A stretch of DNA of 64,000 nt from positions 62,001-126,000 of the forward strand of contig DXDG01000019.1 in NCBI GenBank assembly GCA_019115605.1, read 5' to 3'. This DNA is from Candidatus Alistipes faecigallinarum. GTDB taxonomy: Bacteria; Bacteroidota; Bacteroidia; Bacteroidales; Rikenellaceae. The notes under the pieces were generated by a model. That model was not told the origin of the DNA, made no database searches, and saw only the letters and a program-made list of their open reading frames with translations. This document shows, in pieces, positions 1-64,000 of this stretch (the stretch's first letter is position 1; every line of letters starts with the position of its first letter). Both the position numbers and the translations under genes were made by a program.

Positions 1-882
<882 letters not shown>

Positions 883-2778
883 TTATCGGTTCGAAGAGCG
901 TTTGAATTCGACGACAAGGGCCTGGCGGGGGCCTACGACGGTTTGGTCATCCGGCTCGCAGGCCTCGCCGGTGAGGACGTTGCGGCCCTCGCGGAGGCCG
1001 TCTGCGATCTCGGCGTAGTGCGACCAGGGGATCTGCTTCCGGCCGCGCGAGTTGTTGATGAAGATGAATACCGCGTCGGTGTCGTCGTAACGGAAGTAGG
1101 CGTAGGTGTTGTCGCGCGAGAGGAAGTGCATCGTGCGGCCGTTGTGGATCACGGGCTTGGTCCGGCGCCACTGGAAGAGCCGCTGTGCATGGTCGAAGAG
1201 CTCCTTGTCGAGCCCCGTGCGACCCTCGGCCGTGAAGAGGTTACGCTCGTCGCCGGCCCAGCCGCCCGGGAAATCGACGCGCAGACCGCCGTGTCCCTGC
1301 GAGAGGTCCTTCGAGGTGAACATCATCTCGTCGCCGGCGAAGACCTGCGGGATGCCGCGCATCGTGGCGAGCATCGTCATGACGAGCTTCAGCCGCTCGG
1401 GATTCTTGCGCACGACGTCGCCGATGCGCTCCGTGTCGTGGTTTCCGGCGAAGATCATCATCTTCGAGAGGTCGTGGTAGACGAAGTCGTGCGACAGACA
1501 GTCGTAGATGCGCGTCATCCCCTCGCCCCAGCGGAGCGAGTCGGTCGGCAGCGCGCGGCAGATGGCCTCCTGCAGCGGGAAGTCCATGATCGACGGGAGG
1601 TGCGAGTCGAAGCCGTCCTTGTTTTCGTTGCCGCCCTGCCAGTAGGCCAGCTGCGGGATCGACGAGGTCCAGCACTCGCCCACGATGTTCAGCCCGGGGT
1701 ACTCGCGCAGTACGGCGGCGCACCACTCGCTCATCGGGCCCTTCTCGTTATAGGGATAGGTATCGACGCGGAATCCGTCCAGGCCGGCATACTCGGTCCA
1801 CCAGACGGCCCACTGCTGGAAGTAGCGCAGCACATAGGGGTTGTCGAGGTTCATGTCGGGCATCGAGGGGACGAACCAGCCGCTCTCCTGCAGGTTGAGG
1901 TCGTATTTCGAGGCGTTGGGGTCCATGTTCGTCGAGAAGCAGACGTTCGTGGCGGTGTACTCGGGGAACTGGTGGATCCAGTCCTCGAAGGGCAGGTCGC
2001 GCATCCACCAGTGGGCCGTGCCGCAGTGGTTGGTTACGACGTCCATGATCACCTTCAGCCCCTTTTCGTGGGCCTCGGCGACAAGGTCGCGGTACTCCTC
2101 GTTCGATCCGAAGCGGGGGTCGATGCGGTAGTAGTCGGCGCAGGCGTAGCCGTGGTACGATCCTTCGGGCTCGTCGTCAAGCAGCAGGGGCGTGGGCCAG
2201 ATGACCGTGGCACCCAGGTCGGCGATGTAGTCCAGATGGTCGCGGATGCCCTGTATGTCGCCTCCGTGGCGGCCGAAGAAGGCCGTGCGGTCGGCCTTCT
2301 CCTGCGTGTCGGGGGTGGAGTCGTTGTCGGGGTTGCCGTTGGCGAAGCGGTCGGGCATGAGGAGGTAGATCATGTCCGCGGTCGAGAAGCTGCCGCGCTG
2401 TGCCGACCCTTCGCGGCGTGCCGCGATCTCGTAGGGCATCTTGAACTCCCGCCCCTCCTTCGAGAAGACGAGGTAGTAGGTGCCCGGTGCGGCCGCGGCG
2501 TCGATCTGCACGTCGACGAAGAGGTAGTTGGGGCTGTCGGCCCGGTGGACGGCCGTAGCCTTCACGCCGCGGCCGCCCTCGATGCGGACGTCGTAGTCGG
2601 CGATCGCCTCCCCGGCGACGAGCAGTTGGAGCGGGGTGCGCATTTGCGTCCACCACGAGAGGGGTTCGATACGGGTGATCTCCCCCGAGGCGTCGGCTAC
2701 CGACGCGGGGTCGAAGGCCGGTTGGGTTGCACAGGAGAGCAATCCGGCAGCTGCGAGTGTCATCAGAATTCGGTTCAA
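883..2778 (-). CDS. susA: GH13 neopullulanase/cyclomaltodextrinase-like lipoprotein (SusA-like)
   Basis: N-terminal cyclomaltodextrinase-type domain; GH13 motifs DVVTNHCG, GLDGFRVDTYPY, LNIVGECW, FAGNHDTERIG; lipobox LLSC. Confidence 0.88.
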   Translation of the reverse strand: MNRILMTLAAAGLLSCATQPAFDPASVADASGEITRIEPLSWWTQMRTPLQLLVAGEAIADYDVRIEGGRGVKATAVHRADSPNYLFVDVQIDAAAAPGTYYLVFSKEGREFKMPYEIAARREGSAQRGSFSTADMIYLLMPDRFANGNPDNDSTPDTQEKADRTAFFGRHGGDIQGIRDHLDYIADLGATVIWPTPLLLDDEPEGSYHGYACADYYRIDPRFGSNEEYRDLVAEAHEKGLKVIMDVVTNHCGTAHWWMRDLPFEDWIHQFPEYTATNVCFSTNMDPNASKYDLNLQESGWFVPSMPDMNLDNPYVLRYFQQWAVWWTEYAGLDGFRVDTYPYNEKGPMSEWCAAVLREYPGLNIVGECWTSSIPQLAYWQGGNENKDGFDSHLPSIMDFPLQEAICRALPTDSLRWGEGMTRIYDCLSHDFVYHDLSKMMIFAGNHDTERIGDVVRKNPERLKLVMTMLATMRGIPQVFAGDEMMFTSKDLSQGHGGLRVDFPGGWAGDERNLFTAEGRTGLDKELFDHAQRLFQWRRTKPVIHNGRTMHFLSRDNTYAYFRYDDTDAVFIFINNSRGRKQIPWSHYAEIADGLREGRNVLTGEACEPDDQTVVGPRQALVVEFKRSSNR

Positions 2779-2808
2779 AGCGTATTTGTTGATAAAGTTA
2801 GCAATAAA

Positions 2809-4200
2809 TTACATGGGTTGTGCGGCCGTCGATTGCTGCGGCTGTGCGGCCGCTTCCTGCCCGGAGGTGAAGAGCGCCCAGCCCCAGGCCGGCAGGGTGA
2901 TCCGCTCGCCCGGCGCAAGGCGCTTCCCGGAGAAGTATTCGCTCCGCGGCTCCTGCAGCGCGGGGTCGCACACCGCCTCGCGGTTGGAGAGGTTGGCCAC
3001 GACGAGCACCTCGTCCGCACCCTTGCGGCGCGTGAATCCGACAACCCCTTCGGGCAGCGTCCCGGCCTCCATCCAGACGGTTTCGCCGCCCCGCTCCCCG
3101 GCCGCGAGGGCCTCGTGGTCGTGGCGCAGGCGGATCAGCTGCCGGTAGAAGCCGGTCAGGTCGTTCTCGACCCACTGCGGGACGGGATCCTTCTCGAAGA
3201 AGGCGAAGCGGTGGTCGTAGCCCATCTCCTGCCCGGTGTAGATGAGCGGCTGCCCCTTGGGCAGGGTGAAGGTGAGCAGCGCCATCACGCGGGCGGCGGG
3301 GCCCATGCGCTCGAACTCCGTTCCGGCCCAGGAGTTCTCGTCGTGGTTCGAGGTGAACATCAGGCGGAAAGCCTCGGGCGGAGTCGTCGAATCCTCCTTC
3401 TCGACCTGGCGCTGCAGCTCGGCGGGACTCTTCTCGCCCCGGGCGATGGCGTTCATCAGGTGGTGCAGCTCCCAGGCGTAGGAGGCGTCGAAAGCCTCCT
3501 CGTGCAGCGCGGGATCCTCCCCTTCGGCCAGCAGGTAGATGCCCGGGTAGTCGCGCCGCAGGGCGGGCAGCGTCGTGCGCCAGAAGTCGATCGGCACCTC
3601 GCAGGCCATGTCGCAGCGGAATCCGTCGATGCCGCGGTCGAGCCAGAAGCGCATCGCCTGCTCCATGGCCGCACGCATGTCGGCGTTGCCGTAGTTGAGT
3701 TTGGCGATGTCGGTCCAGTCGTACTGCACGATCGTGCGGCCCAGCGAGTCGCGGACGTACCAGTCGGCGGGCTGCTCGCGGATCCACCGGGCGTCGGGCG
3801 AGGTGTGGTTGGCCACCCAGTCGAGGATGACGCGCAGGCCGAGCCGGTGGGCTTCGGCGAGGAAGCGGTCGAAATCCTCCATCGTCCCGAATTCGGGATT
3901 CACGGCCGTGTAGTCCGAGATGGCGTAGTAGGAGCCGAGGGTTCCCTTGCGCTCCAGCACGCCGATCGGGTAGATCGGCATGAGCCACACCACGTCGATG
4001 CCCAGCTTTTGGAGCCGGGGCAGCTCGCGCATGGCGGCACGGAGGGTCCCTTCGGGGGTGTACTGGCGGACGTTCATCTCATAGATGACCGACCGGTAGC
4101 TCCACCCGGGGTGTGCGGAGGTTGCGGCGGGTTCGGCCGGCGTGTTCTGGCAGGCCGTCATAGCCGCAAGCAGGGTCAGCAGAAGAAGCAGTCGTTTCAT
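2809..4200 (-). CDS. GH13 alpha-amylase family lipoprotein
   Basis: ILDWVANHTS, GIDGFRCDMACE, YLLAEGEDP, FTSNHDENSW; lipobox MTAC. Confidence 0.88.
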   Translation of the reverse strand: MKRLLLLLTLLAAMTACQNTPAEPAATSAHPGWSYRSVIYEMNVRQYTPEGTLRAAMRELPRLQKLGIDVVWLMPIYPIGVLERKGTLGSYYAISDYTAVNPEFGTMEDFDRFLAEAHRLGLRVILDWVANHTSPDARWIREQPADWYVRDSLGRTIVQYDWTDIAKLNYGNADMRAAMEQAMRFWLDRGIDGFRCDMACEVPIDFWRTTLPALRRDYPGIYLLAEGEDPALHEEAFDASYAWELHHLMNAIARGEKSPAELQRQVEKEDSTTPPEAFRLMFTSNHDENSWAGTEFERMGPAARVMALLTFTLPKGQPLIYTGQEMGYDHRFAFFEKDPVPQWVENDLTGFYRQLIRLRHDHEALAAGERGGETVWMEAGTLPEGVVGFTRRKGADEVLVVANLSNREAVCDPALQEPRSEYFSGKRLAPGERITLPAWGWALFTSGQEAAAQPQQSTAAQPM

Positions 4201-4216
4201 GGCGTATGTTTTGGTT

Positions 4217-6523
4217 TCAGAGCAGGTATACGACCGAGGAGTAGCCTTCGAGGATCAGGACGGTCTGCCCCTCCTCGCTCCGCTGGCGCACCGAGCCCGA
4301 GACACCGACGGCCTTGACGGGCTTGTCCTCAAGGGTCAGGGTCTGTGTCGAGGCCGAGAAGTTGTGGACGACGAGCATCTTCTCGCTGTCGCTCTCGCGG
4401 TACCAGACGGCCACGGCCTCCTGCGCGTCGTTGTTTTCGTTGTAGGTGGGGTGCTTGACCATTCGGCCCTCGGCCAGCGCGGGGTAGGTGTTGCGCAGCC
4501 GCGCGAAGGTGCGGTAGAGGTTCAGCAGCGAACCCTCCTCGGTCTCCTGGGCCTCTACCGAGATCGACTCCGTGAGCATCGCGCGGTCGATCTTGCCCGA
4601 GAGGGATCCTGCGGCGAGCTCCCGCCCGGCCCGGTCCCAGAGAATCGGCGTGCGGACATATTCGTCGCCGTTCTGCTTCGTGCCCCAATAGCCGAGCTCC
4701 TCGCCCTGGTAGATGTAGGGCGCGCCCTGTGCCGTGAGCAGTACGGCCGCGGCGACCCGCAGACGCCCCTCCACGCGCCCGAGCGTCGAGGCCGTGCGGT
4801 CCTCGTCGTGGTTCGAGAGCTTCGTGGCCTCGATATAGTCGGCGCGGTACTGTGCGTAGGCGGGCTGGTATTCGAGGATGTCCTTGACAAAGTAGCGGCC
4901 GATGCCGTTCTGCAGCGCCCACGAGAGCTTGTACCAGAACGAGAACTCGAACAGCGCCGGGAGCCCCCGATAGTAGGGGGCGGCCTTCTCCGCATCGTCG
5001 AGCATCTCACCCACCATGTAGAAGTCTCCCGTACCGCCCCGGGCGTGGTAGGAGTCGTTCATGCGGTCGTAGAACTTCCCGAAGAAGGTGGGGTTCTCGT
5101 CGTTGTAGGCGTTGTGGTAGATGTGCTTCACGGCGTCGAGGCGGAATCCGTCCACGCCCATCGCCACCCATTTGTCGGCCGCATCGGTCAGGGCCTTGAA
5201 GGCCGGCGACGTCTCGGCCTCGGCGGCCTTTCCGTAGTTGAGGTCGGCGAAGGCCGCCGTCCAGAAGTGCGAGTGGTACATCGTCGGCAGCGAGAACTGG
5301 ATGTTGGCGGCCGAACTGCTCGACGTCATCGTGAAGGGTACGCCCATCTCGATGATGGTCCGGTTGTCGGGGGCCCCGAACTTCGTGCCGCCGTCCCACG
5401 AGGTGGTCGAGGTGCGGATGAGGAATCCCCAGTCGGAGTCGAAGTCGAGCGTCAGACGGTAGTGCGTATCGTCGGTGGCGTAGAAACGCGCCATCTGCGC
5501 ATCGCCGTAGTAGAGGTACTTGCCGCCGGCCGAGGTGTCGGTATTCTTCGCATCGGGGGCGTCGGTCGTCTCGCTGACCGTGACGGTGGGTGCCGCGGGG
5601 TCGGTCCAGTCCAGCTCGAAGCGGAAGCGCCCCGCGGCTCCGGCCCCCGAGTCGGTCGGGAACCACTGCCCGCTGTCGTAGCCGGCCGCGCCCTCCGTGG
5701 CGATCTGGTCGATCCGCCCGGCGGCGATGTCGCCCTGCGGGTCCTTCGAGAAGATGTAGTAGTCGCGGTAGGGGCTCTGCTCCGAGGAGACGGCATCCCG
5801 GAACCAGGGATGCTCCCGCCCCGTGTGGTTGAGCACATAGTCCAGGTAAACCTTGATGCCGCGGGCATGGGCGGCGTCGATCAGGGCCTGCAGGTCGGCC
5901 TCCGTGCCGAAGGCGGGATTGACGGCCGTGTAGTCGAGCACGTCGTAGCCGTGGTACGACGAGGAGGGGTGGATCGGCGAGAGCCAGAGGGCCGCGACAC
6001 CCATCCGGTCGAAGTAGTCGAGCCTTTCGATCAGGCCCTTTAGGTCGCCCTTCGTGTCGCCGTCGCCGTCGGCAAAGCTGTAGACGAGCACCTGGTAGGT
6101 GATCCCCGCCCGCTTGACGTTGTCCCAGGCGTCGGGCTCCGCCACGACGCTTTCGCTTCCGGCCGCCGCGTCGCCGCGCTGCGTGACGGTCAGCGGCACC
6201 GCTTCGCATCCCGGGGCCGTGAAGGTGAGCGTTACGCTGCGCTCCTCGCCTCCGTTGGCCTCGACGTTGATGTGGAACGAGGTCGAGGTGCGCCCTTCGC
6301 GCAGCTCGGGCGAGCACCATGCGCTTTGCGCCGGCTGCGTGAGGCTCCACGAGCCGGCCGTGGTGGTGAGCTCCACGAGCTGGCTTCCGGCCGCGGCGTC
6401 GAATTCGAGCTCTCCGGGCGTTACCTTCAGAAGCGCCGCTTCCGGGCCGGCGGTCTTGTCGTCGCTGCAGGCTCCGAAGGCGAACGTGAGGAGCGCCAGC
6501 AGCAGGTAGAGTATTCTTTTCAT
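4217..6523 (-). CDS. susG: SusG-like GH13 alpha-amylase, outer-membrane lipoprotein with N-terminal BACON-like domain and an inserted (CBM58-like?) module
   Basis: Lipobox FGAC followed by SDDKTAG; BACON-like segment (KVTPGELEFDAAAGSQLVELTT...VTQRG); GH13 motifs YLDYVLNHTG, GVDGFRLDAVKH, FYMVGEM, LSNHDEDRT. Confidence 0.85.
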   Translation of the reverse strand: MKRILYLLLALLTFAFGACSDDKTAGPEAALLKVTPGELEFDAAAGSQLVELTTTAGSWSLTQPAQSAWCSPELREGRTSTSFHINVEANGGEERSVTLTFTAPGCEAVPLTVTQRGDAAAGSESVVAEPDAWDNVKRAGITYQVLVYSFADGDGDTKGDLKGLIERLDYFDRMGVAALWLSPIHPSSSYHGYDVLDYTAVNPAFGTEADLQALIDAAHARGIKVYLDYVLNHTGREHPWFRDAVSSEQSPYRDYYIFSKDPQGDIAAGRIDQIATEGAAGYDSGQWFPTDSGAGAAGRFRFELDWTDPAAPTVTVSETTDAPDAKNTDTSAGGKYLYYGDAQMARFYATDDTHYRLTLDFDSDWGFLIRTSTTSWDGGTKFGAPDNRTIIEMGVPFTMTSSSSAANIQFSLPTMYHSHFWTAAFADLNYGKAAEAETSPAFKALTDAADKWVAMGVDGFRLDAVKHIYHNAYNDENPTFFGKFYDRMNDSYHARGGTGDFYMVGEMLDDAEKAAPYYRGLPALFEFSFWYKLSWALQNGIGRYFVKDILEYQPAYAQYRADYIEATKLSNHDEDRTASTLGRVEGRLRVAAAVLLTAQGAPYIYQGEELGYWGTKQNGDEYVRTPILWDRAGRELAAGSLSGKIDRAMLTESISVEAQETEEGSLLNLYRTFARLRNTYPALAEGRMVKHPTYNENNDAQEAVAVWYRESDSEKMLVVHNFSASTQTLTLEDKPVKAVGVSGSVRQRSEEGQTVLILEGYSSVVYLL

Positions 6524-6588
6524 GTCGGGGAATCGTTTCGGTTCTCGTTGCTTGCGGCCGGCCGGCCGGTCAGGGGCGGCCGACCAAA

Positions 6589-6618
6589 ACGGGACGGAGC
6601 CGCAGCGCTCCGTCCCGT
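6589..6618 (-). terminator. GC-rich hairpin inside the sus operon (between susE/F-like and susG-like genes)
   Basis: ACGGGACGGAGC-CGCAGC-GCTCCGTCCCGT, 12-bp perfect stem; on the minus strand it is followed by TTTT. Confidence 0.6.
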
Positions 6619-6628
6619 GTCGGGGTTG

Positions 6629-8428
6629 TTATTGTACGTCGGCGGGGGTGCGTCCCTGGCTCATGACGTACACCGTGCTGTTCGCCAGGTCGAAGTAGAT
6701 GTCGTAGGTTCCGTCGAGCTGGACCTTCATCTTCTGCGAGCCGCCGCTCGAGATGACCGCCACGGCCGTGTTGATGTCCACCGCGCCGCCCGAGGGGGTG
6801 CCGTAGTTGGCCGAGTCGTCCCAGGCGTTGTTGAAGCGGATCTTGAACTCGTCGGTGGTCTTCAGCACGACGCCCTTGCGGACGAAGTAGCCGCCCTGCT
6901 CGCTCATCGAGAAGTCGCCCAGGTCGCCCCATCCGGAGATGTTGCCCACCAGGCCCCACGTCTCGGCGACATATTCGGGTTTCTCACCGGCAGCCATGAC
7001 GTAGGCGCGGCCGGCCTCGGGCAGCAGCCGGTAGTCGTAGGTTCCGGCCTCGGTGATGACAGCGTTGACCTTGTTGGCCGAGACGGCGAAGGCCGTGCCG
7101 ATCGTGCAGGTGTACATGCCGTCGCCGCCGGCCAGCGAGGCGTCGGCGCCGATCCACTGCGTCTCGTCGCCGTTCTTGAAGAGGAACTGCGAGTTGGCCG
7201 CAACCTCGACGTTCGAGGCCCGGTAGGCGGAGATGTTGCCGCTGGCGCTCTCCATCGGGGTGCCGCCCCAGTCGGGCGTGGCCACGGTCTGTCCGTGGAT
7301 GTACCAGTCTGCCTTCTCGGGCTCGGGCTCCTCGCCGCCGCCCTGGGACGTGCCGTAATCCTCGGCGTTGAGCTCGTAGGTCATTGCCGCGGAGTTGTTC
7401 AGATTGACGTAGATGCGGTACTTGCCGGCCGGCACCTTGATGTTGTCGCCGCTGTCGAGCATTCCCTCGGTTGCGGATCCGAACGAGGTGGTCCAGGCTC
7501 CGTCGAGGCGGAACTTCATTTCACCGGCGGTGAGCTCCACGTCGGCCCAGAATACCTGCTTCGAGGTGTCGAACTCCATGACCACGTCGTTGTCCCAGCT
7601 GCCCACGGCGTCGCCGACGATGCCCAGCTGGCTGAACGACAGGCTCTTGGTGAGCGTCAGCGTGCTGCGGTCGAAGGCGAAGCGGTAGAAGCGCTGCGAG
7701 TAGGCCGTGATGTTGCCCGATCCGCCGCTGGAGATCAGCGTGATCGAGGCGGCCTCGGCCTCGGGTGCGGCGGCGTTGCCGTCGGTGCCCCAGTTGCAGG
7801 AGTCGTCCCAGCCGCCGATACCGGTGATCTTGAATCCGTTGGCAGCCTTGTCGCCGAAGTCGATGACACCCTCGTAGTGGATCTCGTCGTCGAGGAAGCT
7901 GAAGAGGAACTGCGAGTTGCCGTGGTTCCAGCCGCAGTAGTCGCCGATGACCCAGACGGTCGGGTAGACCCGTTCGGCCTTCGTGGCGGTAACCGTTACG
8001 GCCACCGGCTCGGAGTAGTATTTCGCATAGTCGGTGCCGATCGTGGCGCTGACGTAGAAGTTGACGGTCGAGGGGGTGTCGGTGGGAACCTCCACATCGT
8101 AGACGAGCTTCGTGTTGATGCTCTCGTAGGGCTGTTCGGTCGAGGTGCCGGTCAGGTCGGCCAGAAGCACCTGGGGCTCTCCGTCGCCGTACGAGGCCTC
8201 GAGCGAGTAGTTGATCTGCGTGGAGACGCCGAAGTCGGCGGCGTCCCAGGTGAAGACGAGGGTCTCGCCCATGTTCTCCGCAGTAATGACCAGATTCTCG
8301 GGCAGGGCGTGGAGCACGGGCGCCACCACATCCTCCGGAGCGTAGGTTTGGATTTGGTCGAGATCCTGGCAGGCGGTGAAGAGCCCTGCAGCTGCTGCCA
8401 GCATCATCGCATATCGTTTGATTTTCAT
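6629..8428 (-). CDS. SusE/SusF-like multidomain starch-binding outer-membrane lipoprotein
   Basis: Lipobox (FTAC), SusE-type N-terminal domain, repeated SusE/F-like beta-domains, position immediately downstream of SusD. Confidence 0.8.
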   Translation of the reverse strand: MKIKRYAMMLAAAAGLFTACQDLDQIQTYAPEDVVAPVLHALPENLVITAENMGETLVFTWDAADFGVSTQINYSLEASYGDGEPQVLLADLTGTSTEQPYESINTKLVYDVEVPTDTPSTVNFYVSATIGTDYAKYYSEPVAVTVTATKAERVYPTVWVIGDYCGWNHGNSQFLFSFLDDEIHYEGVIDFGDKAANGFKITGIGGWDDSCNWGTDGNAAAPEAEAASITLISSGGSGNITAYSQRFYRFAFDRSTLTLTKSLSFSQLGIVGDAVGSWDNDVVMEFDTSKQVFWADVELTAGEMKFRLDGAWTTSFGSATEGMLDSGDNIKVPAGKYRIYVNLNNSAAMTYELNAEDYGTSQGGGEEPEPEKADWYIHGQTVATPDWGGTPMESASGNISAYRASNVEVAANSQFLFKNGDETQWIGADASLAGGDGMYTCTIGTAFAVSANKVNAVITEAGTYDYRLLPEAGRAYVMAAGEKPEYVAETWGLVGNISGWGDLGDFSMSEQGGYFVRKGVVLKTTDEFKIRFNNAWDDSANYGTPSGGAVDINTAVAVISSGGSQKMKVQLDGTYDIYFDLANSTVYVMSQGRTPADVQ

Positions 8429-8447
8429 GGTTCTTGAGGATTATTGG

Positions 8448-10112
8448 TTATTCTTCGGTGGAGGCGCCGGCACCGTATCCGGGGTTCTGGTGCAGCTCGG
8501 GGTTGGCGGCCAGCTCGGATGCCGGGATGGCGAAGATCTTCATGTGGTCGTCGAAGCCCTGGCCGCTGAACGAGCCGCCCTTGTAGGTCCACAGGAACGA
8601 CGAGGAGGTGAACTTTCCGTAGCGGATCAGGTCCGTGCGGCGGTGTCCCTCCCACATCAGCTCGCGGGCGCGCTCTTCGAGCAGGTAGTCGGCCGTAATC
8701 GACGTCGGGGCCTGGACGCCGGCGCGTTCGCTCAACTCGCGGAGTTTGGGCATCGCCGTGTTGGCCTGTCCGAGGTTCATGCAGGCCTCGGCATAGATCA
8801 GGTAGATCTCGCCCAGACGGATCATCGGGAAGTCGATGTCGGCATAGGCCTTCGAGGCGGCCGTGGCGAGGAACGAGTCGTTGTCCATGTCGTGGGGAAT
8901 GTTGTTGAACTTCAGGCAGCTCCACCCGTTGAGGAAGACGTAGAGCGCATCTTCCATCGACTCCGAGCGACCCTTGATGTAGAACATCTCGCCGCGTTTG
9001 TCGTTCACGTCGTAGGTGCCCGTGGTGTAGTCGGCGTTGCGGACGTTGAAATACTTCTCGACATACTCATACGGCACTCGGATACCGCCCCAGCCGTTGT
9101 TCACACCGTTAATCATCTGCGTCGAGGAGACGTCCGTAGCGGCGATGGACGCCAGCGTGAGGTAGCTCGTACCGCCGTAGGACTGCGTCTGCTCGGCATC
9201 GTAGGCTACGCCGAAGATGACCTCGTTCAGCACGTCGGGATTCTCGCCGTTATCGCCGCGGAACAGGTCGGCATAGTTCGGGCAGAGCGAATATCCCATC
9301 GTGAAGATGCGTTCGCAGGCATCCTTGGCCTCCTGCCACATGGGGGTACCGGTGTAGACTTCGGCGTTGAGGTACATGCGGGCCAGCAGACCCAGTACGG
9401 CGCCCTTGTCGGCCCGCGGGTAGTTCGAGCGTGCGGCCGGCATGGCGCTGTCGTCGGCGGCCAGTTCGGTCAGCTCCGTGATGCAGTAGTCGAAGACATC
9501 CTTGCGCGAAGCCTGCTTGGGGTTCACGCCGCCGCCGAAGGGCGAGTTCTCGGTCGTGAAGGGCACCTCGCCGAAGACGTCGAGGGCCATCCAGTAGAAG
9601 TAGGCGCGCAGGAACCGTGCCTCGGCGCGGAATCCCTGGATCTTGGCGGCCAGCTCGCTGCTCACGCCGCGGTCGGAGAGGCGGTCCGAGGCGGTCTGGC
9701 GCAGGTATTCGTTGGCATAGGCGATACCCTGGAGCGTGCGGACATAGACGGCATAGGTGGCGTCGTTGTCGGCGTCGGACCAGGTGTTGGTGTTCATGGC
9801 GCGAACCCAGGCGTCATTCTCCCAGGCGCACTTGCAGGCGTCGGAGGTAACCTCCTGCACGGTCCAGAAGGCGCGGGTCAGTTCCGATGCGCCCGCATCG
9901 CTGACCTGCAGGTCGGTGGTTTCGTTCGAAACGAAGCAGAAATAGAGTTTGGTCAGTCCGGCGACATATCCGCTCTCATTGGTGCCGTAGACCGTCTCGG
10001 AGGTCGAGTCGGAGGGATTCAGAGGCAGGGTGTCGAGGTCTCCGATACAGGCGGTGAAGAGCATCGAGGCCCCTGCGGCGATCCAGGCGATATGTTTCAT
10101 GGTTGTTTTCAT
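8448..10112 (-). CDS. susD: RagB/SusD family nutrient-binding outer-membrane lipoprotein
   Basis: Lipobox FTAC, C-terminal LLEERARELMWEGHRRTDLIRYGKF typical of SusD; adjacent to SusC. Confidence 0.93.
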   Translation of the reverse strand: MKTTMKHIAWIAAGASMLFTACIGDLDTLPLNPSDSTSETVYGTNESGYVAGLTKLYFCFVSNETTDLQVSDAGASELTRAFWTVQEVTSDACKCAWENDAWVRAMNTNTWSDADNDATYAVYVRTLQGIAYANEYLRQTASDRLSDRGVSSELAAKIQGFRAEARFLRAYFYWMALDVFGEVPFTTENSPFGGGVNPKQASRKDVFDYCITELTELAADDSAMPAARSNYPRADKGAVLGLLARMYLNAEVYTGTPMWQEAKDACERIFTMGYSLCPNYADLFRGDNGENPDVLNEVIFGVAYDAEQTQSYGGTSYLTLASIAATDVSSTQMINGVNNGWGGIRVPYEYVEKYFNVRNADYTTGTYDVNDKRGEMFYIKGRSESMEDALYVFLNGWSCLKFNNIPHDMDNDSFLATAASKAYADIDFPMIRLGEIYLIYAEACMNLGQANTAMPKLRELSERAGVQAPTSITADYLLEERARELMWEGHRRTDLIRYGKFTSSSFLWTYKGGSFSGQGFDDHMKIFAIPASELAANPELHQNPGYGAGASTEE

Positions 10113-10128
10113 GGTTTTCGTTCGGTTT

Positions 10129-13100
10129 TTAGAAGTTGACGTTCAGACGCAGCGAGTAGGTGCGCGGACGGGGCCAGATCGAGCCGTCGATGCCGTTCAC
10201 GCCCGGGATCTCGGGATCCACGCCGCTGTAGCCCGTGATGACGAAGACGTTCTGCACGCCGAAGGCCACGCGGATCGAACCCTTCCAGCTGCCGATCTTG
10301 TCGAAGGTGTAGCCGAGGTTCATGTCGTCCATGCGGAAGAAGGAGGCGTCCTCGAGGAAGTAGTCCGAATACCACTGTTCACCGCTGTTGGCCTTCGTGA
10401 AGCCGGTCTTCTCGACGAGCTTGGCGAAGTTGGGCAGGTTGCCGGCATTCAGGTCGAGGTTCGAGGTCGAGTTGGCCGAGGCGAAGTCGTTGAAGACCCA
10501 GTTGCCCACCGAGCCGTGGCCGTTGAATCCGAAGTCCCAGTTCTTGTACGAGAGCTTGAGGCTTATGCCGTAGAAGAAGTCGGGGTTGGGGCTCTTGTCG
10601 GTCATGTAGCGGTCGGCCTGCGTGATCTTGCCGTCCTTGTCGCGGTCCACCAGGGCGTTCTGGATCGGGTGTCCGTTCTCGTCGTACACCTGCTGGAAGC
10701 AGTAGAACGTATAGGGCGAGTAGCCGACCATGTGGCGCTGGAGCAGGTTGCCCGTACCCTTCGAGATGCCGCCCGTCTGGATGCTGTAGGTGGGGTCGTC
10801 CGTGTTGTTGAGCTTCGTGAACTCGGTCTTCTGGAACGTGCCGTTCAGGCCGATCGTGAGGTTCCAGTCCTTGGTCTGCACGGGGATGAGGTTCAGGTTG
10901 AACTCCACGCCGCGGTTCTCCATCGAGCCGATGTTCGTGAGCACGGTGTTGCCGAAGTTCGAACCCATCGGGGTGATGACGTTGTTGAGCAGGTCGTCCG
11001 TCTGGCGCAGGTACCAGTCCACGCTACCGTTGATGCGGCCGTCGAGGAATCCGAAGTCGAGGCCGACGTTGTAGGTCGTCGTGGTCTCCCACTTGATGTC
11101 GGGGTCGTAGGCCGCCGGGGTGAGGTAGAACGAGTAGCCGGCCGAACCCATGTTGTACTGCTTGTAGACGTCGGTGGACATCGAGTAGCGGGCCAGGTAG
11201 GGGTAGTTCTGGAAGATCTCCTGCTGTCCGGTCTGTCCGGCGCCGAGGCGGAGCTTGAGGGCCGAGACGGCGCGGACGTCGCGCAGGAACTCCTCCTGGG
11301 CGATGTTCCAGGCGAAGGCGGCCGAGGGGAAGAGACCCCAGCGGGTATCCTTCGAGAAGCGCGACGAGGCGTCGTCACGCAGCGTGAAGGTGAACAGGTA
11401 GCGCGAGTCGATCGAGTAGTTGATACGTCCGTAGAACGACAGCAGGTAGCTCTCCTGGCGGTTGAACGGATAGCGCGAATCCTCGCCCTTCTGCTCGTGG
11501 GTCTCGTTGAAGTAGGTTACCGTGTGGTCCGAGCTGTAGAAGTGCTGCCACGAGTAGCCGGCCATCACGTCGAGGCGGTGGATGCCCCACTCCTTGTTGA
11601 AGTTGGCGTAGAACTCGAGCAGCTGGTTGCGGCGGAAGTTCGTCGTCCACGAGTACTGTCCCCAGCCGCGGGCCTCGGTGTCGGTGTAGGCCTGGAACGA
11701 TCCGGGGTTCACGCCGTCGTAGGTCTTCGCCGAGGAGATGTCCATACCGAGGTTGAGGTTGAAGCGCAGGGCCTCGAAGCCGTGCACCTTGTAGTCGATC
11801 TGGGCGTTGCCGATGAATCGCTTGGCGCGTGCCGTGTTGTCGCGGTCGTAGAGCTGCGAGAGGGGGCCGGCGCCCAGCAGCGTGTTGGGCGTGAACTCCT
11901 CGCCGCGGCCCGAGCCGTAGTTCCAGAATCCGTTGGTGGTCGTGTAGTCGATCGAGCCGTCCTCGTTGCGCCAGTAGGGGTCGATCGTCGGGTTGAAGAA
12001 GGCCGCCGAGCCGACCACGCCGCTCGAAGCGTAGCGCTGCGAGGTTACGACGCCCTTGGCGTTCATGTTGACCGTCAGGTGCTTGTCGAAGAAGTTGGGC
12101 GAGAGGCTCAGGTCGAGGGTTCCACGCTCGTACTTCGAGGTTTCGAGCGTACCCTGCTGGCCGGTGTAGCCCACCGAGGCGCGGTAGGGCATGCGGTCGT
12201 TGATGTTGCCCGTCAGGCTGACGTTGTGGTCGTGCGAGATGGCCGTACGGAAGACGAGGTCCTGCCAGTTGGTGTTCTTGTCGCCCATCATGGCGTGCAC
12301 CTTGTCGCCGGTCGTGGTTCCCGCGGGGAAGACGCGGTCGACATAGCTGCGGAACTCGCCGGGGGTCATCACGGGAAGCTCGTCCGAGTTGGTCTGGACG
12401 CTCACGCTGCCGCTGTACGAGACGCTCGGGGTGTTGCCCTTGCCCTTCTTGGTCGTGATCATGATTACGCCGTTCGAGGCGCGGGATCCGTAGATGGCTG
12501 CCGCCGAGGCGTCCTTCAGTACGGTGAACGACTCGATGTCGTTAGGGTTGATCGTCTCGAGCGGGTTGGCCATGCCCGTACCGCCGTCCGAGGCGATGGG
12601 CACGCCGTCGATGACGATCAGCGGGTCATTGGAGGCGTTGAGCGACGCGGCACCGCGGATGCGGATCGTGGCGCTCGAGCCGGGACCGCCGTCGCCGGGG
12701 ATGATGTGTACGCCCGGGACCTTACCCTTGAGCATGTCCTGCGTCGAGACGACGGCGCCGCGGTTGAATTCCTCGGCCTTGATGGCGACGACCGAACCGG
12801 TCATGTCGTTCTTCTTGACCGTACCGTAGCCGATGACCACCACGTCGTCGATGCCCATGGCATCCTCTTCGAGCGTGAGGTGCGCCAGCAGCGTCGAGGA
12901 GGCGACCAGCGCGACGCTCTTGTAGCCGACGTAGCTGATTTCGATCACCGACTCGGGCGATGCCACGCGGATGGCATAGTCGCCGTCGAGGCCGGTCGAA
13001 ACACCGTTGGTGGTGCCCCTTTCGATCACGGTGGCACCCAGAATCGGCACTCCTGCCTTGTCCACGACAACACCCTTTACCTCATAACCTGCATTCTGCG

Positions 13101-13170
13101 CAAATGCAAGGGGGGGGGTAATCAGGCATGTCAGCAGGATGCCCACACACATGGTTAATAGTTTTTTCAT
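10129..13170 (-). CDS. susC: SusC/RagA family TonB-linked outer-membrane protein
   Basis: Carboxypeptidase-regulatory-like domain (VKGVVVDKAGVPILGATV), plug DDVVVIGYGTVKKNDMTGSV, GSRASNGVIMITTKKGK, C-terminal SLRLNVNF. Confidence 0.95.
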   Translation of the reverse strand: MKKLLTMCVGILLTCLITPPLAFAQNAGYEVKGVVVDKAGVPILGATVIERGTTNGVSTGLDGDYAIRVASPESVIEISYVGYKSVALVASSTLLAHLTLEEDAMGIDDVVVIGYGTVKKNDMTGSVVAIKAEEFNRGAVVSTQDMLKGKVPGVHIIPGDGGPGSSATIRIRGAASLNASNDPLIVIDGVPIASDGGTGMANPLETINPNDIESFTVLKDASAAAIYGSRASNGVIMITTKKGKGNTPSVSYSGSVSVQTNSDELPVMTPGEFRSYVDRVFPAGTTTGDKVHAMMGDKNTNWQDLVFRTAISHDHNVSLTGNINDRMPYRASVGYTGQQGTLETSKYERGTLDLSLSPNFFDKHLTVNMNAKGVVTSQRYASSGVVGSAAFFNPTIDPYWRNEDGSIDYTTTNGFWNYGSGRGEEFTPNTLLGAGPLSQLYDRDNTARAKRFIGNAQIDYKVHGFEALRFNLNLGMDISSAKTYDGVNPGSFQAYTDTEARGWGQYSWTTNFRRNQLLEFYANFNKEWGIHRLDVMAGYSWQHFYSSDHTVTYFNETHEQKGEDSRYPFNRQESYLLSFYGRINYSIDSRYLFTFTLRDDASSRFSKDTRWGLFPSAAFAWNIAQEEFLRDVRAVSALKLRLGAGQTGQQEIFQNYPYLARYSMSTDVYKQYNMGSAGYSFYLTPAAYDPDIKWETTTTYNVGLDFGFLDGRINGSVDWYLRQTDDLLNNVITPMGSNFGNTVLTNIGSMENRGVEFNLNLIPVQTKDWNLTIGLNGTFQKTEFTKLNNTDDPTYSIQTGGISKGTGNLLQRHMVGYSPYTFYCFQQVYDENGHPIQNALVDRDKDGKITQADRYMTDKSPNPDFFYGISLKLSYKNWDFGFNGHGSVGNWVFNDFASANSTSNLDLNAGNLPNFAKLVEKTGFTKANSGEQWYSDYFLEDASFFRMDDMNLGYTFDKIGSWKGSIRVAFGVQNVFVITGYSGVDPEIPGVNGIDGSIWPRPRTYSLRLNVNF
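13110..13118. repeat. G9/C9 homopolymer inside the SusC signal-peptide coding region
   Basis: caaatgcaagggggggggtaatc; encodes ...ITPPLAFAQ on the minus strand. Confidence 0.95.
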
Positions 13171-13198
13171 AGGATCTGTTAGTTGGTTTGTATGTTTT

Positions 13199-14527
13199 TT
13201 ACAGGTTTGGCTGTCGGGTGTCGCTTCCGTCGCGGACGAAGGCCACCGAGAGGGCGGCCAGCAGCATGAAGAGGGCTGCCAGGGCGAGCATCCAGGTGGC
13301 GTTGCTGTCGAAGCAGTACTTGACGATGGCGCCGCCGGTCAGTCCGATGACGATCTGCGGGATGGTGATCGTGAAGTTGAAGATGCCCATGTAGACCCCC
13401 ATGTGGCGGGCTTCGACGGCGCGCGAGAGGATGGCGTAGGGCATGGCGAGGATGCCGGCCCAGGCGATGCCGATGCCGACCATCGGCAGCATGAGGGCAT
13501 ACTGGTCGCGCAACAGGCAGAGTCCGGCGAAGCCTGCGGCTCCGAGCAGCAGGCAGGCGGCGTAGACGGTTTTGTTGCCCCAGCGTGCGGCGATGCGCCC
13601 GAGGAAGAGGGCGGCGATGCAGGCCGGGATGGGGTAGGTTCCGTTCAGGACGCCGACCCAGGTCTGCGTGGCGCCGTCGGAGAGGACGGCTCCCGTCGCA
13701 TGGTCGGTTACGACGCCCGTGATGGCGGGCTTGAGGTAGGTCCACATCAGGAAGAGCGCGGCCCAAGAGAAGAACTGCGTAACGCCCAACCGGACCATCG
13801 CCTGCGGGACGTTGCGCAGCAGGGTGATGAAGCCCGGGCGCGGTGCGGTCTCCTCTTCGGGGCGGATGTCGTTGTAGCGGGCGAACTCTTCGGGGGGATA
13901 CTCGCGCGTGCGGAAGGCCGTTACGAGGACCGTGAGCAGCAGGATCCCGCCCCCGATATAATAGGAGTAGGCGATGTGGGGCGGGACGCTTCCCGGGGCG
14001 GCCTCGTCGGGGACGCCCATCCAGGTCATCAGCAGCGGCAGAATGGCGCCGACGACGGCTCCGAGGTTGATCAGAAAGGTCTGCACGACGTATCCGCGGG
14101 TCTTCTGCGAGTCGTCGAGCATGTCGGCAACCAGCGCGCGGAAGGGCTGCATCGTAACGTTGAACGAGAGGTCCATGAAGAGCAGGATGAAGGCTCCCAT
14201 GGCCAGCGGGGCGAAGGCCAGCAGACGCGGGCAGTTGGGCATGAGCATCAGGGCGATCGTCGAGATGACCGCGCCGCCCAGGATGTAGGGGATGCGCCGC
14301 CCGAAGCGGGTCCAGGTGCCGTCGGAGAAGAGTCCGATGATCGGCTGCACGACCATGCCGGCCAGCGGTGCGGCGAGCCAGAAGTAGCTTAGGTGGCTCA
14401 CGTCGGCACCCAGCGATTCGAAGATGCTCGACGTGTTGGAATTTTGCAGCGAGTATCCGATCTGGACGCCGAGAAAGCCGAAGCTGAGGTTCCAAATCTG
14501 CCAGAAGGAGAGTTTGGGCTTGTTCAT
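13199..14527 (-). CDS. MFS sugar transporter (maltose/GPH-like), first gene of the sus cluster
   Basis: ~12 hydrophobic segments; QIGYSLQNSNTSSIFESLGA...GLFSDGTWTRFGRRIPYIL, typical of Bacteroidetes SusC-linked sugar MFS proteins. Confidence 0.85.
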   Translation of the reverse strand: MNKPKLSFWQIWNLSFGFLGVQIGYSLQNSNTSSIFESLGADVSHLSYFWLAAPLAGMVVQPIIGLFSDGTWTRFGRRIPYILGGAVISTIALMLMPNCPRLLAFAPLAMGAFILLFMDLSFNVTMQPFRALVADMLDDSQKTRGYVVQTFLINLGAVVGAILPLLMTWMGVPDEAAPGSVPPHIAYSYYIGGGILLLTVLVTAFRTREYPPEEFARYNDIRPEEETAPRPGFITLLRNVPQAMVRLGVTQFFSWAALFLMWTYLKPAITGVVTDHATGAVLSDGATQTWVGVLNGTYPIPACIAALFLGRIAARWGNKTVYAACLLLGAAGFAGLCLLRDQYALMLPMVGIGIAWAGILAMPYAILSRAVEARHMGVYMGIFNFTITIPQIVIGLTGGAIVKYCFDSNATWMLALAALFMLLAALSVAFVRDGSDTRQPNL

Positions 14528-14741
14528 TATCGGTTGTTCGGTTGGTTGTTTTTAGGTCAATACAAATTTTAATAAAAAAAACGACTTGCGAAACAACCGG
14601 GGGACGAGCGGACGAAGAAAGGGGATGAACGGTCGGATTTTTCCGACGAGCTGCAGCGCCGCGGATTTGGTTTTTCGGGGAAAAGTGCCTACCTTTATTA
14701 GGCAAAACGATCCGGTAGCGGGTCGGAAACCTCCACAAGCC

Positions 14742-16118
14742 ATGCGGTCGCTCAAGGTCTCCGAAATCATCCATCTGTTCGCCGTGCTCCACGCGGCCGT
14801 GGCGCTGCTGTGCCGCCTGGCGGGGGTGAACGACGAGCTGGTGCTGACGCTTCTGACGATCGTGCTGATCGTGCTGATCTGCCTCCGCCGGGGGCTCAAC
14901 GTCGAGCTGACGGCCGCAAGCGTCATTGTGGTCAATGTCATCGGCTACCTGCTGGGCACCGGCGGCGCACGGCTCATCGGGCACCTGCTTTCATCGCCGC
15001 TGGCCGTGCACGCCGTTTCGACCTTCCTGACGACCGAGATCCTCGGCTGGGGCATCGTCTGGTTCACCAAGATGTTCCGCCGCGGCGACGAGGCGCCCCG
15101 CCCGCAGCGGTGGAACCCCCGCATCTGGATGCTGCTCGCGGCCGTCGGGGTGATCTTTGTCCTGCGCCTGGCCTATGTCGAGCTGCTGGCCCTGCCCTCG
15201 TTCTCGGCCGACCGCCTCTACCGCGTCTACAACCTGCTGGCCTCGAACTCCGTGGCGCTGATTCTGCTGCTGTGCGTCAATGTCATCTTTGTCCGCCACA
15301 TGCGCCGCCATCCCGAGTGGAGCGTCTCCTTCAAGGCGCTGGCGCTGGCGCTTTTCATCGTGCTGACCACCCTCGGGGTCTCGCTGCTGGCGGCGTTGCG
15401 CCTGCCCTTCGCCTTTGACCGGGGTTTCTCGGGGCAGGAGTTCTTCCAGCTCGCGATCATCACGCTGCTGGTCGAGATGACGCTCTACTCGATCATTTTC
15501 ATGGCCGACTACGCGCTGGCGGCCCGCGCCGTGCTGCATGCCGAGCGCGGAAAGGTCCACCAGGCGCAGTTCCTCTACATGAAGCTCAAGCAGCAGGTCA
15601 ATCCCCACTTTCTGTTCAATTCGCTCAACATCCTCGACTGCCTGGTCTGCGAGCAGCGCACCGAGCAGGCAAGCGCCTACATCCACAAGCTGGCGGGCAT
15701 CTACCGCTACATGCTCCGCAACGAGGCCGAGACGCTCGTGCCGCTGAAGGAGGAGATGGCCTTCGTGGAGATGTACATCGACCTGCTGCAGGTCCGCTTC
15801 GGCGAGGGATTCCGCGTGCGGACCCGCATCGCCCCCGAGGCGCTCATGCGCCGGGTGGTTCCCTGCTCGATCCAGCTGCTGATCGAGAACGCCATCAAGC
15901 ACAACGTGGTCGATGCCGCCGCGCCGCTCGAGATCCGCATCGAAACCGCGGACGGCACCGTGACGGTTGCGAACAACCTCCGTCCGAAGGTCTCCGCTCC
16001 GCCCTCCACGCACGTGGGTCTGAATTATATCCGCCAGCAGTATCTCGACCTCGCGGACAAACCGGTCGCCATCGTCCGCACCGAGGCGGAGTATCGTATA
16101 ACCCTACCCCTGTTATGA
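14742..16118 (+). CDS. LytS-type sensor histidine kinase (His_kinase family)
   Basis: Multiple TM helices, LKQQVNPHFLFNSLNILDCL, LLIENAIKHNVV. ATG at 14742 (MRSLKVSE) preferred over the track start at 14586; TACCTTTA promoter-like box at ~14691. Confidence 0.88.
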   Translation: MRSLKVSEIIHLFAVLHAAVALLCRLAGVNDELVLTLLTIVLIVLICLRRGLNVELTAASVIVVNVIGYLLGTGGARLIGHLLSSPLAVHAVSTFLTTEILGWGIVWFTKMFRRGDEAPRPQRWNPRIWMLLAAVGVIFVLRLAYVELLALPSFSADRLYRVYNLLASNSVALILLLCVNVIFVRHMRRHPEWSVSFKALALALFIVLTTLGVSLLAALRLPFAFDRGFSGQEFFQLAIITLLVEMTLYSIIFMADYALAARAVLHAERGKVHQAQFLYMKLKQQVNPHFLFNSLNILDCLVCEQRTEQASAYIHKLAGIYRYMLRNEAETLVPLKEEMAFVEMYIDLLQVRFGEGFRVRTRIAPEALMRRVVPCSIQLLIENAIKHNVVDAAAPLEIRIETADGTVTVANNLRPKVSAPPSTHVGLNYIRQQYLDLADKPVAIVRTEAEYRITLPLL

Positions 16119-16882
16119 ACCCTATGCCTATGAGAGTATTGATCGTCGAGGACGAGATCATGGCCCGGCAGAGCCTGGCCCGGATCCTGCGGCAGGAGTT
16201 CTCCGACCTGCGGATCGTCGGCACGGCCGGCTCGGTCCGGGAGACCGTCGACTGGCTGCGCGCCGGGGAAAACACGGCCGACGTGATCTTCATGGATGTC
16301 GAGTTGTCGGACGGCAACTGTTTCGAGATCTTCCGCCAGGTCGAGATTGCGGCCCATGTCATCATGACCACGGCCTACGACAGCTATGCCGTGCGGGCCT
16401 TCGAGGTGAACAGCATCGACTACCTGCTCAAGCCGATCGATCCGGCGGCGCTGCGGCGGGCCGTGGAGCGCTGCCGTACGAGCCGCGAGCACCTCGATGC
16501 GAGCCGGCTGCTCGATGCCATCGGCCGCACGCGCGAATACAAGCAGCGCTACATCGTGCGCTTCAACGACCGGATCGTGCCGGTGCGGACCTCCGACATC
16601 GCCTACTTCTACTCCGAGGAGAAGAACACCTGGCTGGTTACGGCGGACAACAGCCGCTATGTGATGGACCTCTCGCTGGATATCCTCTCCGAGGAGCTCG
16701 ACGCGCGGAGCTTCTTCCGCATCTCGCGCAACTGCATCGTCTCGATGGGGGCCATTACGAGCGTGGTGAAGCACCTGGGCAACCGCCTGAAGATCCAGGC
16801 CCGGCCGCAGCCCGGTTTCGAGATGATTGTGAGCCGGTCGCGGGTCGAGGATTTCCTCCGCTGGCTCGAGGGCGACTCCTGA
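16115..16882 (+). CDS. LytTR-type response regulator
   Basis: Receiver VLIVEDEIMARQ..FMDVELSDGN..TTAYDSYAVRAFEVNSIDYLLKPI plus LytTR domain; ATGA overlap with the kinase. Confidence 0.92.
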   Translation: MNPMPMRVLIVEDEIMARQSLARILRQEFSDLRIVGTAGSVRETVDWLRAGENTADVIFMDVELSDGNCFEIFRQVEIAAHVIMTTAYDSYAVRAFEVNSIDYLLKPIDPAALRRAVERCRTSREHLDASRLLDAIGRTREYKQRYIVRFNDRIVPVRTSDIAYFYSEEKNTWLVTADNSRYVMDLSLDILSEELDARSFFRISRNCIVSMGAITSVVKHLGNRLKIQARPQPGFEMIVSRSRVEDFLRWLEGDS

Positions 16883-16907
16883 CGGTGTGAAGCGGCGGGA
16901 GCGAAAT

Positions 16908-16948
16908 GACGGCGGGGAGGCATTCCGAATGGAAGCCTCCCCGCCGTC
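16908..16948. terminator. Bidirectional terminator hairpin between convergent genes
   Basis: GACGGCGGGGAGGC-A-TTCC-GAAT-GGAA-GCCTCCCCGCCGTC: 18-bp stem with one bulged A. Confidence 0.8.
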
Positions 16949-16963
16949 GTCTTCTGTCGCGGG

Positions 16964-19585
16964 CTATTGCCGGCCGCTGCAGGCGATCAGGTCCTGCAGC
17001 AGGGCGCTGAAGCCCTCTTCGGCGAGCAACTGTTCGAGCGTGAGGTGCATGCGGTAGCGCCAGTAGTAGCGCGGGATGGCCGGGACGTTGATCCGCTCGG
17101 CCTGCGGATCGGGCCGGCGGATGCGCTCGTCGAGCGCGAGCCAGTCCTGCAGGGGCAGGATGGCGAACATCGAGGGCGAGGCGAGGTGCATCTCGATGAT
17201 GCGCCGCAGGATCCACGTCTCGCAGTGTGCGGGCGCGTCGCCGCCGCAGCCGAGCACCTCGTGGTAGAAGCGCTCCGTCGTGCCGCGATCCTCCTCCCAC
17301 CAGGCCCGCAGCGGGGTCATGTCGTGCGTCGAGGTGGCGCAGACCGAGAGGTAGGGGTAGTGTGCGGGATCGGCGAAGAGCTTCCCGGGGGTCTTCGACA
17401 TGCGCTGGATTTCGAGCGAGAGGATCTGCAGCTCGCGCATCGTCTCGGGAACGCAGTCGGGGATCATGCCCAGGTCCTCGCCGCAGGCCAGCATGCCCGT
17501 GGCTTCCAGCAGCGCCGGGAGCTTGCGCAGGGCCGACTCCTTCCAGAAGAGGTTGTGGCGGTGGTAGAAGAAGTCGTCGTAGAGCCAGTTGAAGGTGTTG
17601 CGGCGGGTGTCGTCGAGCGCCGCATAGGCGAAGGTCGAGTGGGCGGCGATGCGCGGGTGGTAGTAGCCTCTGCGGCGCGGGTCCTCGACGAAGAGCACCT
17701 CCTCGACCAGGCGCAGCAGCCCTTCGCGCATGCGGCGCTGCGGCTCCCCGTCGCCCGGGAACTGCTCGACGATGCGGCGCTGCGTGGCGAACTCGGGGCG
17801 CAGGCGTCCGTCGCGGAGGCAGCGGCTGCGCACCTCGTCGGCCCGTTCGCCGAAGAGCTCCCCGAGCACGTGGTCGTCGATGCGGGGCGTAACGTAGGCT
17901 CCTGCGGAGGTGTCGAAGCCCCATTGGCGCAGTTCGTCGGCCGAGTAGGGCAGTGCCGGGTTGAAGTGTCCCAGCAGGCCGTGCACGGCGTCGATGGGGA
18001 TCTCCCAGATGCGGAAGAAGCCGAGGATGTGGTCGATGCGGAAGGCGTCGAAGTATTCGGCCATCTTGGCCAGACGGGCCCGCCACCAGGCATATCCGTC
18101 CTGCGACATGCGCTCCCAGTCGTAGGTCGGCAATCCCCAGTTCTGACCCGTTGCCGAGAAGGCGTCGGGCGGGGCTCCGGCCTGCGAGTCGAGGTGGAAG
18201 AGCTGCGGATGGAGCCAGGCATCGACGCTCGTGCGGCTGATGCCTATGGGCAGGTCGCCCTTGAGGATGATGCCGCGGCTGTGGGCATAGCGGCAGACCT
18301 CCGAGAGCTGGAGGTGCAGGTGGTACTGCACGAAGCAGTGGAAGGCGATCGTGCGGCTGTTGCGGCGGCAGTAGGCCTCCACGCGCGCCTTGTCGTAGCG
18401 GGCGTAGTCTCCCCAGCGCGAGAAGTCGGCCGTGCCGTATTCGTCGCGCAGCGTGCAGAAGGCCGCATAGGGGATCAGCCAGTGGGCGTTGTCGGCCGCA
18501 AAGCGCTTGTAGCCCTGGCGGCGCGCCGTGCGTCCGCCGTCGCGCTCGAAGGCCTTGCGGAGCAGCTCCCGCTTGGTGTTGTTCACCCGTTCGTAATCCA
18601 CCTCCGGAAGGGCGTTCAGCTCGTCGCGCAGCTTGCGGTACTCCTCGTCCTCCTCGACGCCGGCCTCGGTCAGCCGCAGGAACTGCGGATGCAGGGCGAA
18701 GGTCGAGTTGGCGTTGTAGGGGTAGGAGTCCTCCCACGTGCCGGTCATCGTGGTGTCGTTGACCGGCAGCAGCTGGATCACCCGCTGCCGCGTGGCCGCG
18801 GCCCAGTCGACGAGCAGCTTCAGGTCCGCAAACTCACCGACGCCGAAGCTCTCGCGCGAGCGGAGCGAGAAGACCGGCACGGCCGTTCCGGCGCCCCGCC
18901 AGCGCCGCTCGGGGAAGCGGGCGACGACGGACGCCTCGATGAGGTACTCCTCCTCGGAGGTCGGGCCGTTCCAGACGCGGTTGGCCCCCTCCTCCCAGAG
19001 GATGGGTTCGAGCGTGGCGCGGTAGGCGATCAGCAGCTTGTATTCGCTCCCCTCGGGCAGGCGGAACGAGAGGTTCCACTCCGGGAAGCGGCTGTCGTCG
19101 AGCGGCACGATCCGCTGCCAGGCGTCGAGGCTGTCGGAGGCCAGGGCCAGCGTCTCGTCGGGGTAGAGCGCGGGGACGGTGAGGCGGAGCGTGGCATTCA
19201 GAAGAAGCGCCTGCCCCGATTTCGCCCGGCGCGGGCCGCTCTTTTTCTCCGCCTCCGGCCGGGTGAAGATGCCGCGGGTGAAGGCCGAGGAGTAGAACGA
19301 GGCGTCGGCGGGCATCTCCTGCCAGCGGTCCCGGATGCGGACGGTCCGGGCCCGGGTCTCCTCGGGCAGGCGGAGCGTGTGGGGCCGCCATTCGGTGCGG
19401 GTGCAGGCGCCGTCGCGTTCGACGGCATAGCGGTAGACGACGGGCGTGCGGTCGGTGTAGTGTTCGACGACGCCCCTCCAGATGCCGCCTTCGTTGTAAT
19501 GCAGGGCGATGCGGCGGCGTCCGAAGAGCAGCACGAGCTGTTCGCCCCAGCGCGTGCGGTATTCGATCTCGAAAAGCAGTTTCAT
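16964..19585 (-). CDS. malQ: 4-alpha-glucanotransferase (GH77, MalQ) with N-terminal starch-binding (CBM20-like) domains
   Basis: SFGVGEFADLKLLVDWAA, AFRIDHILGFFRIWEIP, LACGEDLGMIPDCVPETM; 873 aa. Confidence 0.92.
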   Translation of the reverse strand: MKLLFEIEYRTRWGEQLVLLFGRRRIALHYNEGGIWRGVVEHYTDRTPVVYRYAVERDGACTRTEWRPHTLRLPEETRARTVRIRDRWQEMPADASFYSSAFTRGIFTRPEAEKKSGPRRAKSGQALLLNATLRLTVPALYPDETLALASDSLDAWQRIVPLDDSRFPEWNLSFRLPEGSEYKLLIAYRATLEPILWEEGANRVWNGPTSEEEYLIEASVVARFPERRWRGAGTAVPVFSLRSRESFGVGEFADLKLLVDWAAATRQRVIQLLPVNDTTMTGTWEDSYPYNANSTFALHPQFLRLTEAGVEEDEEYRKLRDELNALPEVDYERVNNTKRELLRKAFERDGGRTARRQGYKRFAADNAHWLIPYAAFCTLRDEYGTADFSRWGDYARYDKARVEAYCRRNSRTIAFHCFVQYHLHLQLSEVCRYAHSRGIILKGDLPIGISRTSVDAWLHPQLFHLDSQAGAPPDAFSATGQNWGLPTYDWERMSQDGYAWWRARLAKMAEYFDAFRIDHILGFFRIWEIPIDAVHGLLGHFNPALPYSADELRQWGFDTSAGAYVTPRIDDHVLGELFGERADEVRSRCLRDGRLRPEFATQRRIVEQFPGDGEPQRRMREGLLRLVEEVLFVEDPRRRGYYHPRIAAHSTFAYAALDDTRRNTFNWLYDDFFYHRHNLFWKESALRKLPALLEATGMLACGEDLGMIPDCVPETMRELQILSLEIQRMSKTPGKLFADPAHYPYLSVCATSTHDMTPLRAWWEEDRGTTERFYHEVLGCGGDAPAHCETWILRRIIEMHLASPSMFAILPLQDWLALDERIRRPDPQAERINVPAIPRYYWRYRMHLTLEQLLAEEGFSALLQDLIACSGRQ

Positions 19586-19681
19586 GTCGGGTTCTGGTTG
19601 CGTATCTACAAATTTACGAAAACCCGCGGTATTTCATACTTTTCGGCCGGATTTTTTTCGGGCTTCGCGGCCCGGTCCGTA

Positions 19682-19725
19682 CAACGAAGCCGGGCGAAGC
19701 GTCGCTTCGCCCGGCTCTTTCGTTG
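19682..19725 (-). terminator. Hairpin terminator downstream of the membrane coiled-coil gene
   Basis: AGCCGGGCGAAGC-GTC-GCTTCGCCCGGCT perfect stem, flanked by CAACGAA/TTCGTTG. Confidence 0.7.
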
Positions 19726-19749
19726 CGGGATGCCGCTGCGGAGGTCCGA

Positions 19750-20691
19750 CTACCGCATGGCGATGTCGGCCTGGCCGATCAGGCGCCCCTCGCAGTAGAG
19801 CTGCACCTTGTAGGTTCCGGCGGTGAATCCCGTGCTGGCGTAGAAGATGCCCACGTCGAGGTCCTGCGTGTTGTCGTACTGCACGGTGCGCTGGGCCGAG
19901 TAGCTCAGGCGCTCGCCCTCGAACTCGAAGGTCGGCATCGCCTCGGTGGTCAGCACATAGCCGTCGGGCGAGGTGATGCGCACGTAGACGGTCTTGTCGC
20001 CCGGGGCGGCCAGTTCGTTGGCCGAGATGGTGAAGTCCACGCGCAGGCGTGCGGCGTTCTTGATGCGCGAAACCTCGCGGCTGTTGGCGTTCAGCGCCAG
20101 GAGCGCGATGTCGCGGGCCCGCAGCACGGCGCCGATGCGTACCTTGTTGTCGAGCTCGGCGGCCTTCTCTTCGGCCATGTCGGCGCGCAGGTTGGCCGAG
20201 GAGATCTCCTTGCGGAAGCCGACGTTCTCCTTGATGAGCTTCTTGTTGAGCGTGTTCAGCGAGTCGATCTGGCGGACGTAGCCCCGCATGATCGTGCGCA
20301 GGGTGCCCACCTCCTTCTCGTACTGCTTGATCTTCGCGAGGTTCCACGAACGCTCCTTCTTCAGGCGCGTCATCAGCGAGTCGGCCCTTTCGCGTTCGAT
20401 CGAGAGGTTCGCCGAGATCGAGTCGTTGGTGATCTGGAGGTTGTCGTAGTCCGTCATGAGGCGTCCCAGGTCGTTCTGGATCGAGTCGCGGTCGGCCTGC
20501 AGCAGCTCGTTGTCGATCATCTGCTGGCGGTGGATGCTGAAGTAGAGGATCGACAGCGCCACGAGGATCGCCGAGAGAATGATGATGACGATGCGGTAGC
20601 CGCGTATGGATTTTTCGGCGGCGGGCTGCTCCATCGGGTAGCCCTCTTCCTCTTCGAACTCCGAGGGATCGTATCCCTGTCTGTTTTCCAT
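19750..20691 (-). CDS. Hypothetical membrane-anchored coiled-coil protein
   Basis: TM segment IVIIILSAILVALSILYFSI followed by a coiled coil and a beta-rich C-terminus; TATTTTTG promoter-like box upstream on the minus strand (~20790). Confidence 0.8.
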   Translation of the reverse strand: MENRQGYDPSEFEEEEGYPMEQPAAEKSIRGYRIVIIILSAILVALSILYFSIHRQQMIDNELLQADRDSIQNDLGRLMTDYDNLQITNDSISANLSIERERADSLMTRLKKERSWNLAKIKQYEKEVGTLRTIMRGYVRQIDSLNTLNKKLIKENVGFRKEISSANLRADMAEEKAAELDNKVRIGAVLRARDIALLALNANSREVSRIKNAARLRVDFTISANELAAPGDKTVYVRITSPDGYVLTTEAMPTFEFEGERLSYSAQRTVQYDNTQDLDVGIFYASTGFTAGTYKVQLYCEGRLIGQADIAMR

Positions 20692-20856
20692 AGCCTTTCG
20701 GGTTTAGGGGCCGGGTGTGCGCCCGGCGGCGTTTGTCCGCTCCGCCGTTGCGGCCGGTTTGGACGGCGGCGGCCTGCGGAGCAGGTTACAAAAATAGTGA
20801 TTTATTCGAAAAATCGAACATCCGGCCGCAGAAAAAGCGCTCCGGCCGTGCGCCGT

Positions 20857-21939
20857 TTATCGTTTCAGGTGCCGCCGGATGACCGGGCAGACCAGGTCGG
20901 CATAGCGCATCATGCCCAGGTCGGTGAAGTGCACGCCGTCCACCGTCGCCTCGGCGTCGTCGCCCAGCATCCGCTCGGAGGAGATCATGTAGATGTGCTT
21001 CTCGCCCTTCTTTTTCAGCTCGCCGAAGATGCGGTTTACGGTTTCGTTCTTGCTGCGCACCTCCTCGGCCATCCGCTTGTCGAAGCGTCCGTGGGGGTAG
21101 CGGGGATCCTCGATGAAGATCACCGGCGTGTCGGGGTGCCGCTCGCGCAGGATGCGGTAGAAGGCCTCCATGCGGTCGTTCATCTCCTCGACCGAGGCGT
21201 TGGGCACGAAGTCGAGGACGAAGACCGAGGCGTCGACCTCGGCCATCAGACGGGCGATTTCGAGGTCGAGCAGGGCGTTTCCGCTGAATCCGAGGTTGAT
21301 GCACTCGCGGTTCAGGCGCCGCGAGATGATGTTCGTGTGGGCCATGCCGGGGCGGTTGGCGCAGCCGCCCTGGAGGATGCTCGTGCCGTAGAAGACCACG
21401 GGACGTTCGCGCTGCGGGAGATCGACGGCCGGCTGCTCGATGCGGGCCAGCGAGTCGATGCCGATCTCCAGGTCGGTCAGGCCGTCGTAGAGCGGGAGGT
21501 AGAGCATGTATTCCCGTTCGGCGGGCTCCATGTCGGTGATGATGACCGCCTCGTTCTGCTTCCCGGAGGGGCGTGCGCTGTTCACGAAGGTCCACGCTCC
21601 ATCCTCCTGCAGGCAGTAGAGGTCCAGACCGCGGGTTCCGGTCTGTGTCTGGTGGTTCATCGTCCGGTCGAAGAGGGCCGTCCACCGGGCGGCGATGGTC
21701 GTCGAGTTGCTGCGGAAGCGCACGGCCAGTCCCGCGGAGCATTTGCCCAGTTCCCAGACCGGACCGCGCGAGATCTGCTTGTACTCGGCCGGGAGGCGTT
21801 CGTAACGGGTTTCGGTGCGCTCGGCGGCCTTTCCCAGCAGGGGGAAGTCGGCGGCATCGTAATAGGTGAGCTGTGCTTTTGCGGCCGGGACGGCCATCAT
21901 CAGGCCCAGGGCCAGCAACCACTGTTTCGGTCGTACCAT
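20857..21939 (-). CDS. SGNH/GDSL-type hydrolase
   Basis: Signal peptide; VVFYGTSILQGGCANRPGMAH, VLDFVPNASVEEM, GVHFTDLGMMRYADL. ATG at 21939 (MVRPKQ) preferred over the track start. Confidence 0.83.
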   Translation of the reverse strand: MVRPKQWLLALGLMMAVPAAKAQLTYYDAADFPLLGKAAERTETRYERLPAEYKQISRGPVWELGKCSAGLAVRFRSNSTTIAARWTALFDRTMNHQTQTGTRGLDLYCLQEDGAWTFVNSARPSGKQNEAVIITDMEPAEREYMLYLPLYDGLTDLEIGIDSLARIEQPAVDLPQRERPVVFYGTSILQGGCANRPGMAHTNIISRRLNRECINLGFSGNALLDLEIARLMAEVDASVFVLDFVPNASVEEMNDRMEAFYRILRERHPDTPVIFIEDPRYPHGRFDKRMAEEVRSKNETVNRIFGELKKKGEKHIYMISSERMLGDDAEATVDGVHFTDLGMMRYADLVCPVIRRHLKR

Positions 21940-21961
21940 CTTTCGTTTTTTTGTTTGGGTG

Positions 21962-22759
21962 TTATTTGACGAGACTCTCCACGGGGTATTTGAGCCCCTT
22001 GTAGCCGGAGATGTAGGCGTTGATGCTGCCGATGCGCACGGGCGACTCGATGTAGAGCGGAATCTTGTTGCGGTCATCCGAGATCCAGATCGTGAAGACC
22101 GAGCCGTCGGTGAACGAATAGCCCTGCGAGGAGCCGAGCTGGCAGTTGAACTTCAGCGTGCGGAAGCGGCCCATGTTGCGGATCTTCTTGACCTCGCGCC
22201 CCAGGAAGCGGTAGCGCAGCACGCGCACCGTGTCCTCGAGAACCATCTCCAGCTTCCCGGGCTCCCCTTCGCGGAAGGCCTCGGCCGGGGCGCTGCGGAG
22301 GTTGAAGAAGAGCGAAATGGGGTCCATGCTTTCGGCCGTCAGGGGCATCTGCTTCTCCCGGTAGGGGCGTTTGCGGCTGCGCCAGCGCGTGTAGACCGTC
22401 GAGTCGGCCCAGTCGTAACGGTAGCGGCTGTCGAAGGTGTAGTCGCCTTCGCGGATGTCGCTCTCGAAGCAGACGGGACGCAGCGCCTCGCGATCGATCC
22501 ATACCGTGTAGAGGTCCTCGAGGTTGAAGAACCAGCGGTAGGTGGGCAGCGTGCGCCCGTAGCCGGTAACCTTGTAGTGCTTCTCGCCGTTGAAGGTCTC
22601 CTCCGCGGTGGCGACCTCCACGGTGCCGACCTCCGTATTGGGGAACATCTTGGCCCGGTAGCTTACGCGGTACTGCAGCACTTCGCCCGGATGGTATAGT
22701 TGGGCGGCAAGGGGTGCGGCGGCCAGCAGGAGGCATATGCTGCAAATGAGTCTTTTCAT
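21962..22759 (-). CDS. DUF3108 domain-containing secreted protein
   Basis: LYHPGEVLQYRVSYR...YTVWIDREALRPVCFE...IWISDDRNKIPLYIE pattern. Confidence 0.75.
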   Translation of the reverse strand: MKRLICSICLLLAAAPLAAQLYHPGEVLQYRVSYRAKMFPNTEVGTVEVATAEETFNGEKHYKVTGYGRTLPTYRWFFNLEDLYTVWIDREALRPVCFESDIREGDYTFDSRYRYDWADSTVYTRWRSRKRPYREKQMPLTAESMDPISLFFNLRSAPAEAFREGEPGKLEMVLEDTVRVLRYRFLGREVKKIRNMGRFRTLKFNCQLGSSQGYSFTDGSVFTIWISDDRNKIPLYIESPVRIGSINAYISGYKGLKYPVESLVK

Positions 22760-22815
22760 GATTCGGGGTTTTTGACAATAGAACGCTTTTTTGCGGTATT
22801 TTGTTTTTTAAGAGT

Positions 22816-24927
22816 TTACGATATGCGTGAAAAGTCGATTTCGTCGCGTCCGGCGTAGCGGCGCCGCAGGGCTTCGAGCCCGCGGTTTTCGGGGCGTGCG
22901 AGCTGCGAGTCGTCGGCCAGGATCGCCGCCGCGGCCTCGCGTGTGAGGGTCAGGATCTGCACGTCGGCCGTCGGGTTGGCGATCTTCAGATCAAAGGCCA
23001 TGCCGCTCTGCTGCGTGCCGTTGATGTCGCCCGCGCCGCGCAGCTTGAGGTCCAGCTCCGCGAGGCGGAAGCCGTCGTTCGTCTCGCACATGGCGTCGAG
23101 GCGCGCCCTCGCCTCGCGCGAGAGCTTCTCGCCCGACATGAGGATGCAGTAGGACTGCGCGGCGCCGCGGCCCACGCGTCCGCGCAGCTGGTGCAGCTGC
23201 GAGAGGCCGAAGCGCTCGGCCGACTCGATGACCATCACCGTGGCGTTCGGGACATCGACACCCACCTCGATGACCGACGTGGCGACGAGGATCTGCGCCT
23301 CGCCCTCCTTGAACTGGCGCATCGACTCCTCCTTGTCGGCGGGCTTCATCTTGCCGTGGCAGATCGCCGTAACGTATTCCGGGAGCGGGAAGTCGCGCGA
23401 GATGGCCTCGTAACCGTCCGTAAGGTCCTTGTAATCCATCGCCTCGGACTCCTTGATGAGCGGGTAGACGACATAGACCTGACGCCCCTCGCGGATCTGC
23501 TGCCGCATGAATCCGAAGAGCTTGAGGCGTGCGGCGTCGGTGTAGTGGAAGGTCCGTATCGGCCGGCGCCCGGGCGGAAGTTCGTCGATGACCGAGACAT
23601 CCAGGTCGCCGTAGAGGGTCATGGCCAGCGTCCGCGGAATCGGCGTGGCGGTCATCACGAGGATATGGGGCGGGCGGGCGTTCTTGGTCCACATCCGGGC
23701 ACGCTGCTCGACGCCGAAGCGGTGCTGTTCGTCGATGACCACGAGCCCGAGGTTCGCGAACTGCACGCGGTCCTCGATCAGGGCGTGCGTGCCGATGAGG
23801 ATCTGCACTTCGCCCGAGGCGATGCCTTCGAGGGCTTCGCGGCGCTCGGCCGTCTTCGAGGCGCCGGTGAGTACGGCCACGCGGACCGCCATCGGGCCGA
23901 GCATGCGGCGGATCGTGGCGAGGTGCTGGCGCGCGAGGATCTCCGTGGGGGCCATCATGCAGGCCTGGAAGCCGTTGTCCACGGCCAGCAGCATCGACAT
24001 GAGGGCCACGAGGGTCTTGCCGCTGCCGACGTCGCCCTGCAGCAGGCGGTTCATCTGGAAACCCGTCACGGTGTCCTGGCGGATCTCGCGGATCACGCGC
24101 TTCTGGGCTCCGGTGAGCGGGAAGGGGAGCTGCTCGCGGTAGAAGGTGTTGAACGCCTCGCCGACCTTCGGGAAGAGAAAGCCGTCCTGCCGCGAGAGGC
24201 GTGCCGTGCGGCGCGCCTGGATGTTGAGCTGCACGCCGAGCAGCTCGTCGAACTTGAGCCGGTACTGGGCCTGGCGCAGCAGCTCCTGCGACTGCGGAAA
24301 GTGGATGTTGTAGTAGGCCTCGCGCAGCGGCAGCAGCCCGTAGCGAGTGCGGAACGATTCGGTGAGGGGATCCTCGATGGCGTCGCGGACCAGCGGCCAG
24401 AGCTTGCAGACGATCTGGTACATGCCCTTCGTTCCCAGCTGGCTTGAGAGCTTCTCGGTCGAGGGGTAGATGCCCTGCATGCCGCTCTCGGGCCGCCGCG
24501 AGAGGGCCTGTTCGACGGTCTCGAGTTCGGGGTGGGCCATCGAGAGCATGCCGCGGTAGAATCCCGGGCGTCCGAAGATGAGGTACTCGCGCCCCTTCTC
24601 GATACGTTTCTCGATCCACTTGATGCCCTGGAACCAGACCAGCTCGGCCGTGCCCGTAGCGTCCTGCACCGAGACGGTGAAGCGGCGCCGGCGCCCTTCG
24701 CCGGCATAGGCCACGCCCATGACGCGGGCCCGGAACTGGACGTAGGCGAGCCCGGCCGCGTCGGTGATCTCGGCGATGCGGTAGATGCGCGTGCGGTCGA
24801 TGTAGCGGAACGGGAAGTGGCGGAGCATGTCGCCGAGCGTACGGATCCCCAACTCCCTGTCGAGGAGCTTCGCCCGGGCTTCGCCGACCCCCGGGACATA
24901 CTTGATATCGTTGTCGAGACGGTCCAC
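22816..24927 (-). CDS. recG: ATP-dependent DNA helicase RecG
   Basis: LLQGDVGSGKT, VIDEQHRFGVEQR, MTATPIPRTLAMTLYGDLDVSVIDELPPGR, QLRGRVGRGAAQSYC. GTG start at 24927 (VDRLDNDIKYVPGVGEARAKLL) preferred; the track start at 25170 reads through a tandem repeat and a promoter. Confidence 0.93.
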   Translation of the reverse strand: MDRLDNDIKYVPGVGEARAKLLDRELGIRTLGDMLRHFPFRYIDRTRIYRIAEITDAAGLAYVQFRARVMGVAYAGEGRRRRFTVSVQDATGTAELVWFQGIKWIEKRIEKGREYLIFGRPGFYRGMLSMAHPELETVEQALSRRPESGMQGIYPSTEKLSSQLGTKGMYQIVCKLWPLVRDAIEDPLTESFRTRYGLLPLREAYYNIHFPQSQELLRQAQYRLKFDELLGVQLNIQARRTARLSRQDGFLFPKVGEAFNTFYREQLPFPLTGAQKRVIREIRQDTVTGFQMNRLLQGDVGSGKTLVALMSMLLAVDNGFQACMMAPTEILARQHLATIRRMLGPMAVRVAVLTGASKTAERREALEGIASGEVQILIGTHALIEDRVQFANLGLVVIDEQHRFGVEQRARMWTKNARPPHILVMTATPIPRTLAMTLYGDLDVSVIDELPPGRRPIRTFHYTDAARLKLFGFMRQQIREGRQVYVVYPLIKESEAMDYKDLTDGYEAISRDFPLPEYVTAICHGKMKPADKEESMRQFKEGEAQILVATSVIEVGVDVPNATVMVIESAERFGLSQLHQLRGRVGRGAAQSYCILMSGEKLSREARARLDAMCETNDGFRLAELDLKLRGAGDINGTQQSGMAFDLKIANPTADVQILTLTREAAAAILADDSQLARPENRGLEALRRRYAGRDEIDFSRIS

Positions 24928-24931
24928 CGGG

Positions 24932-24939
24932 CAAATATA
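24932..24939 (-). promoter_or_regulatory. Bacteroidetes -7 box (TATATTTG) for recG
   Basis: Reverse complement of caaatata; ends 5 nt upstream of the GTG start. Confidence 0.55.
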
Positions 24940-25024
24940 CGAAGTTTTCAGGGAAATGGTGAGCCTTCGGCCCGGGGTATCTCCTTCCGGAACGCATTTC
25001 CCGGCCTTCGGACGGGCTCCCGGG

Positions 25025-25122
25025 GCGGTGCGGGCGGTGCGGGCGGTGCGGACGGTGCGGGCGGTCGGATGGTGCGGACGGTGCGGATGGTGCGGACGGT
25101 GTGTATGGTGCGGGCGGTCGGA
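25025..25122. repeat. Degenerate 9-bp tandem repeat (GGTGCGGRY)n
   Basis: ggtgcgggc ggtgcgggc ggtgcggac ggtgcgggc ggtcggat ggtgcggac ggtgcggat ggtgcggac ggtgtgtat ggtgcgggc. Confidence 0.9.
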
Positions 25123-25212
25123 TCTCCGGGATTGCCGGGATCGCCGGCGCGGACAGGGCACGGGCGGCACGGAAACCCCGCGCCGCCCGTGCGTTCCGTT
25201 TCCGGGAGCCGG

Positions 25213-27024
25213 CTATTCGTCCAGCGCGCCGCAGACGCGGCGGTTGATCGCGCGGATGCGCTCCGCGTCGACCTTCATCACCCGGCGGTCGTAGGTCATC
25301 AGGCCGTTCACTTCGGTCTCGACGTCGGTGGTCTGCGTGTAGACCGCCGCGGAGAAGTAGCGCAGGTGGTCGAGCAGCGACGAGGCGTAGCGCTCATACT
25401 CGTCGGTAACCTGCTGCGGGGTGTTGAAGCGCACATAGCCCCAGTTGCGGTCCTGCTCCCAGAGGTGCCCCTCGACGACCTGCCCGATGCCGCCGAACTC
25501 GCCGAGCACCGAGACGCGGTCGGCGTCGAAGATCAGCAGCCCCGGCATGGGGTAGTTGTGCTGGTCGAGCATGTCGCCCGCGCGGTAGTGGTTTCCGCCG
25601 CTGGCGGCATCGACCAGACGCGTCGGGTCGTAGGCCTTCGTCCAGGCCGCGATCTCGGGGGTCTTGAACTGTCCCCAGGTCTCGTTGAAGGGAATCCAGA
25701 CGCCGATCGAGACGAACGGCCGCAGGCAGTCGATGATCTCGCGCCACTCCTTGCGGTAGCAGGCCTCCGACTCGGGCGAGCGCTGCCGCTCCTCACCCGT
25801 GAAGTAGCGGGTCATCTGCCACTGGGGATTGCCGAACGAGATGTCGCCGCTGGGCATGTCCTGCCAGACGATGATCCCCTCGCGGTCGCAGTGGTAGTAC
25901 CAGCGGGCCGGTTCGACCTTCACGTGCTTGCGGATCATGTTGTAGCCCAGCTCCTTGGTCTTTACGATGTCGTAGCGCAGCGCCTCGTCCGAGGGGGCGG
26001 TGTAGAGCCCGTCGGGCCACCATCCCTGGTCGAGGGGCCCGAACTGGAAGAGGGGCCGGTTGTTGAGCATCAGGCGCGGGACGTTGTTGCGGTCGCGGCC
26101 TGTCGAGAACTTGCGCATGGCCGTGTAGCTCGCCACGCGGTCCACGACGCGGCCGTCGTGGCGCAGCGTAACCTGCAGGTCGTAGAGGAAGGGGCTTTCG
26201 GGGCTCCAAAGCTTCGGCTCGGCAACGGGAAGCTCCACGGAGGTGCTGGGCAGCGCCTCGGCCGTGGCGACCACCGTGCCGCCGTCCCGGAGCACGACCT
26301 CGATGCGGTCGCCCGGGGCCGCCTCCGAGAGGGGCACCTCGACCGTGAAGCGCATGTGGTCAAGGTCGGCCGTGGCCTGCACGCCGAGGATGTAGCGCTG
26401 CGGCACGGCTTCGAGCCAGACGGTCTGCCAGATGCCGCTCACGGACGAGTACCAGATGCCGCTCGGATTGTCCGACTGCTTGCCGCGGGGCTGGAAACCC
26501 TTTTCGGTGGGGTCCCAGACGCGGATGCGGAGCGTGTTGCCGCCCTTGCGCAGGGCCGGGGTGATATCGAAGCTGAAGGGGGTGAAGCCGCCGGTGTGCG
26601 AGCCGACCGTCGTGCCGTTCACCCAGACGTCGGTCTTCCAGTCCGAGGCGCCGATGTGGAGCAGGACGCGGTCGCCGCGCCACGAGGCCGGAACCGTGAA
26701 GCTGCGTTCGTACCAGAGGCAGCGGTCGGCGCCGGGGCGCTCGCCGACCCCCGAGAGGGCCGACTCCGCTGCGAAGGGGACGAGGATCTTGCCCTCGAAC
26801 GTCTCGGGCGCGGCTTCGAGCGGGAGGATGGCGTAGTCCCAGAGTCCGTTGAGGTTTTGCCACTTCTCGCGCACGAGCTGCGGACGCGGGTATTCGGCTA
26901 GCACCTGCTGCGGGTCGAGTTTCTCACCCCACGGGGTGAGCAGGCGTACCTGGGCCGGCTGCCATTGGGCGGCGGCCGGCAGCGCGGCCAGGAGGGCCAG
27001 CGCCATGAGGAAGGTTCGTTTCAT
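25213..27024 (-). CDS. Glycoside hydrolase family 2 (catalytic residues present)
   Basis: Sugar-binding domain RSFTVPASWRGDRVLLHIGASDWKTDVWVNG; acid/base motif VWIPFNETWG; nucleophile motif VLGEFGG. Confidence 0.9.
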   Translation of the reverse strand: MKRTFLMALALLAALPAAAQWQPAQVRLLTPWGEKLDPQQVLAEYPRPQLVREKWQNLNGLWDYAILPLEAAPETFEGKILVPFAAESALSGVGERPGADRCLWYERSFTVPASWRGDRVLLHIGASDWKTDVWVNGTTVGSHTGGFTPFSFDITPALRKGGNTLRIRVWDPTEKGFQPRGKQSDNPSGIWYSSVSGIWQTVWLEAVPQRYILGVQATADLDHMRFTVEVPLSEAAPGDRIEVVLRDGGTVVATAEALPSTSVELPVAEPKLWSPESPFLYDLQVTLRHDGRVVDRVASYTAMRKFSTGRDRNNVPRLMLNNRPLFQFGPLDQGWWPDGLYTAPSDEALRYDIVKTKELGYNMIRKHVKVEPARWYYHCDREGIIVWQDMPSGDISFGNPQWQMTRYFTGEERQRSPESEACYRKEWREIIDCLRPFVSIGVWIPFNETWGQFKTPEIAAWTKAYDPTRLVDAASGGNHYRAGDMLDQHNYPMPGLLIFDADRVSVLGEFGGIGQVVEGHLWEQDRNWGYVRFNTPQQVTDEYERYASSLLDHLRYFSAAVYTQTTDVETEVNGLMTYDRRVMKVDAERIRAINRRVCGALDE

Positions 27025-27192
27025 AGACGGTGAAGTTTGGATGGTCGTAATTGTTTGCGATTCTAAAATTACGCATATTTTCGGCGACGGCCAAACGACC
27101 CCGTCGGGGATGGATTCCGCTGTTTTTGTATACTCGGCTGTAAATCAGCACCACGATCGGTTTCTGGACCGAGTGTGGCCCGGGCTTTGTTG

Positions 27193-27253
27193 CGATATGA
27201 CACTCTTTTGAGACGATAGTATACACCTAGGGGCGAAAGAAAATCTATTTTTG
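27193..27253 (+). promoter_or_regulatory. Promoter/operator A (upstream of sulfatase)
   Basis: CGATATGACACTCTTTTGAGACGATAGTATACACC...TATTTTTG; 50/61 identical to 28712-28772 by hand count. Confidence 0.75.
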
Positions 27254-27319
27254 TTCAAAACGAAACGTCGTGTCGGAAAGAGCGACTCGGGTTTCGATAC
27301 CACCTGACCTGCTACGAAA

Positions 27320-28651
27320 ATGGATGACAGAACCCTGCTGACAGGAGTCGGGGCGCTGCTGGCACTCGGTGCTCCGGCTTCGGCGCAAAACATGCGCCCC
27401 AACGTGATCGTGATCTATACGGACGACCATGGTACGCTGGACATGAACTGTTACGGTGCCCGGGACCTCCGGACGCCTCACATGGATACGCTGGCGGCGC
27501 GGGGCGTACGTTTCACGCAATTCTATGCCGCCCCCGTGAGTTCGGCCTCCCGGGCGAGTCTGATGACCGGACAATTCACCGCCCGTGCGGGACTTACGGG
27601 GAATGCCGGGGACCGGGGCCTGCCGACGGACAAGGAGACGATTGCCGAGCGTCTGCGGGCAAACGGTTACCGGACAGCCTGTATCGGCAAGTGGCACCTG
27701 GGGTCGCTCAGGGAGTATGCTCCGAACAGTCGGGGATTCGATTATTTCTGGGGATTTCTGGGAGGCTGCATCGACAGCTATTCGCATTTCTACTATTGGG
27801 GAGGTCCGAACCGGCACGACCTCTGGTGCAACGATCGGGAGATCTATCGCGGCGGAACCTTTTTTGCCGAAGAGACGTTGCGCGAGGCCGAGCGGTTCAT
27901 TACAAACGGGGACGAACGCCCCTTCTTTCTCTATTGGGCCGTCAATATCCCTCATTATCCGCTTCAGCCGTCGGAGAAGTGGCTGGAGTATTATGCCGAT
28001 CTGCCCGAGCCGCGCCGTCAGTATGCGGCTTTTATCTCGACATTCGATGATTGTCTGGGCGGGTTGAGAGCCTTTCTTCGGGAGAATGGGCTGGAGGAGA
28101 ACACAATTGTCATACTGCAGTCGGATAACGGCCACAGCACCGAGGTGAGAACCTTCGGTGGAGGGGGTTATTGCGGCGACTATCGAGGCGGGAAGTTCTC
28201 CCTTTTCGAAGGGGGAATCCGGGTGCCGGCCCTCATCTCCTGGCCCGGACATCTTCCGCAGGGGGCCGTCCGGGACCAGATGGCCATGAATATTGACTGG
28301 TTTCCGACGATTCTCGAACTTTGCGGAATTGATGCCGCGGGGTGTGACGTGGATGGGAAGAGTCTCGTGGGGGTGCTCCTCGACGGTTCGGCCCCGGCAC
28401 CACATGAAACGCTGCATTTCGATTTCGAGCGCCAGTGGGCCGTACGTCACGGTGACTGGAAACTGCTTTTCAATGCCATCGATGTACGTCCCAATGACCG
28501 GAACGTGACCCTCGAAGGTCTCTTCCTGACCAACCTGAAGATGGATCCTTCGGAATCGCGGAATCTTCTCGAATCCTATCCGCAGCAGGCCGGCGAGTTG
28601 CTGGAGCTGCGTCTGCAGTATGTCGCCTCACTCTCCGGACCGAGAAAGTAA
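27320..28651 (+). CDS. Type I sulfatase, Ser-type active-site motif
   Basis: RPNVIVIYTDDHGTLDMNCYGARDLRTPHMDTLAARGVRFTQFYAAPVSSASRASLMTG (S-S-A-S-R), GYRTACIGKWHLG. Confidence 0.92.
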   Translation: MDDRTLLTGVGALLALGAPASAQNMRPNVIVIYTDDHGTLDMNCYGARDLRTPHMDTLAARGVRFTQFYAAPVSSASRASLMTGQFTARAGLTGNAGDRGLPTDKETIAERLRANGYRTACIGKWHLGSLREYAPNSRGFDYFWGFLGGCIDSYSHFYYWGGPNRHDLWCNDREIYRGGTFFAEETLREAERFITNGDERPFFLYWAVNIPHYPLQPSEKWLEYYADLPEPRRQYAAFISTFDDCLGGLRAFLRENGLEENTIVILQSDNGHSTEVRTFGGGGYCGDYRGGKFSLFEGGIRVPALISWPGHLPQGAVRDQMAMNIDWFPTILELCGIDAAGCDVDGKSLVGVLLDGSAPAPHETLHFDFERQWAVRHGDWKLLFNAIDVRPNDRNVTLEGLFLTNLKMDPSESRNLLESYPQQAGELLELRLQYVASLSGPRK

Positions 28652-28711
28652 TTCGTAAATCATGTGTCTGCAGGTTAGTGACATGCGTTCCGATGCCCGT
28701 GCGTGTTGAAT

Positions 28712-28772
28712 CGATATGATACTCTTTTGGGACGATAGTACACACCTCGGCACGGAAGAAAACGTACCTTTG
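28712..28772 (+). promoter_or_regulatory. Promoter/operator B (upstream of GH130)
   Basis: CGATATGATACTCTTTTGGGACGATAGTACACACC...TACCTTTG. Confidence 0.75.
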
Positions 28773-28792
28773 TTTACGAAAAACGAGACCCC

Positions 28793-29824
28793 ATGCGCTA
28801 TTCCGACAATCCGATTCTGACACCCCGCGACCTGCGGCCGAGCCGCGAAGGGATGAAAATCGAGTGCCTGCTCAATCCGGGCGCCTTCCGCTTTGACGGC
28901 CGCACGTGGCTGCTTGTCCGCGTGGCCGAGCGTCCCGAGCAGCACGACGGGGAGATCAGCTTCCCGATGCTCGACGCCGCGAACCGCATGACGATCATGC
29001 GCGTTCCGACCTCCTCGCCCGATCTGGACCTCTCGGACCCGCGGGTGATCACCTACCGGGGCGCCGATTACCTGACGACGATGTCGCACCTGCGGCTGGT
29101 GAGCAGCAGCGACGGCATCCACTTCCGCGAGGATCTGGCCTATGCGCCGCTCTTCGGCAGCGACGCCTACGAGGCCTACGGCGTGGAGGACTGCCGCGTA
29201 ACGCAGCTCGAAGGGGCCTACTGCCTGACCTATACGGCCGTCTCGGCCAACGGCGTGGCGGTGCGCATGCGCCGCACGACGGACTGGCACCGTTTCGAGG
29301 ATTACGGGCTGGTGCTGCCGCCCCACAACAAGGACTGCACGCTCTTCGATGCGAAGATCGGCGACCTATATTATATGCTGCACCGTCCGAGCAGCCCCGA
29401 GATCGGCGGCAACTACATCTGGATCGCCCAGAGTCCCGACCTGCGCCACTGGGGCAACCACCGCTGCGTGGCCCGCACGCGTCCGGGACGGTGGGACAGC
29501 GCCCGCATCGGCGCGGGGTGTGCGCCGATCCGCACCGACCGCGGCTGGCTGATGATCTACCACGGCGCCGACGAGGCGCACCGCTACTGCCTGGGTGCGA
29601 TGCTGCTCGATGCGGAGGACCCCTCGAAGGTGCTGGCGCGCAGCGACCGCCCGATCCTGGAGCCCGAGGCGCCCTACGAGCAGACGGGATTCTTCGGCAA
29701 CGTCGTCTTCTCGAACGGCCAGATCGTCGACGGCGACCGCATCGCGCTCTACTACGGCGCCTCGGACGAGGTGATCTGCCGCGCGGACTTCTCGGTGCGC
29801 GAGATCCTGCAAACCCTCGAATAA
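28793..29824 (+). CDS. GH130 family beta-mannoside phosphorylase-like protein
   Basis: NPGAFRFDGRTWLLVRVAER, YGVEDCRVTQLEGAYCLTYTA, GCAPIRTDRGWLMIYHGAD. Confidence 0.88.
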   Translation: MRYSDNPILTPRDLRPSREGMKIECLLNPGAFRFDGRTWLLVRVAERPEQHDGEISFPMLDAANRMTIMRVPTSSPDLDLSDPRVITYRGADYLTTMSHLRLVSSSDGIHFREDLAYAPLFGSDAYEAYGVEDCRVTQLEGAYCLTYTAVSANGVAVRMRRTTDWHRFEDYGLVLPPHNKDCTLFDAKIGDLYYMLHRPSSPEIGGNYIWIAQSPDLRHWGNHRCVARTRPGRWDSARIGAGCAPIRTDRGWLMIYHGADEAHRYCLGAMLLDAEDPSKVLARSDRPILEPEAPYEQTGFFGNVVFSNGQIVDGDRIALYYGASDEVICRADFSVREILQTLE

Positions 29825-29855
29825 CCCGAACCAAACGAAAAAACATAAAACCGAC

Positions 29856-31538
29856 TTGAAACCCATGAAGAACCTTTTGACACACTGTTTCTGTCCGCTG
29901 CTGTGCCTGGCAGCCCTCACCGGTTGCGCAAACCAGGGTGCCGCGGGCTGCGACAGCCGCTCGACGGCGCTCGACGTCGATCTGACGAACCGTCTCTACC
30001 CCAAGGTGCAGACCCCGACCGAATCGCTCGTGGTGGTGAACCTCGCGAAGGACGACATCGAGGGCCAGGTGGCCGCCATCGGCCTGCAGGGCATCATCAA
30101 CCGCGACAGCCGCGAGAAGGTCTATGTGATGAACAGCCGCTGCAAGGACAACCACGGCGGCTGGAAGATCGGCCCCACGGCGCAGGCGCAGATGGGGCAG
30201 TTCTGGCTCGACCGGGTCCTCACCGACATCCCGCAGCAGGTGCTGCCGCTCGATACCACGAAGCGCAATCCCGCCTTCCGGGCCCTTGTCGAGCGGTACC
30301 GCGACCGCATCAAGGGGGTGGTGATCTACGATCCCGAACTGGTCGAGGCGACGATCGAGGCGGCGACGACGATCGCCGCGCAGACCGACGCACTGATCCT
30401 CTCGCCGTCGCTCTACGAGGAGGTGAAATCCTGCGGATTCCCCGTTGTCGAGGATCTGCGGGGCCGTTTCCGCAGCAACATCGAGTGTCTGGACTGGCTC
30501 ATGGAGCACTACTTCGAGGGGGCCTGCCACGACGTGGCCTTCACCTGGTCGCACATGACCCTCGACTTTGCCGAGAGCTGGGGCGCCGCCAACAAGGACT
30601 ATGTGGTGGCCAACCGGCTGTTCACCTACTTCCTCGACATCCGGATTCCCGAGGAGTGCCACTACTACGAAAATATCGTGAAGCGCTATCCCGCCGGCAC
30701 GCAGATCATGGGCTGGACCGACGAGCTGAAGGCCGACAAGCTCTTTGCCGACTACGGTTATGTGATGATCCCCTTCATCTCGGTGGAGAACATGACCGTC
30801 ATGTCGTCGTTCCCCTCCGTGCAGGGCACGCCCATCGAGCCGCGCGCCTATGAGGCCGACCCGAACACGACCTATGTGGCGATGCTCGTGGCCGACGGCG
30901 ACAACCTGCTCCACACGATGATCTACGAACCCTACACGATCGAGGAGTCGGAGCACTTCGGCGAGATTCCCCTGACGTGGGTCATCAACCCGGGCATCGT
31001 CGATCTGGCGCCGCGCGTCTTCACCTGGTACGACCGCGTGCTCAAGGGAGCCGGGCAGGAGATGGCCGCCATGATGGGCGACGGATCGCCCAATACGGAC
31101 CGTTACAGCGGCTTCTCGTTCTACTGCGCCCTGACGCGCCACTACCTCGACCGGGCGGGCATCCTCACGATGAAGCAGATGATCGACGGCGAGTCGGTCG
31201 CCTGGAACGTGCAGCCCTACTGCATCGAGGGCGGCTATGCCGGCACGGACTGGCGCGGCATCGAGCCGCACGAGTACCACATGGACCACGGGACGTTCCA
31301 CATCGGCACGACCAACTCGCGGCCCGAGTACCTCGACCGGGCGCTGGCCCGCACGCCCGAGGGCGAGCCCTACTTCCTCTCGGTGATGATCGGCACGGCC
31401 AGCGAGGATGCCCCGACCTACGCCCTGGAGGTGAAGCGCTACCTCGAATCGCGCAACGACGGCCGCCGCTACGTCTTCGTGCGCACGGCCGACCTGGCCG
31501 CGACCTATCGTGCCTGGAAGGGCCTTCCCGTGATGTAG
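29856..31538 (+). CDS. Secreted lipoprotein resembling GxGYxYP-family putative glycoside hydrolases
   Basis: Lipobox LTGC; EGQVAAIGLQGIINRDSREKVYVM; LTWVINPGIVDLAPRVFTWY; GDGSPNTDRYSGFSFYC. Family assignment is from memory. Confidence 0.55.
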   Translation: MKPMKNLLTHCFCPLLCLAALTGCANQGAAGCDSRSTALDVDLTNRLYPKVQTPTESLVVVNLAKDDIEGQVAAIGLQGIINRDSREKVYVMNSRCKDNHGGWKIGPTAQAQMGQFWLDRVLTDIPQQVLPLDTTKRNPAFRALVERYRDRIKGVVIYDPELVEATIEAATTIAAQTDALILSPSLYEEVKSCGFPVVEDLRGRFRSNIECLDWLMEHYFEGACHDVAFTWSHMTLDFAESWGAANKDYVVANRLFTYFLDIRIPEECHYYENIVKRYPAGTQIMGWTDELKADKLFADYGYVMIPFISVENMTVMSSFPSVQGTPIEPRAYEADPNTTYVAMLVADGDNLLHTMIYEPYTIEESEHFGEIPLTWVINPGIVDLAPRVFTWYDRVLKGAGQEMAAMMGDGSPNTDRYSGFSFYCALTRHYLDRAGILTMKQMIDGESVAWNVQPYCIEGGYAGTDWRGIEPHEYHMDHGTFHIGTTNSRPEYLDRALARTPEGEPYFLSVMIGTASEDAPTYALEVKRYLESRNDGRRYVFVRTADLAATYRAWKGLPVM

Positions 31539-31570
31539 CCCCGATCCCGGACCATACGAAAAAAGCTCTT

Positions 31571-31597
31571 CGGAACACACCCTCAGGGCGTGTTCCG
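31571..31597 (+). promoter_or_regulatory. Stem-loop upstream of susC-like gene
   Basis: CGGAACAC-A-CCC-TCA-GGG-C-GTGTTCCG. Confidence 0.45.
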
Positions 31598-31664
31598 CGG
31601 GGGCTGCTCACCGTCTGAAATTTCCGAAAAACAACCAACCAAACTTTAACAATCAAAAAACGCT

Positions 31665-34600
31665 ATGAAAAGGAGCTTGCTCAAAATGGCTTTTGCGGCA
31701 ATGATCGCGCTGCTCTGCGTCCCGTTCGCGGGGAGTCGCGCCGTTGCGCAGACCCGCAGCGTTGCGGGAACCGTCGTCGACGCGTCGGGTAATCCGGTTG
31801 TCGGCGCCGCCGTGGTCATCGAGGGAACCACGAAGGGAACCTCGACCGGTCTGGACGGTTCGTTCACGCTCGAAGGGGTGAAGGACGATACGCACCTGAC
31901 CGTGTCGTACATCGGTTACAAGACCCTCACAACCCCCTCGCTCGGTTCGCAGACCTCGTTGACGATCACCCTCGAGGAGGATACGCAGATGCTGGACGAC
32001 GTCGTGGTGATCGGCTACGGCGTGCAGCGCAAGAGCGACGTCACGGGGTCGATCACCTCGATCAAGGAGGATGCCCTGATCAACCGTTCGGTGGAGAACG
32101 TCCAGCAGGCCCTGCAGGGCAAGGCGGCTGGCGTATCGGTCTTCTCGGCTTCGGCAGCCCCGAACTCCTCGCCGTCGATCCGTATCCGCGGCTTCTCGTC
32201 GAACAGCGCCGGAGCCACCGACCCGCTCTACATCGTCGACGGTCTGAAGGTGAGCAACATCGGTTACCTGGATCCGTCGTCCGTAGAGTCGATGGAGATC
32301 CTCAAGGACGGCGCCTCGGCCGCCATCTACGGTGCCGAAGCCGGCAACGGCGTGGTGCTCATCACCACGAAGAAGGGCCGCAAGGGCGAGGCCCGCGCCT
32401 TCTACGACTTCACCTACGGCATCACCTCGCTGGCGCGCAAGGCCGACCTGATGAATGCCGAGCAGTATGTGGCCTATCAGTCGGCCGCCGGCAACAGCCA
32501 GCTCATGGAGCCCTGGGACGGTGTAACGGACACCGACTGGTTCGACGCCCTCTACGGTGACGGCGGATCGTTCCAGCGCCACACGGCGGGCTTCGAGTCG
32601 GCCAACGACAACGGCTCGGTCTACGCCTCGCTGTCGTACATGAACAACGACGGCATGTACTACGGCGACAAGGACTGGCTCAAGCGCATCACCTTCCAGC
32701 TCAACGGCGACTACAAGATCAAGGAGTGGCTCACCTTCACGACCAACAATACGGTCGAGAGCTCGCGGTGGCAGAGCCCCGGCGACGGCATCAACAAGGA
32801 TTTCAACAGTTCGCCCTATCTCTACGACCCGCTGCTCAAGCCCTTCTACGACAAGGACAACCTGCCGACCTACATGCAGGAGCTCATTGCCACGCAGGGC
32901 GATGACATGATGATGAAGAACGAGGAGGGCGACTACGCCGGCGTTCCCTTCACGGCCAAGGACAAGACGAGCCCCATGACGTGGTACTACAGCGGCGAGG
33001 GGCACCACAAGAGCTTCGCCCTGCGCGGCGCCTCTTCGGTAATCCTCTCGCCCTTCAAGGGCTTTACCTTCACCTCGCGCGTAGGCTACCGCCTCGAATC
33101 GTCGAACTACGACTACTACGGCGTGCCCTTCTACGAGGCCGTCTCGTCGCGCACGACGCCCTACATCGAGGGCCGCACCGACATGACGCGCTTCTACCAG
33201 TGGGAGAACTTCGCCAACTACAACCGCACCTTCGGCAAGCACGCCGTCGTGGCGATGATCGGTATGTCGTGGCAGTACAACTGGTACAACTTTACCTCGG
33301 CCAACGCCAACGGCCTGACCAATACGGCCGACAACTTCCACTACCTGAACTTCGCCGCGGCCGATGCCGTGAAGGGTGTCGGCGGCGAGGTCGGCGAGAC
33401 GGCCAGCCTGAGCTACTTCGGACGTGTGGGCTACACCTACGACGACCGTTACAGCGTGATGTTCAACTTCCGCGCCGACGCCTACGACCTCTCGAAGCTC
33501 TCGCGCGAGTCCCGCTGGGGCTACTTCCCCTCGGTTTCGGCCGGATGGACCGTCTCGAACGAGCCGTTCCTGCGCGAGGTGGATCCCCGGAGCCTCTCGT
33601 TCCTCAAGGTCCGCGCCTCGTACGGTGTGAACGGCAACGTCAACGTGCTGGGCGGCTACCGCTACCGTTCGTCGATGAACGTTACGGACTACTACCCGAT
33701 GGGCGGGCAGCTGCTCCCGACCATCACCCCTTCGGACGTGCTGGCCAACCCCTCGCTCGAGTGGGAGGAGTCCAAGCAGGTCGATGTGGGTGTCGATGCC
33801 CGCTTCCTGAACAACCGCCTCTCGTTCACGATGGACTACTTCAACAAGAACACTACGGGCCAGCTCGTGACGATGACCTCCCCGATCTCGACGGGAACGA
33901 CCTCGGTAACGCGTAACGTGGGTCTGGTGAACAACCACGGCTTCGAATTCGAACTCGGCTGGCAAGATCAGGTCGGCGAGTTCTCCTACAGCGTCAATGC
34001 CAACCTCTCGACGCTCAAGACGCGCGTCAAGGAGCTGGAGGGCGACCGCATCTGGAGCGGCGACATGGTGGTCTTCGACGTCGACAAGCCCGTATGGAGC
34101 TACTACGGCTGGAAATACCTGGGTGTGAATTCCGAGGACGGCAGCGCCATCTACTACGACAAGGACCGCAACGGCACGATCGACGACCAGGACAAGGTCT
34201 ACCTCGGCACGCCGATTCCCGACTTCACCTACGGCATCACGGTGAACCTCGCCTGGAAGGGCTTCGACTTCACGCTCTTCGGCAGCGGCTCGCACGGCAA
34301 CAAGCTGCTCTACTATGTGGGCACCACGCCGCAGGCCAACCGTCCCGCCGAGCTGTGGACCAAGTCGTGGGACGTTCTGGGCGCCGGTGCGAAGTATCCG
34401 CATCCCGACCCGAACGGCGACACGCACTTCTCGAAGTCGGACATGTACCTCAAGAGCGGTTCGTACTTCAAGATCAAGCAGCTGCAGCTGGGCTACACGC
34501 TGCCCGCGTCGCTGACGAAGAAGTTCGCCGTGTCGCGTCTGCGCGTCTATGTCTCGCTCGACAACTTCTTCTGCTTCTCGCCCTACTGGGGCATGGATCC

Positions 34601-34694
34601 CGAGGCGGTGAACGCCACCTCGGCCATGGGTGCCGACTACGGCAACTACCCGACGCCGAAGACGCTGACCTTCGGAGCCAACCTTTCGTTCTAA
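31665..34694 (+). CDS. SusC/RagA family TonB-linked outer-membrane protein
   Basis: VAGTVVDASGNPVVGAAVVIEGTTKGTSTGLDGSF, LDDVVVIGYGVQRKSDVTGS, YGAEAGNGVVLITTKKG. Confidence 0.95.
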   Translation: MKRSLLKMAFAAMIALLCVPFAGSRAVAQTRSVAGTVVDASGNPVVGAAVVIEGTTKGTSTGLDGSFTLEGVKDDTHLTVSYIGYKTLTTPSLGSQTSLTITLEEDTQMLDDVVVIGYGVQRKSDVTGSITSIKEDALINRSVENVQQALQGKAAGVSVFSASAAPNSSPSIRIRGFSSNSAGATDPLYIVDGLKVSNIGYLDPSSVESMEILKDGASAAIYGAEAGNGVVLITTKKGRKGEARAFYDFTYGITSLARKADLMNAEQYVAYQSAAGNSQLMEPWDGVTDTDWFDALYGDGGSFQRHTAGFESANDNGSVYASLSYMNNDGMYYGDKDWLKRITFQLNGDYKIKEWLTFTTNNTVESSRWQSPGDGINKDFNSSPYLYDPLLKPFYDKDNLPTYMQELIATQGDDMMMKNEEGDYAGVPFTAKDKTSPMTWYYSGEGHHKSFALRGASSVILSPFKGFTFTSRVGYRLESSNYDYYGVPFYEAVSSRTTPYIEGRTDMTRFYQWENFANYNRTFGKHAVVAMIGMSWQYNWYNFTSANANGLTNTADNFHYLNFAAADAVKGVGGEVGETASLSYFGRVGYTYDDRYSVMFNFRADAYDLSKLSRESRWGYFPSVSAGWTVSNEPFLREVDPRSLSFLKVRASYGVNGNVNVLGGYRYRSSMNVTDYYPMGGQLLPTITPSDVLANPSLEWEESKQVDVGVDARFLNNRLSFTMDYFNKNTTGQLVTMTSPISTGTTSVTRNVGLVNNHGFEFELGWQDQVGEFSYSVNANLSTLKTRVKELEGDRIWSGDMVVFDVDKPVWSYYGWKYLGVNSEDGSAIYYDKDRNGTIDDQDKVYLGTPIPDFTYGITVNLAWKGFDFTLFGSGSHGNKLLYYVGTTPQANRPAELWTKSWDVLGAGAKYPHPDPNGDTHFSKSDMYLKSGSYFKIKQLQLGYTLPASLTKKFAVSRLRVYVSLDNFFCFSPYWGMDPEAVNATSAMGADYGNYPTPKTLTFGANLSF

Positions 34695-34715
34695 TCCAAT
34701 AACCTTACGACAACG

Positions 34716-36530
34716 ATGAAAAAGCATATCATAGCATTTGCGGGACTGCTTGCCGGAGCGCTGATGTCGGTCTCCTGCTCGCAGGACCTGCTCGATTTCG
34801 AGCAGCACGGCGTCATGGAGGTCGACAAGACCTACGCCGAGGCCGACGATCAGACGGCCCAGCAGCTCATAGCCAACGTGTACGTGCGTGTGAAGTACCT
34901 GATGATGGGCGACTGGGGCGTACACTACATCGCCACGACGACGGCCAAGACGGCCGACTGCTGGCCGGGCGGTTCGGGCCCGAACGACGGCGTGGACTAC
35001 CTGCGCATGGCCATGATGGTCGATGACCAGGAGAACTCCGCCTACAAGGAGATGTATTCGCGTCTGTACCAGATCATCTACAAGTGCAACATGATCGTCG
35101 ACAAGCTCAACGACGGATCGGACGAGCGCCGGCGGGTGATCGGCGAGGCGAAGGCGTGGCGTGCCTGGGCCATGGCGCGTCTGACGCAGCTGTGGGGCTC
35201 GGCGCCGCTGGTGGACCATGTGCTCGACGGCATCAACTACTCGTTCTACCCCGGCAACTCGGATCCCGAGAAGAACTGGGAGTGGATCATGCGGCAGTTC
35301 GACGAGGCGGCCGAGGTGCTCCCCTCGAAGAGCGGTCTGGGCGGTCAGCGCGCCATCGGCGGCCGCTGGACGGCCGAGGCCTGCTATGCCTACAAGGCGC
35401 AGGGCTACATGTGGCGCGGCGACTACGCCAATGCCAAGACCGAGCTGGCGAAGGTCATCAACTCGGGCAAGTACGAACTGTGGACCGGCACGGCGACAAT
35501 GGGTCCCTCGAGCTACGGACAGAACATGCAGCTCAACAAGTCGAAGAACGCCGCCACGTGGAAGGACGGCAGCGACGACTACGAATACCTGACCCTCTAC
35601 CGGGCCGAGGCGGACTTCTGCGACGAGTTCCTGCTGGAGATAGACATCGACGGCGACGCCACGACGATCGAGAATACGGAGCCCTACTGGTTCCGCGCCT
35701 ACATGAACTGGCGCTACGACGAGATCAACAAACCGGGCAACCTCACGCCGCAGGACGGCTGGGGCTTCATCACCCCGACGCGTTCGTTCGCCATGGCCTT
35801 CGCGCGCCACGACGGCAACAGCATCCGCCGGCGCGCCAACATCGCCACCTACAGCGAGGTGTACCACGACTTCCCCTATGAGAACGTCGACGTGCGCGGC
35901 GTGATGTCGTCGATGCTCTACGGCAACGAGGGTTACTTCCGCATGAAGTACTACGACTTCCTCGACGATGCCGAGCCGACGCGCTACGCCTCGGGCAACA
36001 CGAAGGGCAACATGACCAACTTCCCGCTGATGCGTTACGCCGACGTGCTGCTCATGTACGCCGAGGCGTGCTGCCTCTCGGGCGAGGGCACGGCCAACAT
36101 CTCGGGCCTCGAGGCGCTGAACAAGGTGCGCCGGCGCGCCGGGCTGACCGACGCCCCCGCACTCGACATGGACAACGACGAGTTCGGCATCAAGGCCGAG
36201 CGCCGTTTCGAGCTGTGGCTCGACGACTGCGACCGCTACGTCGATCTGATCCGCTGGGGCGACTACAAGGATTTCATCACCACGACCGACGAGTCGCTTT
36301 CCGACGCGGGCCACGGCGTAGGTCCCCACTGGGCCGTCGACTGCGCCTGGCTCGTGGGTCTGAAGGATCCCTCGGTGCGTACGGACGATCCGACGGACCT
36401 GAGCAACTACGAGGTGCGCTACGACCCGCAGTCCACGCGCGGAACGTGGAGCGACCGCCTCTACCTGTGGCCGTTCCCCTATGCCGAGCTGACGCAGAAC
36501 CCCAACCTGGTGCAGAACGCGGGCTGGTAG
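34716..36530 (+). CDS. RagB/SusD family outer-membrane lipoprotein
   Basis: Lipobox VSCS, NKVRRRAGLTD, ERRFELWLDDCDRYVDLIRWGDYKDF. Confidence 0.93.
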   Translation: MKKHIIAFAGLLAGALMSVSCSQDLLDFEQHGVMEVDKTYAEADDQTAQQLIANVYVRVKYLMMGDWGVHYIATTTAKTADCWPGGSGPNDGVDYLRMAMMVDDQENSAYKEMYSRLYQIIYKCNMIVDKLNDGSDERRRVIGEAKAWRAWAMARLTQLWGSAPLVDHVLDGINYSFYPGNSDPEKNWEWIMRQFDEAAEVLPSKSGLGGQRAIGGRWTAEACYAYKAQGYMWRGDYANAKTELAKVINSGKYELWTGTATMGPSSYGQNMQLNKSKNAATWKDGSDDYEYLTLYRAEADFCDEFLLEIDIDGDATTIENTEPYWFRAYMNWRYDEINKPGNLTPQDGWGFITPTRSFAMAFARHDGNSIRRRANIATYSEVYHDFPYENVDVRGVMSSMLYGNEGYFRMKYYDFLDDAEPTRYASGNTKGNMTNFPLMRYADVLLMYAEACCLSGEGTANISGLEALNKVRRRAGLTDAPALDMDNDEFGIKAERRFELWLDDCDRYVDLIRWGDYKDFITTTDESLSDAGHGVGPHWAVDCAWLVGLKDPSVRTDDPTDLSNYEVRYDPQSTRGTWSDRLYLWPFPYAELTQNPNLVQNAGW

Positions 36531-36542
36531 CGGACGGGGCTT

Positions 36543-36624
36543 CGCGCGGAACCTCCGCGCGGGGCGCCGCAACGGTTTCCGGCGACGGCCGCGGGGTGTT
36601 CCGGCACTTCGTGCGGCCGTCGCC
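36543..36624 (+). terminator. Two consecutive hairpins after SusD
   Basis: CGCGCGGA-ACC-TCCGCGCG (36543-36561) and GGCGACGGCCGC...GCGGCCGTCGCC (36581-36624); no clear U-tract. Confidence 0.45.
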
Positions 36625-36693
36625 GTGCTTTCGATCCGGAGGCTCCTGACCGGGCCTTCGGGTGCAACATACAACCTGAAAAGATACGACGCA

Positions 36694-37413
36694 ATGAAAA
36701 AATGGATCACAAGCTGCGTGCTCGGCCTGCTGCTGGCCGGCGCCGCGCAGGCACAGAACTATTCGGACCTGCTGTACCGTGACTGGGCGGGTCTTCGGGC
36801 CTATGCCCAGGTGAACCGGACGCTCACCGAGCGCCCCGAGGTGGTCTTCATGGGCAACTCGATCACCGAGGGGTGGTTCAACCAGCACCCCGACTTTTTC
36901 CGGAGGAACAACTTCGCCGGCCGCGGCATCGGCGGCCAGACCTCCTCGGAGATGCTCGTGCGTTTCCGTCAGGATGTCATCAACCTGCACCCCGAGGTGG
37001 TGGCGATCCTCTCGGGGACGAACGACATTGCGATGAACAACGGCTACATCGCGCTGGAGAACACCTTCCAGAACATCGTCTCGATGTGCGAACTGGCGCG
37101 TTTCAACAACATCAAGGTGCTGCTCTGCTCGGTAACGCCCGCCACGGGCTTCGGATGGCGTCCGCAGGTCGATCCGCGGCCGCTCATTCCGCAGCTCAAC
37201 AAGATGCTGCGCGAGTATGCCGAGGCGACCGACGGTGTGGAGTGGGTCGACTACTTCTCGGCGATGGCCGGTGCCGACAACGGCATGCGCGAGGGGCTTT
37301 CGCCCGAGGGGTGCCACCCCAACGGCGAGGGGTACAAGATCATGGAGCGGGTGCTGGTGAAGGCGCTGAAGCGGCTCACCGGCTCCGACCGCGACTATTT
37401 CGTCTATGAATAG
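36694..37413 (+). CDS. SGNH/GDSL-type esterase
   Basis: VVFMGNSITEGWFNQHPDFFRRNNFAGRGIGGQTS, SGTNDIAMNN, EGCHPNGEGYKIM; ATG at 36694. Confidence 0.9.
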   Translation: MKKWITSCVLGLLLAGAAQAQNYSDLLYRDWAGLRAYAQVNRTLTERPEVVFMGNSITEGWFNQHPDFFRRNNFAGRGIGGQTSSEMLVRFRQDVINLHPEVVAILSGTNDIAMNNGYIALENTFQNIVSMCELARFNNIKVLLCSVTPATGFGWRPQVDPRPLIPQLNKMLREYAEATDGVEWVDYFSAMAGADNGMREGLSPEGCHPNGEGYKIMERVLVKALKRLTGSDRDYFVYE

Positions 37414-37445
37414 GCCCCGGAAGCGTTCCGGAGTGCCGTGCTGAT

Positions 37446-37453
37446 TATCTTTG
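37446..37453 (+). promoter_or_regulatory. -7 box TATCTTTG upstream of the sialate O-acetylesterase-like gene
   Basis: gattatctttgcaacc, ~20 nt upstream of the ATG. Confidence 0.55.
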
Positions 37454-37473
37454 CAACCACAAAACTGCTGACA

Positions 37474-39456
37474 ATGACACACGCAAAACGACTTCTTTTT
37501 CTGTTGCTGGCGGGGCTGCTGCCCCTCCGGCTGCTGGCCGACGTGAAGCTCCCGGCCATCTTTACCGACAACATGGTGCTGCAGCGCGAAAGCGAGGTGA
37601 AGCTCTGGGGCACGGCGGCGCCCGAGCGCACCGTGCGGATCACCACCTCGTGGGACGGTGCCCGCCATGAGGTGCCCGCGGATGCCGCGGGACACTGGAC
37701 TGTAACGGTCCGGACCCCCGAGGCGGGCGGCCCCCATACGATCACCTTCACCGACGGACGCCATCCCGTCACGTTGAGCAACGTACTCATCGGCGAGGTG
37801 TGGATCTGCTCCGGACAGTCGAACATGGAGATGCGCGTGGGCGACCGCGTAACGGGCATGGAGCAGGAGCTCGCCGAGGCCGAAGGCTACCCGGAGATCC
37901 GCCTGCTGCACATCGACAACACGACGAGCCCCGCGCCGCTCGCCGAGGCGAAGGTGCGCGACGGCGGCTGGCAGGTCTGCTCGGCGGATCACGTCCGCGA
38001 CTTCTCGGCCACGGGCTACTTCTTCGGCAAGGAGCTGCACCGCGAACTCGGGGTTCCCGTGGGTCTGATCGAGACCTGCTGGGGCGGCACGCTGGCCGAG
38101 GCCTGGACCTCGGGTGATGCGCTCTGGGACATCCCGGCCTTCCGCGATCGCGTGGCCAAGGCGCGGACGCTGCCCGCCACGCCCGAGGAGCGCACGCGGA
38201 TTTTCCACGAGGATCTCGACCGCTGGCGCGACGAGATGGCGGCCGTCGATCCGGGTTACCGTGACGGCAAACCCCTTTGGGCCGCGAGCACGTTCGACGA
38301 CACGGCCTGGGGCGAGATCCAGGCACCGGGCTTCGTGCAGCACCAGGGTCTCGGCAGCTTCACCGGAGGTTTCCTGTGGATGCGCCGCACGGTGGAGATT
38401 CCCGCCGCGTGGGCCGGCAAGGAGCTGACGCTGGAGCTGGCGGTCATCGACGACAACGACTTCACCTATTTCGACGGCGTCGAGGTCGGGCACACCGAGG
38501 GGTGCATGGCCTTCCGCCGCTACACCGTGCCGGCCTCGCTCGTCCGCGCGGGCCGCGTGACGATCGCCGTGCGTGTCATGGATACGGGCGGTCTGGGCGG
38601 CATCTTCGGCGATCCGAAGAGCATGTCGCTCCGCACGGCCGACGGCGATGTGCTGCCGCTGGCCGGGACGTGGAAATACCACCTCGGACTGGGGCTGGGC
38701 GAGGCGCCCGAGCTGCCGGTCAATACCGCCACGGAGCCCAATTTCCCGTCGTTCCTCTACAATGCGATGATCCATCCGCTGGTGGGCTACGGCATCCGGG
38801 GTGCGATCTGGTACCAGGGCGAGGCCAACGTGGCGCGTGCCGCGCAGTACCGCGACCTGCTGCCGCTGATGATCCGCGACTGGCGCAGCCGCTGGGGATA
38901 TGACTTCCCCTTCTACATTGTACAGCTGGCCAACTACATGAAGGTGCAGGAGGGTCCCGAGGAGTCGGAGTGGGCCGAGCTGCGCGAGGCCCAGACGGCG
39001 ACGCTGCGTCTCGAAAACACGGGCATGGCCGTCATCATCGACATCGGCGAGGCGGACGACATCCACCCGAAGAACAAGCCCGAGGTGGGCCGGCGCCTGG
39101 CGCTGCAGGCCCTCGCGAAGAGCTACGGCCGGCCGGTTCTCTGCTCGGGTCCCGTGTATGCGGGCTGCACGCTTGGCGACGGAGAGATCCGCATCCGCTT
39201 CTCGCACACCGACGGCGGGCTGAAGACCGTGGACGGCGGCGTTGTGAAGGGCTTCTGCATCGCCGGAGGCGACCATCGCTTCCACATGGCCGAGGCGCGC
39301 ATCGAGGGCGACGAGGTCATTGTCCGCTCGCCGGAGGTGGCCTATCCCGTGGCCGTGCGCTACGCCTGGGCGAACAACCCGGTCTGCAACCTGACAAACG
39401 GCACGGGACTTCCGGCCGGCCCGTTCCGCACGGACGACTGGACGGACGGCAAATAG
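37474..39456 (+). CDS. Sialate O-acetylesterase-like protein (SASA family)
   Basis: KLPAIFTDNMVLQRESEVKLWGTA, WICSGQSNMEMRV, IWYQGEANV, DIHPKNKPEVGRRLA. Confidence 0.9.
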   Translation: MTHAKRLLFLLLAGLLPLRLLADVKLPAIFTDNMVLQRESEVKLWGTAAPERTVRITTSWDGARHEVPADAAGHWTVTVRTPEAGGPHTITFTDGRHPVTLSNVLIGEVWICSGQSNMEMRVGDRVTGMEQELAEAEGYPEIRLLHIDNTTSPAPLAEAKVRDGGWQVCSADHVRDFSATGYFFGKELHRELGVPVGLIETCWGGTLAEAWTSGDALWDIPAFRDRVAKARTLPATPEERTRIFHEDLDRWRDEMAAVDPGYRDGKPLWAASTFDDTAWGEIQAPGFVQHQGLGSFTGGFLWMRRTVEIPAAWAGKELTLELAVIDDNDFTYFDGVEVGHTEGCMAFRRYTVPASLVRAGRVTIAVRVMDTGGLGGIFGDPKSMSLRTADGDVLPLAGTWKYHLGLGLGEAPELPVNTATEPNFPSFLYNAMIHPLVGYGIRGAIWYQGEANVARAAQYRDLLPLMIRDWRSRWGYDFPFYIVQLANYMKVQEGPEESEWAELREAQTATLRLENTGMAVIIDIGEADDIHPKNKPEVGRRLALQALAKSYGRPVLCSGPVYAGCTLGDGEIRIRFSHTDGGLKTVDGGVVKGFCIAGGDHRFHMAEARIEGDEVIVRSPEVAYPVAVRYAWANNPVCNLTNGTGLPAGPFRTDDWTDGK

Positions 39457-39523
39457 CGGCCCTGCGGTTTCGCAATTGGGCCGAAAACCGCTATCTTTGT
39501 CGGACAACCGGCATTGGAAGAAG

Positions 39524-42500
39524 ATGAAACGGATCCTGTGGATTTGGTGTGTGTTGCTGCTGCTCGCGGCCCCTGCCGGGGCCGCGGTGCGGCGCAACGT
39601 GCTTTCGAACGACAGCGGGCTGTCGAACAGTTCGGTAACCTGCATCCACCAGGATTCGCTCGGCGTGCTCTGGCTCGGCACGTGGGACGGCCTGAACCGT
39701 TACGACGGCTCGGAGTTCCGCGTCTACAAGTTCCAGCCCGACAATCCGAATACGATCTCGAACAACGTCATCCGCCGCATCGTCGAGGAGTCGTACGGCA
39801 TCCTCTGGGTCGCCACCGACTACGGCATCAACCGCATCGACGTCCGCAACGACCGCATCGAACGCTTCTACCCGGGCTATGAGGCGAGCAGCCCCGTCGG
39901 GGAGCGCTCCTTTTCCGTGGCGGCGTCGCCCGACGGCGAGCTCTTCTGCTCGTCGCTGGGGTGGGGCATCGCCCGCTACGACGACAGCCGGGGGCAGTTT
40001 GCGGCCCTCAACGTGCCGCAGGTCAATACCTCGGCGGTGCGTATGCTCCGGGCTCCTGCTCCGGGACGGCTGCTGCTGCTCACCACATCGGGCGATCTGT
40101 TCGAGGTGCGCTGCGCCGTTGCGGCATCGGGAGAGCCCGAGGCGGTCGCGACGGCGCCGCTGCTTTCGGGGCAGCGGGTCGCGGCGCTCTTCGATACGCC
40201 GCAGCGGACCTACATCGCCACGGAGGAGTCCCTCCTCTGGGTCTACGACAACGCCTCGGGCAAGCTCTCGCTCTTCGTGCGCCTGCCGCTTCCGCCTGCC
40301 GCCAAGGAGCGGCTCTGCGCCGTTGCCGAAACCCCTTCGGGACGCCTCGTCTGCGCCTTTACGGGCTCCGACACCCGCCTCTTCGACCCCGCGACGGGGA
40401 CCTTTTCGCCGCTCCGGGAGCTTGCCGGCGTTCCGGTGCTCTCGCTGCTGGAGGGCTCGCAGGAGATTCTCTGGGCGGGCAGCGACGGTCAGGGGGTGTT
40501 GAGCCTCTACGAGGATGACCTGGAGTTCAACCGCACGGACAACCAGCAGCTCTTCGACGGGAAGAGCGCCCCGGTGCGGGCCTTTTACGAGGATGCGCGC
40601 GGCAACCTCTACATCGCCACGAAGGGCAACGGCATCCGCGTGCTGCGGCCGGACGGACATGCGGGCGGGAGTTACGACCGTTCGAACGGCCTGGGCAGCG
40701 CCTCGGTTTACGCCCTGGCCGCGGGCGGCCACGACGATCTGTTCATCGGCCACGACGGCGAGGGGCTCAACGTCCTGTCGCTCGCCACGGGGCGCCTCAC
40801 GACGCTCGATCCGCTGCCGGGGGGCCGCTTCGGTTCGGTCTACGCCATCCTGCGCGACACGGTGAACGACCGGCTGTGGCTCGGCACGAACGGATACGGA
40901 CTCGTCGGACTGCGGCTGTGCCGCGCGGCCGACGGGCGTTACGAAATTCTCGACCAGCGGATCTACGTCAACGACAAGGAGGATGCGGCGTCGTTGAGCA
41001 ACAACGGCGTCTTCGCGATCGCCCCGGCGGACAGCGGACGGCTGTGGCTCGGCACGCGCGGCGGAGGCCTGAACCGCTTCGACCCCGCGACGGGCCGTTT
41101 CGAGGTCCACACGACCGCCACGGACGCCCGTCCGATCAGCAGCAACGACATCCTTTCGCTCTATGTGTCCCGCGATTCGACACTCTGGATCGGCACCGGA
41201 TACGGACTCAACCGGCTGATCCGGGAGCGGGACGGATCGATCTCCTTCCGCCGGTACACCGAGAGGGAGGGGCTTCCCAACAACACCGTCCACGGCATTC
41301 TGGAGGACGATGCGGGCGATCTGTGGCTGAGCACGAACAAGGGATTGGCGCGGCTCGACCCCGCGACGGGCCAGGTGGTCAGCTACTACCGTTTCAAGGG
41401 GCTGCAGGGCAACGAATTCTCCGACGGCGCCTACTACCGCACCCCTTCGGGCGAGATGTTCTTCGGCGGGGTGGAGGGCTTCAACCGCTTCGATCCCGAC
41501 GACATCCATCTGCGCGACTATGCGCCCCGCGTGCTGCTGCAGGGCTTCACCGTGCGGCAGAATCCGCTGCCCGACTTCCACCCGGACCGGGAGATCGTCC
41601 TGGCGCACAACGAGAACTTCTTCACCGTGCGTTTCGCGGCCCTGGAGTACATCCGCAACGAGAGCTGCGAATATGCCTACATCCTGCGGGGCTTCAACGA
41701 CGACTGGGTCTATACGGGTACGGACAACACGGCGGTCTTCACCAACGTGCCGCCCGGAAACTACACGTTTTCGGTGCGGGCGACCAACGGCGACAAGGTT
41801 TGGGGCGACTGCGAGACGACGCTGCACATCCGCGTGCGGCCGCCGTGGTGGAACACGACGCTGGCCTATGTGGCCTACCTGCTGCTGCTCGCCGGAGCGG
41901 TCTATGCGGTCTACTTCATCGCCAACGAACGCATCGAGCAGCGGCGCAGCCTGCTCATCGAGTCGATGAACCGTGCGCAGCAGCGCGAAAGCTACGAGGC
42001 GAAGCTGCGTTTCTTCACCTCCATCGCCCACGAGTTCTGCACGCCGCTGACGCTCATCTACGGCTCCGGGGAGCAGCTGCTCGGAAGCTACAGCCTCGCT
42101 CCGGAGGTGGTGCGCCACGTGCGGATCATCCGCAACAACGCGGCGCGCATGCAGCGTCTGATCGGCGAGCTGATGGACTTCCGCCGCGCCGATACGGGCC
42201 ATTACAAGCCCCGTTATGCGGAGGTCGATGCCGCGGAGCTGCTTTCGTCGCTCGTCGACAACTTCAACGACGTGATCGAGCAGCGGCGCATCGACCTGCA
42301 TCTGTCGCTGCCCGCGGCCGGGGCCGTGATCGTGAGCGACCGCGATGCCCTGGAGAAGATCTTCAGCAACCTGGTCTCCAACGCCTGCAAATATACGCCC
42401 GGCGGCGGCTGGATCTCGCTGACGCTCGAAACCGGGGTGTCGGGCACGCGGCTGCGGATCGCCAACTCGGGCAAGGGCATCAAACCCGAGGATATCGGCA

Positions 42501-43582
42501 ACGTCTTCAACCGTTTCGAGATCCTCGACAACTTCGAACGTTCGGCCAGCGAGGGGCGCGTCATGCGCAACGGCATCGGGCTGGCGCTGGCCAAGAGCCT
42601 TGCGGAGGCGCTCGGCGGCACGCTCACGGTCATAAGCGAACCGGGAAAGAGCACGACCTTCACCCTCACGCTGCCCGTCGTCGAGCGGTCGCTGATTGCC
42701 GGAGAGCCGCCGACCCCGCCCTCCCCGCAGCCTGCGCACGCTTCGTACTCCCCGCAGCGGGAGGCCGAACCGCTCTCCGGTGCGGAGCAGACACTGCCGG
42801 TCCCCGGCCGCGAGACGGCTGAGGCGACGATCCTCATCGTCGATGACGAGCGACAGATGCGCGACCTGGTGGCCGAGATCCTCGGCACGTCGTACACGGT
42901 GCTCCAGGCGGCCGATGGTGAGGAGGCGATCGCGATTCTCAAGCGCCGCCGCCCGGATCTGATCTTGAGCGACGTGAACATGCCGCGCCTGGACGGTCTC
43001 GGACTGCTCCGCTACCTCAAGCAGAACGAGATCACGCGCTACATTCCCTTTGTCTTCCTGGCCTTCAAGACCGATGTCGAGCAGGAGATCCACGGTTACG
43101 AGCTGGGCGGCGACGGCTATATCGCCAAGCCGTTTCATCCCAAGCACCTGCAGGCCGTCGTGCAGCAGATCCTCACCAACCGCCGCTCGCTGCGCAGCTA
43201 CTACAACTCGGCGATTTCCACGGCCGACGTCTACGAGGGCAACACGATCGACGCCGACGACAAGAAGTTCATCGTGCAGCTCACGCGGATCATCGAGGAG
43301 AACCTCACGGACGAGAACCTCTCGCTCAACTTCCTTTGCGACAAGATGTGCGTGAGCCGCATGAGCCTCTACCGCAAGATCAAGGAGATCACGCAGACGA
43401 CGCCGAGCGAATACATCCGCAAGGTGAAGCTCCGCCACGCCACGCACCTGCTCCGCACGACGGGCATGACGATCCAGGAGGTGATGTTCTGCTCGGGCTT
43501 CAACAACAAGTCCTACTTCTACCGCGAATTTGCGAAGGAGTACCACATGTCGCCGCGCGAGATGCGCGAGCGGGGCGAATAG
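39524..43582 (+). CDS. Hybrid two-component system regulator (beta-propeller sensor, HK, receiver, AraC-type HTH)
   Basis: VLWLGTWDGLNRYDG repeats, Y_Y_Y-like domain, FFTSIAHEFCTPLTLIYG, ILIVDDERQMRDLV..SDVNMPRLDG, C-terminal AraC HTH. Confidence 0.95.
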   Translation: MKRILWIWCVLLLLAAPAGAAVRRNVLSNDSGLSNSSVTCIHQDSLGVLWLGTWDGLNRYDGSEFRVYKFQPDNPNTISNNVIRRIVEESYGILWVATDYGINRIDVRNDRIERFYPGYEASSPVGERSFSVAASPDGELFCSSLGWGIARYDDSRGQFAALNVPQVNTSAVRMLRAPAPGRLLLLTTSGDLFEVRCAVAASGEPEAVATAPLLSGQRVAALFDTPQRTYIATEESLLWVYDNASGKLSLFVRLPLPPAAKERLCAVAETPSGRLVCAFTGSDTRLFDPATGTFSPLRELAGVPVLSLLEGSQEILWAGSDGQGVLSLYEDDLEFNRTDNQQLFDGKSAPVRAFYEDARGNLYIATKGNGIRVLRPDGHAGGSYDRSNGLGSASVYALAAGGHDDLFIGHDGEGLNVLSLATGRLTTLDPLPGGRFGSVYAILRDTVNDRLWLGTNGYGLVGLRLCRAADGRYEILDQRIYVNDKEDAASLSNNGVFAIAPADSGRLWLGTRGGGLNRFDPATGRFEVHTTATDARPISSNDILSLYVSRDSTLWIGTGYGLNRLIRERDGSISFRRYTEREGLPNNTVHGILEDDAGDLWLSTNKGLARLDPATGQVVSYYRFKGLQGNEFSDGAYYRTPSGEMFFGGVEGFNRFDPDDIHLRDYAPRVLLQGFTVRQNPLPDFHPDREIVLAHNENFFTVRFAALEYIRNESCEYAYILRGFNDDWVYTGTDNTAVFTNVPPGNYTFSVRATNGDKVWGDCETTLHIRVRPPWWNTTLAYVAYLLLLAGAVYAVYFIANERIEQRRSLLIESMNRAQQRESYEAKLRFFTSIAHEFCTPLTLIYGSGEQLLGSYSLAPEVVRHVRIIRNNAARMQRLIGELMDFRRADTGHYKPRYAEVDAAELLSSLVDNFNDVIEQRRIDLHLSLPAAGAVIVSDRDALEKIFSNLVSNACKYTPGGGWISLTLETGVSGTRLRIANSGKGIKPEDIGNVFNRFEILDNFERSASEGRVMRNGIGLALAKSLAEALGGTLTVISEPGKSTTFTLTLPVVERSLIAGEPPTPPSPQPAHASYSPQREAEPLSGAEQTLPVPGRETAEATILIVDDERQMRDLVAEILGTSYTVLQAADGEEAIAILKRRRPDLILSDVNMPRLDGLGLLRYLKQNEITRYIPFVFLAFKTDVEQEIHGYELGGDGYIAKPFHPKHLQAVVQQILTNRRSLRSYYNSAISTADVYEGNTIDADDKKFIVQLTRIIEENLTDENLSLNFLCDKMCVSRMSLYRKIKEITQTTPSEYIRKVKLRHATHLLRTTGMTIQEVMFCSGFNNKSYFYREFAKEYHMSPREMRERGE

Positions 43583-43628
43583 CGCTTCGCGGCGCCGTTT
43601 GATCACGTTACCATACGAAACGGATACA

Positions 43629-43666
43629 ATAGTGTACTCCCGGCCGCCGGGGGTATGCTATCTTTG
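43629..43666 (+). promoter_or_regulatory. Promoter/operator C (upstream of MFS)
   Basis: ATAGTGTAC-N21-TATCTTTG; same spacing as elements A and B. Confidence 0.6.
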
Positions 43667-43689
43667 TTGTGCGATACCAAACTACTGAC

Positions 43690-44973
43690 ATGAAAGAAGC
43701 CACCGCCGCCAGGCCGAAGCACGGAGTGCTCTACCGGGCCCTGTCGGAATTCAGACACTTCGGCACCTATCCGTTCAACATGCGGATTCTGCTCCTGACG
43801 AACATGCTCTACGCCTTCGTCCTTCCGGTCGTCGAGCTCTTCGTCGGCACCTACATCATGCGCAACAGCTCGGAGCTCGCCTACGTCGTGGGCTACCAGC
43901 TGGCCGTCTACACGGGCATCCCGATCACGTTCCTCGTCAACGGATTCCTCATGCGCCGCATCCGCATCGCGCACCTCTACTCGTTCGGCATGCTGTTGAG
44001 CGGCGTCTCGATGGCGGTGATGATGTCGCTCGAGACGCTCGAACTGGGCGGAATCATCCTCGCGGGCCTCATCATGGGCCTCTCGTATGGATTCTTCTGG
44101 GCCAACCGCGACTTCCTGGCCCTGGCCTCGACCGACGACGGCAACCGCAACTACTACTACGGGCTGGAGAGCTTCTTCAATACGGTGGCCAGCGTCGTCG
44201 TGCCGGGCATGATCGGCGCCTTCCTTGGCGCCACGGCCGACCACGGCTGGTTTGCGGGCAACATCAACTTCGCCTATAAGCTCGTTACGCTCTTCGTCTT
44301 CGTGCTGACGATCGTCGCCTCGACGGTCGTCATGCGGGGCCGCTTCGCCGAGCCGAAGCACGATCGCTTCCTCTTCCGGCGCTTCGACACCCTCTGGTGG
44401 CGGATGATGCGCCTCGCCGTGCTGAAGGGCATCGCCCAGGGCTATATCGTTACGGCCCCCTCGATGCTCGTGATGACGCTCGTGGGCAACGAGACGACGC
44501 TCGGCACGCTGCAGTCCATCGGCGCCATCGTCTCGGCCGTGCTGCTCTACCTGCTGGGGCGCTTCACCACCTCGCACCACCGCGTGGCGATCTTCTCCGC
44601 CGGTCTGCTGCTCTTCGCCCTCGGCGGGGCCTTCAATGCCGCGCTCTACTCGGCCGCGGGGGTGATTGTCTTCATGCTCTGCCTCGTGCTCGGTCGGCCG
44701 CTGATGGATCTGGGCTACTTCCCGCTCCAGCTGCGCGTGATCGACTGCGTGAGCCGCCGCGAACACCGCAACTCCTACGCCTACATCTTCATCCACGAAT
44801 TTGCGCTCTACCTGGGCCGTTTCTTCGGCTGCGGGCTCTTCATCGTCCTGACTCTTGCCGTTTCGGACACCTTCGCGATCCGCTATGCGCTGCTGATTAT
44901 CGGCGTCATCCAGCTGATCTCGATTCCGATTGCCCGCGGAATTACCCATACGCTCGATCAATCGGAGCGTTGA
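43690..44973 (+). CDS. MFS transporter
   Basis: 12-TM-like hydrophobic profile; LVVGYQLAVYTGIPITFLVNGFLMRRIRIAHLYSFGM; ATG at 43690 (MKEATAARPKHG) preferred. Confidence 0.85.
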   Translation: MKEATAARPKHGVLYRALSEFRHFGTYPFNMRILLLTNMLYAFVLPVVELFVGTYIMRNSSELAYVVGYQLAVYTGIPITFLVNGFLMRRIRIAHLYSFGMLLSGVSMAVMMSLETLELGGIILAGLIMGLSYGFFWANRDFLALASTDDGNRNYYYGLESFFNTVASVVVPGMIGAFLGATADHGWFAGNINFAYKLVTLFVFVLTIVASTVVMRGRFAEPKHDRFLFRRFDTLWWRMMRLAVLKGIAQGYIVTAPSMLVMTLVGNETTLGTLQSIGAIVSAVLLYLLGRFTTSHHRVAIFSAGLLLFALGGAFNAALYSAAGVIVFMLCLVLGRPLMDLGYFPLQLRVIDCVSRREHRNSYAYIFIHEFALYLGRFFGCGLFIVLTLAVSDTFAIRYALLIIGVIQLISIPIARGITHTLDQSER

Positions 44974-45096
44974 TGCACGCGATGCGGCGCCGGGTGCGGA
45001 TTCCCGGCGTCTGCTCGCCGGACAGTTATCACATAGTTTAGGTTTTGGCAGAGGACGTCAGCGCCGTGAGGCAGCCGGCGTCTTCGTTTTTTGTGC

Positions 45097-45160
45097 GGGC
45101 ATCTCCCGGGCGGGTTCCGGGGGCATCTTCCGGGCATCTTCCGGGTATCTTTCGGGCAGG
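45097..45160. repeat. Degenerate ~11-bp tandem repeat (CGGGCATCTTC)
   Basis: cgggcatctcccgggcgggttccgggggcatcttccgggcatcttccgggtatctttcgggcag. Confidence 0.75.
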
Positions 45161-45199
45161 TTTCGAACATGCCTCGGGCGGGTGCGGGCCGGAAAAAGA

Positions 45200-45230
45200 A
45201 TCCGGGAGCCGCCCGCAGGCGCTCCCGGAT
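45200..45230 (-). terminator. Rho-independent terminator of the minus-strand SGNH gene
   Basis: ATCCGGGAGC-CGCCCGCAGGC-GCTCCCGGAT; on the minus strand followed by TCTTTTTCC. Confidence 0.75.
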
Positions 45231-45260
45231 CCGGAAGAAGGGTGTTTTTTCGAGTGGGTG

Positions 45261-46640
45261 TCAGAGTTTGCGGAGCTCGACCTTCCGCACGACGGGTTTG
45301 TTGATGCGGTAGATCTGGTCGATGAGCAGCTCCTGCTCCCGTTCGCGCGCCTCGCGTACGGCCGGGTGCATGAGCTTCGCGTAGTTGTCGCGCTGGGCGC
45401 CCACCCAGCCGTTCTTGCTCTTCTCGCGGTCGAGCACCTCGACGGCGTGGCGGTCGTTGGCGTCGAGCAGCCCGCGGTCCTGGAAGAAGTCGTACTGCAT
45501 CCAGGCGTAGTCGCGGAAGTTGCGCTCGATCTCCCAGCGGTACTCGTTCAGGTACATCACCGCCTGGGCCTGCCGGTACTGCGGGGTCCAGGTGATCTGG
45601 GCGAGGTTGATGCCTTTGGCCAGCTCCTCGGCGCTCCACGAGCCGATCTGCTCGCCGTCGATGCAGACGGCATAGGTGCCCTTGAGCCCCTTGACCGTGA
45701 GCATCTCGCGGTTCATCTCCTCGACAAACGGGACGAGCTTGGCGGCATGGGCCTGTCCGCGCTTCATGCCCCAGCCGCGGGCCACGGTGTCCATCGGGTA
45801 GGGCAGGGCGTTGGCCAGGTAGTCGAACGAGAGGTTGCGGCCCGCCTTTTGAAGGTTCGTGATCCGGCAGTTCGAGGCCTTGAGGATCTCCCGCTTCGAG
45901 GCGTCGATGCAGACGTCGGCAACCTCCTTGCCGGCAAAGCCCTGGGCCTTGAGGAAGAGGTAGGCCATGACCATGTGGCCGTCGTTGTCGGGATGGACGC
46001 GGTCGCCGCCCGAGAGCGTGAAGCCCGGATCGGTGGCCTGCACGCGCTCGCCGAGTTCGGTCATCGGGGCGTTGTAGTCGATGAACTCCCAGCCGTGGGC
46101 CTCGGCCGACTCCTTCTGAAACTCCACGACACGCTGCATGACGGCGTTCTTGCCGTGGAAGGGCTCGTTGCCCTCGATCTTTGCCGTCTCGTCGTAGGGC
46201 GAGCTGCCGATCATCACCACGCGCACGCCGTCGAGCCCCTCAAGGCGCTGCTCCATCTTTTTGTAATTCTCCAGACACTCCTGGTAGCGGGCTTCGCCGA
46301 AGGCCTCGGCATTGTCGCCGTTGTACTCGAAGTAGCCCGTGTCGTTCATGCCGAAGGTTACGGTGAGCACCGTCGGACGCTTGCTGAAGACATCGCCGTC
46401 GAGACGCTTGTACATCATGCCGGCGGTCTCGCCGCCGATGCCGGCGTTGTACATCCGCAGGTTCATGTACGGGAAGCGGGTCATGTAGTAGAGCCAGATG
46501 TAGGAGTGGTAGTGTCCGCCGTCGGTGATGCTGTTGCCCAGGTAGACGACGCGGTCGCCCTCCTTGAAGGGTGCGATCGTCTGTGCCGCGGCGGAGCTGC
46601 CGAGCAGGGCCGCCGCAAGGATCCATGCGATTTTTTTCAT
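45261..46640 (-). CDS. SGNH/GDSL-type hydrolase, 459 aa
   Basis: DRVVYLGNSITDGGHYHSYIW, NAGIGGETAGMM, VTFGMNDTGYF, DRVHPDNDGHMVMAY. Confidence 0.9.
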   Translation of the reverse strand: MKKIAWILAAALLGSSAAAQTIAPFKEGDRVVYLGNSITDGGHYHSYIWLYYMTRFPYMNLRMYNAGIGGETAGMMYKRLDGDVFSKRPTVLTVTFGMNDTGYFEYNGDNAEAFGEARYQECLENYKKMEQRLEGLDGVRVVMIGSSPYDETAKIEGNEPFHGKNAVMQRVVEFQKESAEAHGWEFIDYNAPMTELGERVQATDPGFTLSGGDRVHPDNDGHMVMAYLFLKAQGFAGKEVADVCIDASKREILKASNCRITNLQKAGRNLSFDYLANALPYPMDTVARGWGMKRGQAHAAKLVPFVEEMNREMLTVKGLKGTYAVCIDGEQIGSWSAEELAKGINLAQITWTPQYRQAQAVMYLNEYRWEIERNFRDYAWMQYDFFQDRGLLDANDRHAVEVLDREKSKNGWVGAQRDNYAKLMHPAVREAREREQELLIDQIYRINKPVVRKVELRKL

Positions 46641-46667
46641 TTTTCTATCGGTTTTTTAGGTCTGTTG

Positions 46668-48836
46668 TCATTCGTAGGAGGGGGGAAGCACCTCGCGCCC
46701 CCATTTTCCCGAGGGTTTTGCGGCCGTCGAGAAGTCGATTTCGGCGCCGTCGGCCAGCTCCTTCCAGTCGATCCACGCCCGGTTGATCGGCTGCCCGTCG
46801 AGGCGTACGCCCGTGGTGTAGATCCGGCTCTCGGAGCCGCCGCGGATCGTCAGGTCGCCGCCCTTGAGGTGCAGGGTGATCCGCTCGAAGAGGGGCGTGC
46901 TGAGCGTGAAGCCCCCGACACCCGGGATCATCGGGTAGAGTCCCGAGCAGGCGAAGACGTACCACGCGCCCATCGTCCCCAGGTCGTCGTTGCCCGGAAG
47001 GCCGTCCACGGCGCTCGAATACTCCGTGTCGAGCGTGCGGCGGATCACCTCCGAGGCCTTGTCGGGGCGTCCCACCCAGTTGTAGACCCACGGTATGTGG
47101 AAGCTGGGCTCGTTGCCCGCGGCGAACCACGGGTCGTTGTAGCCGGCGTCGAGGCGCACGAAGAACTCGTCGAGACGCCGCTCGGCCGCCTCCCTTCCGC
47201 CGATTGTCTCGATCAGCCCGCCCAGGTCGTAGGGCACCATCCAGAAGTAGTTCTTGTAGGTCGATTCGCGCCAGTCGTCGCCGAGCGGTTTCCAGCTGCC
47301 GTCGGCGTTGCGCGACTGCAGCCATCCCGTTTCGGGGTTGTAGAGGTTGCGCCACGAACGGGCGAAGTGGAAGTAGCGCCAGCTGGCGAACTCGTCGCCC
47401 ACGGCATGCAGCGCGAACTGCCCGATGGCGAAGTCCGCGGAGGTGTATTCGAGCTGTTCGGAGGCGTTCCAGTACCCCTTGTCGAGATATTGCTGCAACC
47501 CGGGACGCTCCTCGACCTGCTGCGAGCGGGCGCCGGGCTTTTCGGCGTTCACGCGCATGATCTGGAAGAGCGGGTAGGGGTCGTAGTCCCGGGCTCCGAA
47601 GGCCCAGGCGTTTGCCACGAGGATCGGCGTGGGGTCGCCCTGCATGACGCCCGTCTCGATGTTGGCCATCACCCAGCGCGGGAAGGCGCCGCCCGACTGC
47701 TCGGCGAAGTCGCGGTGCGAGAGCACGACGTCCGACGCCACGTCGGGGAAGAGCATCGCCAGCAGTTGGATCTGCGTGCGGTAGGTGTCCCAGTTGCTGA
47801 AGGAGGTGTACTGGCGGCTGCGCGTGCGGTGGATGCGGAAGTCGGCACCCATGTACTCGCCGTTGACGTCGCTGCAGAGGTTCGGGTGGATCATCGCCCG
47901 GTAGAGGTGCGTGTAGAACTGCCCGATGCGGTCGGGGTTCGTGCCCTCGACCTCGATGCGGCCCAGCACATCGTTCCACGCCTGCTCGGCGGCCTGCTGC
48001 ACGGCGGCGAAGTCCCACGAGGCGTTCTCCGTGCGGAGGTTCTCGCGGGCATTCTCCACCGAGACGTACGAGACGCCGATGCGGTACTGGATCGTGCGTC
48101 CCCGCTTCAGGTCGAAGGTGAAGTAGACGCCCGACTCGGCGCCCTCGGCAAAGCGGCCGCCGCGCGTGAGCGTGTCATCCTTCCAGATGCCCGTCTCGGC
48201 GGCTTCGGTGTCGAATTCGGCGACGAAGTAGACCTTGTAGGGGGTGCGGATGCCGCAGAAGTTGCCGCCCTCGGCATAGCCCTCGCAGCTTGCGGGGCCC
48301 GTGATGACGACGGCCGCGCGGTCGATCGGCGTCGCGGCGACGCCCGCGCCGATGATCACCGTGCCGAAGGCATCCTCCGCCGGGTATTCATAACGGGCCA
48401 TGCCCGTGCGCGGGGTTACCGTGAGGTGCGCCCGGACGCGCTCCTCGACCGTGGCTTCGTAGTAGCCGGCATGTCCGGCCTCCTGCGAGACATCGACGCG
48501 GTGTTCGAGGATGTTGCCCGGCGAGACGTCGAGGCGTCCCGGCAGCGGGAAGGTGGGGAAGTTGCCCATGTGGGCGCAGCCTCCGCCGCTGAGCTGGTTG
48601 ATGACGAAGCCGCCCCGCTTCGAAAAGTAGGTGGGGGTGAACTGCACCATGCCGAAGGGGTAGGTGGCTCCCGGGTAGAGGTATCCCGAGGTGAGGCCCA
48701 CGCCCTGCGTGCCGGTGAAGACATTGACCTGCAGGGCGCGGTTCGGCGCCGGCTCCTGGGCCCGTGCGGGTCCTTGTGCCAGGAGCAGGCTGCCGGCGAG
48801 GGCTGCTGCGGCGGTTTTCAGTGTGCGTGCGAACAT
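46668..48836 (-). CDS. GH92 family alpha-mannosidase-like (paralogue 1)
   Basis: NVFTGTQGVGLTSGYLYPGATYPFGMVQFTP, LPGNDDLGTMGAWYVFACSGLYP. ATG at 48836. Confidence 0.92.
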   Translation of the reverse strand: MFARTLKTAAAALAGSLLLAQGPARAQEPAPNRALQVNVFTGTQGVGLTSGYLYPGATYPFGMVQFTPTYFSKRGGFVINQLSGGGCAHMGNFPTFPLPGRLDVSPGNILEHRVDVSQEAGHAGYYEATVEERVRAHLTVTPRTGMARYEYPAEDAFGTVIIGAGVAATPIDRAAVVITGPASCEGYAEGGNFCGIRTPYKVYFVAEFDTEAAETGIWKDDTLTRGGRFAEGAESGVYFTFDLKRGRTIQYRIGVSYVSVENARENLRTENASWDFAAVQQAAEQAWNDVLGRIEVEGTNPDRIGQFYTHLYRAMIHPNLCSDVNGEYMGADFRIHRTRSRQYTSFSNWDTYRTQIQLLAMLFPDVASDVVLSHRDFAEQSGGAFPRWVMANIETGVMQGDPTPILVANAWAFGARDYDPYPLFQIMRVNAEKPGARSQQVEERPGLQQYLDKGYWNASEQLEYTSADFAIGQFALHAVGDEFASWRYFHFARSWRNLYNPETGWLQSRNADGSWKPLGDDWRESTYKNYFWMVPYDLGGLIETIGGREAAERRLDEFFVRLDAGYNDPWFAAGNEPSFHIPWVYNWVGRPDKASEVIRRTLDTEYSSAVDGLPGNDDLGTMGAWYVFACSGLYPMIPGVGGFTLSTPLFERITLHLKGGDLTIRGGSESRIYTTGVRLDGQPINRAWIDWKELADGAEIDFSTAAKPSGKWGREVLPPSYE

Positions 48837-48846
48837 GGCGGTTGTC

Positions 48847-51171
48847 TTATTCGGGTTTCGAGAGCGAGAAGGGCGCCGCCTGCTTCGAGGTGCCGCGCTC
48901 AAGGTTGGGCTCCGGGCCCATCACCAGATGCAGCGTACCGCCGCGCGTGATCTCGTCGTAGGTGATCCAGTTGCGGTCGAGCGGCTCGCCGTTGAGCGTC
49001 GCCGACTGGATGTAGACATGGTCCGGGGCGTTGTTCTCGGCCTCGATGACGAACTGCCGGCCCTCCTCGGTGGTGATTGTCGCCTTGCCGAAGACGGGGC
49101 TGCCCAGGACATACTGGTCCGTGCCGGGGCAGACGCTGTAGATGCCCAGGGCGCTCAACACGTACCACGAGGACATGCCGCCCTGATCCTCGTCGCCCGG
49201 GAAGCCGCGCTCCGAGGAGTTGTAGAGTCGCGAGGTGATCTGCCGCGACCAGTACTGCGTCTTCCACGGCTGTCCGGCATAGCTGTAGAGGTAGATCATG
49301 TGCTGGATGGGCTGGTTGCCGTGGGCGTACTGGCCCATGCCGGCCAGCTGCATCTCCTTCATCTCGTGGATCATGCCTCCGTAGGTGCCGGGGTGGACCG
49401 TGTTGGGAAGCGTGAAGACCGAGTCGATCTTCTGCGTGAAGACCTCGTCGCTGCCGTAGAGGTTGATCAGCCCCTGCACGTCGTGGAAGACCGACCAGTT
49501 GTAGTGCCAGGCATTGCCCTCGCAGTAGGGACCGCCCCACTCGATGGGATCGAACGGTGCGAGCCACGAGCCGTCCTTGTGGCGGCCGCGCATGAAGCCC
49601 GTCTCGGCGTCGAAGACGTTGCGGTAGTTGTACATCACGCGGGCGAAGATCTCCTCGTAGAACTTGTTGCCGGTCATGCGGGCCAGCTGCCAGGCGCAGA
49701 AGTCGTCGTAGGCGTATTCGAGCGTCTGGGCCGTCGAACCCATCGACTCGGGGTAGGTAACGTAGCCCAGCTGCCAGTACTCCTTCCATCCGGCACGTCC
49801 GTTGGCACCGCCCCAGGGGCCCTTGTTCATCGCCTCGTGGGCGTAGGCCTCAAGAGCCTTCGCGGGGTCGAACGTGCGGATGCCCTTGACCCAGGCGTCC
49901 GTGAGCAGCGAGATCGAGTGGTTGCCGAGCATGCCGCCCGTCTCGCCCGGTGCGGACCAGGCCGGCAGCCAGCCGCACTGCTCCTGTGCGGCGAGCAGCG
50001 CCTGCATGTAGCGGCCCTGCATCGTGGGGTGGAGGATGTTCGTCAGCGGGAACTGCGAGCGGAACGTATCCCAGAAGCCGTTGTCGGTGTACATGTATCC
50101 CGCGTGCACCTTGCCGTCATAGGGGCTGTAGTAGTAGGGGTTGCCCTCGGCGTCGCGCTCGTAGAACTTGCGCGAGAAGAGGTTGGCGCGGAACAGGCAC
50201 GAGTAGAAGGTGCGGATCTCCTCCTCCGAGGCGCCCTCGACGGCGACGCGGCCCAGCAGGGCGTTCCACGTCGCGGCGCCGCGCGCCTTCGTGGCCTCGA
50301 GGTTGCGGTCGGCGCCCAGCTCGCGTTCGAGCGTGATGCACGCCTGCTCGGGGCTGATGTAGGAGGATGCGGCCTTGGCCTGCACCTTCGTGCCGGCCTT
50401 GAAGCGGATGTAGGCGCCGCAACCGTCGCCCGCGGCCTCGGTCTGCCCGTCGGTGCGGGTATTCTGGCGGTTCTCCCAGGTGCCCCACTCTTCGAAGGGA
50501 CGGTCGAAACGGATGACGAAGTAGCTGCGGAAGGTCTCCGGATGGTTCACGAAGCGGTAGTTGTTCACCCATCCCGAGATCTCGCGCCGCTCGGGGTCGA
50601 TCTTCACCTCGCTCTGGGCCGTGTAGCCGTCGAGCACGAGGTAGGCCGCGCCGCCCTTGCGCGGGAAGCTGAAGCGCAGGTGCACGCCGCGCGTCGTGGG
50701 GGCCATTTCGGTGGTGATGCCGTTGTCGAACGTAACCTTGTAGTAGTGAGGCTTTGCCACCTCGTTCGCGTGGCTGAACTTCGCACCGCGCGTATCCTCG
50801 TCGAGGACAAGCTCCCCGACCTCGGGCATGAGCGAATAGACCGCATAGTCGCTCATCCAGGGGCTGCACTGGTGCGCCTGCTGGAAGCCGCGGATGCGGT
50901 CCACGAAGTACTGGTATTTCCACCCCTCGCCGTTGGGGCCGGTCTGCGCCGACCAGGTGTGCATGGCGTAGGGCATGGCCGTGGTGGCGAAGGTGTTGCC
51001 GTAGCTGAGTCCGAAGTGCGAGTCGGTTCCCTGGAGCGTATTGACATACTGGACGTAGTCGCGCTCCTGTGCCGTGGCCGAGAGGGCGAGGAGTGTCGCC
51101 GCGCAGGCCGTCAGGAGGCTCCGCAGCGGACGGATCCGCCGGAGCGATCGGTTGTCGTGATGGTTTGTCAT
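48847..51171 (-). CDS. GH92 family alpha-mannosidase (paralogue 2)
   Basis: YCEGNAWHYNWSVFHD, FPGDEDQGGMSSWYVLSALGIYS. ATG at 51171. Confidence 0.92.
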   Translation of the reverse strand: MTNHHDNRSLRRIRPLRSLLTACAATLLALSATAQERDYVQYVNTLQGTDSHFGLSYGNTFATTAMPYAMHTWSAQTGPNGEGWKYQYFVDRIRGFQQAHQCSPWMSDYAVYSLMPEVGELVLDEDTRGAKFSHANEVAKPHYYKVTFDNGITTEMAPTTRGVHLRFSFPRKGGAAYLVLDGYTAQSEVKIDPERREISGWVNNYRFVNHPETFRSYFVIRFDRPFEEWGTWENRQNTRTDGQTEAAGDGCGAYIRFKAGTKVQAKAASSYISPEQACITLERELGADRNLEATKARGAATWNALLGRVAVEGASEEEIRTFYSCLFRANLFSRKFYERDAEGNPYYYSPYDGKVHAGYMYTDNGFWDTFRSQFPLTNILHPTMQGRYMQALLAAQEQCGWLPAWSAPGETGGMLGNHSISLLTDAWVKGIRTFDPAKALEAYAHEAMNKGPWGGANGRAGWKEYWQLGYVTYPESMGSTAQTLEYAYDDFCAWQLARMTGNKFYEEIFARVMYNYRNVFDAETGFMRGRHKDGSWLAPFDPIEWGGPYCEGNAWHYNWSVFHDVQGLINLYGSDEVFTQKIDSVFTLPNTVHPGTYGGMIHEMKEMQLAGMGQYAHGNQPIQHMIYLYSYAGQPWKTQYWSRQITSRLYNSSERGFPGDEDQGGMSSWYVLSALGIYSVCPGTDQYVLGSPVFGKATITTEEGRQFVIEAENNAPDHVYIQSATLNGEPLDRNWITYDEITRGGTLHLVMGPEPNLERGTSKQAAPFSLSKPE

Positions 51172-51210
51172 GTTGTTTGCCGGTTTCAAGGTTTTACGTT
51201 TCGGAACGGA

Positions 51211-53565
51211 TTACTCCGCAAGGCCCCAGGCCGTGTCGGGCTCGGGACCCATGAAGAGTTCGAGCGTGCCGCCTGCGGCGATCTGCGCGAAGTCGATGTG
51301 CGAGGCCGTGAGCTCCTCGCCGTTGAGGCGGGCCCGCTGGATGTAGATGTTTTCGGGCGAGTTGTCGTGCGCCACGACCGTGAAGCTGCCGCCCGCGGCG
51401 TATTGCGGGTCGAGGCGGAACTCGATGCGGTCGAACAGCGGGCTGGTGATCTCCATGCGCGTGTCGCCCGGGCAGGCGGGATGGATGCCCGCGGCGGCGA
51501 GGACGTACCAGGCCGACATCTGTCCGGCATCCTCGTTGCCGACGATGCCCTCGACGCGGTTGGCATAGGCCCTCTCGCAGATGCGGCGCGTCCACTTCTG
51601 GGTCTGCCACGGCTCCCCGAGGCGGTTGAAGAGGAACGGCACCAAGTGCACCGGCTCGTTGGCGTGGTTGTAGTAGGGGTTCCAGTGGAAATCTTCGGGG
51701 GTCTTCTCGAAGAACTCCTTGAGATCCGCCAGCACGGCGTCGCGCCCGCCCATCAGGGCCACCATCCCCTCGACGTCGTGCGGCACGAACCATCCCTGCT
51801 GATAGGGATCGGCCTCGATGCAGCCGTACCACTCGGTCGTGCGGGCGTTCTCGGGCCACGGAGCCCACCGTCCGTCGGCCTCGCGCGGCCGGAACCACCC
51901 CTTCTCCGGATCGAAGATGTTGCGGTAGGCCTGTCCCTTGCGGGTGAAGGCAGCGGCGTCCTCCGTTTTGCCGAGACGTTCGGCCAGCTGCGCGAGGCAC
52001 CAGTCCGTATAGGCGTACTCGAGCGTGTGGGAGATGCAGAGCTCCGAGGGGGTGTATCCGAGCGAGTCGTTGCCGAAGAGCTGCGAGGTGCGCACGCCGT
52101 AGCGGTAGGCCTTCTCGACGTCGTAGCCCCGGATGCCCTTGGCGTAGGCGTCGGCCAGCACCGAGAGGGCCGGGTTGCCGAGCATGCAGCCCGAGTAGGC
52201 GTTGAGCAGTTCCCAGCGTTCGAAATAGCCGCGGCCGCTCTCGTCGGCCATCGTGATGAGCGAGGCGAGCAGGTCGTCCACCAGCCGCGGGTTGATGATC
52301 GTCTGCAGGGGCATCTGGCTGCGGAAGACGTCCCAGCCGCTGAAGATCGTGCGCTTGGTGAAGCGTCCGTCGGTCTGGTGGGGCTTGTGGTCGGCGCCCA
52401 TGTAGCGGCCGTCGGCATCGGTGTAGATCCGCGGGTCGATCATCGTGTGGTAGAGCGCCGTGTAGAAGATCGTCCGCTCGTCCTCCGTGCCGCCCTCGAT
52501 GCGGATGCGGCCCAGTTCGCGGTTCCACGAGGCGCGCGCCTCGTCGGCAACCCGGTCGAACGACTTGTCGGCGATCTCCGCCTCGAAGTTGCGCCGCGCC
52601 CCTTCGGCATCCACGAACGAGATGCCCGCCTTGAAGATCACCTGCTGCCCCTCGCGGGTCGGGAAGTCGGCGTAGAATCCGATGTGCTTGCCCTCGATCG
52701 AGCGCTCGCCCTTTGTCAGGGGTGCCTCGGCGACACGCTGCAGGTAGGCGGGGCTGACGACCTCGTCGCGCTTGCGCACCCAGTCGTCGGGAATGTCGGC
52801 GCTCCAGAAGCCGTAGTCGCGGATCGGCTCGCTCAACTGCCCGTAGAAGTAGACCGTGTAGTCGGCCTGTCCTTCGCCATTGCCCCAGCCGCCCGTCGCG
52901 GGCGTGCACTTCATCCAGCCGGCAATCGTATGGTCGTCGATCACCTCGATATACTCCCGCTCGGCGGTGCCGCCGACGCGGCGTGCCAGGTCGATCTGGA
53001 TGCGCGACTGTTCGTGCTCGGGGAAGGTGAAGCGCAGAATGCCGCAGCGGGGCGTCGCCGACGTCTCGACACGGATGCCGTAGTCGGTGAGCTGCACGCT
53101 GTAATAACCCGCGCGGGCCGTTTCGGAGGCCTTGTCGTAGTGCGAACGGTATCCCTTGACCGTGCCGTCCTCCTTGCCGGCGATCTTCTGCAGCGGTCCG
53201 GTGGTCGGCATGACAAGCAGGTTGCCCAAGTCGCCGAACCACCCCACGCCGCTCATCTGCGTGAAGGCGAATCCCTCGATCGTCGTATGTTCGTAGCTGT
53301 AGCCGGGGCTGTTGTCGCCGCCGGTGATGGTGTTCGGGCTCACCTGGACCATGCCGTAGGGCGTCGTGGCCCCCGGGAAGGTCTTGCCCAGACCGTGGTA
53401 GACGCCCGCGGCGCTCGTGCTCGTGCTCGCCCCGATGAAGGGGTTCACATAGCGTGCGGCATCGAATGCCGCCGTGTCGTCCGCCGCGGCGCCGCAGCCG
53501 GTGAGGCCTGCGGCCGGGAGGGTCAGCGTGAGAAGCAGGGAGGTTCGTAGAAGGAGGTTATGCAT
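51211..53565 (-). CDS. GH92 family alpha-mannosidase-like (paralogue 3)
   Basis: RYVNPFIGASTSTSAAGVYHGLGKTFPGATTPYGMVQVSP, GNEDAGQMSAWYVLAAAGIHP; lipobox LTGC. Confidence 0.92.
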   Translation of the reverse strand: MHNLLLRTSLLLTLTLPAAGLTGCGAAADDTAAFDAARYVNPFIGASTSTSAAGVYHGLGKTFPGATTPYGMVQVSPNTITGGDNSPGYSYEHTTIEGFAFTQMSGVGWFGDLGNLLVMPTTGPLQKIAGKEDGTVKGYRSHYDKASETARAGYYSVQLTDYGIRVETSATPRCGILRFTFPEHEQSRIQIDLARRVGGTAEREYIEVIDDHTIAGWMKCTPATGGWGNGEGQADYTVYFYGQLSEPIRDYGFWSADIPDDWVRKRDEVVSPAYLQRVAEAPLTKGERSIEGKHIGFYADFPTREGQQVIFKAGISFVDAEGARRNFEAEIADKSFDRVADEARASWNRELGRIRIEGGTEDERTIFYTALYHTMIDPRIYTDADGRYMGADHKPHQTDGRFTKRTIFSGWDVFRSQMPLQTIINPRLVDDLLASLITMADESGRGYFERWELLNAYSGCMLGNPALSVLADAYAKGIRGYDVEKAYRYGVRTSQLFGNDSLGYTPSELCISHTLEYAYTDWCLAQLAERLGKTEDAAAFTRKGQAYRNIFDPEKGWFRPREADGRWAPWPENARTTEWYGCIEADPYQQGWFVPHDVEGMVALMGGRDAVLADLKEFFEKTPEDFHWNPYYNHANEPVHLVPFLFNRLGEPWQTQKWTRRICERAYANRVEGIVGNEDAGQMSAWYVLAAAGIHPACPGDTRMEITSPLFDRIEFRLDPQYAAGGSFTVVAHDNSPENIYIQRARLNGEELTASHIDFAQIAAGGTLELFMGPEPDTAWGLAE

Positions 53566-53574
53566 GGGTTCGTT

Positions 53575-56199
53575 TTATTGGATCAGTCGCAGGGTTTTCA
53601 CGCCGAAGCGCGGTATCGAGAGCTCGACCTCGGTGCCGTTGTCGCGGGTCCGTACGGCGGGCGATTCGAGGGGTTCGCCGCGCAGGTCTACCGCCTCGAC
53701 GCGCGAAAAGCGCGTCCCGAAGCGGATGGTGCGCGGCGCGTCGTCGCCCGCGGCGTTGTAGAGGCGCAATACGAGCCCCCCGCCCTCGGGATAGGCCGCC
53801 GAAACCGCGTAGCCGCTTCCCGCGAGGTCGAGCCACGAGACCTCGTCGTCGGCGAACGTGCGTCCGACGGCGGCGTAAAGTGGTTCGTTCCAGCGGAGGT
53901 TCTCCTCCTGCACGCGGCCCTCGTCCCAGCGTCCCGCATGGGCGACCAGCGCGAAGCGCAGGTGCGTAGGCCCGTCGATCGGGTAGTCGCGGCCCCACAG
54001 CCCGGCGCCGGAGTACTGTACGGTAAGGCCGAGGGGCGTGTCGGCGCCCCAGGTGTAGGAGGTGGTATGGTCGGTCAGCAGGGCCAGACCCGCGCCGTCC
54101 GTTTCGGCGAGGTCCACCCAGTGCAGCACAATGTCGTGCTTGATCTGGTCCCAGGTCGAGAAATAGGTGCTCTCCTGGCGGCTTTCGCAGACGTCGAATG
54201 GGGCATCCTTCCACAGCCGCGGCGCCGCGAGGGTCGTGGGAAACCAGACATTGAGCTTGTAGCGGCCGTCGTAGCAGGCGCGGCGGTTCCGGGCAAAGAC
54301 GTTCTGCTGGGCAAAGGCGCCGATGCCGACGTTGTGCCGCCAGTCGATACGGAGGTCGAAGTCGATCTTCGGGTCGCCCCGGCGCAGGGTGATCGTCTGC
54401 GTGAAGGGGTGCGAGGCGATGGTGCCGCGGATGCGGATGCGCTTTACAAGGTCGTTGTCGCAGAGCAGGACGACCTCGGCCGGGTGCTCCGTCGAGGAGC
54501 GGAAGCGTCGCTCGTCGTAGAAGTAGCCCCGTAGCTCGCCCAGCGCGTAGCTGCTTGCCGCATCGACCAGTTCCCGGTTGCCGAGCCGCCTGGCCACCAG
54601 GCTTGTGATGACGCCGCCCCGCGCCGGATCGATCTTCAGCCGGTAGAGGTCGTTCTCGACAACGAGCGGCTCTACGGTTGCGGCGGCTGTCGCCGTCTGC
54701 TCCACCTTCGTGCGACCCTCCGCAAGCGTATAGATCGTATGGCCGAACGGCGGAACCTCCGCCTCGAAGAGCAGCTCGCGCCCGCCATCTGCGGTGCGGA
54801 GCAGCGTACTTTCGACCTTGCGGCCCCGGGCATCCTTCACTACGATACCTTCGCAGGGAAATTCTTCGGGAAGAGCCACGGCGACCACCTCGCGGCGGGC
54901 CTCGCCGAGCGTATTTACGAGGCGTACGCGCCAGCGGCCCCGCTCCCTTGCCGGGGCGATGCTTCGCATGGCGCCGGCAGCGAGGCCGTCGCTGATCGAG
55001 TCGGTTGCGGCGGTCCAGCGGCGGATGTGGTCGGCCCAGGTGCCGCGGCCGTGCAGGCCGTTGTAGGGTACGATCCACGAGTCGTGGTGCTGCGCGAGCA
55101 TCAGCGTGCGCCACGCCTCGTCGATGGCCGCGCGGTCGCAGCCGGCGCCGCTTGCCAACGCCGCGAGGGCGCAGAGCTTCTCGGCTCCCACGATGCTGTT
55201 TTCGGCATGCCGCACCTCGCGGGCGATGTGCTGCAGCACCTGGCTGCCCCACATGAGGCTGACGCGGACATCCTCCTGCGACATGCGGTAATCCTCGGGC
55301 TGCGAGTCCGGGGCGATGCGCTCGAAGTATTCACGCCAGGTAACATAGGTCGAGTGGTTGCGGATCGAGTCGCCCGAGCCGATCCAGGGGCCGTTGCGCC
55401 ACCCGGCATCCTGGTAACACATGCCGATCGGGCGGGCGATGCCCTGCCGGGCGCAGGCTTCGAGGTACTCCGTGCTGTTGCCCCAGGCGGTCGTCTGCCA
55501 GACGGAACCCCGTTCGAGCGCCTCGCAGGCGTAGCGCGGCACGGCGCGGATCGAGCTTCCGTCGGGTGCGATCCAGTTGACGGTCTCCCCGCCGAAGGGG
55601 GCCATGTAGCCGCCCCAGCAGGTGTTCGGGCACTTGAGCGAGGCGTATCTGAATCCGAAGAGACGGAGGATCTGCGGCAGGCTGCTCGTGAAGCAGGGCT
55701 CCTCGACGGCGTAGGTCGTGAACTCCACGTCGGGGAAGTGGCTGCGGATCTTGCGCATACCGTAGTCGAACTGGCGGATGAGGCTCTCGCCCGAGATGTT
55801 GTAGCAGTAGGGCTGGGCGTAGGTCGGGTTGGTGAACTCCACGCGCGGGTCGGTGGCCAGCCGTTTGAATCGTGCGTAGTCGCGCGGCGTGCGCACGGCG
55901 ACGGTGTCCCACGTCTCGGGCTCGATCTCCAGGCCGATGCACCACTCGGGATGGGCCTCCAGCTGGTCGCAGATGAAGCGGGTCTTCCACCGGACGGGAT
56001 AGTGGCCGTAGATGCCGCCGTGGTATCCGTCGGCAAAGTAAGCCGGACGTTGCGCGGCAAGCGGATTTCCGAGGAGCAGCAGCGCTCCGAGGAGCATCTT
56101 TCTTCCGACGGCGGGAATCGACAGCCGGGTCGGTTTTCCGTTCGGTGTCTGGCAGGGACGAACGCGAAGCAGCGATGCTCCGGAGCAGATTGGTTTCAT
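53575..56199 (-). CDS. GH38-like alpha-mannosidase family protein (atypical N-terminal active-site region)
   Basis: YFADGYHGGIYGHYP, LMLAQHHDSWIVPYNG, RIRGTIASHPFTQTITLRRGDPKIDFDLRIDWRHN. Start (56199 or a later Met) uncertain. Confidence 0.75.
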   Translation of the reverse strand: MKPICSGASLLRVRPCQTPNGKPTRLSIPAVGRKMLLGALLLLGNPLAAQRPAYFADGYHGGIYGHYPVRWKTRFICDQLEAHPEWCIGLEIEPETWDTVAVRTPRDYARFKRLATDPRVEFTNPTYAQPYCYNISGESLIRQFDYGMRKIRSHFPDVEFTTYAVEEPCFTSSLPQILRLFGFRYASLKCPNTCWGGYMAPFGGETVNWIAPDGSSIRAVPRYACEALERGSVWQTTAWGNSTEYLEACARQGIARPIGMCYQDAGWRNGPWIGSGDSIRNHSTYVTWREYFERIAPDSQPEDYRMSQEDVRVSLMWGSQVLQHIAREVRHAENSIVGAEKLCALAALASGAGCDRAAIDEAWRTLMLAQHHDSWIVPYNGLHGRGTWADHIRRWTAATDSISDGLAAGAMRSIAPARERGRWRVRLVNTLGEARREVVAVALPEEFPCEGIVVKDARGRKVESTLLRTADGGRELLFEAEVPPFGHTIYTLAEGRTKVEQTATAAATVEPLVVENDLYRLKIDPARGGVITSLVARRLGNRELVDAASSYALGELRGYFYDERRFRSSTEHPAEVVLLCDNDLVKRIRIRGTIASHPFTQTITLRRGDPKIDFDLRIDWRHNVGIGAFAQQNVFARNRRACYDGRYKLNVWFPTTLAAPRLWKDAPFDVCESRQESTYFSTWDQIKHDIVLHWVDLAETDGAGLALLTDHTTSYTWGADTPLGLTVQYSGAGLWGRDYPIDGPTHLRFALVAHAGRWDEGRVQEENLRWNEPLYAAVGRTFADDEVSWLDLAGSGYAVSAAYPEGGGLVLRLYNAAGDDAPRTIRFGTRFSRVEAVDLRGEPLESPAVRTRDNGTEVELSIPRFGVKTLRLIQ

Positions 56200-56291
56200 G
56201 GCGTCAGCAGTTGGTTTGTGGGGCGGATTCCGGCGGGATCCACTCATACAAAGAAACTCAATAAACCGCAAACCGCGGGACACCGTGTCGG

Positions 56292-56361
56292 CAAAGTAGG
56301 GGAAAAGTAAATGGCGTTTATCTACAAGAGTCTGAAATACAGATGTATGAGAGTGTGCTAT
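56292..56361 (-). promoter_or_regulatory. Putative control region of the GH38-GH92 operon
   Basis: Inverted repeat ATACAGATGTAT (56337-56348); ATAGCACAC (reverse of 56353-56361) close to the A/B/C operator; TACTTTG-like -7 box at ~56293. Confidence 0.4.
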
Positions 56362-56378
56362 GCCGCTGTTTTGGTAAA

Positions 56379-57998
56379 CTACAATGAATCCTCCTGAAGG
56401 GTCGCCTGACCCAGTTTGCGGACCTCCTCCTCGAAGTGGACAACGCCCGGAAGGGCCTTGCCCTTGATTTTGCTTTTGTAGTTGTAGACCGTCTGGAGCG
56501 AGCAGCGGAGGAACTCCGCGACCTGGTTGACGTTCGTGATGCCGAGGCGCATGAGGGCGAAGATGCGCAGTTCGGTATTCAGCCGCCCCTCGGTCGTCTC
56601 GTAGCGCTCCTCGGGTTTGAGCAGGGCGTTGAAGTCGTGCACGAAGGTCGGATAGAGCTTCAGGAAGGCCTCGTCGAATTCGGCATACAGCTCGTCGAAC
56701 TCCCGCTCCTGCTCCTTCGAGGAGATCTTGTAGAGGCGGTCGATCTGTCCGCTACGCAGCTTGTGGCTCACATCCTTGCGGTAGGCGTAGAGCTTGTTGA
56801 TGTAGAGGGCGCACTGGTTCATGAAGTAGCCGATGTACTTCTCCTTGACGACGTTCGCCTCGTTGAGCGTGCGGTTCAGATCGGAGAGCTGGTGGTTCAT
56901 CTTCGCCAGGTTCCGCCGGGCGCGGGCCATCATGCGCACCTGGACGCCGATGACGGCCAGTGCGCCGATGAGCAGGAGGATGACGACGCTCAGGAGGATC
57001 GTCGAGCGGCGCAGATTCTGCCGCTGGTTTTCGATGCGGTAGAGGTAGTTGCTCTCGATGATGGGCTGGATGCGGGCAATGACCGAGTTCTTCACGCGCG
57101 AGTTGTAGAAGTTGGCGTCGCTCAACGCCGCGCTGATGTAGTTGTACGACCGGTCGATGTCGCCCTGTTCGAAGAGATTCATCGCCAGGGTGAGCAGCGC
57201 TTCGTTCTCCTTGACCGCGAGACGCGTGTCGGCGAGGGCCGCGAGGGTCAGAAAGCGGTTCTCCTGCTCGCGTTCGCCCAGGTCGCGGTAGATCTTCGCG
57301 AGGCTCATGGCGGCCATGGCGTATCCGTGCGAGTCGTGCGGCTGGGTGTCGTAGATCCGGGTGAGGATCCCGAGTGCCTCCGTGCAGTTGCCTTCGGCCT
57401 GCAGCTGGAAGGCCTTCTCCTTGAGCCACATATCCGTACCCTCGGGAATCAGCTGCAGGATCCTGCCGCGCAGCTCCCTGATTTTGTCCAGATACGCCTC
57501 CGAAAGCTGCGGATCGTCCGTATAGCGGATCAGATTCTCGTAGTAGCGGATGGCGGTCCAGCAGAAGGAGAGCCGTTGCGAAGATGACAGGTGTTCGAAG
57601 TCGGTATCGCGCAGCAGCTCCGCGGCCTGCACGAACAGGCCCGAGAGCGAATAGGCGAAGGCCAGCTGCAGCCGGCTTTCGATGCGCATCTGCTCGCTGC
57701 CGAGGGCCTCGGCAATCGAGAGGTTGTCGTGGATGTAGTGCGTGGCCGAATCGCAGATGAACGAGGTGTAGTTGTTGATGATCTCGTTGTTGATCGCGTA
57801 TCGTTTTTCGGGGTTGGTCTGTTCCGCACGCTGCTGCTTGAGTTCGCGCAGCAGCTCCTCCTTCTGCGCCGCAAAGCGGCTCCGCTCGGTGATGGCCCGG
57901 TCGAGCTCCATCAGCAGCGAGTCGGGTCCGTTACCGGCATGAAGCAGGGCTGTCGGGAGGAGCAGCATCGCAAGCATCGGGAGCAGAAGACGTTTCAT
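56379..57998 (-). CDS. DUF6377-like membrane protein: TPR-like periplasmic region, TM helix, cytosolic coiled coil and HTH-like C-terminus
   Basis: Signal peptide MKRLLLPMLAMLLLPTALLHAG; TM STILLSVVILLLIGALAVIGVQV; HTH-like ITNVNQVAEFLRCSLQTVYNYKSKIKGKA. ATG at 57998. Confidence 0.75.
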   Translation of the reverse strand: MKRLLLPMLAMLLLPTALLHAGNGPDSLLMELDRAITERSRFAAQKEELLRELKQQRAEQTNPEKRYAINNEIINNYTSFICDSATHYIHDNLSIAEALGSEQMRIESRLQLAFAYSLSGLFVQAAELLRDTDFEHLSSSQRLSFCWTAIRYYENLIRYTDDPQLSEAYLDKIRELRGRILQLIPEGTDMWLKEKAFQLQAEGNCTEALGILTRIYDTQPHDSHGYAMAAMSLAKIYRDLGEREQENRFLTLAALADTRLAVKENEALLTLAMNLFEQGDIDRSYNYISAALSDANFYNSRVKNSVIARIQPIIESNYLYRIENQRQNLRRSTILLSVVILLLIGALAVIGVQVRMMARARRNLAKMNHQLSDLNRTLNEANVVKEKYIGYFMNQCALYINKLYAYRKDVSHKLRSGQIDRLYKISSKEQEREFDELYAEFDEAFLKLYPTFVHDFNALLKPEERYETTEGRLNTELRIFALMRLGITNVNQVAEFLRCSLQTVYNYKSKIKGKALPGVVHFEEEVRKLGQATLQEDSL

Positions 57999-58176
57999 GG
58001 TTCGGGTTGTTTTCGGTGGGTCTGTCGTGCGGAACCGCACTTTACAAAGATACGAAAAAAACCGACAAAAGGGGGATAGCGTCCTCTTTTTTTCCTCCCT
58101 GCGGCATCCGCTGCGGCCGATTCGGTCCGAAGTGCGTTCCCAAAGGCGGAAGGTGGCGCATCTCCCGTTTTTTTCG

Positions 58177-58184
58177 TATCTTTG
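58177..58184 (+). promoter_or_regulatory. -7 box TATCTTTG for the GH2-like gene; an identical 18-bp GTTTTTTTCGTATCTTTG core faces the opposite way near 58044-58061
   Basis: gtttttttcgtatctttgccc; mirror copy caaagatacgaaaaaaac drives the DUF6377 gene. Confidence 0.6.
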
Positions 58185-58261
58185 CCCGGAGCGGTGCGGT
58201 GCCGCGGAGACGGGGCGCAAGTCCGGTGCCGTGGCGACGCCGTACCGCGGGATTCTAATCC
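58185..58261 (+). promoter_or_regulatory. Highly structured 5' leader RNA
   Basis: 58191-58199 pairs with 58240-58248 (9 bp), 58201-58207 with 58229-58235 (7 bp), 58211-58214 with 58222-58225; small hairpin 58250-58261. Confidence 0.5.
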
Positions 58262-58270
58262 GATTTTGCC

Positions 58271-60307
58271 ATGAAACGCTTATTGATGACGCTGCTGCTC
58301 GCGGCCGTAACGGCTGCTGCCGAGGCCCGCGAGGTCTACCCGCTCGACGAAGGGTGGCGTTTTTATTTCAAGGAGGAGAATACGAGCGACAACGCCCGCC
58401 ATGTTACGCTGCCCCACAGCTGGAACACCGATCCGCAGCGGCAGGGCTCGTGGCTCGAAACCACGGGAAACTACCGCAACGACATCTTCATTCCCGCAGG
58501 CTGGTCTTCACGCCGCCTCTTTCTGAAGTTCTACGGCGTGCAGTCGGTCGCCGACCTCTTCGTGAACGGCCGGCATGTCGGCACGCACCGCGGCGGTGCA
58601 GCGGCCTTTACCTTCGAGATTACCGACTACGTGCAGTTCGGGATGGACAATGCGCTGCTGGTGGTGGTGAGCAACAGCGCGCGGAACGACGTGCTGCCCA
58701 CCTCGACGGAGATGAACCTCTACGGCGGCATCTACCGCGACGTCGAGCTGATCGTCACGGGACCTACGGCCGTCTCGCCCCTCTACCTCGGTTCGGACGG
58801 CGTGCTGGTCCATCCCCGGGAGATCGATTCGCTCCATGCCTCGGGCGAGGTCGAGGTGCATCTGACCTCGAACCGCGAGAGCTCCTGCACGCTGACGCTC
58901 GACATTACGGCGCCCGACGGCAGTACGGTCTTCACCCGTCGCCAGCGGGCCCGCCTCGACGGAAAACCGGTCGTTGTCCCCTTTGCCATCGACGCGCCCG
59001 AACTGTGGAGTCGTGAGACTCCCGCGCTCTATACCGTGACGGCCGCCATCGGCGAGGACAGCATCGTCGACTGCGTGCGTGTCCGTACGGGCTTCCGCTC
59101 CCTTGCGGCGACACCCGGCGGCGGGCTGCAGATCAACGGCAAGCGGGTTCCCGTGCACGGTGTAACCCTCTACCACGACAACCTCTCCTCGGGGGGAACG
59201 CTTACGAATGCGGACTACGAGGCCGATCTGGCCACGGTGCGCGATCTGGGAGCCAATGCGCTGCGCTCGGCCGTGATGCCCCATGCGCAGTATCTCTACG
59301 ACCGCTGCGACGAGCAGGGCATCCTGGTCTGGGTCGATACGCCCCTGCAGAGCGCGCCCTTCCTGGGTGATATCGCCTACTATGCAACGCCGGACTTCGA
59401 GGAGAACGGCCTTATGCAGCTGCGCGAGATCATCGCCCAGAACATCAACCACCCCTCGGTGGTGATGTGGGGACTCTTCTCCTGCCTCCGGCCCCGGGGC
59501 GACGATGTGGTTCCCTACCTCGGCAAGCTCAACGAGACGGCCCATGCGATGGACGCATCGCGGCCGACGACGGCCTGCAGCGACCAGAACGGCGGGATCA
59601 ACTTTGTCTCGGATCTGATTGTCTGGCGGCAGAACGTGGGTTGGGAGAAGGGTTCCACGAGCGACGTGGCCGTATGGCGCGACCAGCTGCGCAAGAACTG
59701 GTCGCATCTGCGTTCGGGCGTCAGCTACGGAGGCAGCGGCTTCATCGGCCACAAGAGCTACACGGAGTCTTCCGAACCCCGTTTGAATGCCAACTGGATG
59801 CCCGAGCGCAAGCAGACGCGCTTCCACGAGGAGTATGCCCGCAACCTGCAGGGGGATTCGCTCTTCTGGGGCGTGTGGATCAACAACCTCTTCGACTACG
59901 GTTCGTCGCGGCGTCCCTACGGCATCAACGGCGAGGGGCTCGTTACGCTGGACCGACGTCAGCGCAAGGATGCCTACTACCTTTACCGGGCTCTGTGGAA
60001 CCGCGAAAGCTCGACGCTCTACATTTCGGACCGCCATCTGCGGCTGCGCGACGTCCCGCGCCAGGCCTTCCGCGTCTACTCTTCGGCGGGGATGCCGGTG
60101 CTGACCGTAGGGGCCGACACGGTGGCCATGACCGAGTATGCGGCGTGCCAGTATCAGTCCGATTCGGTGGAGCTGCGGGGTCGGGTCGAGGTGAAGGCCG
60201 TAGCGGGAGCGCTGCGCGACAGCATCACGCTTCTTGTCGGCAACGTGCTAAAACCGAAACGCTTCCAGGCCCCTCTGCGAAAAGCAGGTCCACAGCCGAC
60301 AAATTAG
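58271..60307 (+). CDS. GH2-fold protein, probable pseudo-glycosidase (catalytic Glu residues apparently absent)
   Basis: Sugar-binding domain HVTLPHSWNTDP..DLFVNGRHVGTHRGG; NHPSVVMWGLFSCLRPRGDD where WGLxNE is expected; SGVSYGGSG where SEYG is expected. Confidence 0.85.
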   Translation: MKRLLMTLLLAAVTAAAEAREVYPLDEGWRFYFKEENTSDNARHVTLPHSWNTDPQRQGSWLETTGNYRNDIFIPAGWSSRRLFLKFYGVQSVADLFVNGRHVGTHRGGAAAFTFEITDYVQFGMDNALLVVVSNSARNDVLPTSTEMNLYGGIYRDVELIVTGPTAVSPLYLGSDGVLVHPREIDSLHASGEVEVHLTSNRESSCTLTLDITAPDGSTVFTRRQRARLDGKPVVVPFAIDAPELWSRETPALYTVTAAIGEDSIVDCVRVRTGFRSLAATPGGGLQINGKRVPVHGVTLYHDNLSSGGTLTNADYEADLATVRDLGANALRSAVMPHAQYLYDRCDEQGILVWVDTPLQSAPFLGDIAYYATPDFEENGLMQLREIIAQNINHPSVVMWGLFSCLRPRGDDVVPYLGKLNETAHAMDASRPTTACSDQNGGINFVSDLIVWRQNVGWEKGSTSDVAVWRDQLRKNWSHLRSGVSYGGSGFIGHKSYTESSEPRLNANWMPERKQTRFHEEYARNLQGDSLFWGVWINNLFDYGSSRRPYGINGEGLVTLDRRQRKDAYYLYRALWNRESSTLYISDRHLRLRDVPRQAFRVYSSAGMPVLTVGADTVAMTEYAACQYQSDSVELRGRVEVKAVAGALRDSITLLVGNVLKPKRFQAPLRKAGPQPTN

Positions 60308-60830
60308 CCGCGAAGGGCAGGCGGTCCGCAAAGACCTGAACATAGGGCTCGGCGATCAGCGCCGGGCCCTTTCTGTGTTTGTCGCGCAGGTCCCTGTCTT
60401 CGGGTGCGGCCTCCACATAGCGTTCCGAGAGCGTGGGCATCGGCAGATGCAGCGACGTACAGAGCGCGTCGAGCAGTTGCAGGTTGTAATCGACCAGAAA
60501 ACGGTATTCGTTGTGGTAGAAGGGGGCGAAACGGTCGGCGTAATGGTCGAAATAGGGAGCGGATTTGTAGCAGGCCGTGAGGGCTCCCCAATGCTGGTGC
60601 TGCCAGCGCTTCGAGTAGTCGAGCAGCATGTCGCGCATCGGCTGCCGGGGCCGGTTGGCATGCTGTACGGGCACGGTGAGCTCCATCACGCCGTCGGGTG
60701 CCAGGATCCGCGCCCGGTTGCGCTCCGAGCGTTTGACGAAGTGCTCGCCCAGGTCGATGACACATCCGCCCTGTTTCAGGTGCCAGAGGTATTCGACCGA
60801 GGGGAGGTAGGCCAGCGGGAGGATCGTCAT
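60225..60830 (-). CDS. WbqC-like family protein
   Basis: LPLAYLPSVEYLWHLKQGGCVIDLGEHFVKRSERNRARILAPDGVMELTVPV; ATG at 60830 overlaps the ispG stop. Confidence 0.8.
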   Translation of the reverse strand: MTILPLAYLPSVEYLWHLKQGGCVIDLGEHFVKRSERNRARILAPDGVMELTVPVQHANRPRQPMRDMLLDYSKRWQHQHWGALTACYKSAPYFDHYADRFAPFYHNEYRFLVDYNLQLLDALCTSLHLPMPTLSERYVEAAPEDRDLRDKHRKGPALIAEPYVQVFADRLPFAANLSAVDLLFAEGPGSVSVLARCRQEA

Positions 60831-62320
60831 GGCTGCGCGTCGGGTTTGGTCCATCTGCCGTCGCGGCGGATCAGCTCCACAAGCCGGTCGAGCGCCTCCT
60901 CCTGGGGGATGTTGCGTTCGACGACCTCGCGGCCCCGGTAGAGGGTGATGCGCCCGGGGCCGGCCCCGACATAGCCGTAGTCGGCGTCGGCCATCTCGCC
61001 CGGGCCGTTGACGATGCAGCCCATGACGCCGATGCGGAGGTTCTTCAGGTGCGACGTGCGGGCCTTGATCTGCCCGAGCGTCTGCTCGATGTCGTAGAGC
61101 GTGCGCCCGCAGCTCGGGCAGGCGATGTATTCGGTGCGTGAGAAACGTACGCGCGCCGCCTGGAGGATCATCAGCTCGATCTCGTGCAACTCCGCGTCGC
61201 TGTGGCCCGGAGCGTCGATCCAGATGCCGTCGGCCAGACCGTCCAGCAGCAGCGGCCCGAGGTCTGCGGCGGCCTTCACGGCCAGCGTCGCGGTGTCAGG
61301 CTCCTCGTAGCGGCACTTGACCATCACGGGCACGTCGGCGGGCTCCAGATTGAGGATCGCGGCGCGCAGCTCGGCCGTGGGGTTGCCCGAACGGGCTTCG
61401 AGGATGCGGAAACCCTCGTGCGGCTCGTCGTGAACCACGGGGGCGGCCGTCGTGCGTTTGCGGTAGGCGGTCGGTGAATAGCGCTCAGGATGCCGGACCG
61501 GGAAGTGCCCGGGGCGTGCGGCAAAGTGCTCGACAAGCAGCTTCGCGACGGGAATCTCGTTCTCGGGCGCCTCGGTGAGCGATACGCGGATCGTGTCGCC
61601 GATGCCGTCGGCCAGCAGCGCTCCGATGCCCACGGCGCTCTTGATGCGTCCCTCGATTCCGTTTCCGGCCTCCGTAACGCCGAGGTGGATCGGGTAGTGC
61701 ATATCCTCGGCATCCATGGCCTCGACAAGCAGCCGGTAGGCGGCGACCATCACGCGCGTGTTGCTCGACTTCATCGAAACGACCACCTGGTCGAACGCCT
61801 TTTCGCGGCAGATGCGCAGAAACTCCATGGCCGAAACAACCATCCCTTCGGGCGTGTCGCCCCAGCGGTCGAAGACCCGCTTGGCGAGCGATCCGTGGTT
61901 CACGCCGATGCGCAGGGCGACGCCGTGTTCGCGGCACTGCTCGATGAGCGCCTCGAATTCGCCGTGGTCGTTGCGGTAGTTGCCGGGGTTGATGCGCACC
62001 TTGTCCACATAACGTGCGGCGATCGACGCCACCTCTGGCACGAAGTGGATGTCGGCGACGATGGCCGCGGGGCAGCCGTCGTTGCGCAGCTCGCGGACAA
62101 TGTCGGCGAGGTTCTCGCCTTCGCGGCGTCCCTGGGCCGTGAGGCGCACGATGGGGCCTCCGGCCTGCCAGATCCGTTCGATCTGGGCGACGCTGGCGGC
62201 CGTGTCGTTGGTGTCGGTGTTGGTCATCGACTGTACGGCGACGGGATTTCCGTTGCCGATTCGGACGCTGCCGATGCGCACACAGCAGGTGGGGCGGCGT
62301 GTGTAGTGTTCGAGATTCAT
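60827..62320 (-). CDS. ispG: 4-hydroxy-3-methylbut-2-en-1-yl diphosphate synthase (flavodoxin)
   Basis: VAVQSMTNTDTNDTAASVAQIERI, RINPGNY, ACPSCGRTLYDIEQTL, IGVMGCIVNGPGEMADADYGYVG. Confidence 0.96.
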   Translation of the reverse strand: MNLEHYTRRPTCCVRIGSVRIGNGNPVAVQSMTNTDTNDTAASVAQIERIWQAGGPIVRLTAQGRREGENLADIVRELRNDGCPAAIVADIHFVPEVASIAARYVDKVRINPGNYRNDHGEFEALIEQCREHGVALRIGVNHGSLAKRVFDRWGDTPEGMVVSAMEFLRICREKAFDQVVVSMKSSNTRVMVAAYRLLVEAMDAEDMHYPIHLGVTEAGNGIEGRIKSAVGIGALLADGIGDTIRVSLTEAPENEIPVAKLLVEHFAARPGHFPVRHPERYSPTAYRKRTTAAPVVHDEPHEGFRILEARSGNPTAELRAAILNLEPADVPVMVKCRYEEPDTATLAVKAAADLGPLLLDGLADGIWIDAPGHSDAELHEIELMILQAARVRFSRTEYIACPSCGRTLYDIEQTLGQIKARTSHLKNLRIGVMGCIVNGPGEMADADYGYVGAGPGRITLYRGREVVERNIPQEEALDRLVELIRRDGRWTKPDAQP

Positions 62321-62340
62321 GGTGTTTCTGTTTTGGAAGG

Positions 62341-62403
62341 CGGGTTTTTCCGGGCTTTTCCGGGCTTCTCCGGGCTTCTCCGGTCTCCGGGTTTCTCCGG
62401 GCT
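62341..62403. repeat. 10-bp tandem repeat (CGGGCTTYTC) in the ispG leader
   Basis: cgggtttttc cgggcttttc cgggcttctc cgggcttctc cggtctc cgggtttctc cggg. Confidence 0.85.
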
Positions 62404-62418
62404 GCGGGCCCCGTCAGA

Positions 62419-62426
62419 CAAAGATA
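62419..62426 (-). promoter_or_regulatory. -7 box TATCTTTG for ispG
   Basis: Reverse complement of caaagata, directly following the T8 tract of the upstream terminator. Confidence 0.6.
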
Positions 62427-62427
62427 C

Positions 62428-62463
62428 AAAAAAAAGCAGACCGCAACAATTGTTGCGGTCTGC
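62428..62463 (-). terminator. Terminator of the minus-strand surface-protein gene
   Basis: Perfect 28-nt palindrome GCAGACCGCAACAATTGTTGCGGTCTGC (62436-62463) followed on the minus strand by T8. Confidence 0.85.
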
Positions 62464-62541
62464 CGGGATTTTATTGTCTCCCGAATCCTCGGAGCGGATC
62501 CCGTTCCGAGAATCCGGAAGAGGAAGGGGAGAGAGTTCTAA

Positions 62542-64000
62542 TTATTCAGCAGCCGGAGCCTCGGGAAGCAGGTCGACGGTTACAGTCTCCGTCAGAGTGC
62601 CCCACTTGTGCTTAACGGTTACCGGGATGAAGAGCTTAACGGCCTTCTCAACCTTTACACCCTTCACGTTCTTGAAGGTCAGCGTGCTGTTGTCAGCGTT
62701 GGCCGTGATGCAGTCTACTCCGAAGCGGTCCTCAGCCAGAATCTTGGCGGTCTCGGCGGTGATGGTCTCGTCAACCACGTAGTTGCCATTTTCCTGCTTG
62801 AGGTTGGTCTTTGCATTGGCAAGATCCCATACCGGAGCCTGTACGCCATAGTAAATGTAGAGGTCGGCCGCATACTTCTCCTTCTCGGAGTCACCCGTCG
62901 TAGTCTTTGCCACGATGTAGTCCTTGAAGTCGGTCATCGTGAAGGCCTTCGAGCAGTCGATCGTCGAACCGCTGATTACCTGGTCTACGAAGTATGCATC
63001 CTTCAGCTCGCTGTTGATATTCAGCGGCTCTACGAAGTATACGTTGAACGAGGTAACCTTGTAGGTGTTCTTATCGTTGATCGTAGCCCATACATCGAGC
63101 GTAGCCTGCTGGCCCAGGATGCCGATACCCTCGGCGTTGTTGATAACCTGTACCTGGATGTCGGATACTGCGGACTCATAGGTCTTATCAGCAGCCTCTA
63201 CACCAGCGTACCAAGGTGTGCCAGCAGCGTAGTTGAGCTGAACGGCCGTGTTCATACCCTTAACCAGCGAGTGGCCTGCGGCATCTGCCGACGGAACCGT
63301 CACTGCGCCGGAAGCGTAGCCGTTAGCGGGCTGCGTCTTGGCGAACTGGATATCCCACTTGCCGCACTTGAGCATGTTCTTCACAACCTTGCTGTCAGCG
63401 AACAGACGGTCGAGCTCATAGCGGTATGCGCAAGTTGCGAGAGCGCCCGGCGTGTTGTACTGGATCGGGTAAACGTATGCCAGCGTGTAGTCGGTGAACC
63501 AGAATGCCGAGTCGTAACCGTAGATCTCGGGCAGCTCGGGCAGTGCAACCTTAACCTCGAATGCGAAGTTTACGGAGCCCTGGTAGCTGTTCTGGGCGGG
63601 GATCGTTACATTGACAACATACTTAACCTCCTTGTCAGCAAGCAGATCATCGATTACATCGCCAATCTGATCAACCGTCAGACGCCACGTGAAGGCGGCA
63701 GCGGACTCATCAAAGGGATCGTCGAAGTTGTATACGAACTCAACACCGTCAGCAAGTGCGGTAGCAACCGTACCGAGTTTATGGGTATAGTATTCCTCCG
63801 TATTCTTCTCAACCGTCGAGATCGTCGGAACAGTGTAGGTTGCGAGGAACTCATCCTGCGACATACCCGTATCACCGATCTTGGCAAGAACCTCGTTCAC
63901 CATCTGATTCCAAAGGAACTTGCCCTGGAACTCGTTGCAACCAAGCGTGTATTCGAAGGTGTAGATTACGCCCAGGTCGATCGGAGCGATGGTCTTTCTT
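62542..64000 (-). CDS. Hypothetical secreted/surface protein, 5' end beyond the window
   Basis: The ORF-track Met at 63903 is internal: the frame stays open to the edge (...RKTIAPIDLGVIYTFEYTLGCNEFQGKFLWNQMVNEVL). No family recognised. Confidence 0.75.
   Translation of the reverse strand, partial: RKTIAPIDLGVIYTFEYTLGCNEFQGKFLWNQMVNEVLAKIGDTGMSQDEFLATYTVPTISTVEKNTEEYYTHKLGTVATALADGVEFVYNFDDPFDESAAAFTWRLTVDQIGDVIDDLLADKEVKYVVNVTIPAQNSYQGSVNFAFEVKVALPELPEIYGYDSAFWFTDYTLAYVYPIQYNTPGALATCAYRYELDRLFADSKVVKNMLKCGKWDIQFAKTQPANGYASGAVTVPSADAAGHSLVKGMNTAVQLNYAAGTPWYAGVEAADKTYESAVSDIQVQVINNAEGIGILGQQATLDVWATINDKNTYKVTSFNVYFVEPLNINSELKDAYFVDQVISGSTIDCSKAFTMTDFKDYIVAKTTTGDSEKEKYAADLYIYYGVQAPVWDLANAKTNLKQENGNYVVDETITAETAKILAEDRFGVDCITANADNSTLTFKNVKGVKVEKAVKLFIPVTVKHKWGTLTETVTVDLLPEAPAAE

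Follow-up and report, generated by a model that had tools for sequence, protein, structure and literature searches.

A 30-base direct repeat before three sugar-degradation units of an Alistipes locus is a probable HTCS operator

The window analysed here is a stretch of 64,000 nucleotides from Candidatus Alistipes faecigallinarum (contig DXDG01000019.1). On its plus strand it carries a sulfatase gene (Pfam Sulfatase; 27320..28651), followed by genes for a GH130 mannoside phosphorylase-type enzyme (28793..29824), a GxGYxYP protein (29856..31538), a SusC-like TonB-dependent transporter (31665..34694), a SusD-like protein (34716..36530) and an SGNH/GDSL hydrolase (36625..37413), the last of which probably closes the unit. 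Further along the same strand lie a hybrid two-component system (HTCS) gene (39524..43582), whose product comprises a Reg_prop sensor, Y_Y_Y, HisKA, HATPase and receiver domains and an AraC-type HTH, and an MFS transporter gene (43690..44973, with its ATG at 43690). This HTCS is the only one in the window and has the full domain set. The original prediction had named the sulfatase, the GH130-GxGYxYP-SusCD-SGNH unit and the MFS transporter as the genes behind a shared promoter motif, and this naming agrees with the annotation. A minus-strand block (45261-56283) encoding a GH38, three GH92s and a GDSL hydrolase comes next, and a gene for a DUF6377-domain protein (56379-58220) lies just upstream of it. 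Toward the other end of the window is a starch-utilisation-like locus (883-19585, minus strand) with genes for a SusG carrying CBM58, SusE, SusD, SusC, an MFS protein, an alpha-amylase and a GH77.

Each of the three units is preceded on the plus strand by a candidate operator composed of two half-sites separated by 12 nucleotides. Operator 1 (P1; 27195..27224), before the sulfatase gene, reads ATATGACAC-N12-ATAGTATAC, with its half-sites 21 bp apart. Operator 2 (P2; 28714..28743), before the GH130 unit, is ATATGATAC-N12-ATAGTACAC, and operator 3 (P3; 43608..43637), before the MFS gene, is TTACCATAC-N12-ATAGTGTAC. When the sequence was re-read, the second half-sites were found at 27216-27224, 28735-28743 and 43629-43637, just where the original prediction had located its motif. 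Its observation that the motif is followed after exactly 21 nt by a -7 box holds at all three sites, as does its placement of the elements ACACT, ATACT and ATACG 11 nt upstream of the respective motifs. The boxes themselves (TATTTTTG at 27246..27253, TACCTTTG at 28765..28772 and TATCTTTG at 43659..43666) are ordinary Bacteroidota primary-sigma -7 boxes of the form TAnnTTTG. Five such boxes are present on the plus strand between 26.9 and 45.5 kb, three with the operator and two without it. The latter both read TATCTTTG and are located before a SASA-type esterase gene (37446..37453) and before the HTCS gene (39492..39499).

Inspection of the sequence between ATAGTRYAC and the -7 box revealed no -33 TTG at P1, P2 or P3, as is expected of activator-dependent promoters. 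If the -7 box is taken to lie at about -10 to -3, then the second half-site would occupy approximately -40 to -32 and the first approximately -61 to -53. This would be the position of an activator that overlaps the -33 element. Based on this placement, on the missing -33 TTG and on the known role of HTCSs, we infer that the three promoters are activator-dependent. P1 and P2 are near copies of each other that share a block with the appearance of a duplication, and thus they do not count as two fully independent instances. The flanks of P3 are unrelated to those of P1 and P2, and sites of the MFS type have the half-sites in common with the others while lacking the TCTTTTGA spacer. The P3 spacer (43638-43658) contains a GC-rich inverted repeat (CCCGGCCGCCGGG), and the equivalent spacer in the related genome G115 holds a related inverted repeat with changed letters.

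The repeat structure of the operator was determined by aligning each site to itself at every lag. Over six sites of different context, the best self-match was obtained at a lag of 21 (36 versus a mean of 17.5 across lags), and over 17 sites the self-identity was again highest at lag 21 (5.5 of 9 positions versus 0.9-4.3 at other lags). The operator is therefore a direct repeat of ATAC-type half-sites with a period of 21 bp, which is exact in all window sites and in the tabulated relatives. The 17 sites yield the consensus nATACtctTTTGAnAnnATAGTATAC, followed by 21 nt and then TAnnTTTG. What had been described as an ACACT/ATACT/ATACG half-element corresponds to the 3′ portion of the first repeat, whereas ATAGTRYAC is the second.

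This architecture resembles that of operators already predicted for HTCSs. The sections of Ravcheev et al. 2013 (PMC3878776) drawn on here describe Bacteroides HTCS motifs as direct repeats with half-sites on average 21 bp apart, situated before operons of the HTCS-encoding locus and interpreted as sites for a dimer bound to one DNA face. The same sections place mannan-type enzymes in the regulons of the HTCS_Man group (BT2628/BT3302/BT3786), as is also the case here. However, those operators come from another organism, and the likeness recognised is one of repeat form and spacing; the distance to the -7 box is an addition to what these sections describe. SusR-type operators of Bacteroides are, according to the same source, also direct repeats before glycan operons, but with half-sites 67 or 77 bp apart rather than 21 bp, which places the window sites outside the SusR type. 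Response-regulator fragments of BT4124 and BT4663, which likewise consist of an HTCS receiver and AraC-type DNA-binding domain, gave gel shifts with the promoters bt4114 and bt4662 of their cognate susCD genes (PMC11253607), although these regulators and promoters are other than those considered here. A 2025 xylan paper that mentions "direct repeats" was set aside as a parallel, since its regulator is of the XylR type and not an HTCS. Given the direct repeat, its 21-bp period, the HTCS in the locus and the conservation before orthologous operons, the window sites can be classed as putative HTCS-type operators with predicted binding.

The motif is rare in its own genome (2,184,962 bases), where enrichment was gauged by pattern searches against reversed-pattern controls. 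The original prediction had proposed a whole-genome scan, to be read against random scatter of the motif. Searching for ATAGTRYAC-N21-TANNTTTG recovered exactly three perfect matches, precisely P1, P2 and P3. Allowing one mismatch added nothing and allowing two added a single match, compared with four matches at up to two mismatches for the reversed control. The longer pattern WTANNNYAC-N12-ATAGNNYAC-N21-TANNTTTG found the same three at zero mismatches, none at one or two and one at three. Even the operator part alone, AYACK-N11-ATAGTRYAC without the promoter element, matched at these three places only. Within the window, P1 to P3 score 31.5-43.3 bits versus 10.6 bits for the next best site, and no credible further operator was found there before the minus-strand GH38-GH92 operon or before the GH2 gene at 25213-27024.

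Comparison of orthologous promoters, another of the proposed checks, likewise favours a functional motif, because the sites are kept in the G115 and G178 loci and in the loci of HTCS relatives in other families. Besides the genome under study, G115 and G178 are the only genomes of the genus with an orthologue of the HTCS. Across 180 genomes of the genus, AYACK-N11-ATAGTRYAC matched three times in the genome under study, twice in G115 and three times in G178, all inside the orthologous locus. The remaining 177 genomes, which have no HTCS orthologue, together gave 14 scattered matches (a mean of 0.08 each, with none having more than one), a background similar to that of the reversed control. The association of at least two operators with an HTCS orthologue over the 180 genomes has a Fisher p of about 1e-6. 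P2 is conserved before GH130 and P3 before the MFS gene in both G115 and G178, and the operators of G178 precede GH130, the MFS gene and the GH38-GH92 operon. The gap to the -7 box is nearly fixed, being 22 nt before the MFS gene of G178. In G127, a member of the same genus whose HTCS has 38% identity, a variant site precedes a gene resembling another GH130 type, which is followed by SusC/D-like genes. Most other genus-wide matches to ATAGTRYAC-N21-TAnnTTTG (G011, G025, G040, G044, G074 and G166) were rejected because they lie in a repeated element, unrelated to the operator, that has an inverted repeat at its tail. This element carries ATAGTACACGAAGTACAGCCCGAGGGGTCTTACTTTTG or close variants with inverted flanks, is present in several copies in some genomes and was located at L058, L059, L061, L062, L064, L065, L068-L070 and L072-L074.

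The operator also adjoins relatives of the HTCS (33-41% identity) in further families of the order, where every site found lies 21 nt from its -7 box. In the stretches read, two operators were found in each of G399 and G286 and one in each of G431, G297, G524 and G619; the loci outside the family with a conserved operator thus include G286, and P2-type operators are present in G399, G431, G524 and G619. Most of these sites precede a GH130 orthologue (~60% identity), followed by MFS (~47%) and SusC/SusD genes. An order-wide scan of 393 genomes at up to three mismatches returned 13 matches in nine genomes versus one for the reversed control, and the site is present in six of the 12 genomes with a close HTCS relative versus three of 381 others (Fisher p 1.5e-8); the pattern was drawn partly from G399, G286, G431 and G297, and so these four do not provide independent support. 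Every match with at most two mismatches in the 393 genomes is beside such an HTCS. In G652, two divergent sites beside its HTCS were detected blind. The 39 kb searched in G631, which encodes the closest cross-family HTCS (47% identity), held no convincing site. There is perhaps an even chance that one HTCS clade, marked by an NKSYFYREF-type helix, kept a single operator code and a nearly fixed 21-nt reach across families while genes joined and left the regulon.

Conservation of the HTCS is stronger in its DNA-binding domain than over its full length. The whole protein is about 82-83% identical in G115 and about 65-66% in G178, versus 98% and 84%, respectively, for the DNA-binding domain. The second HTH helix, NKSYFYREF with close variants, is largely common to the HTCSs that have sites, and it differs in the other HTCS of the same genome and in several HTCSs that lack them. 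As a marker it is imperfect, since the HTCS of G129 carries the helix and has no recognised site. Only one further protein in the genome gave matches to the receiver as well as to the AraC-type domain (31% identity), and the search of the genome contigs for HTCSs found only distant ones (24-32% identity), which were not used further. The operator-less -7 box before the HTCS gene recurs in G115 (39244) and G178 (68509), and therefore the HTCS probably has its own promoter and is expressed independently of the operator. The receiver loop of this HTCS is TRYIP, in place of the [SC]HIP found in most Bacteroides HTCSs. Departures from [SC]HIP are also reported for the alpha-mannan HTCSs BT3302, BT3786 and BT2628 (PMC11253607), and DNA-binding may be restrained differently in such proteins.

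Other explanations for the sites can be weighed against this evidence. The original prediction named either the HTCS or the DUF6377-domain protein as regulator, and the data strongly favour the first of these candidates and do not support the second. A case could be made that the DUF6377 protein binds the sites and that the HTCS controls something else, given that this protein is large and regulator-like, has its gene inside the locus and recurs in G115 (82% identity). However, the 60 kb examined around the G178 locus, which carries three operators, yielded no gene for such a protein, and the closest match elsewhere in that genome is only 35% identical and on another contig. The sites thus do not need DUF6377, and their 21-bp direct repeat is of the HTCS form and tracks the HTCS both within the genus and across families, which makes this assignment very improbable. 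We are equally sceptical that a sigma factor, for example an alternative sigma, reads the motif directly as an extended part of the core promoter. The 21-nt gap to the -7 box, constant in nearly every site, would fit such an element, but the box is of the ordinary type, the conserved block reaches to about -61, past a -33 element, and is a direct repeat, and the motif is confined to loci with one HTCS clade instead of being scattered over genomes.

It might also be argued that the HTCS binds but mainly represses or fine-tunes, with another protein serving as the activator, because an operator lying across the -33 region might equally obstruct polymerase. On the other hand, promoters without a -33 TTG should be weak alone, and characterised HTCSs are activators of their own loci. 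For example, BT1754 is named as an activator (PMC11501099). A mainly repressive role is consequently quite unlikely. Least credible, to the point of being nearly negligible, is chance similarity or a recent functionless sequence duplication; the copied-looking block shared by P1 and P2 speaks for it, but the unrelated surroundings of P3 do not, and it is contradicted by retention of the motif in other families despite diverged surrounding DNA.

This analysis establishes that the sites exist, are unique in the genome, take the form of a direct repeat and are conserved together with the HTCS. We consider it very likely that the HTCS encoded at 39524-43582 has the three sites as its operators, through which it would activate the three units together; the binding, activation, start sites and inducer are predicted components of this model. 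The HTCS, probably expressed from a promoter of its own that lacks the operator (-7 box at 39492), would sense a periplasmic oligosaccharide and, in response, phosphorylate its receiver domain; the neighbouring enzymes make a mannoside the most likely ligand. In the dimer, the two AraC-type DNA-binding domains could then occupy the half-sites, which would face the same side of the DNA at a distance of 21 bp, or two helical turns. Because the downstream half-site takes the place of a -33 box, the bound HTCS would be expected to draw in Bacteroidota RNA polymerase at the -7 box lying 21 nt downstream, such that the sulfatase, the GH130-GxGYxYP-SusC-SusD-SGNH unit and the MFS importer are switched on together. 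The nearest match and closest solved relative of the GH130 enzyme is Uhgb_MS (528 bits), a mannoside synthase whose structure contains a 1,2-beta-mannose ligand. The three GH92s and the GH38 point to alpha-mannosides as substrate, and the sulfatase points to a sulfated part in it. The inducer is therefore likely to be a fragment of mannan or N-glycan.

The 30-base switch before three sugar-degradation units is almost certainly a clear but ordinary example of a known control type, in which it serves as the docking site of an HTCS. To our knowledge, few HTCS operators have been resolved to individual bases, and the Bacteroides operators of the 2013 study (PMC3878776) are, in the sections cited, predictions. 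Here, one HTCS, its operator, the promoter geometry and the targets are tied together across several families. The short consensus makes the proposal testable by a simple gel shift; it can also guide searches for the regulon in uncultured relatives and help to place genes in a probable mannoside pathway.

Membership of the regulon appears to vary among relatives. In the window, the sulfatase gene sits between the near-identical P1 and P2 (27183-28790). G115 has one GH130 operator, whose left flank is like that of P1 and whose right flank is like that of P2. No sulfatase was found in the G115 genome, an absence that is unproven because the assembly is incomplete (92%). In G178, the sulfatase gene directly follows the MFS gene and has no operator of its own. 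This looks like gene movement or loss through operator repeats: either the sulfatase gene brought a copy of the operator with it, or recombination between the two operators removed the gene from G115. The GH38-GH92 operon is inverted in the window and in G115 relative to G178, and no operator is recognisable before it in the window or in G115, although its counterpart in G178 has one. Given its location, the DUF6377 gene might control this minus-strand block.
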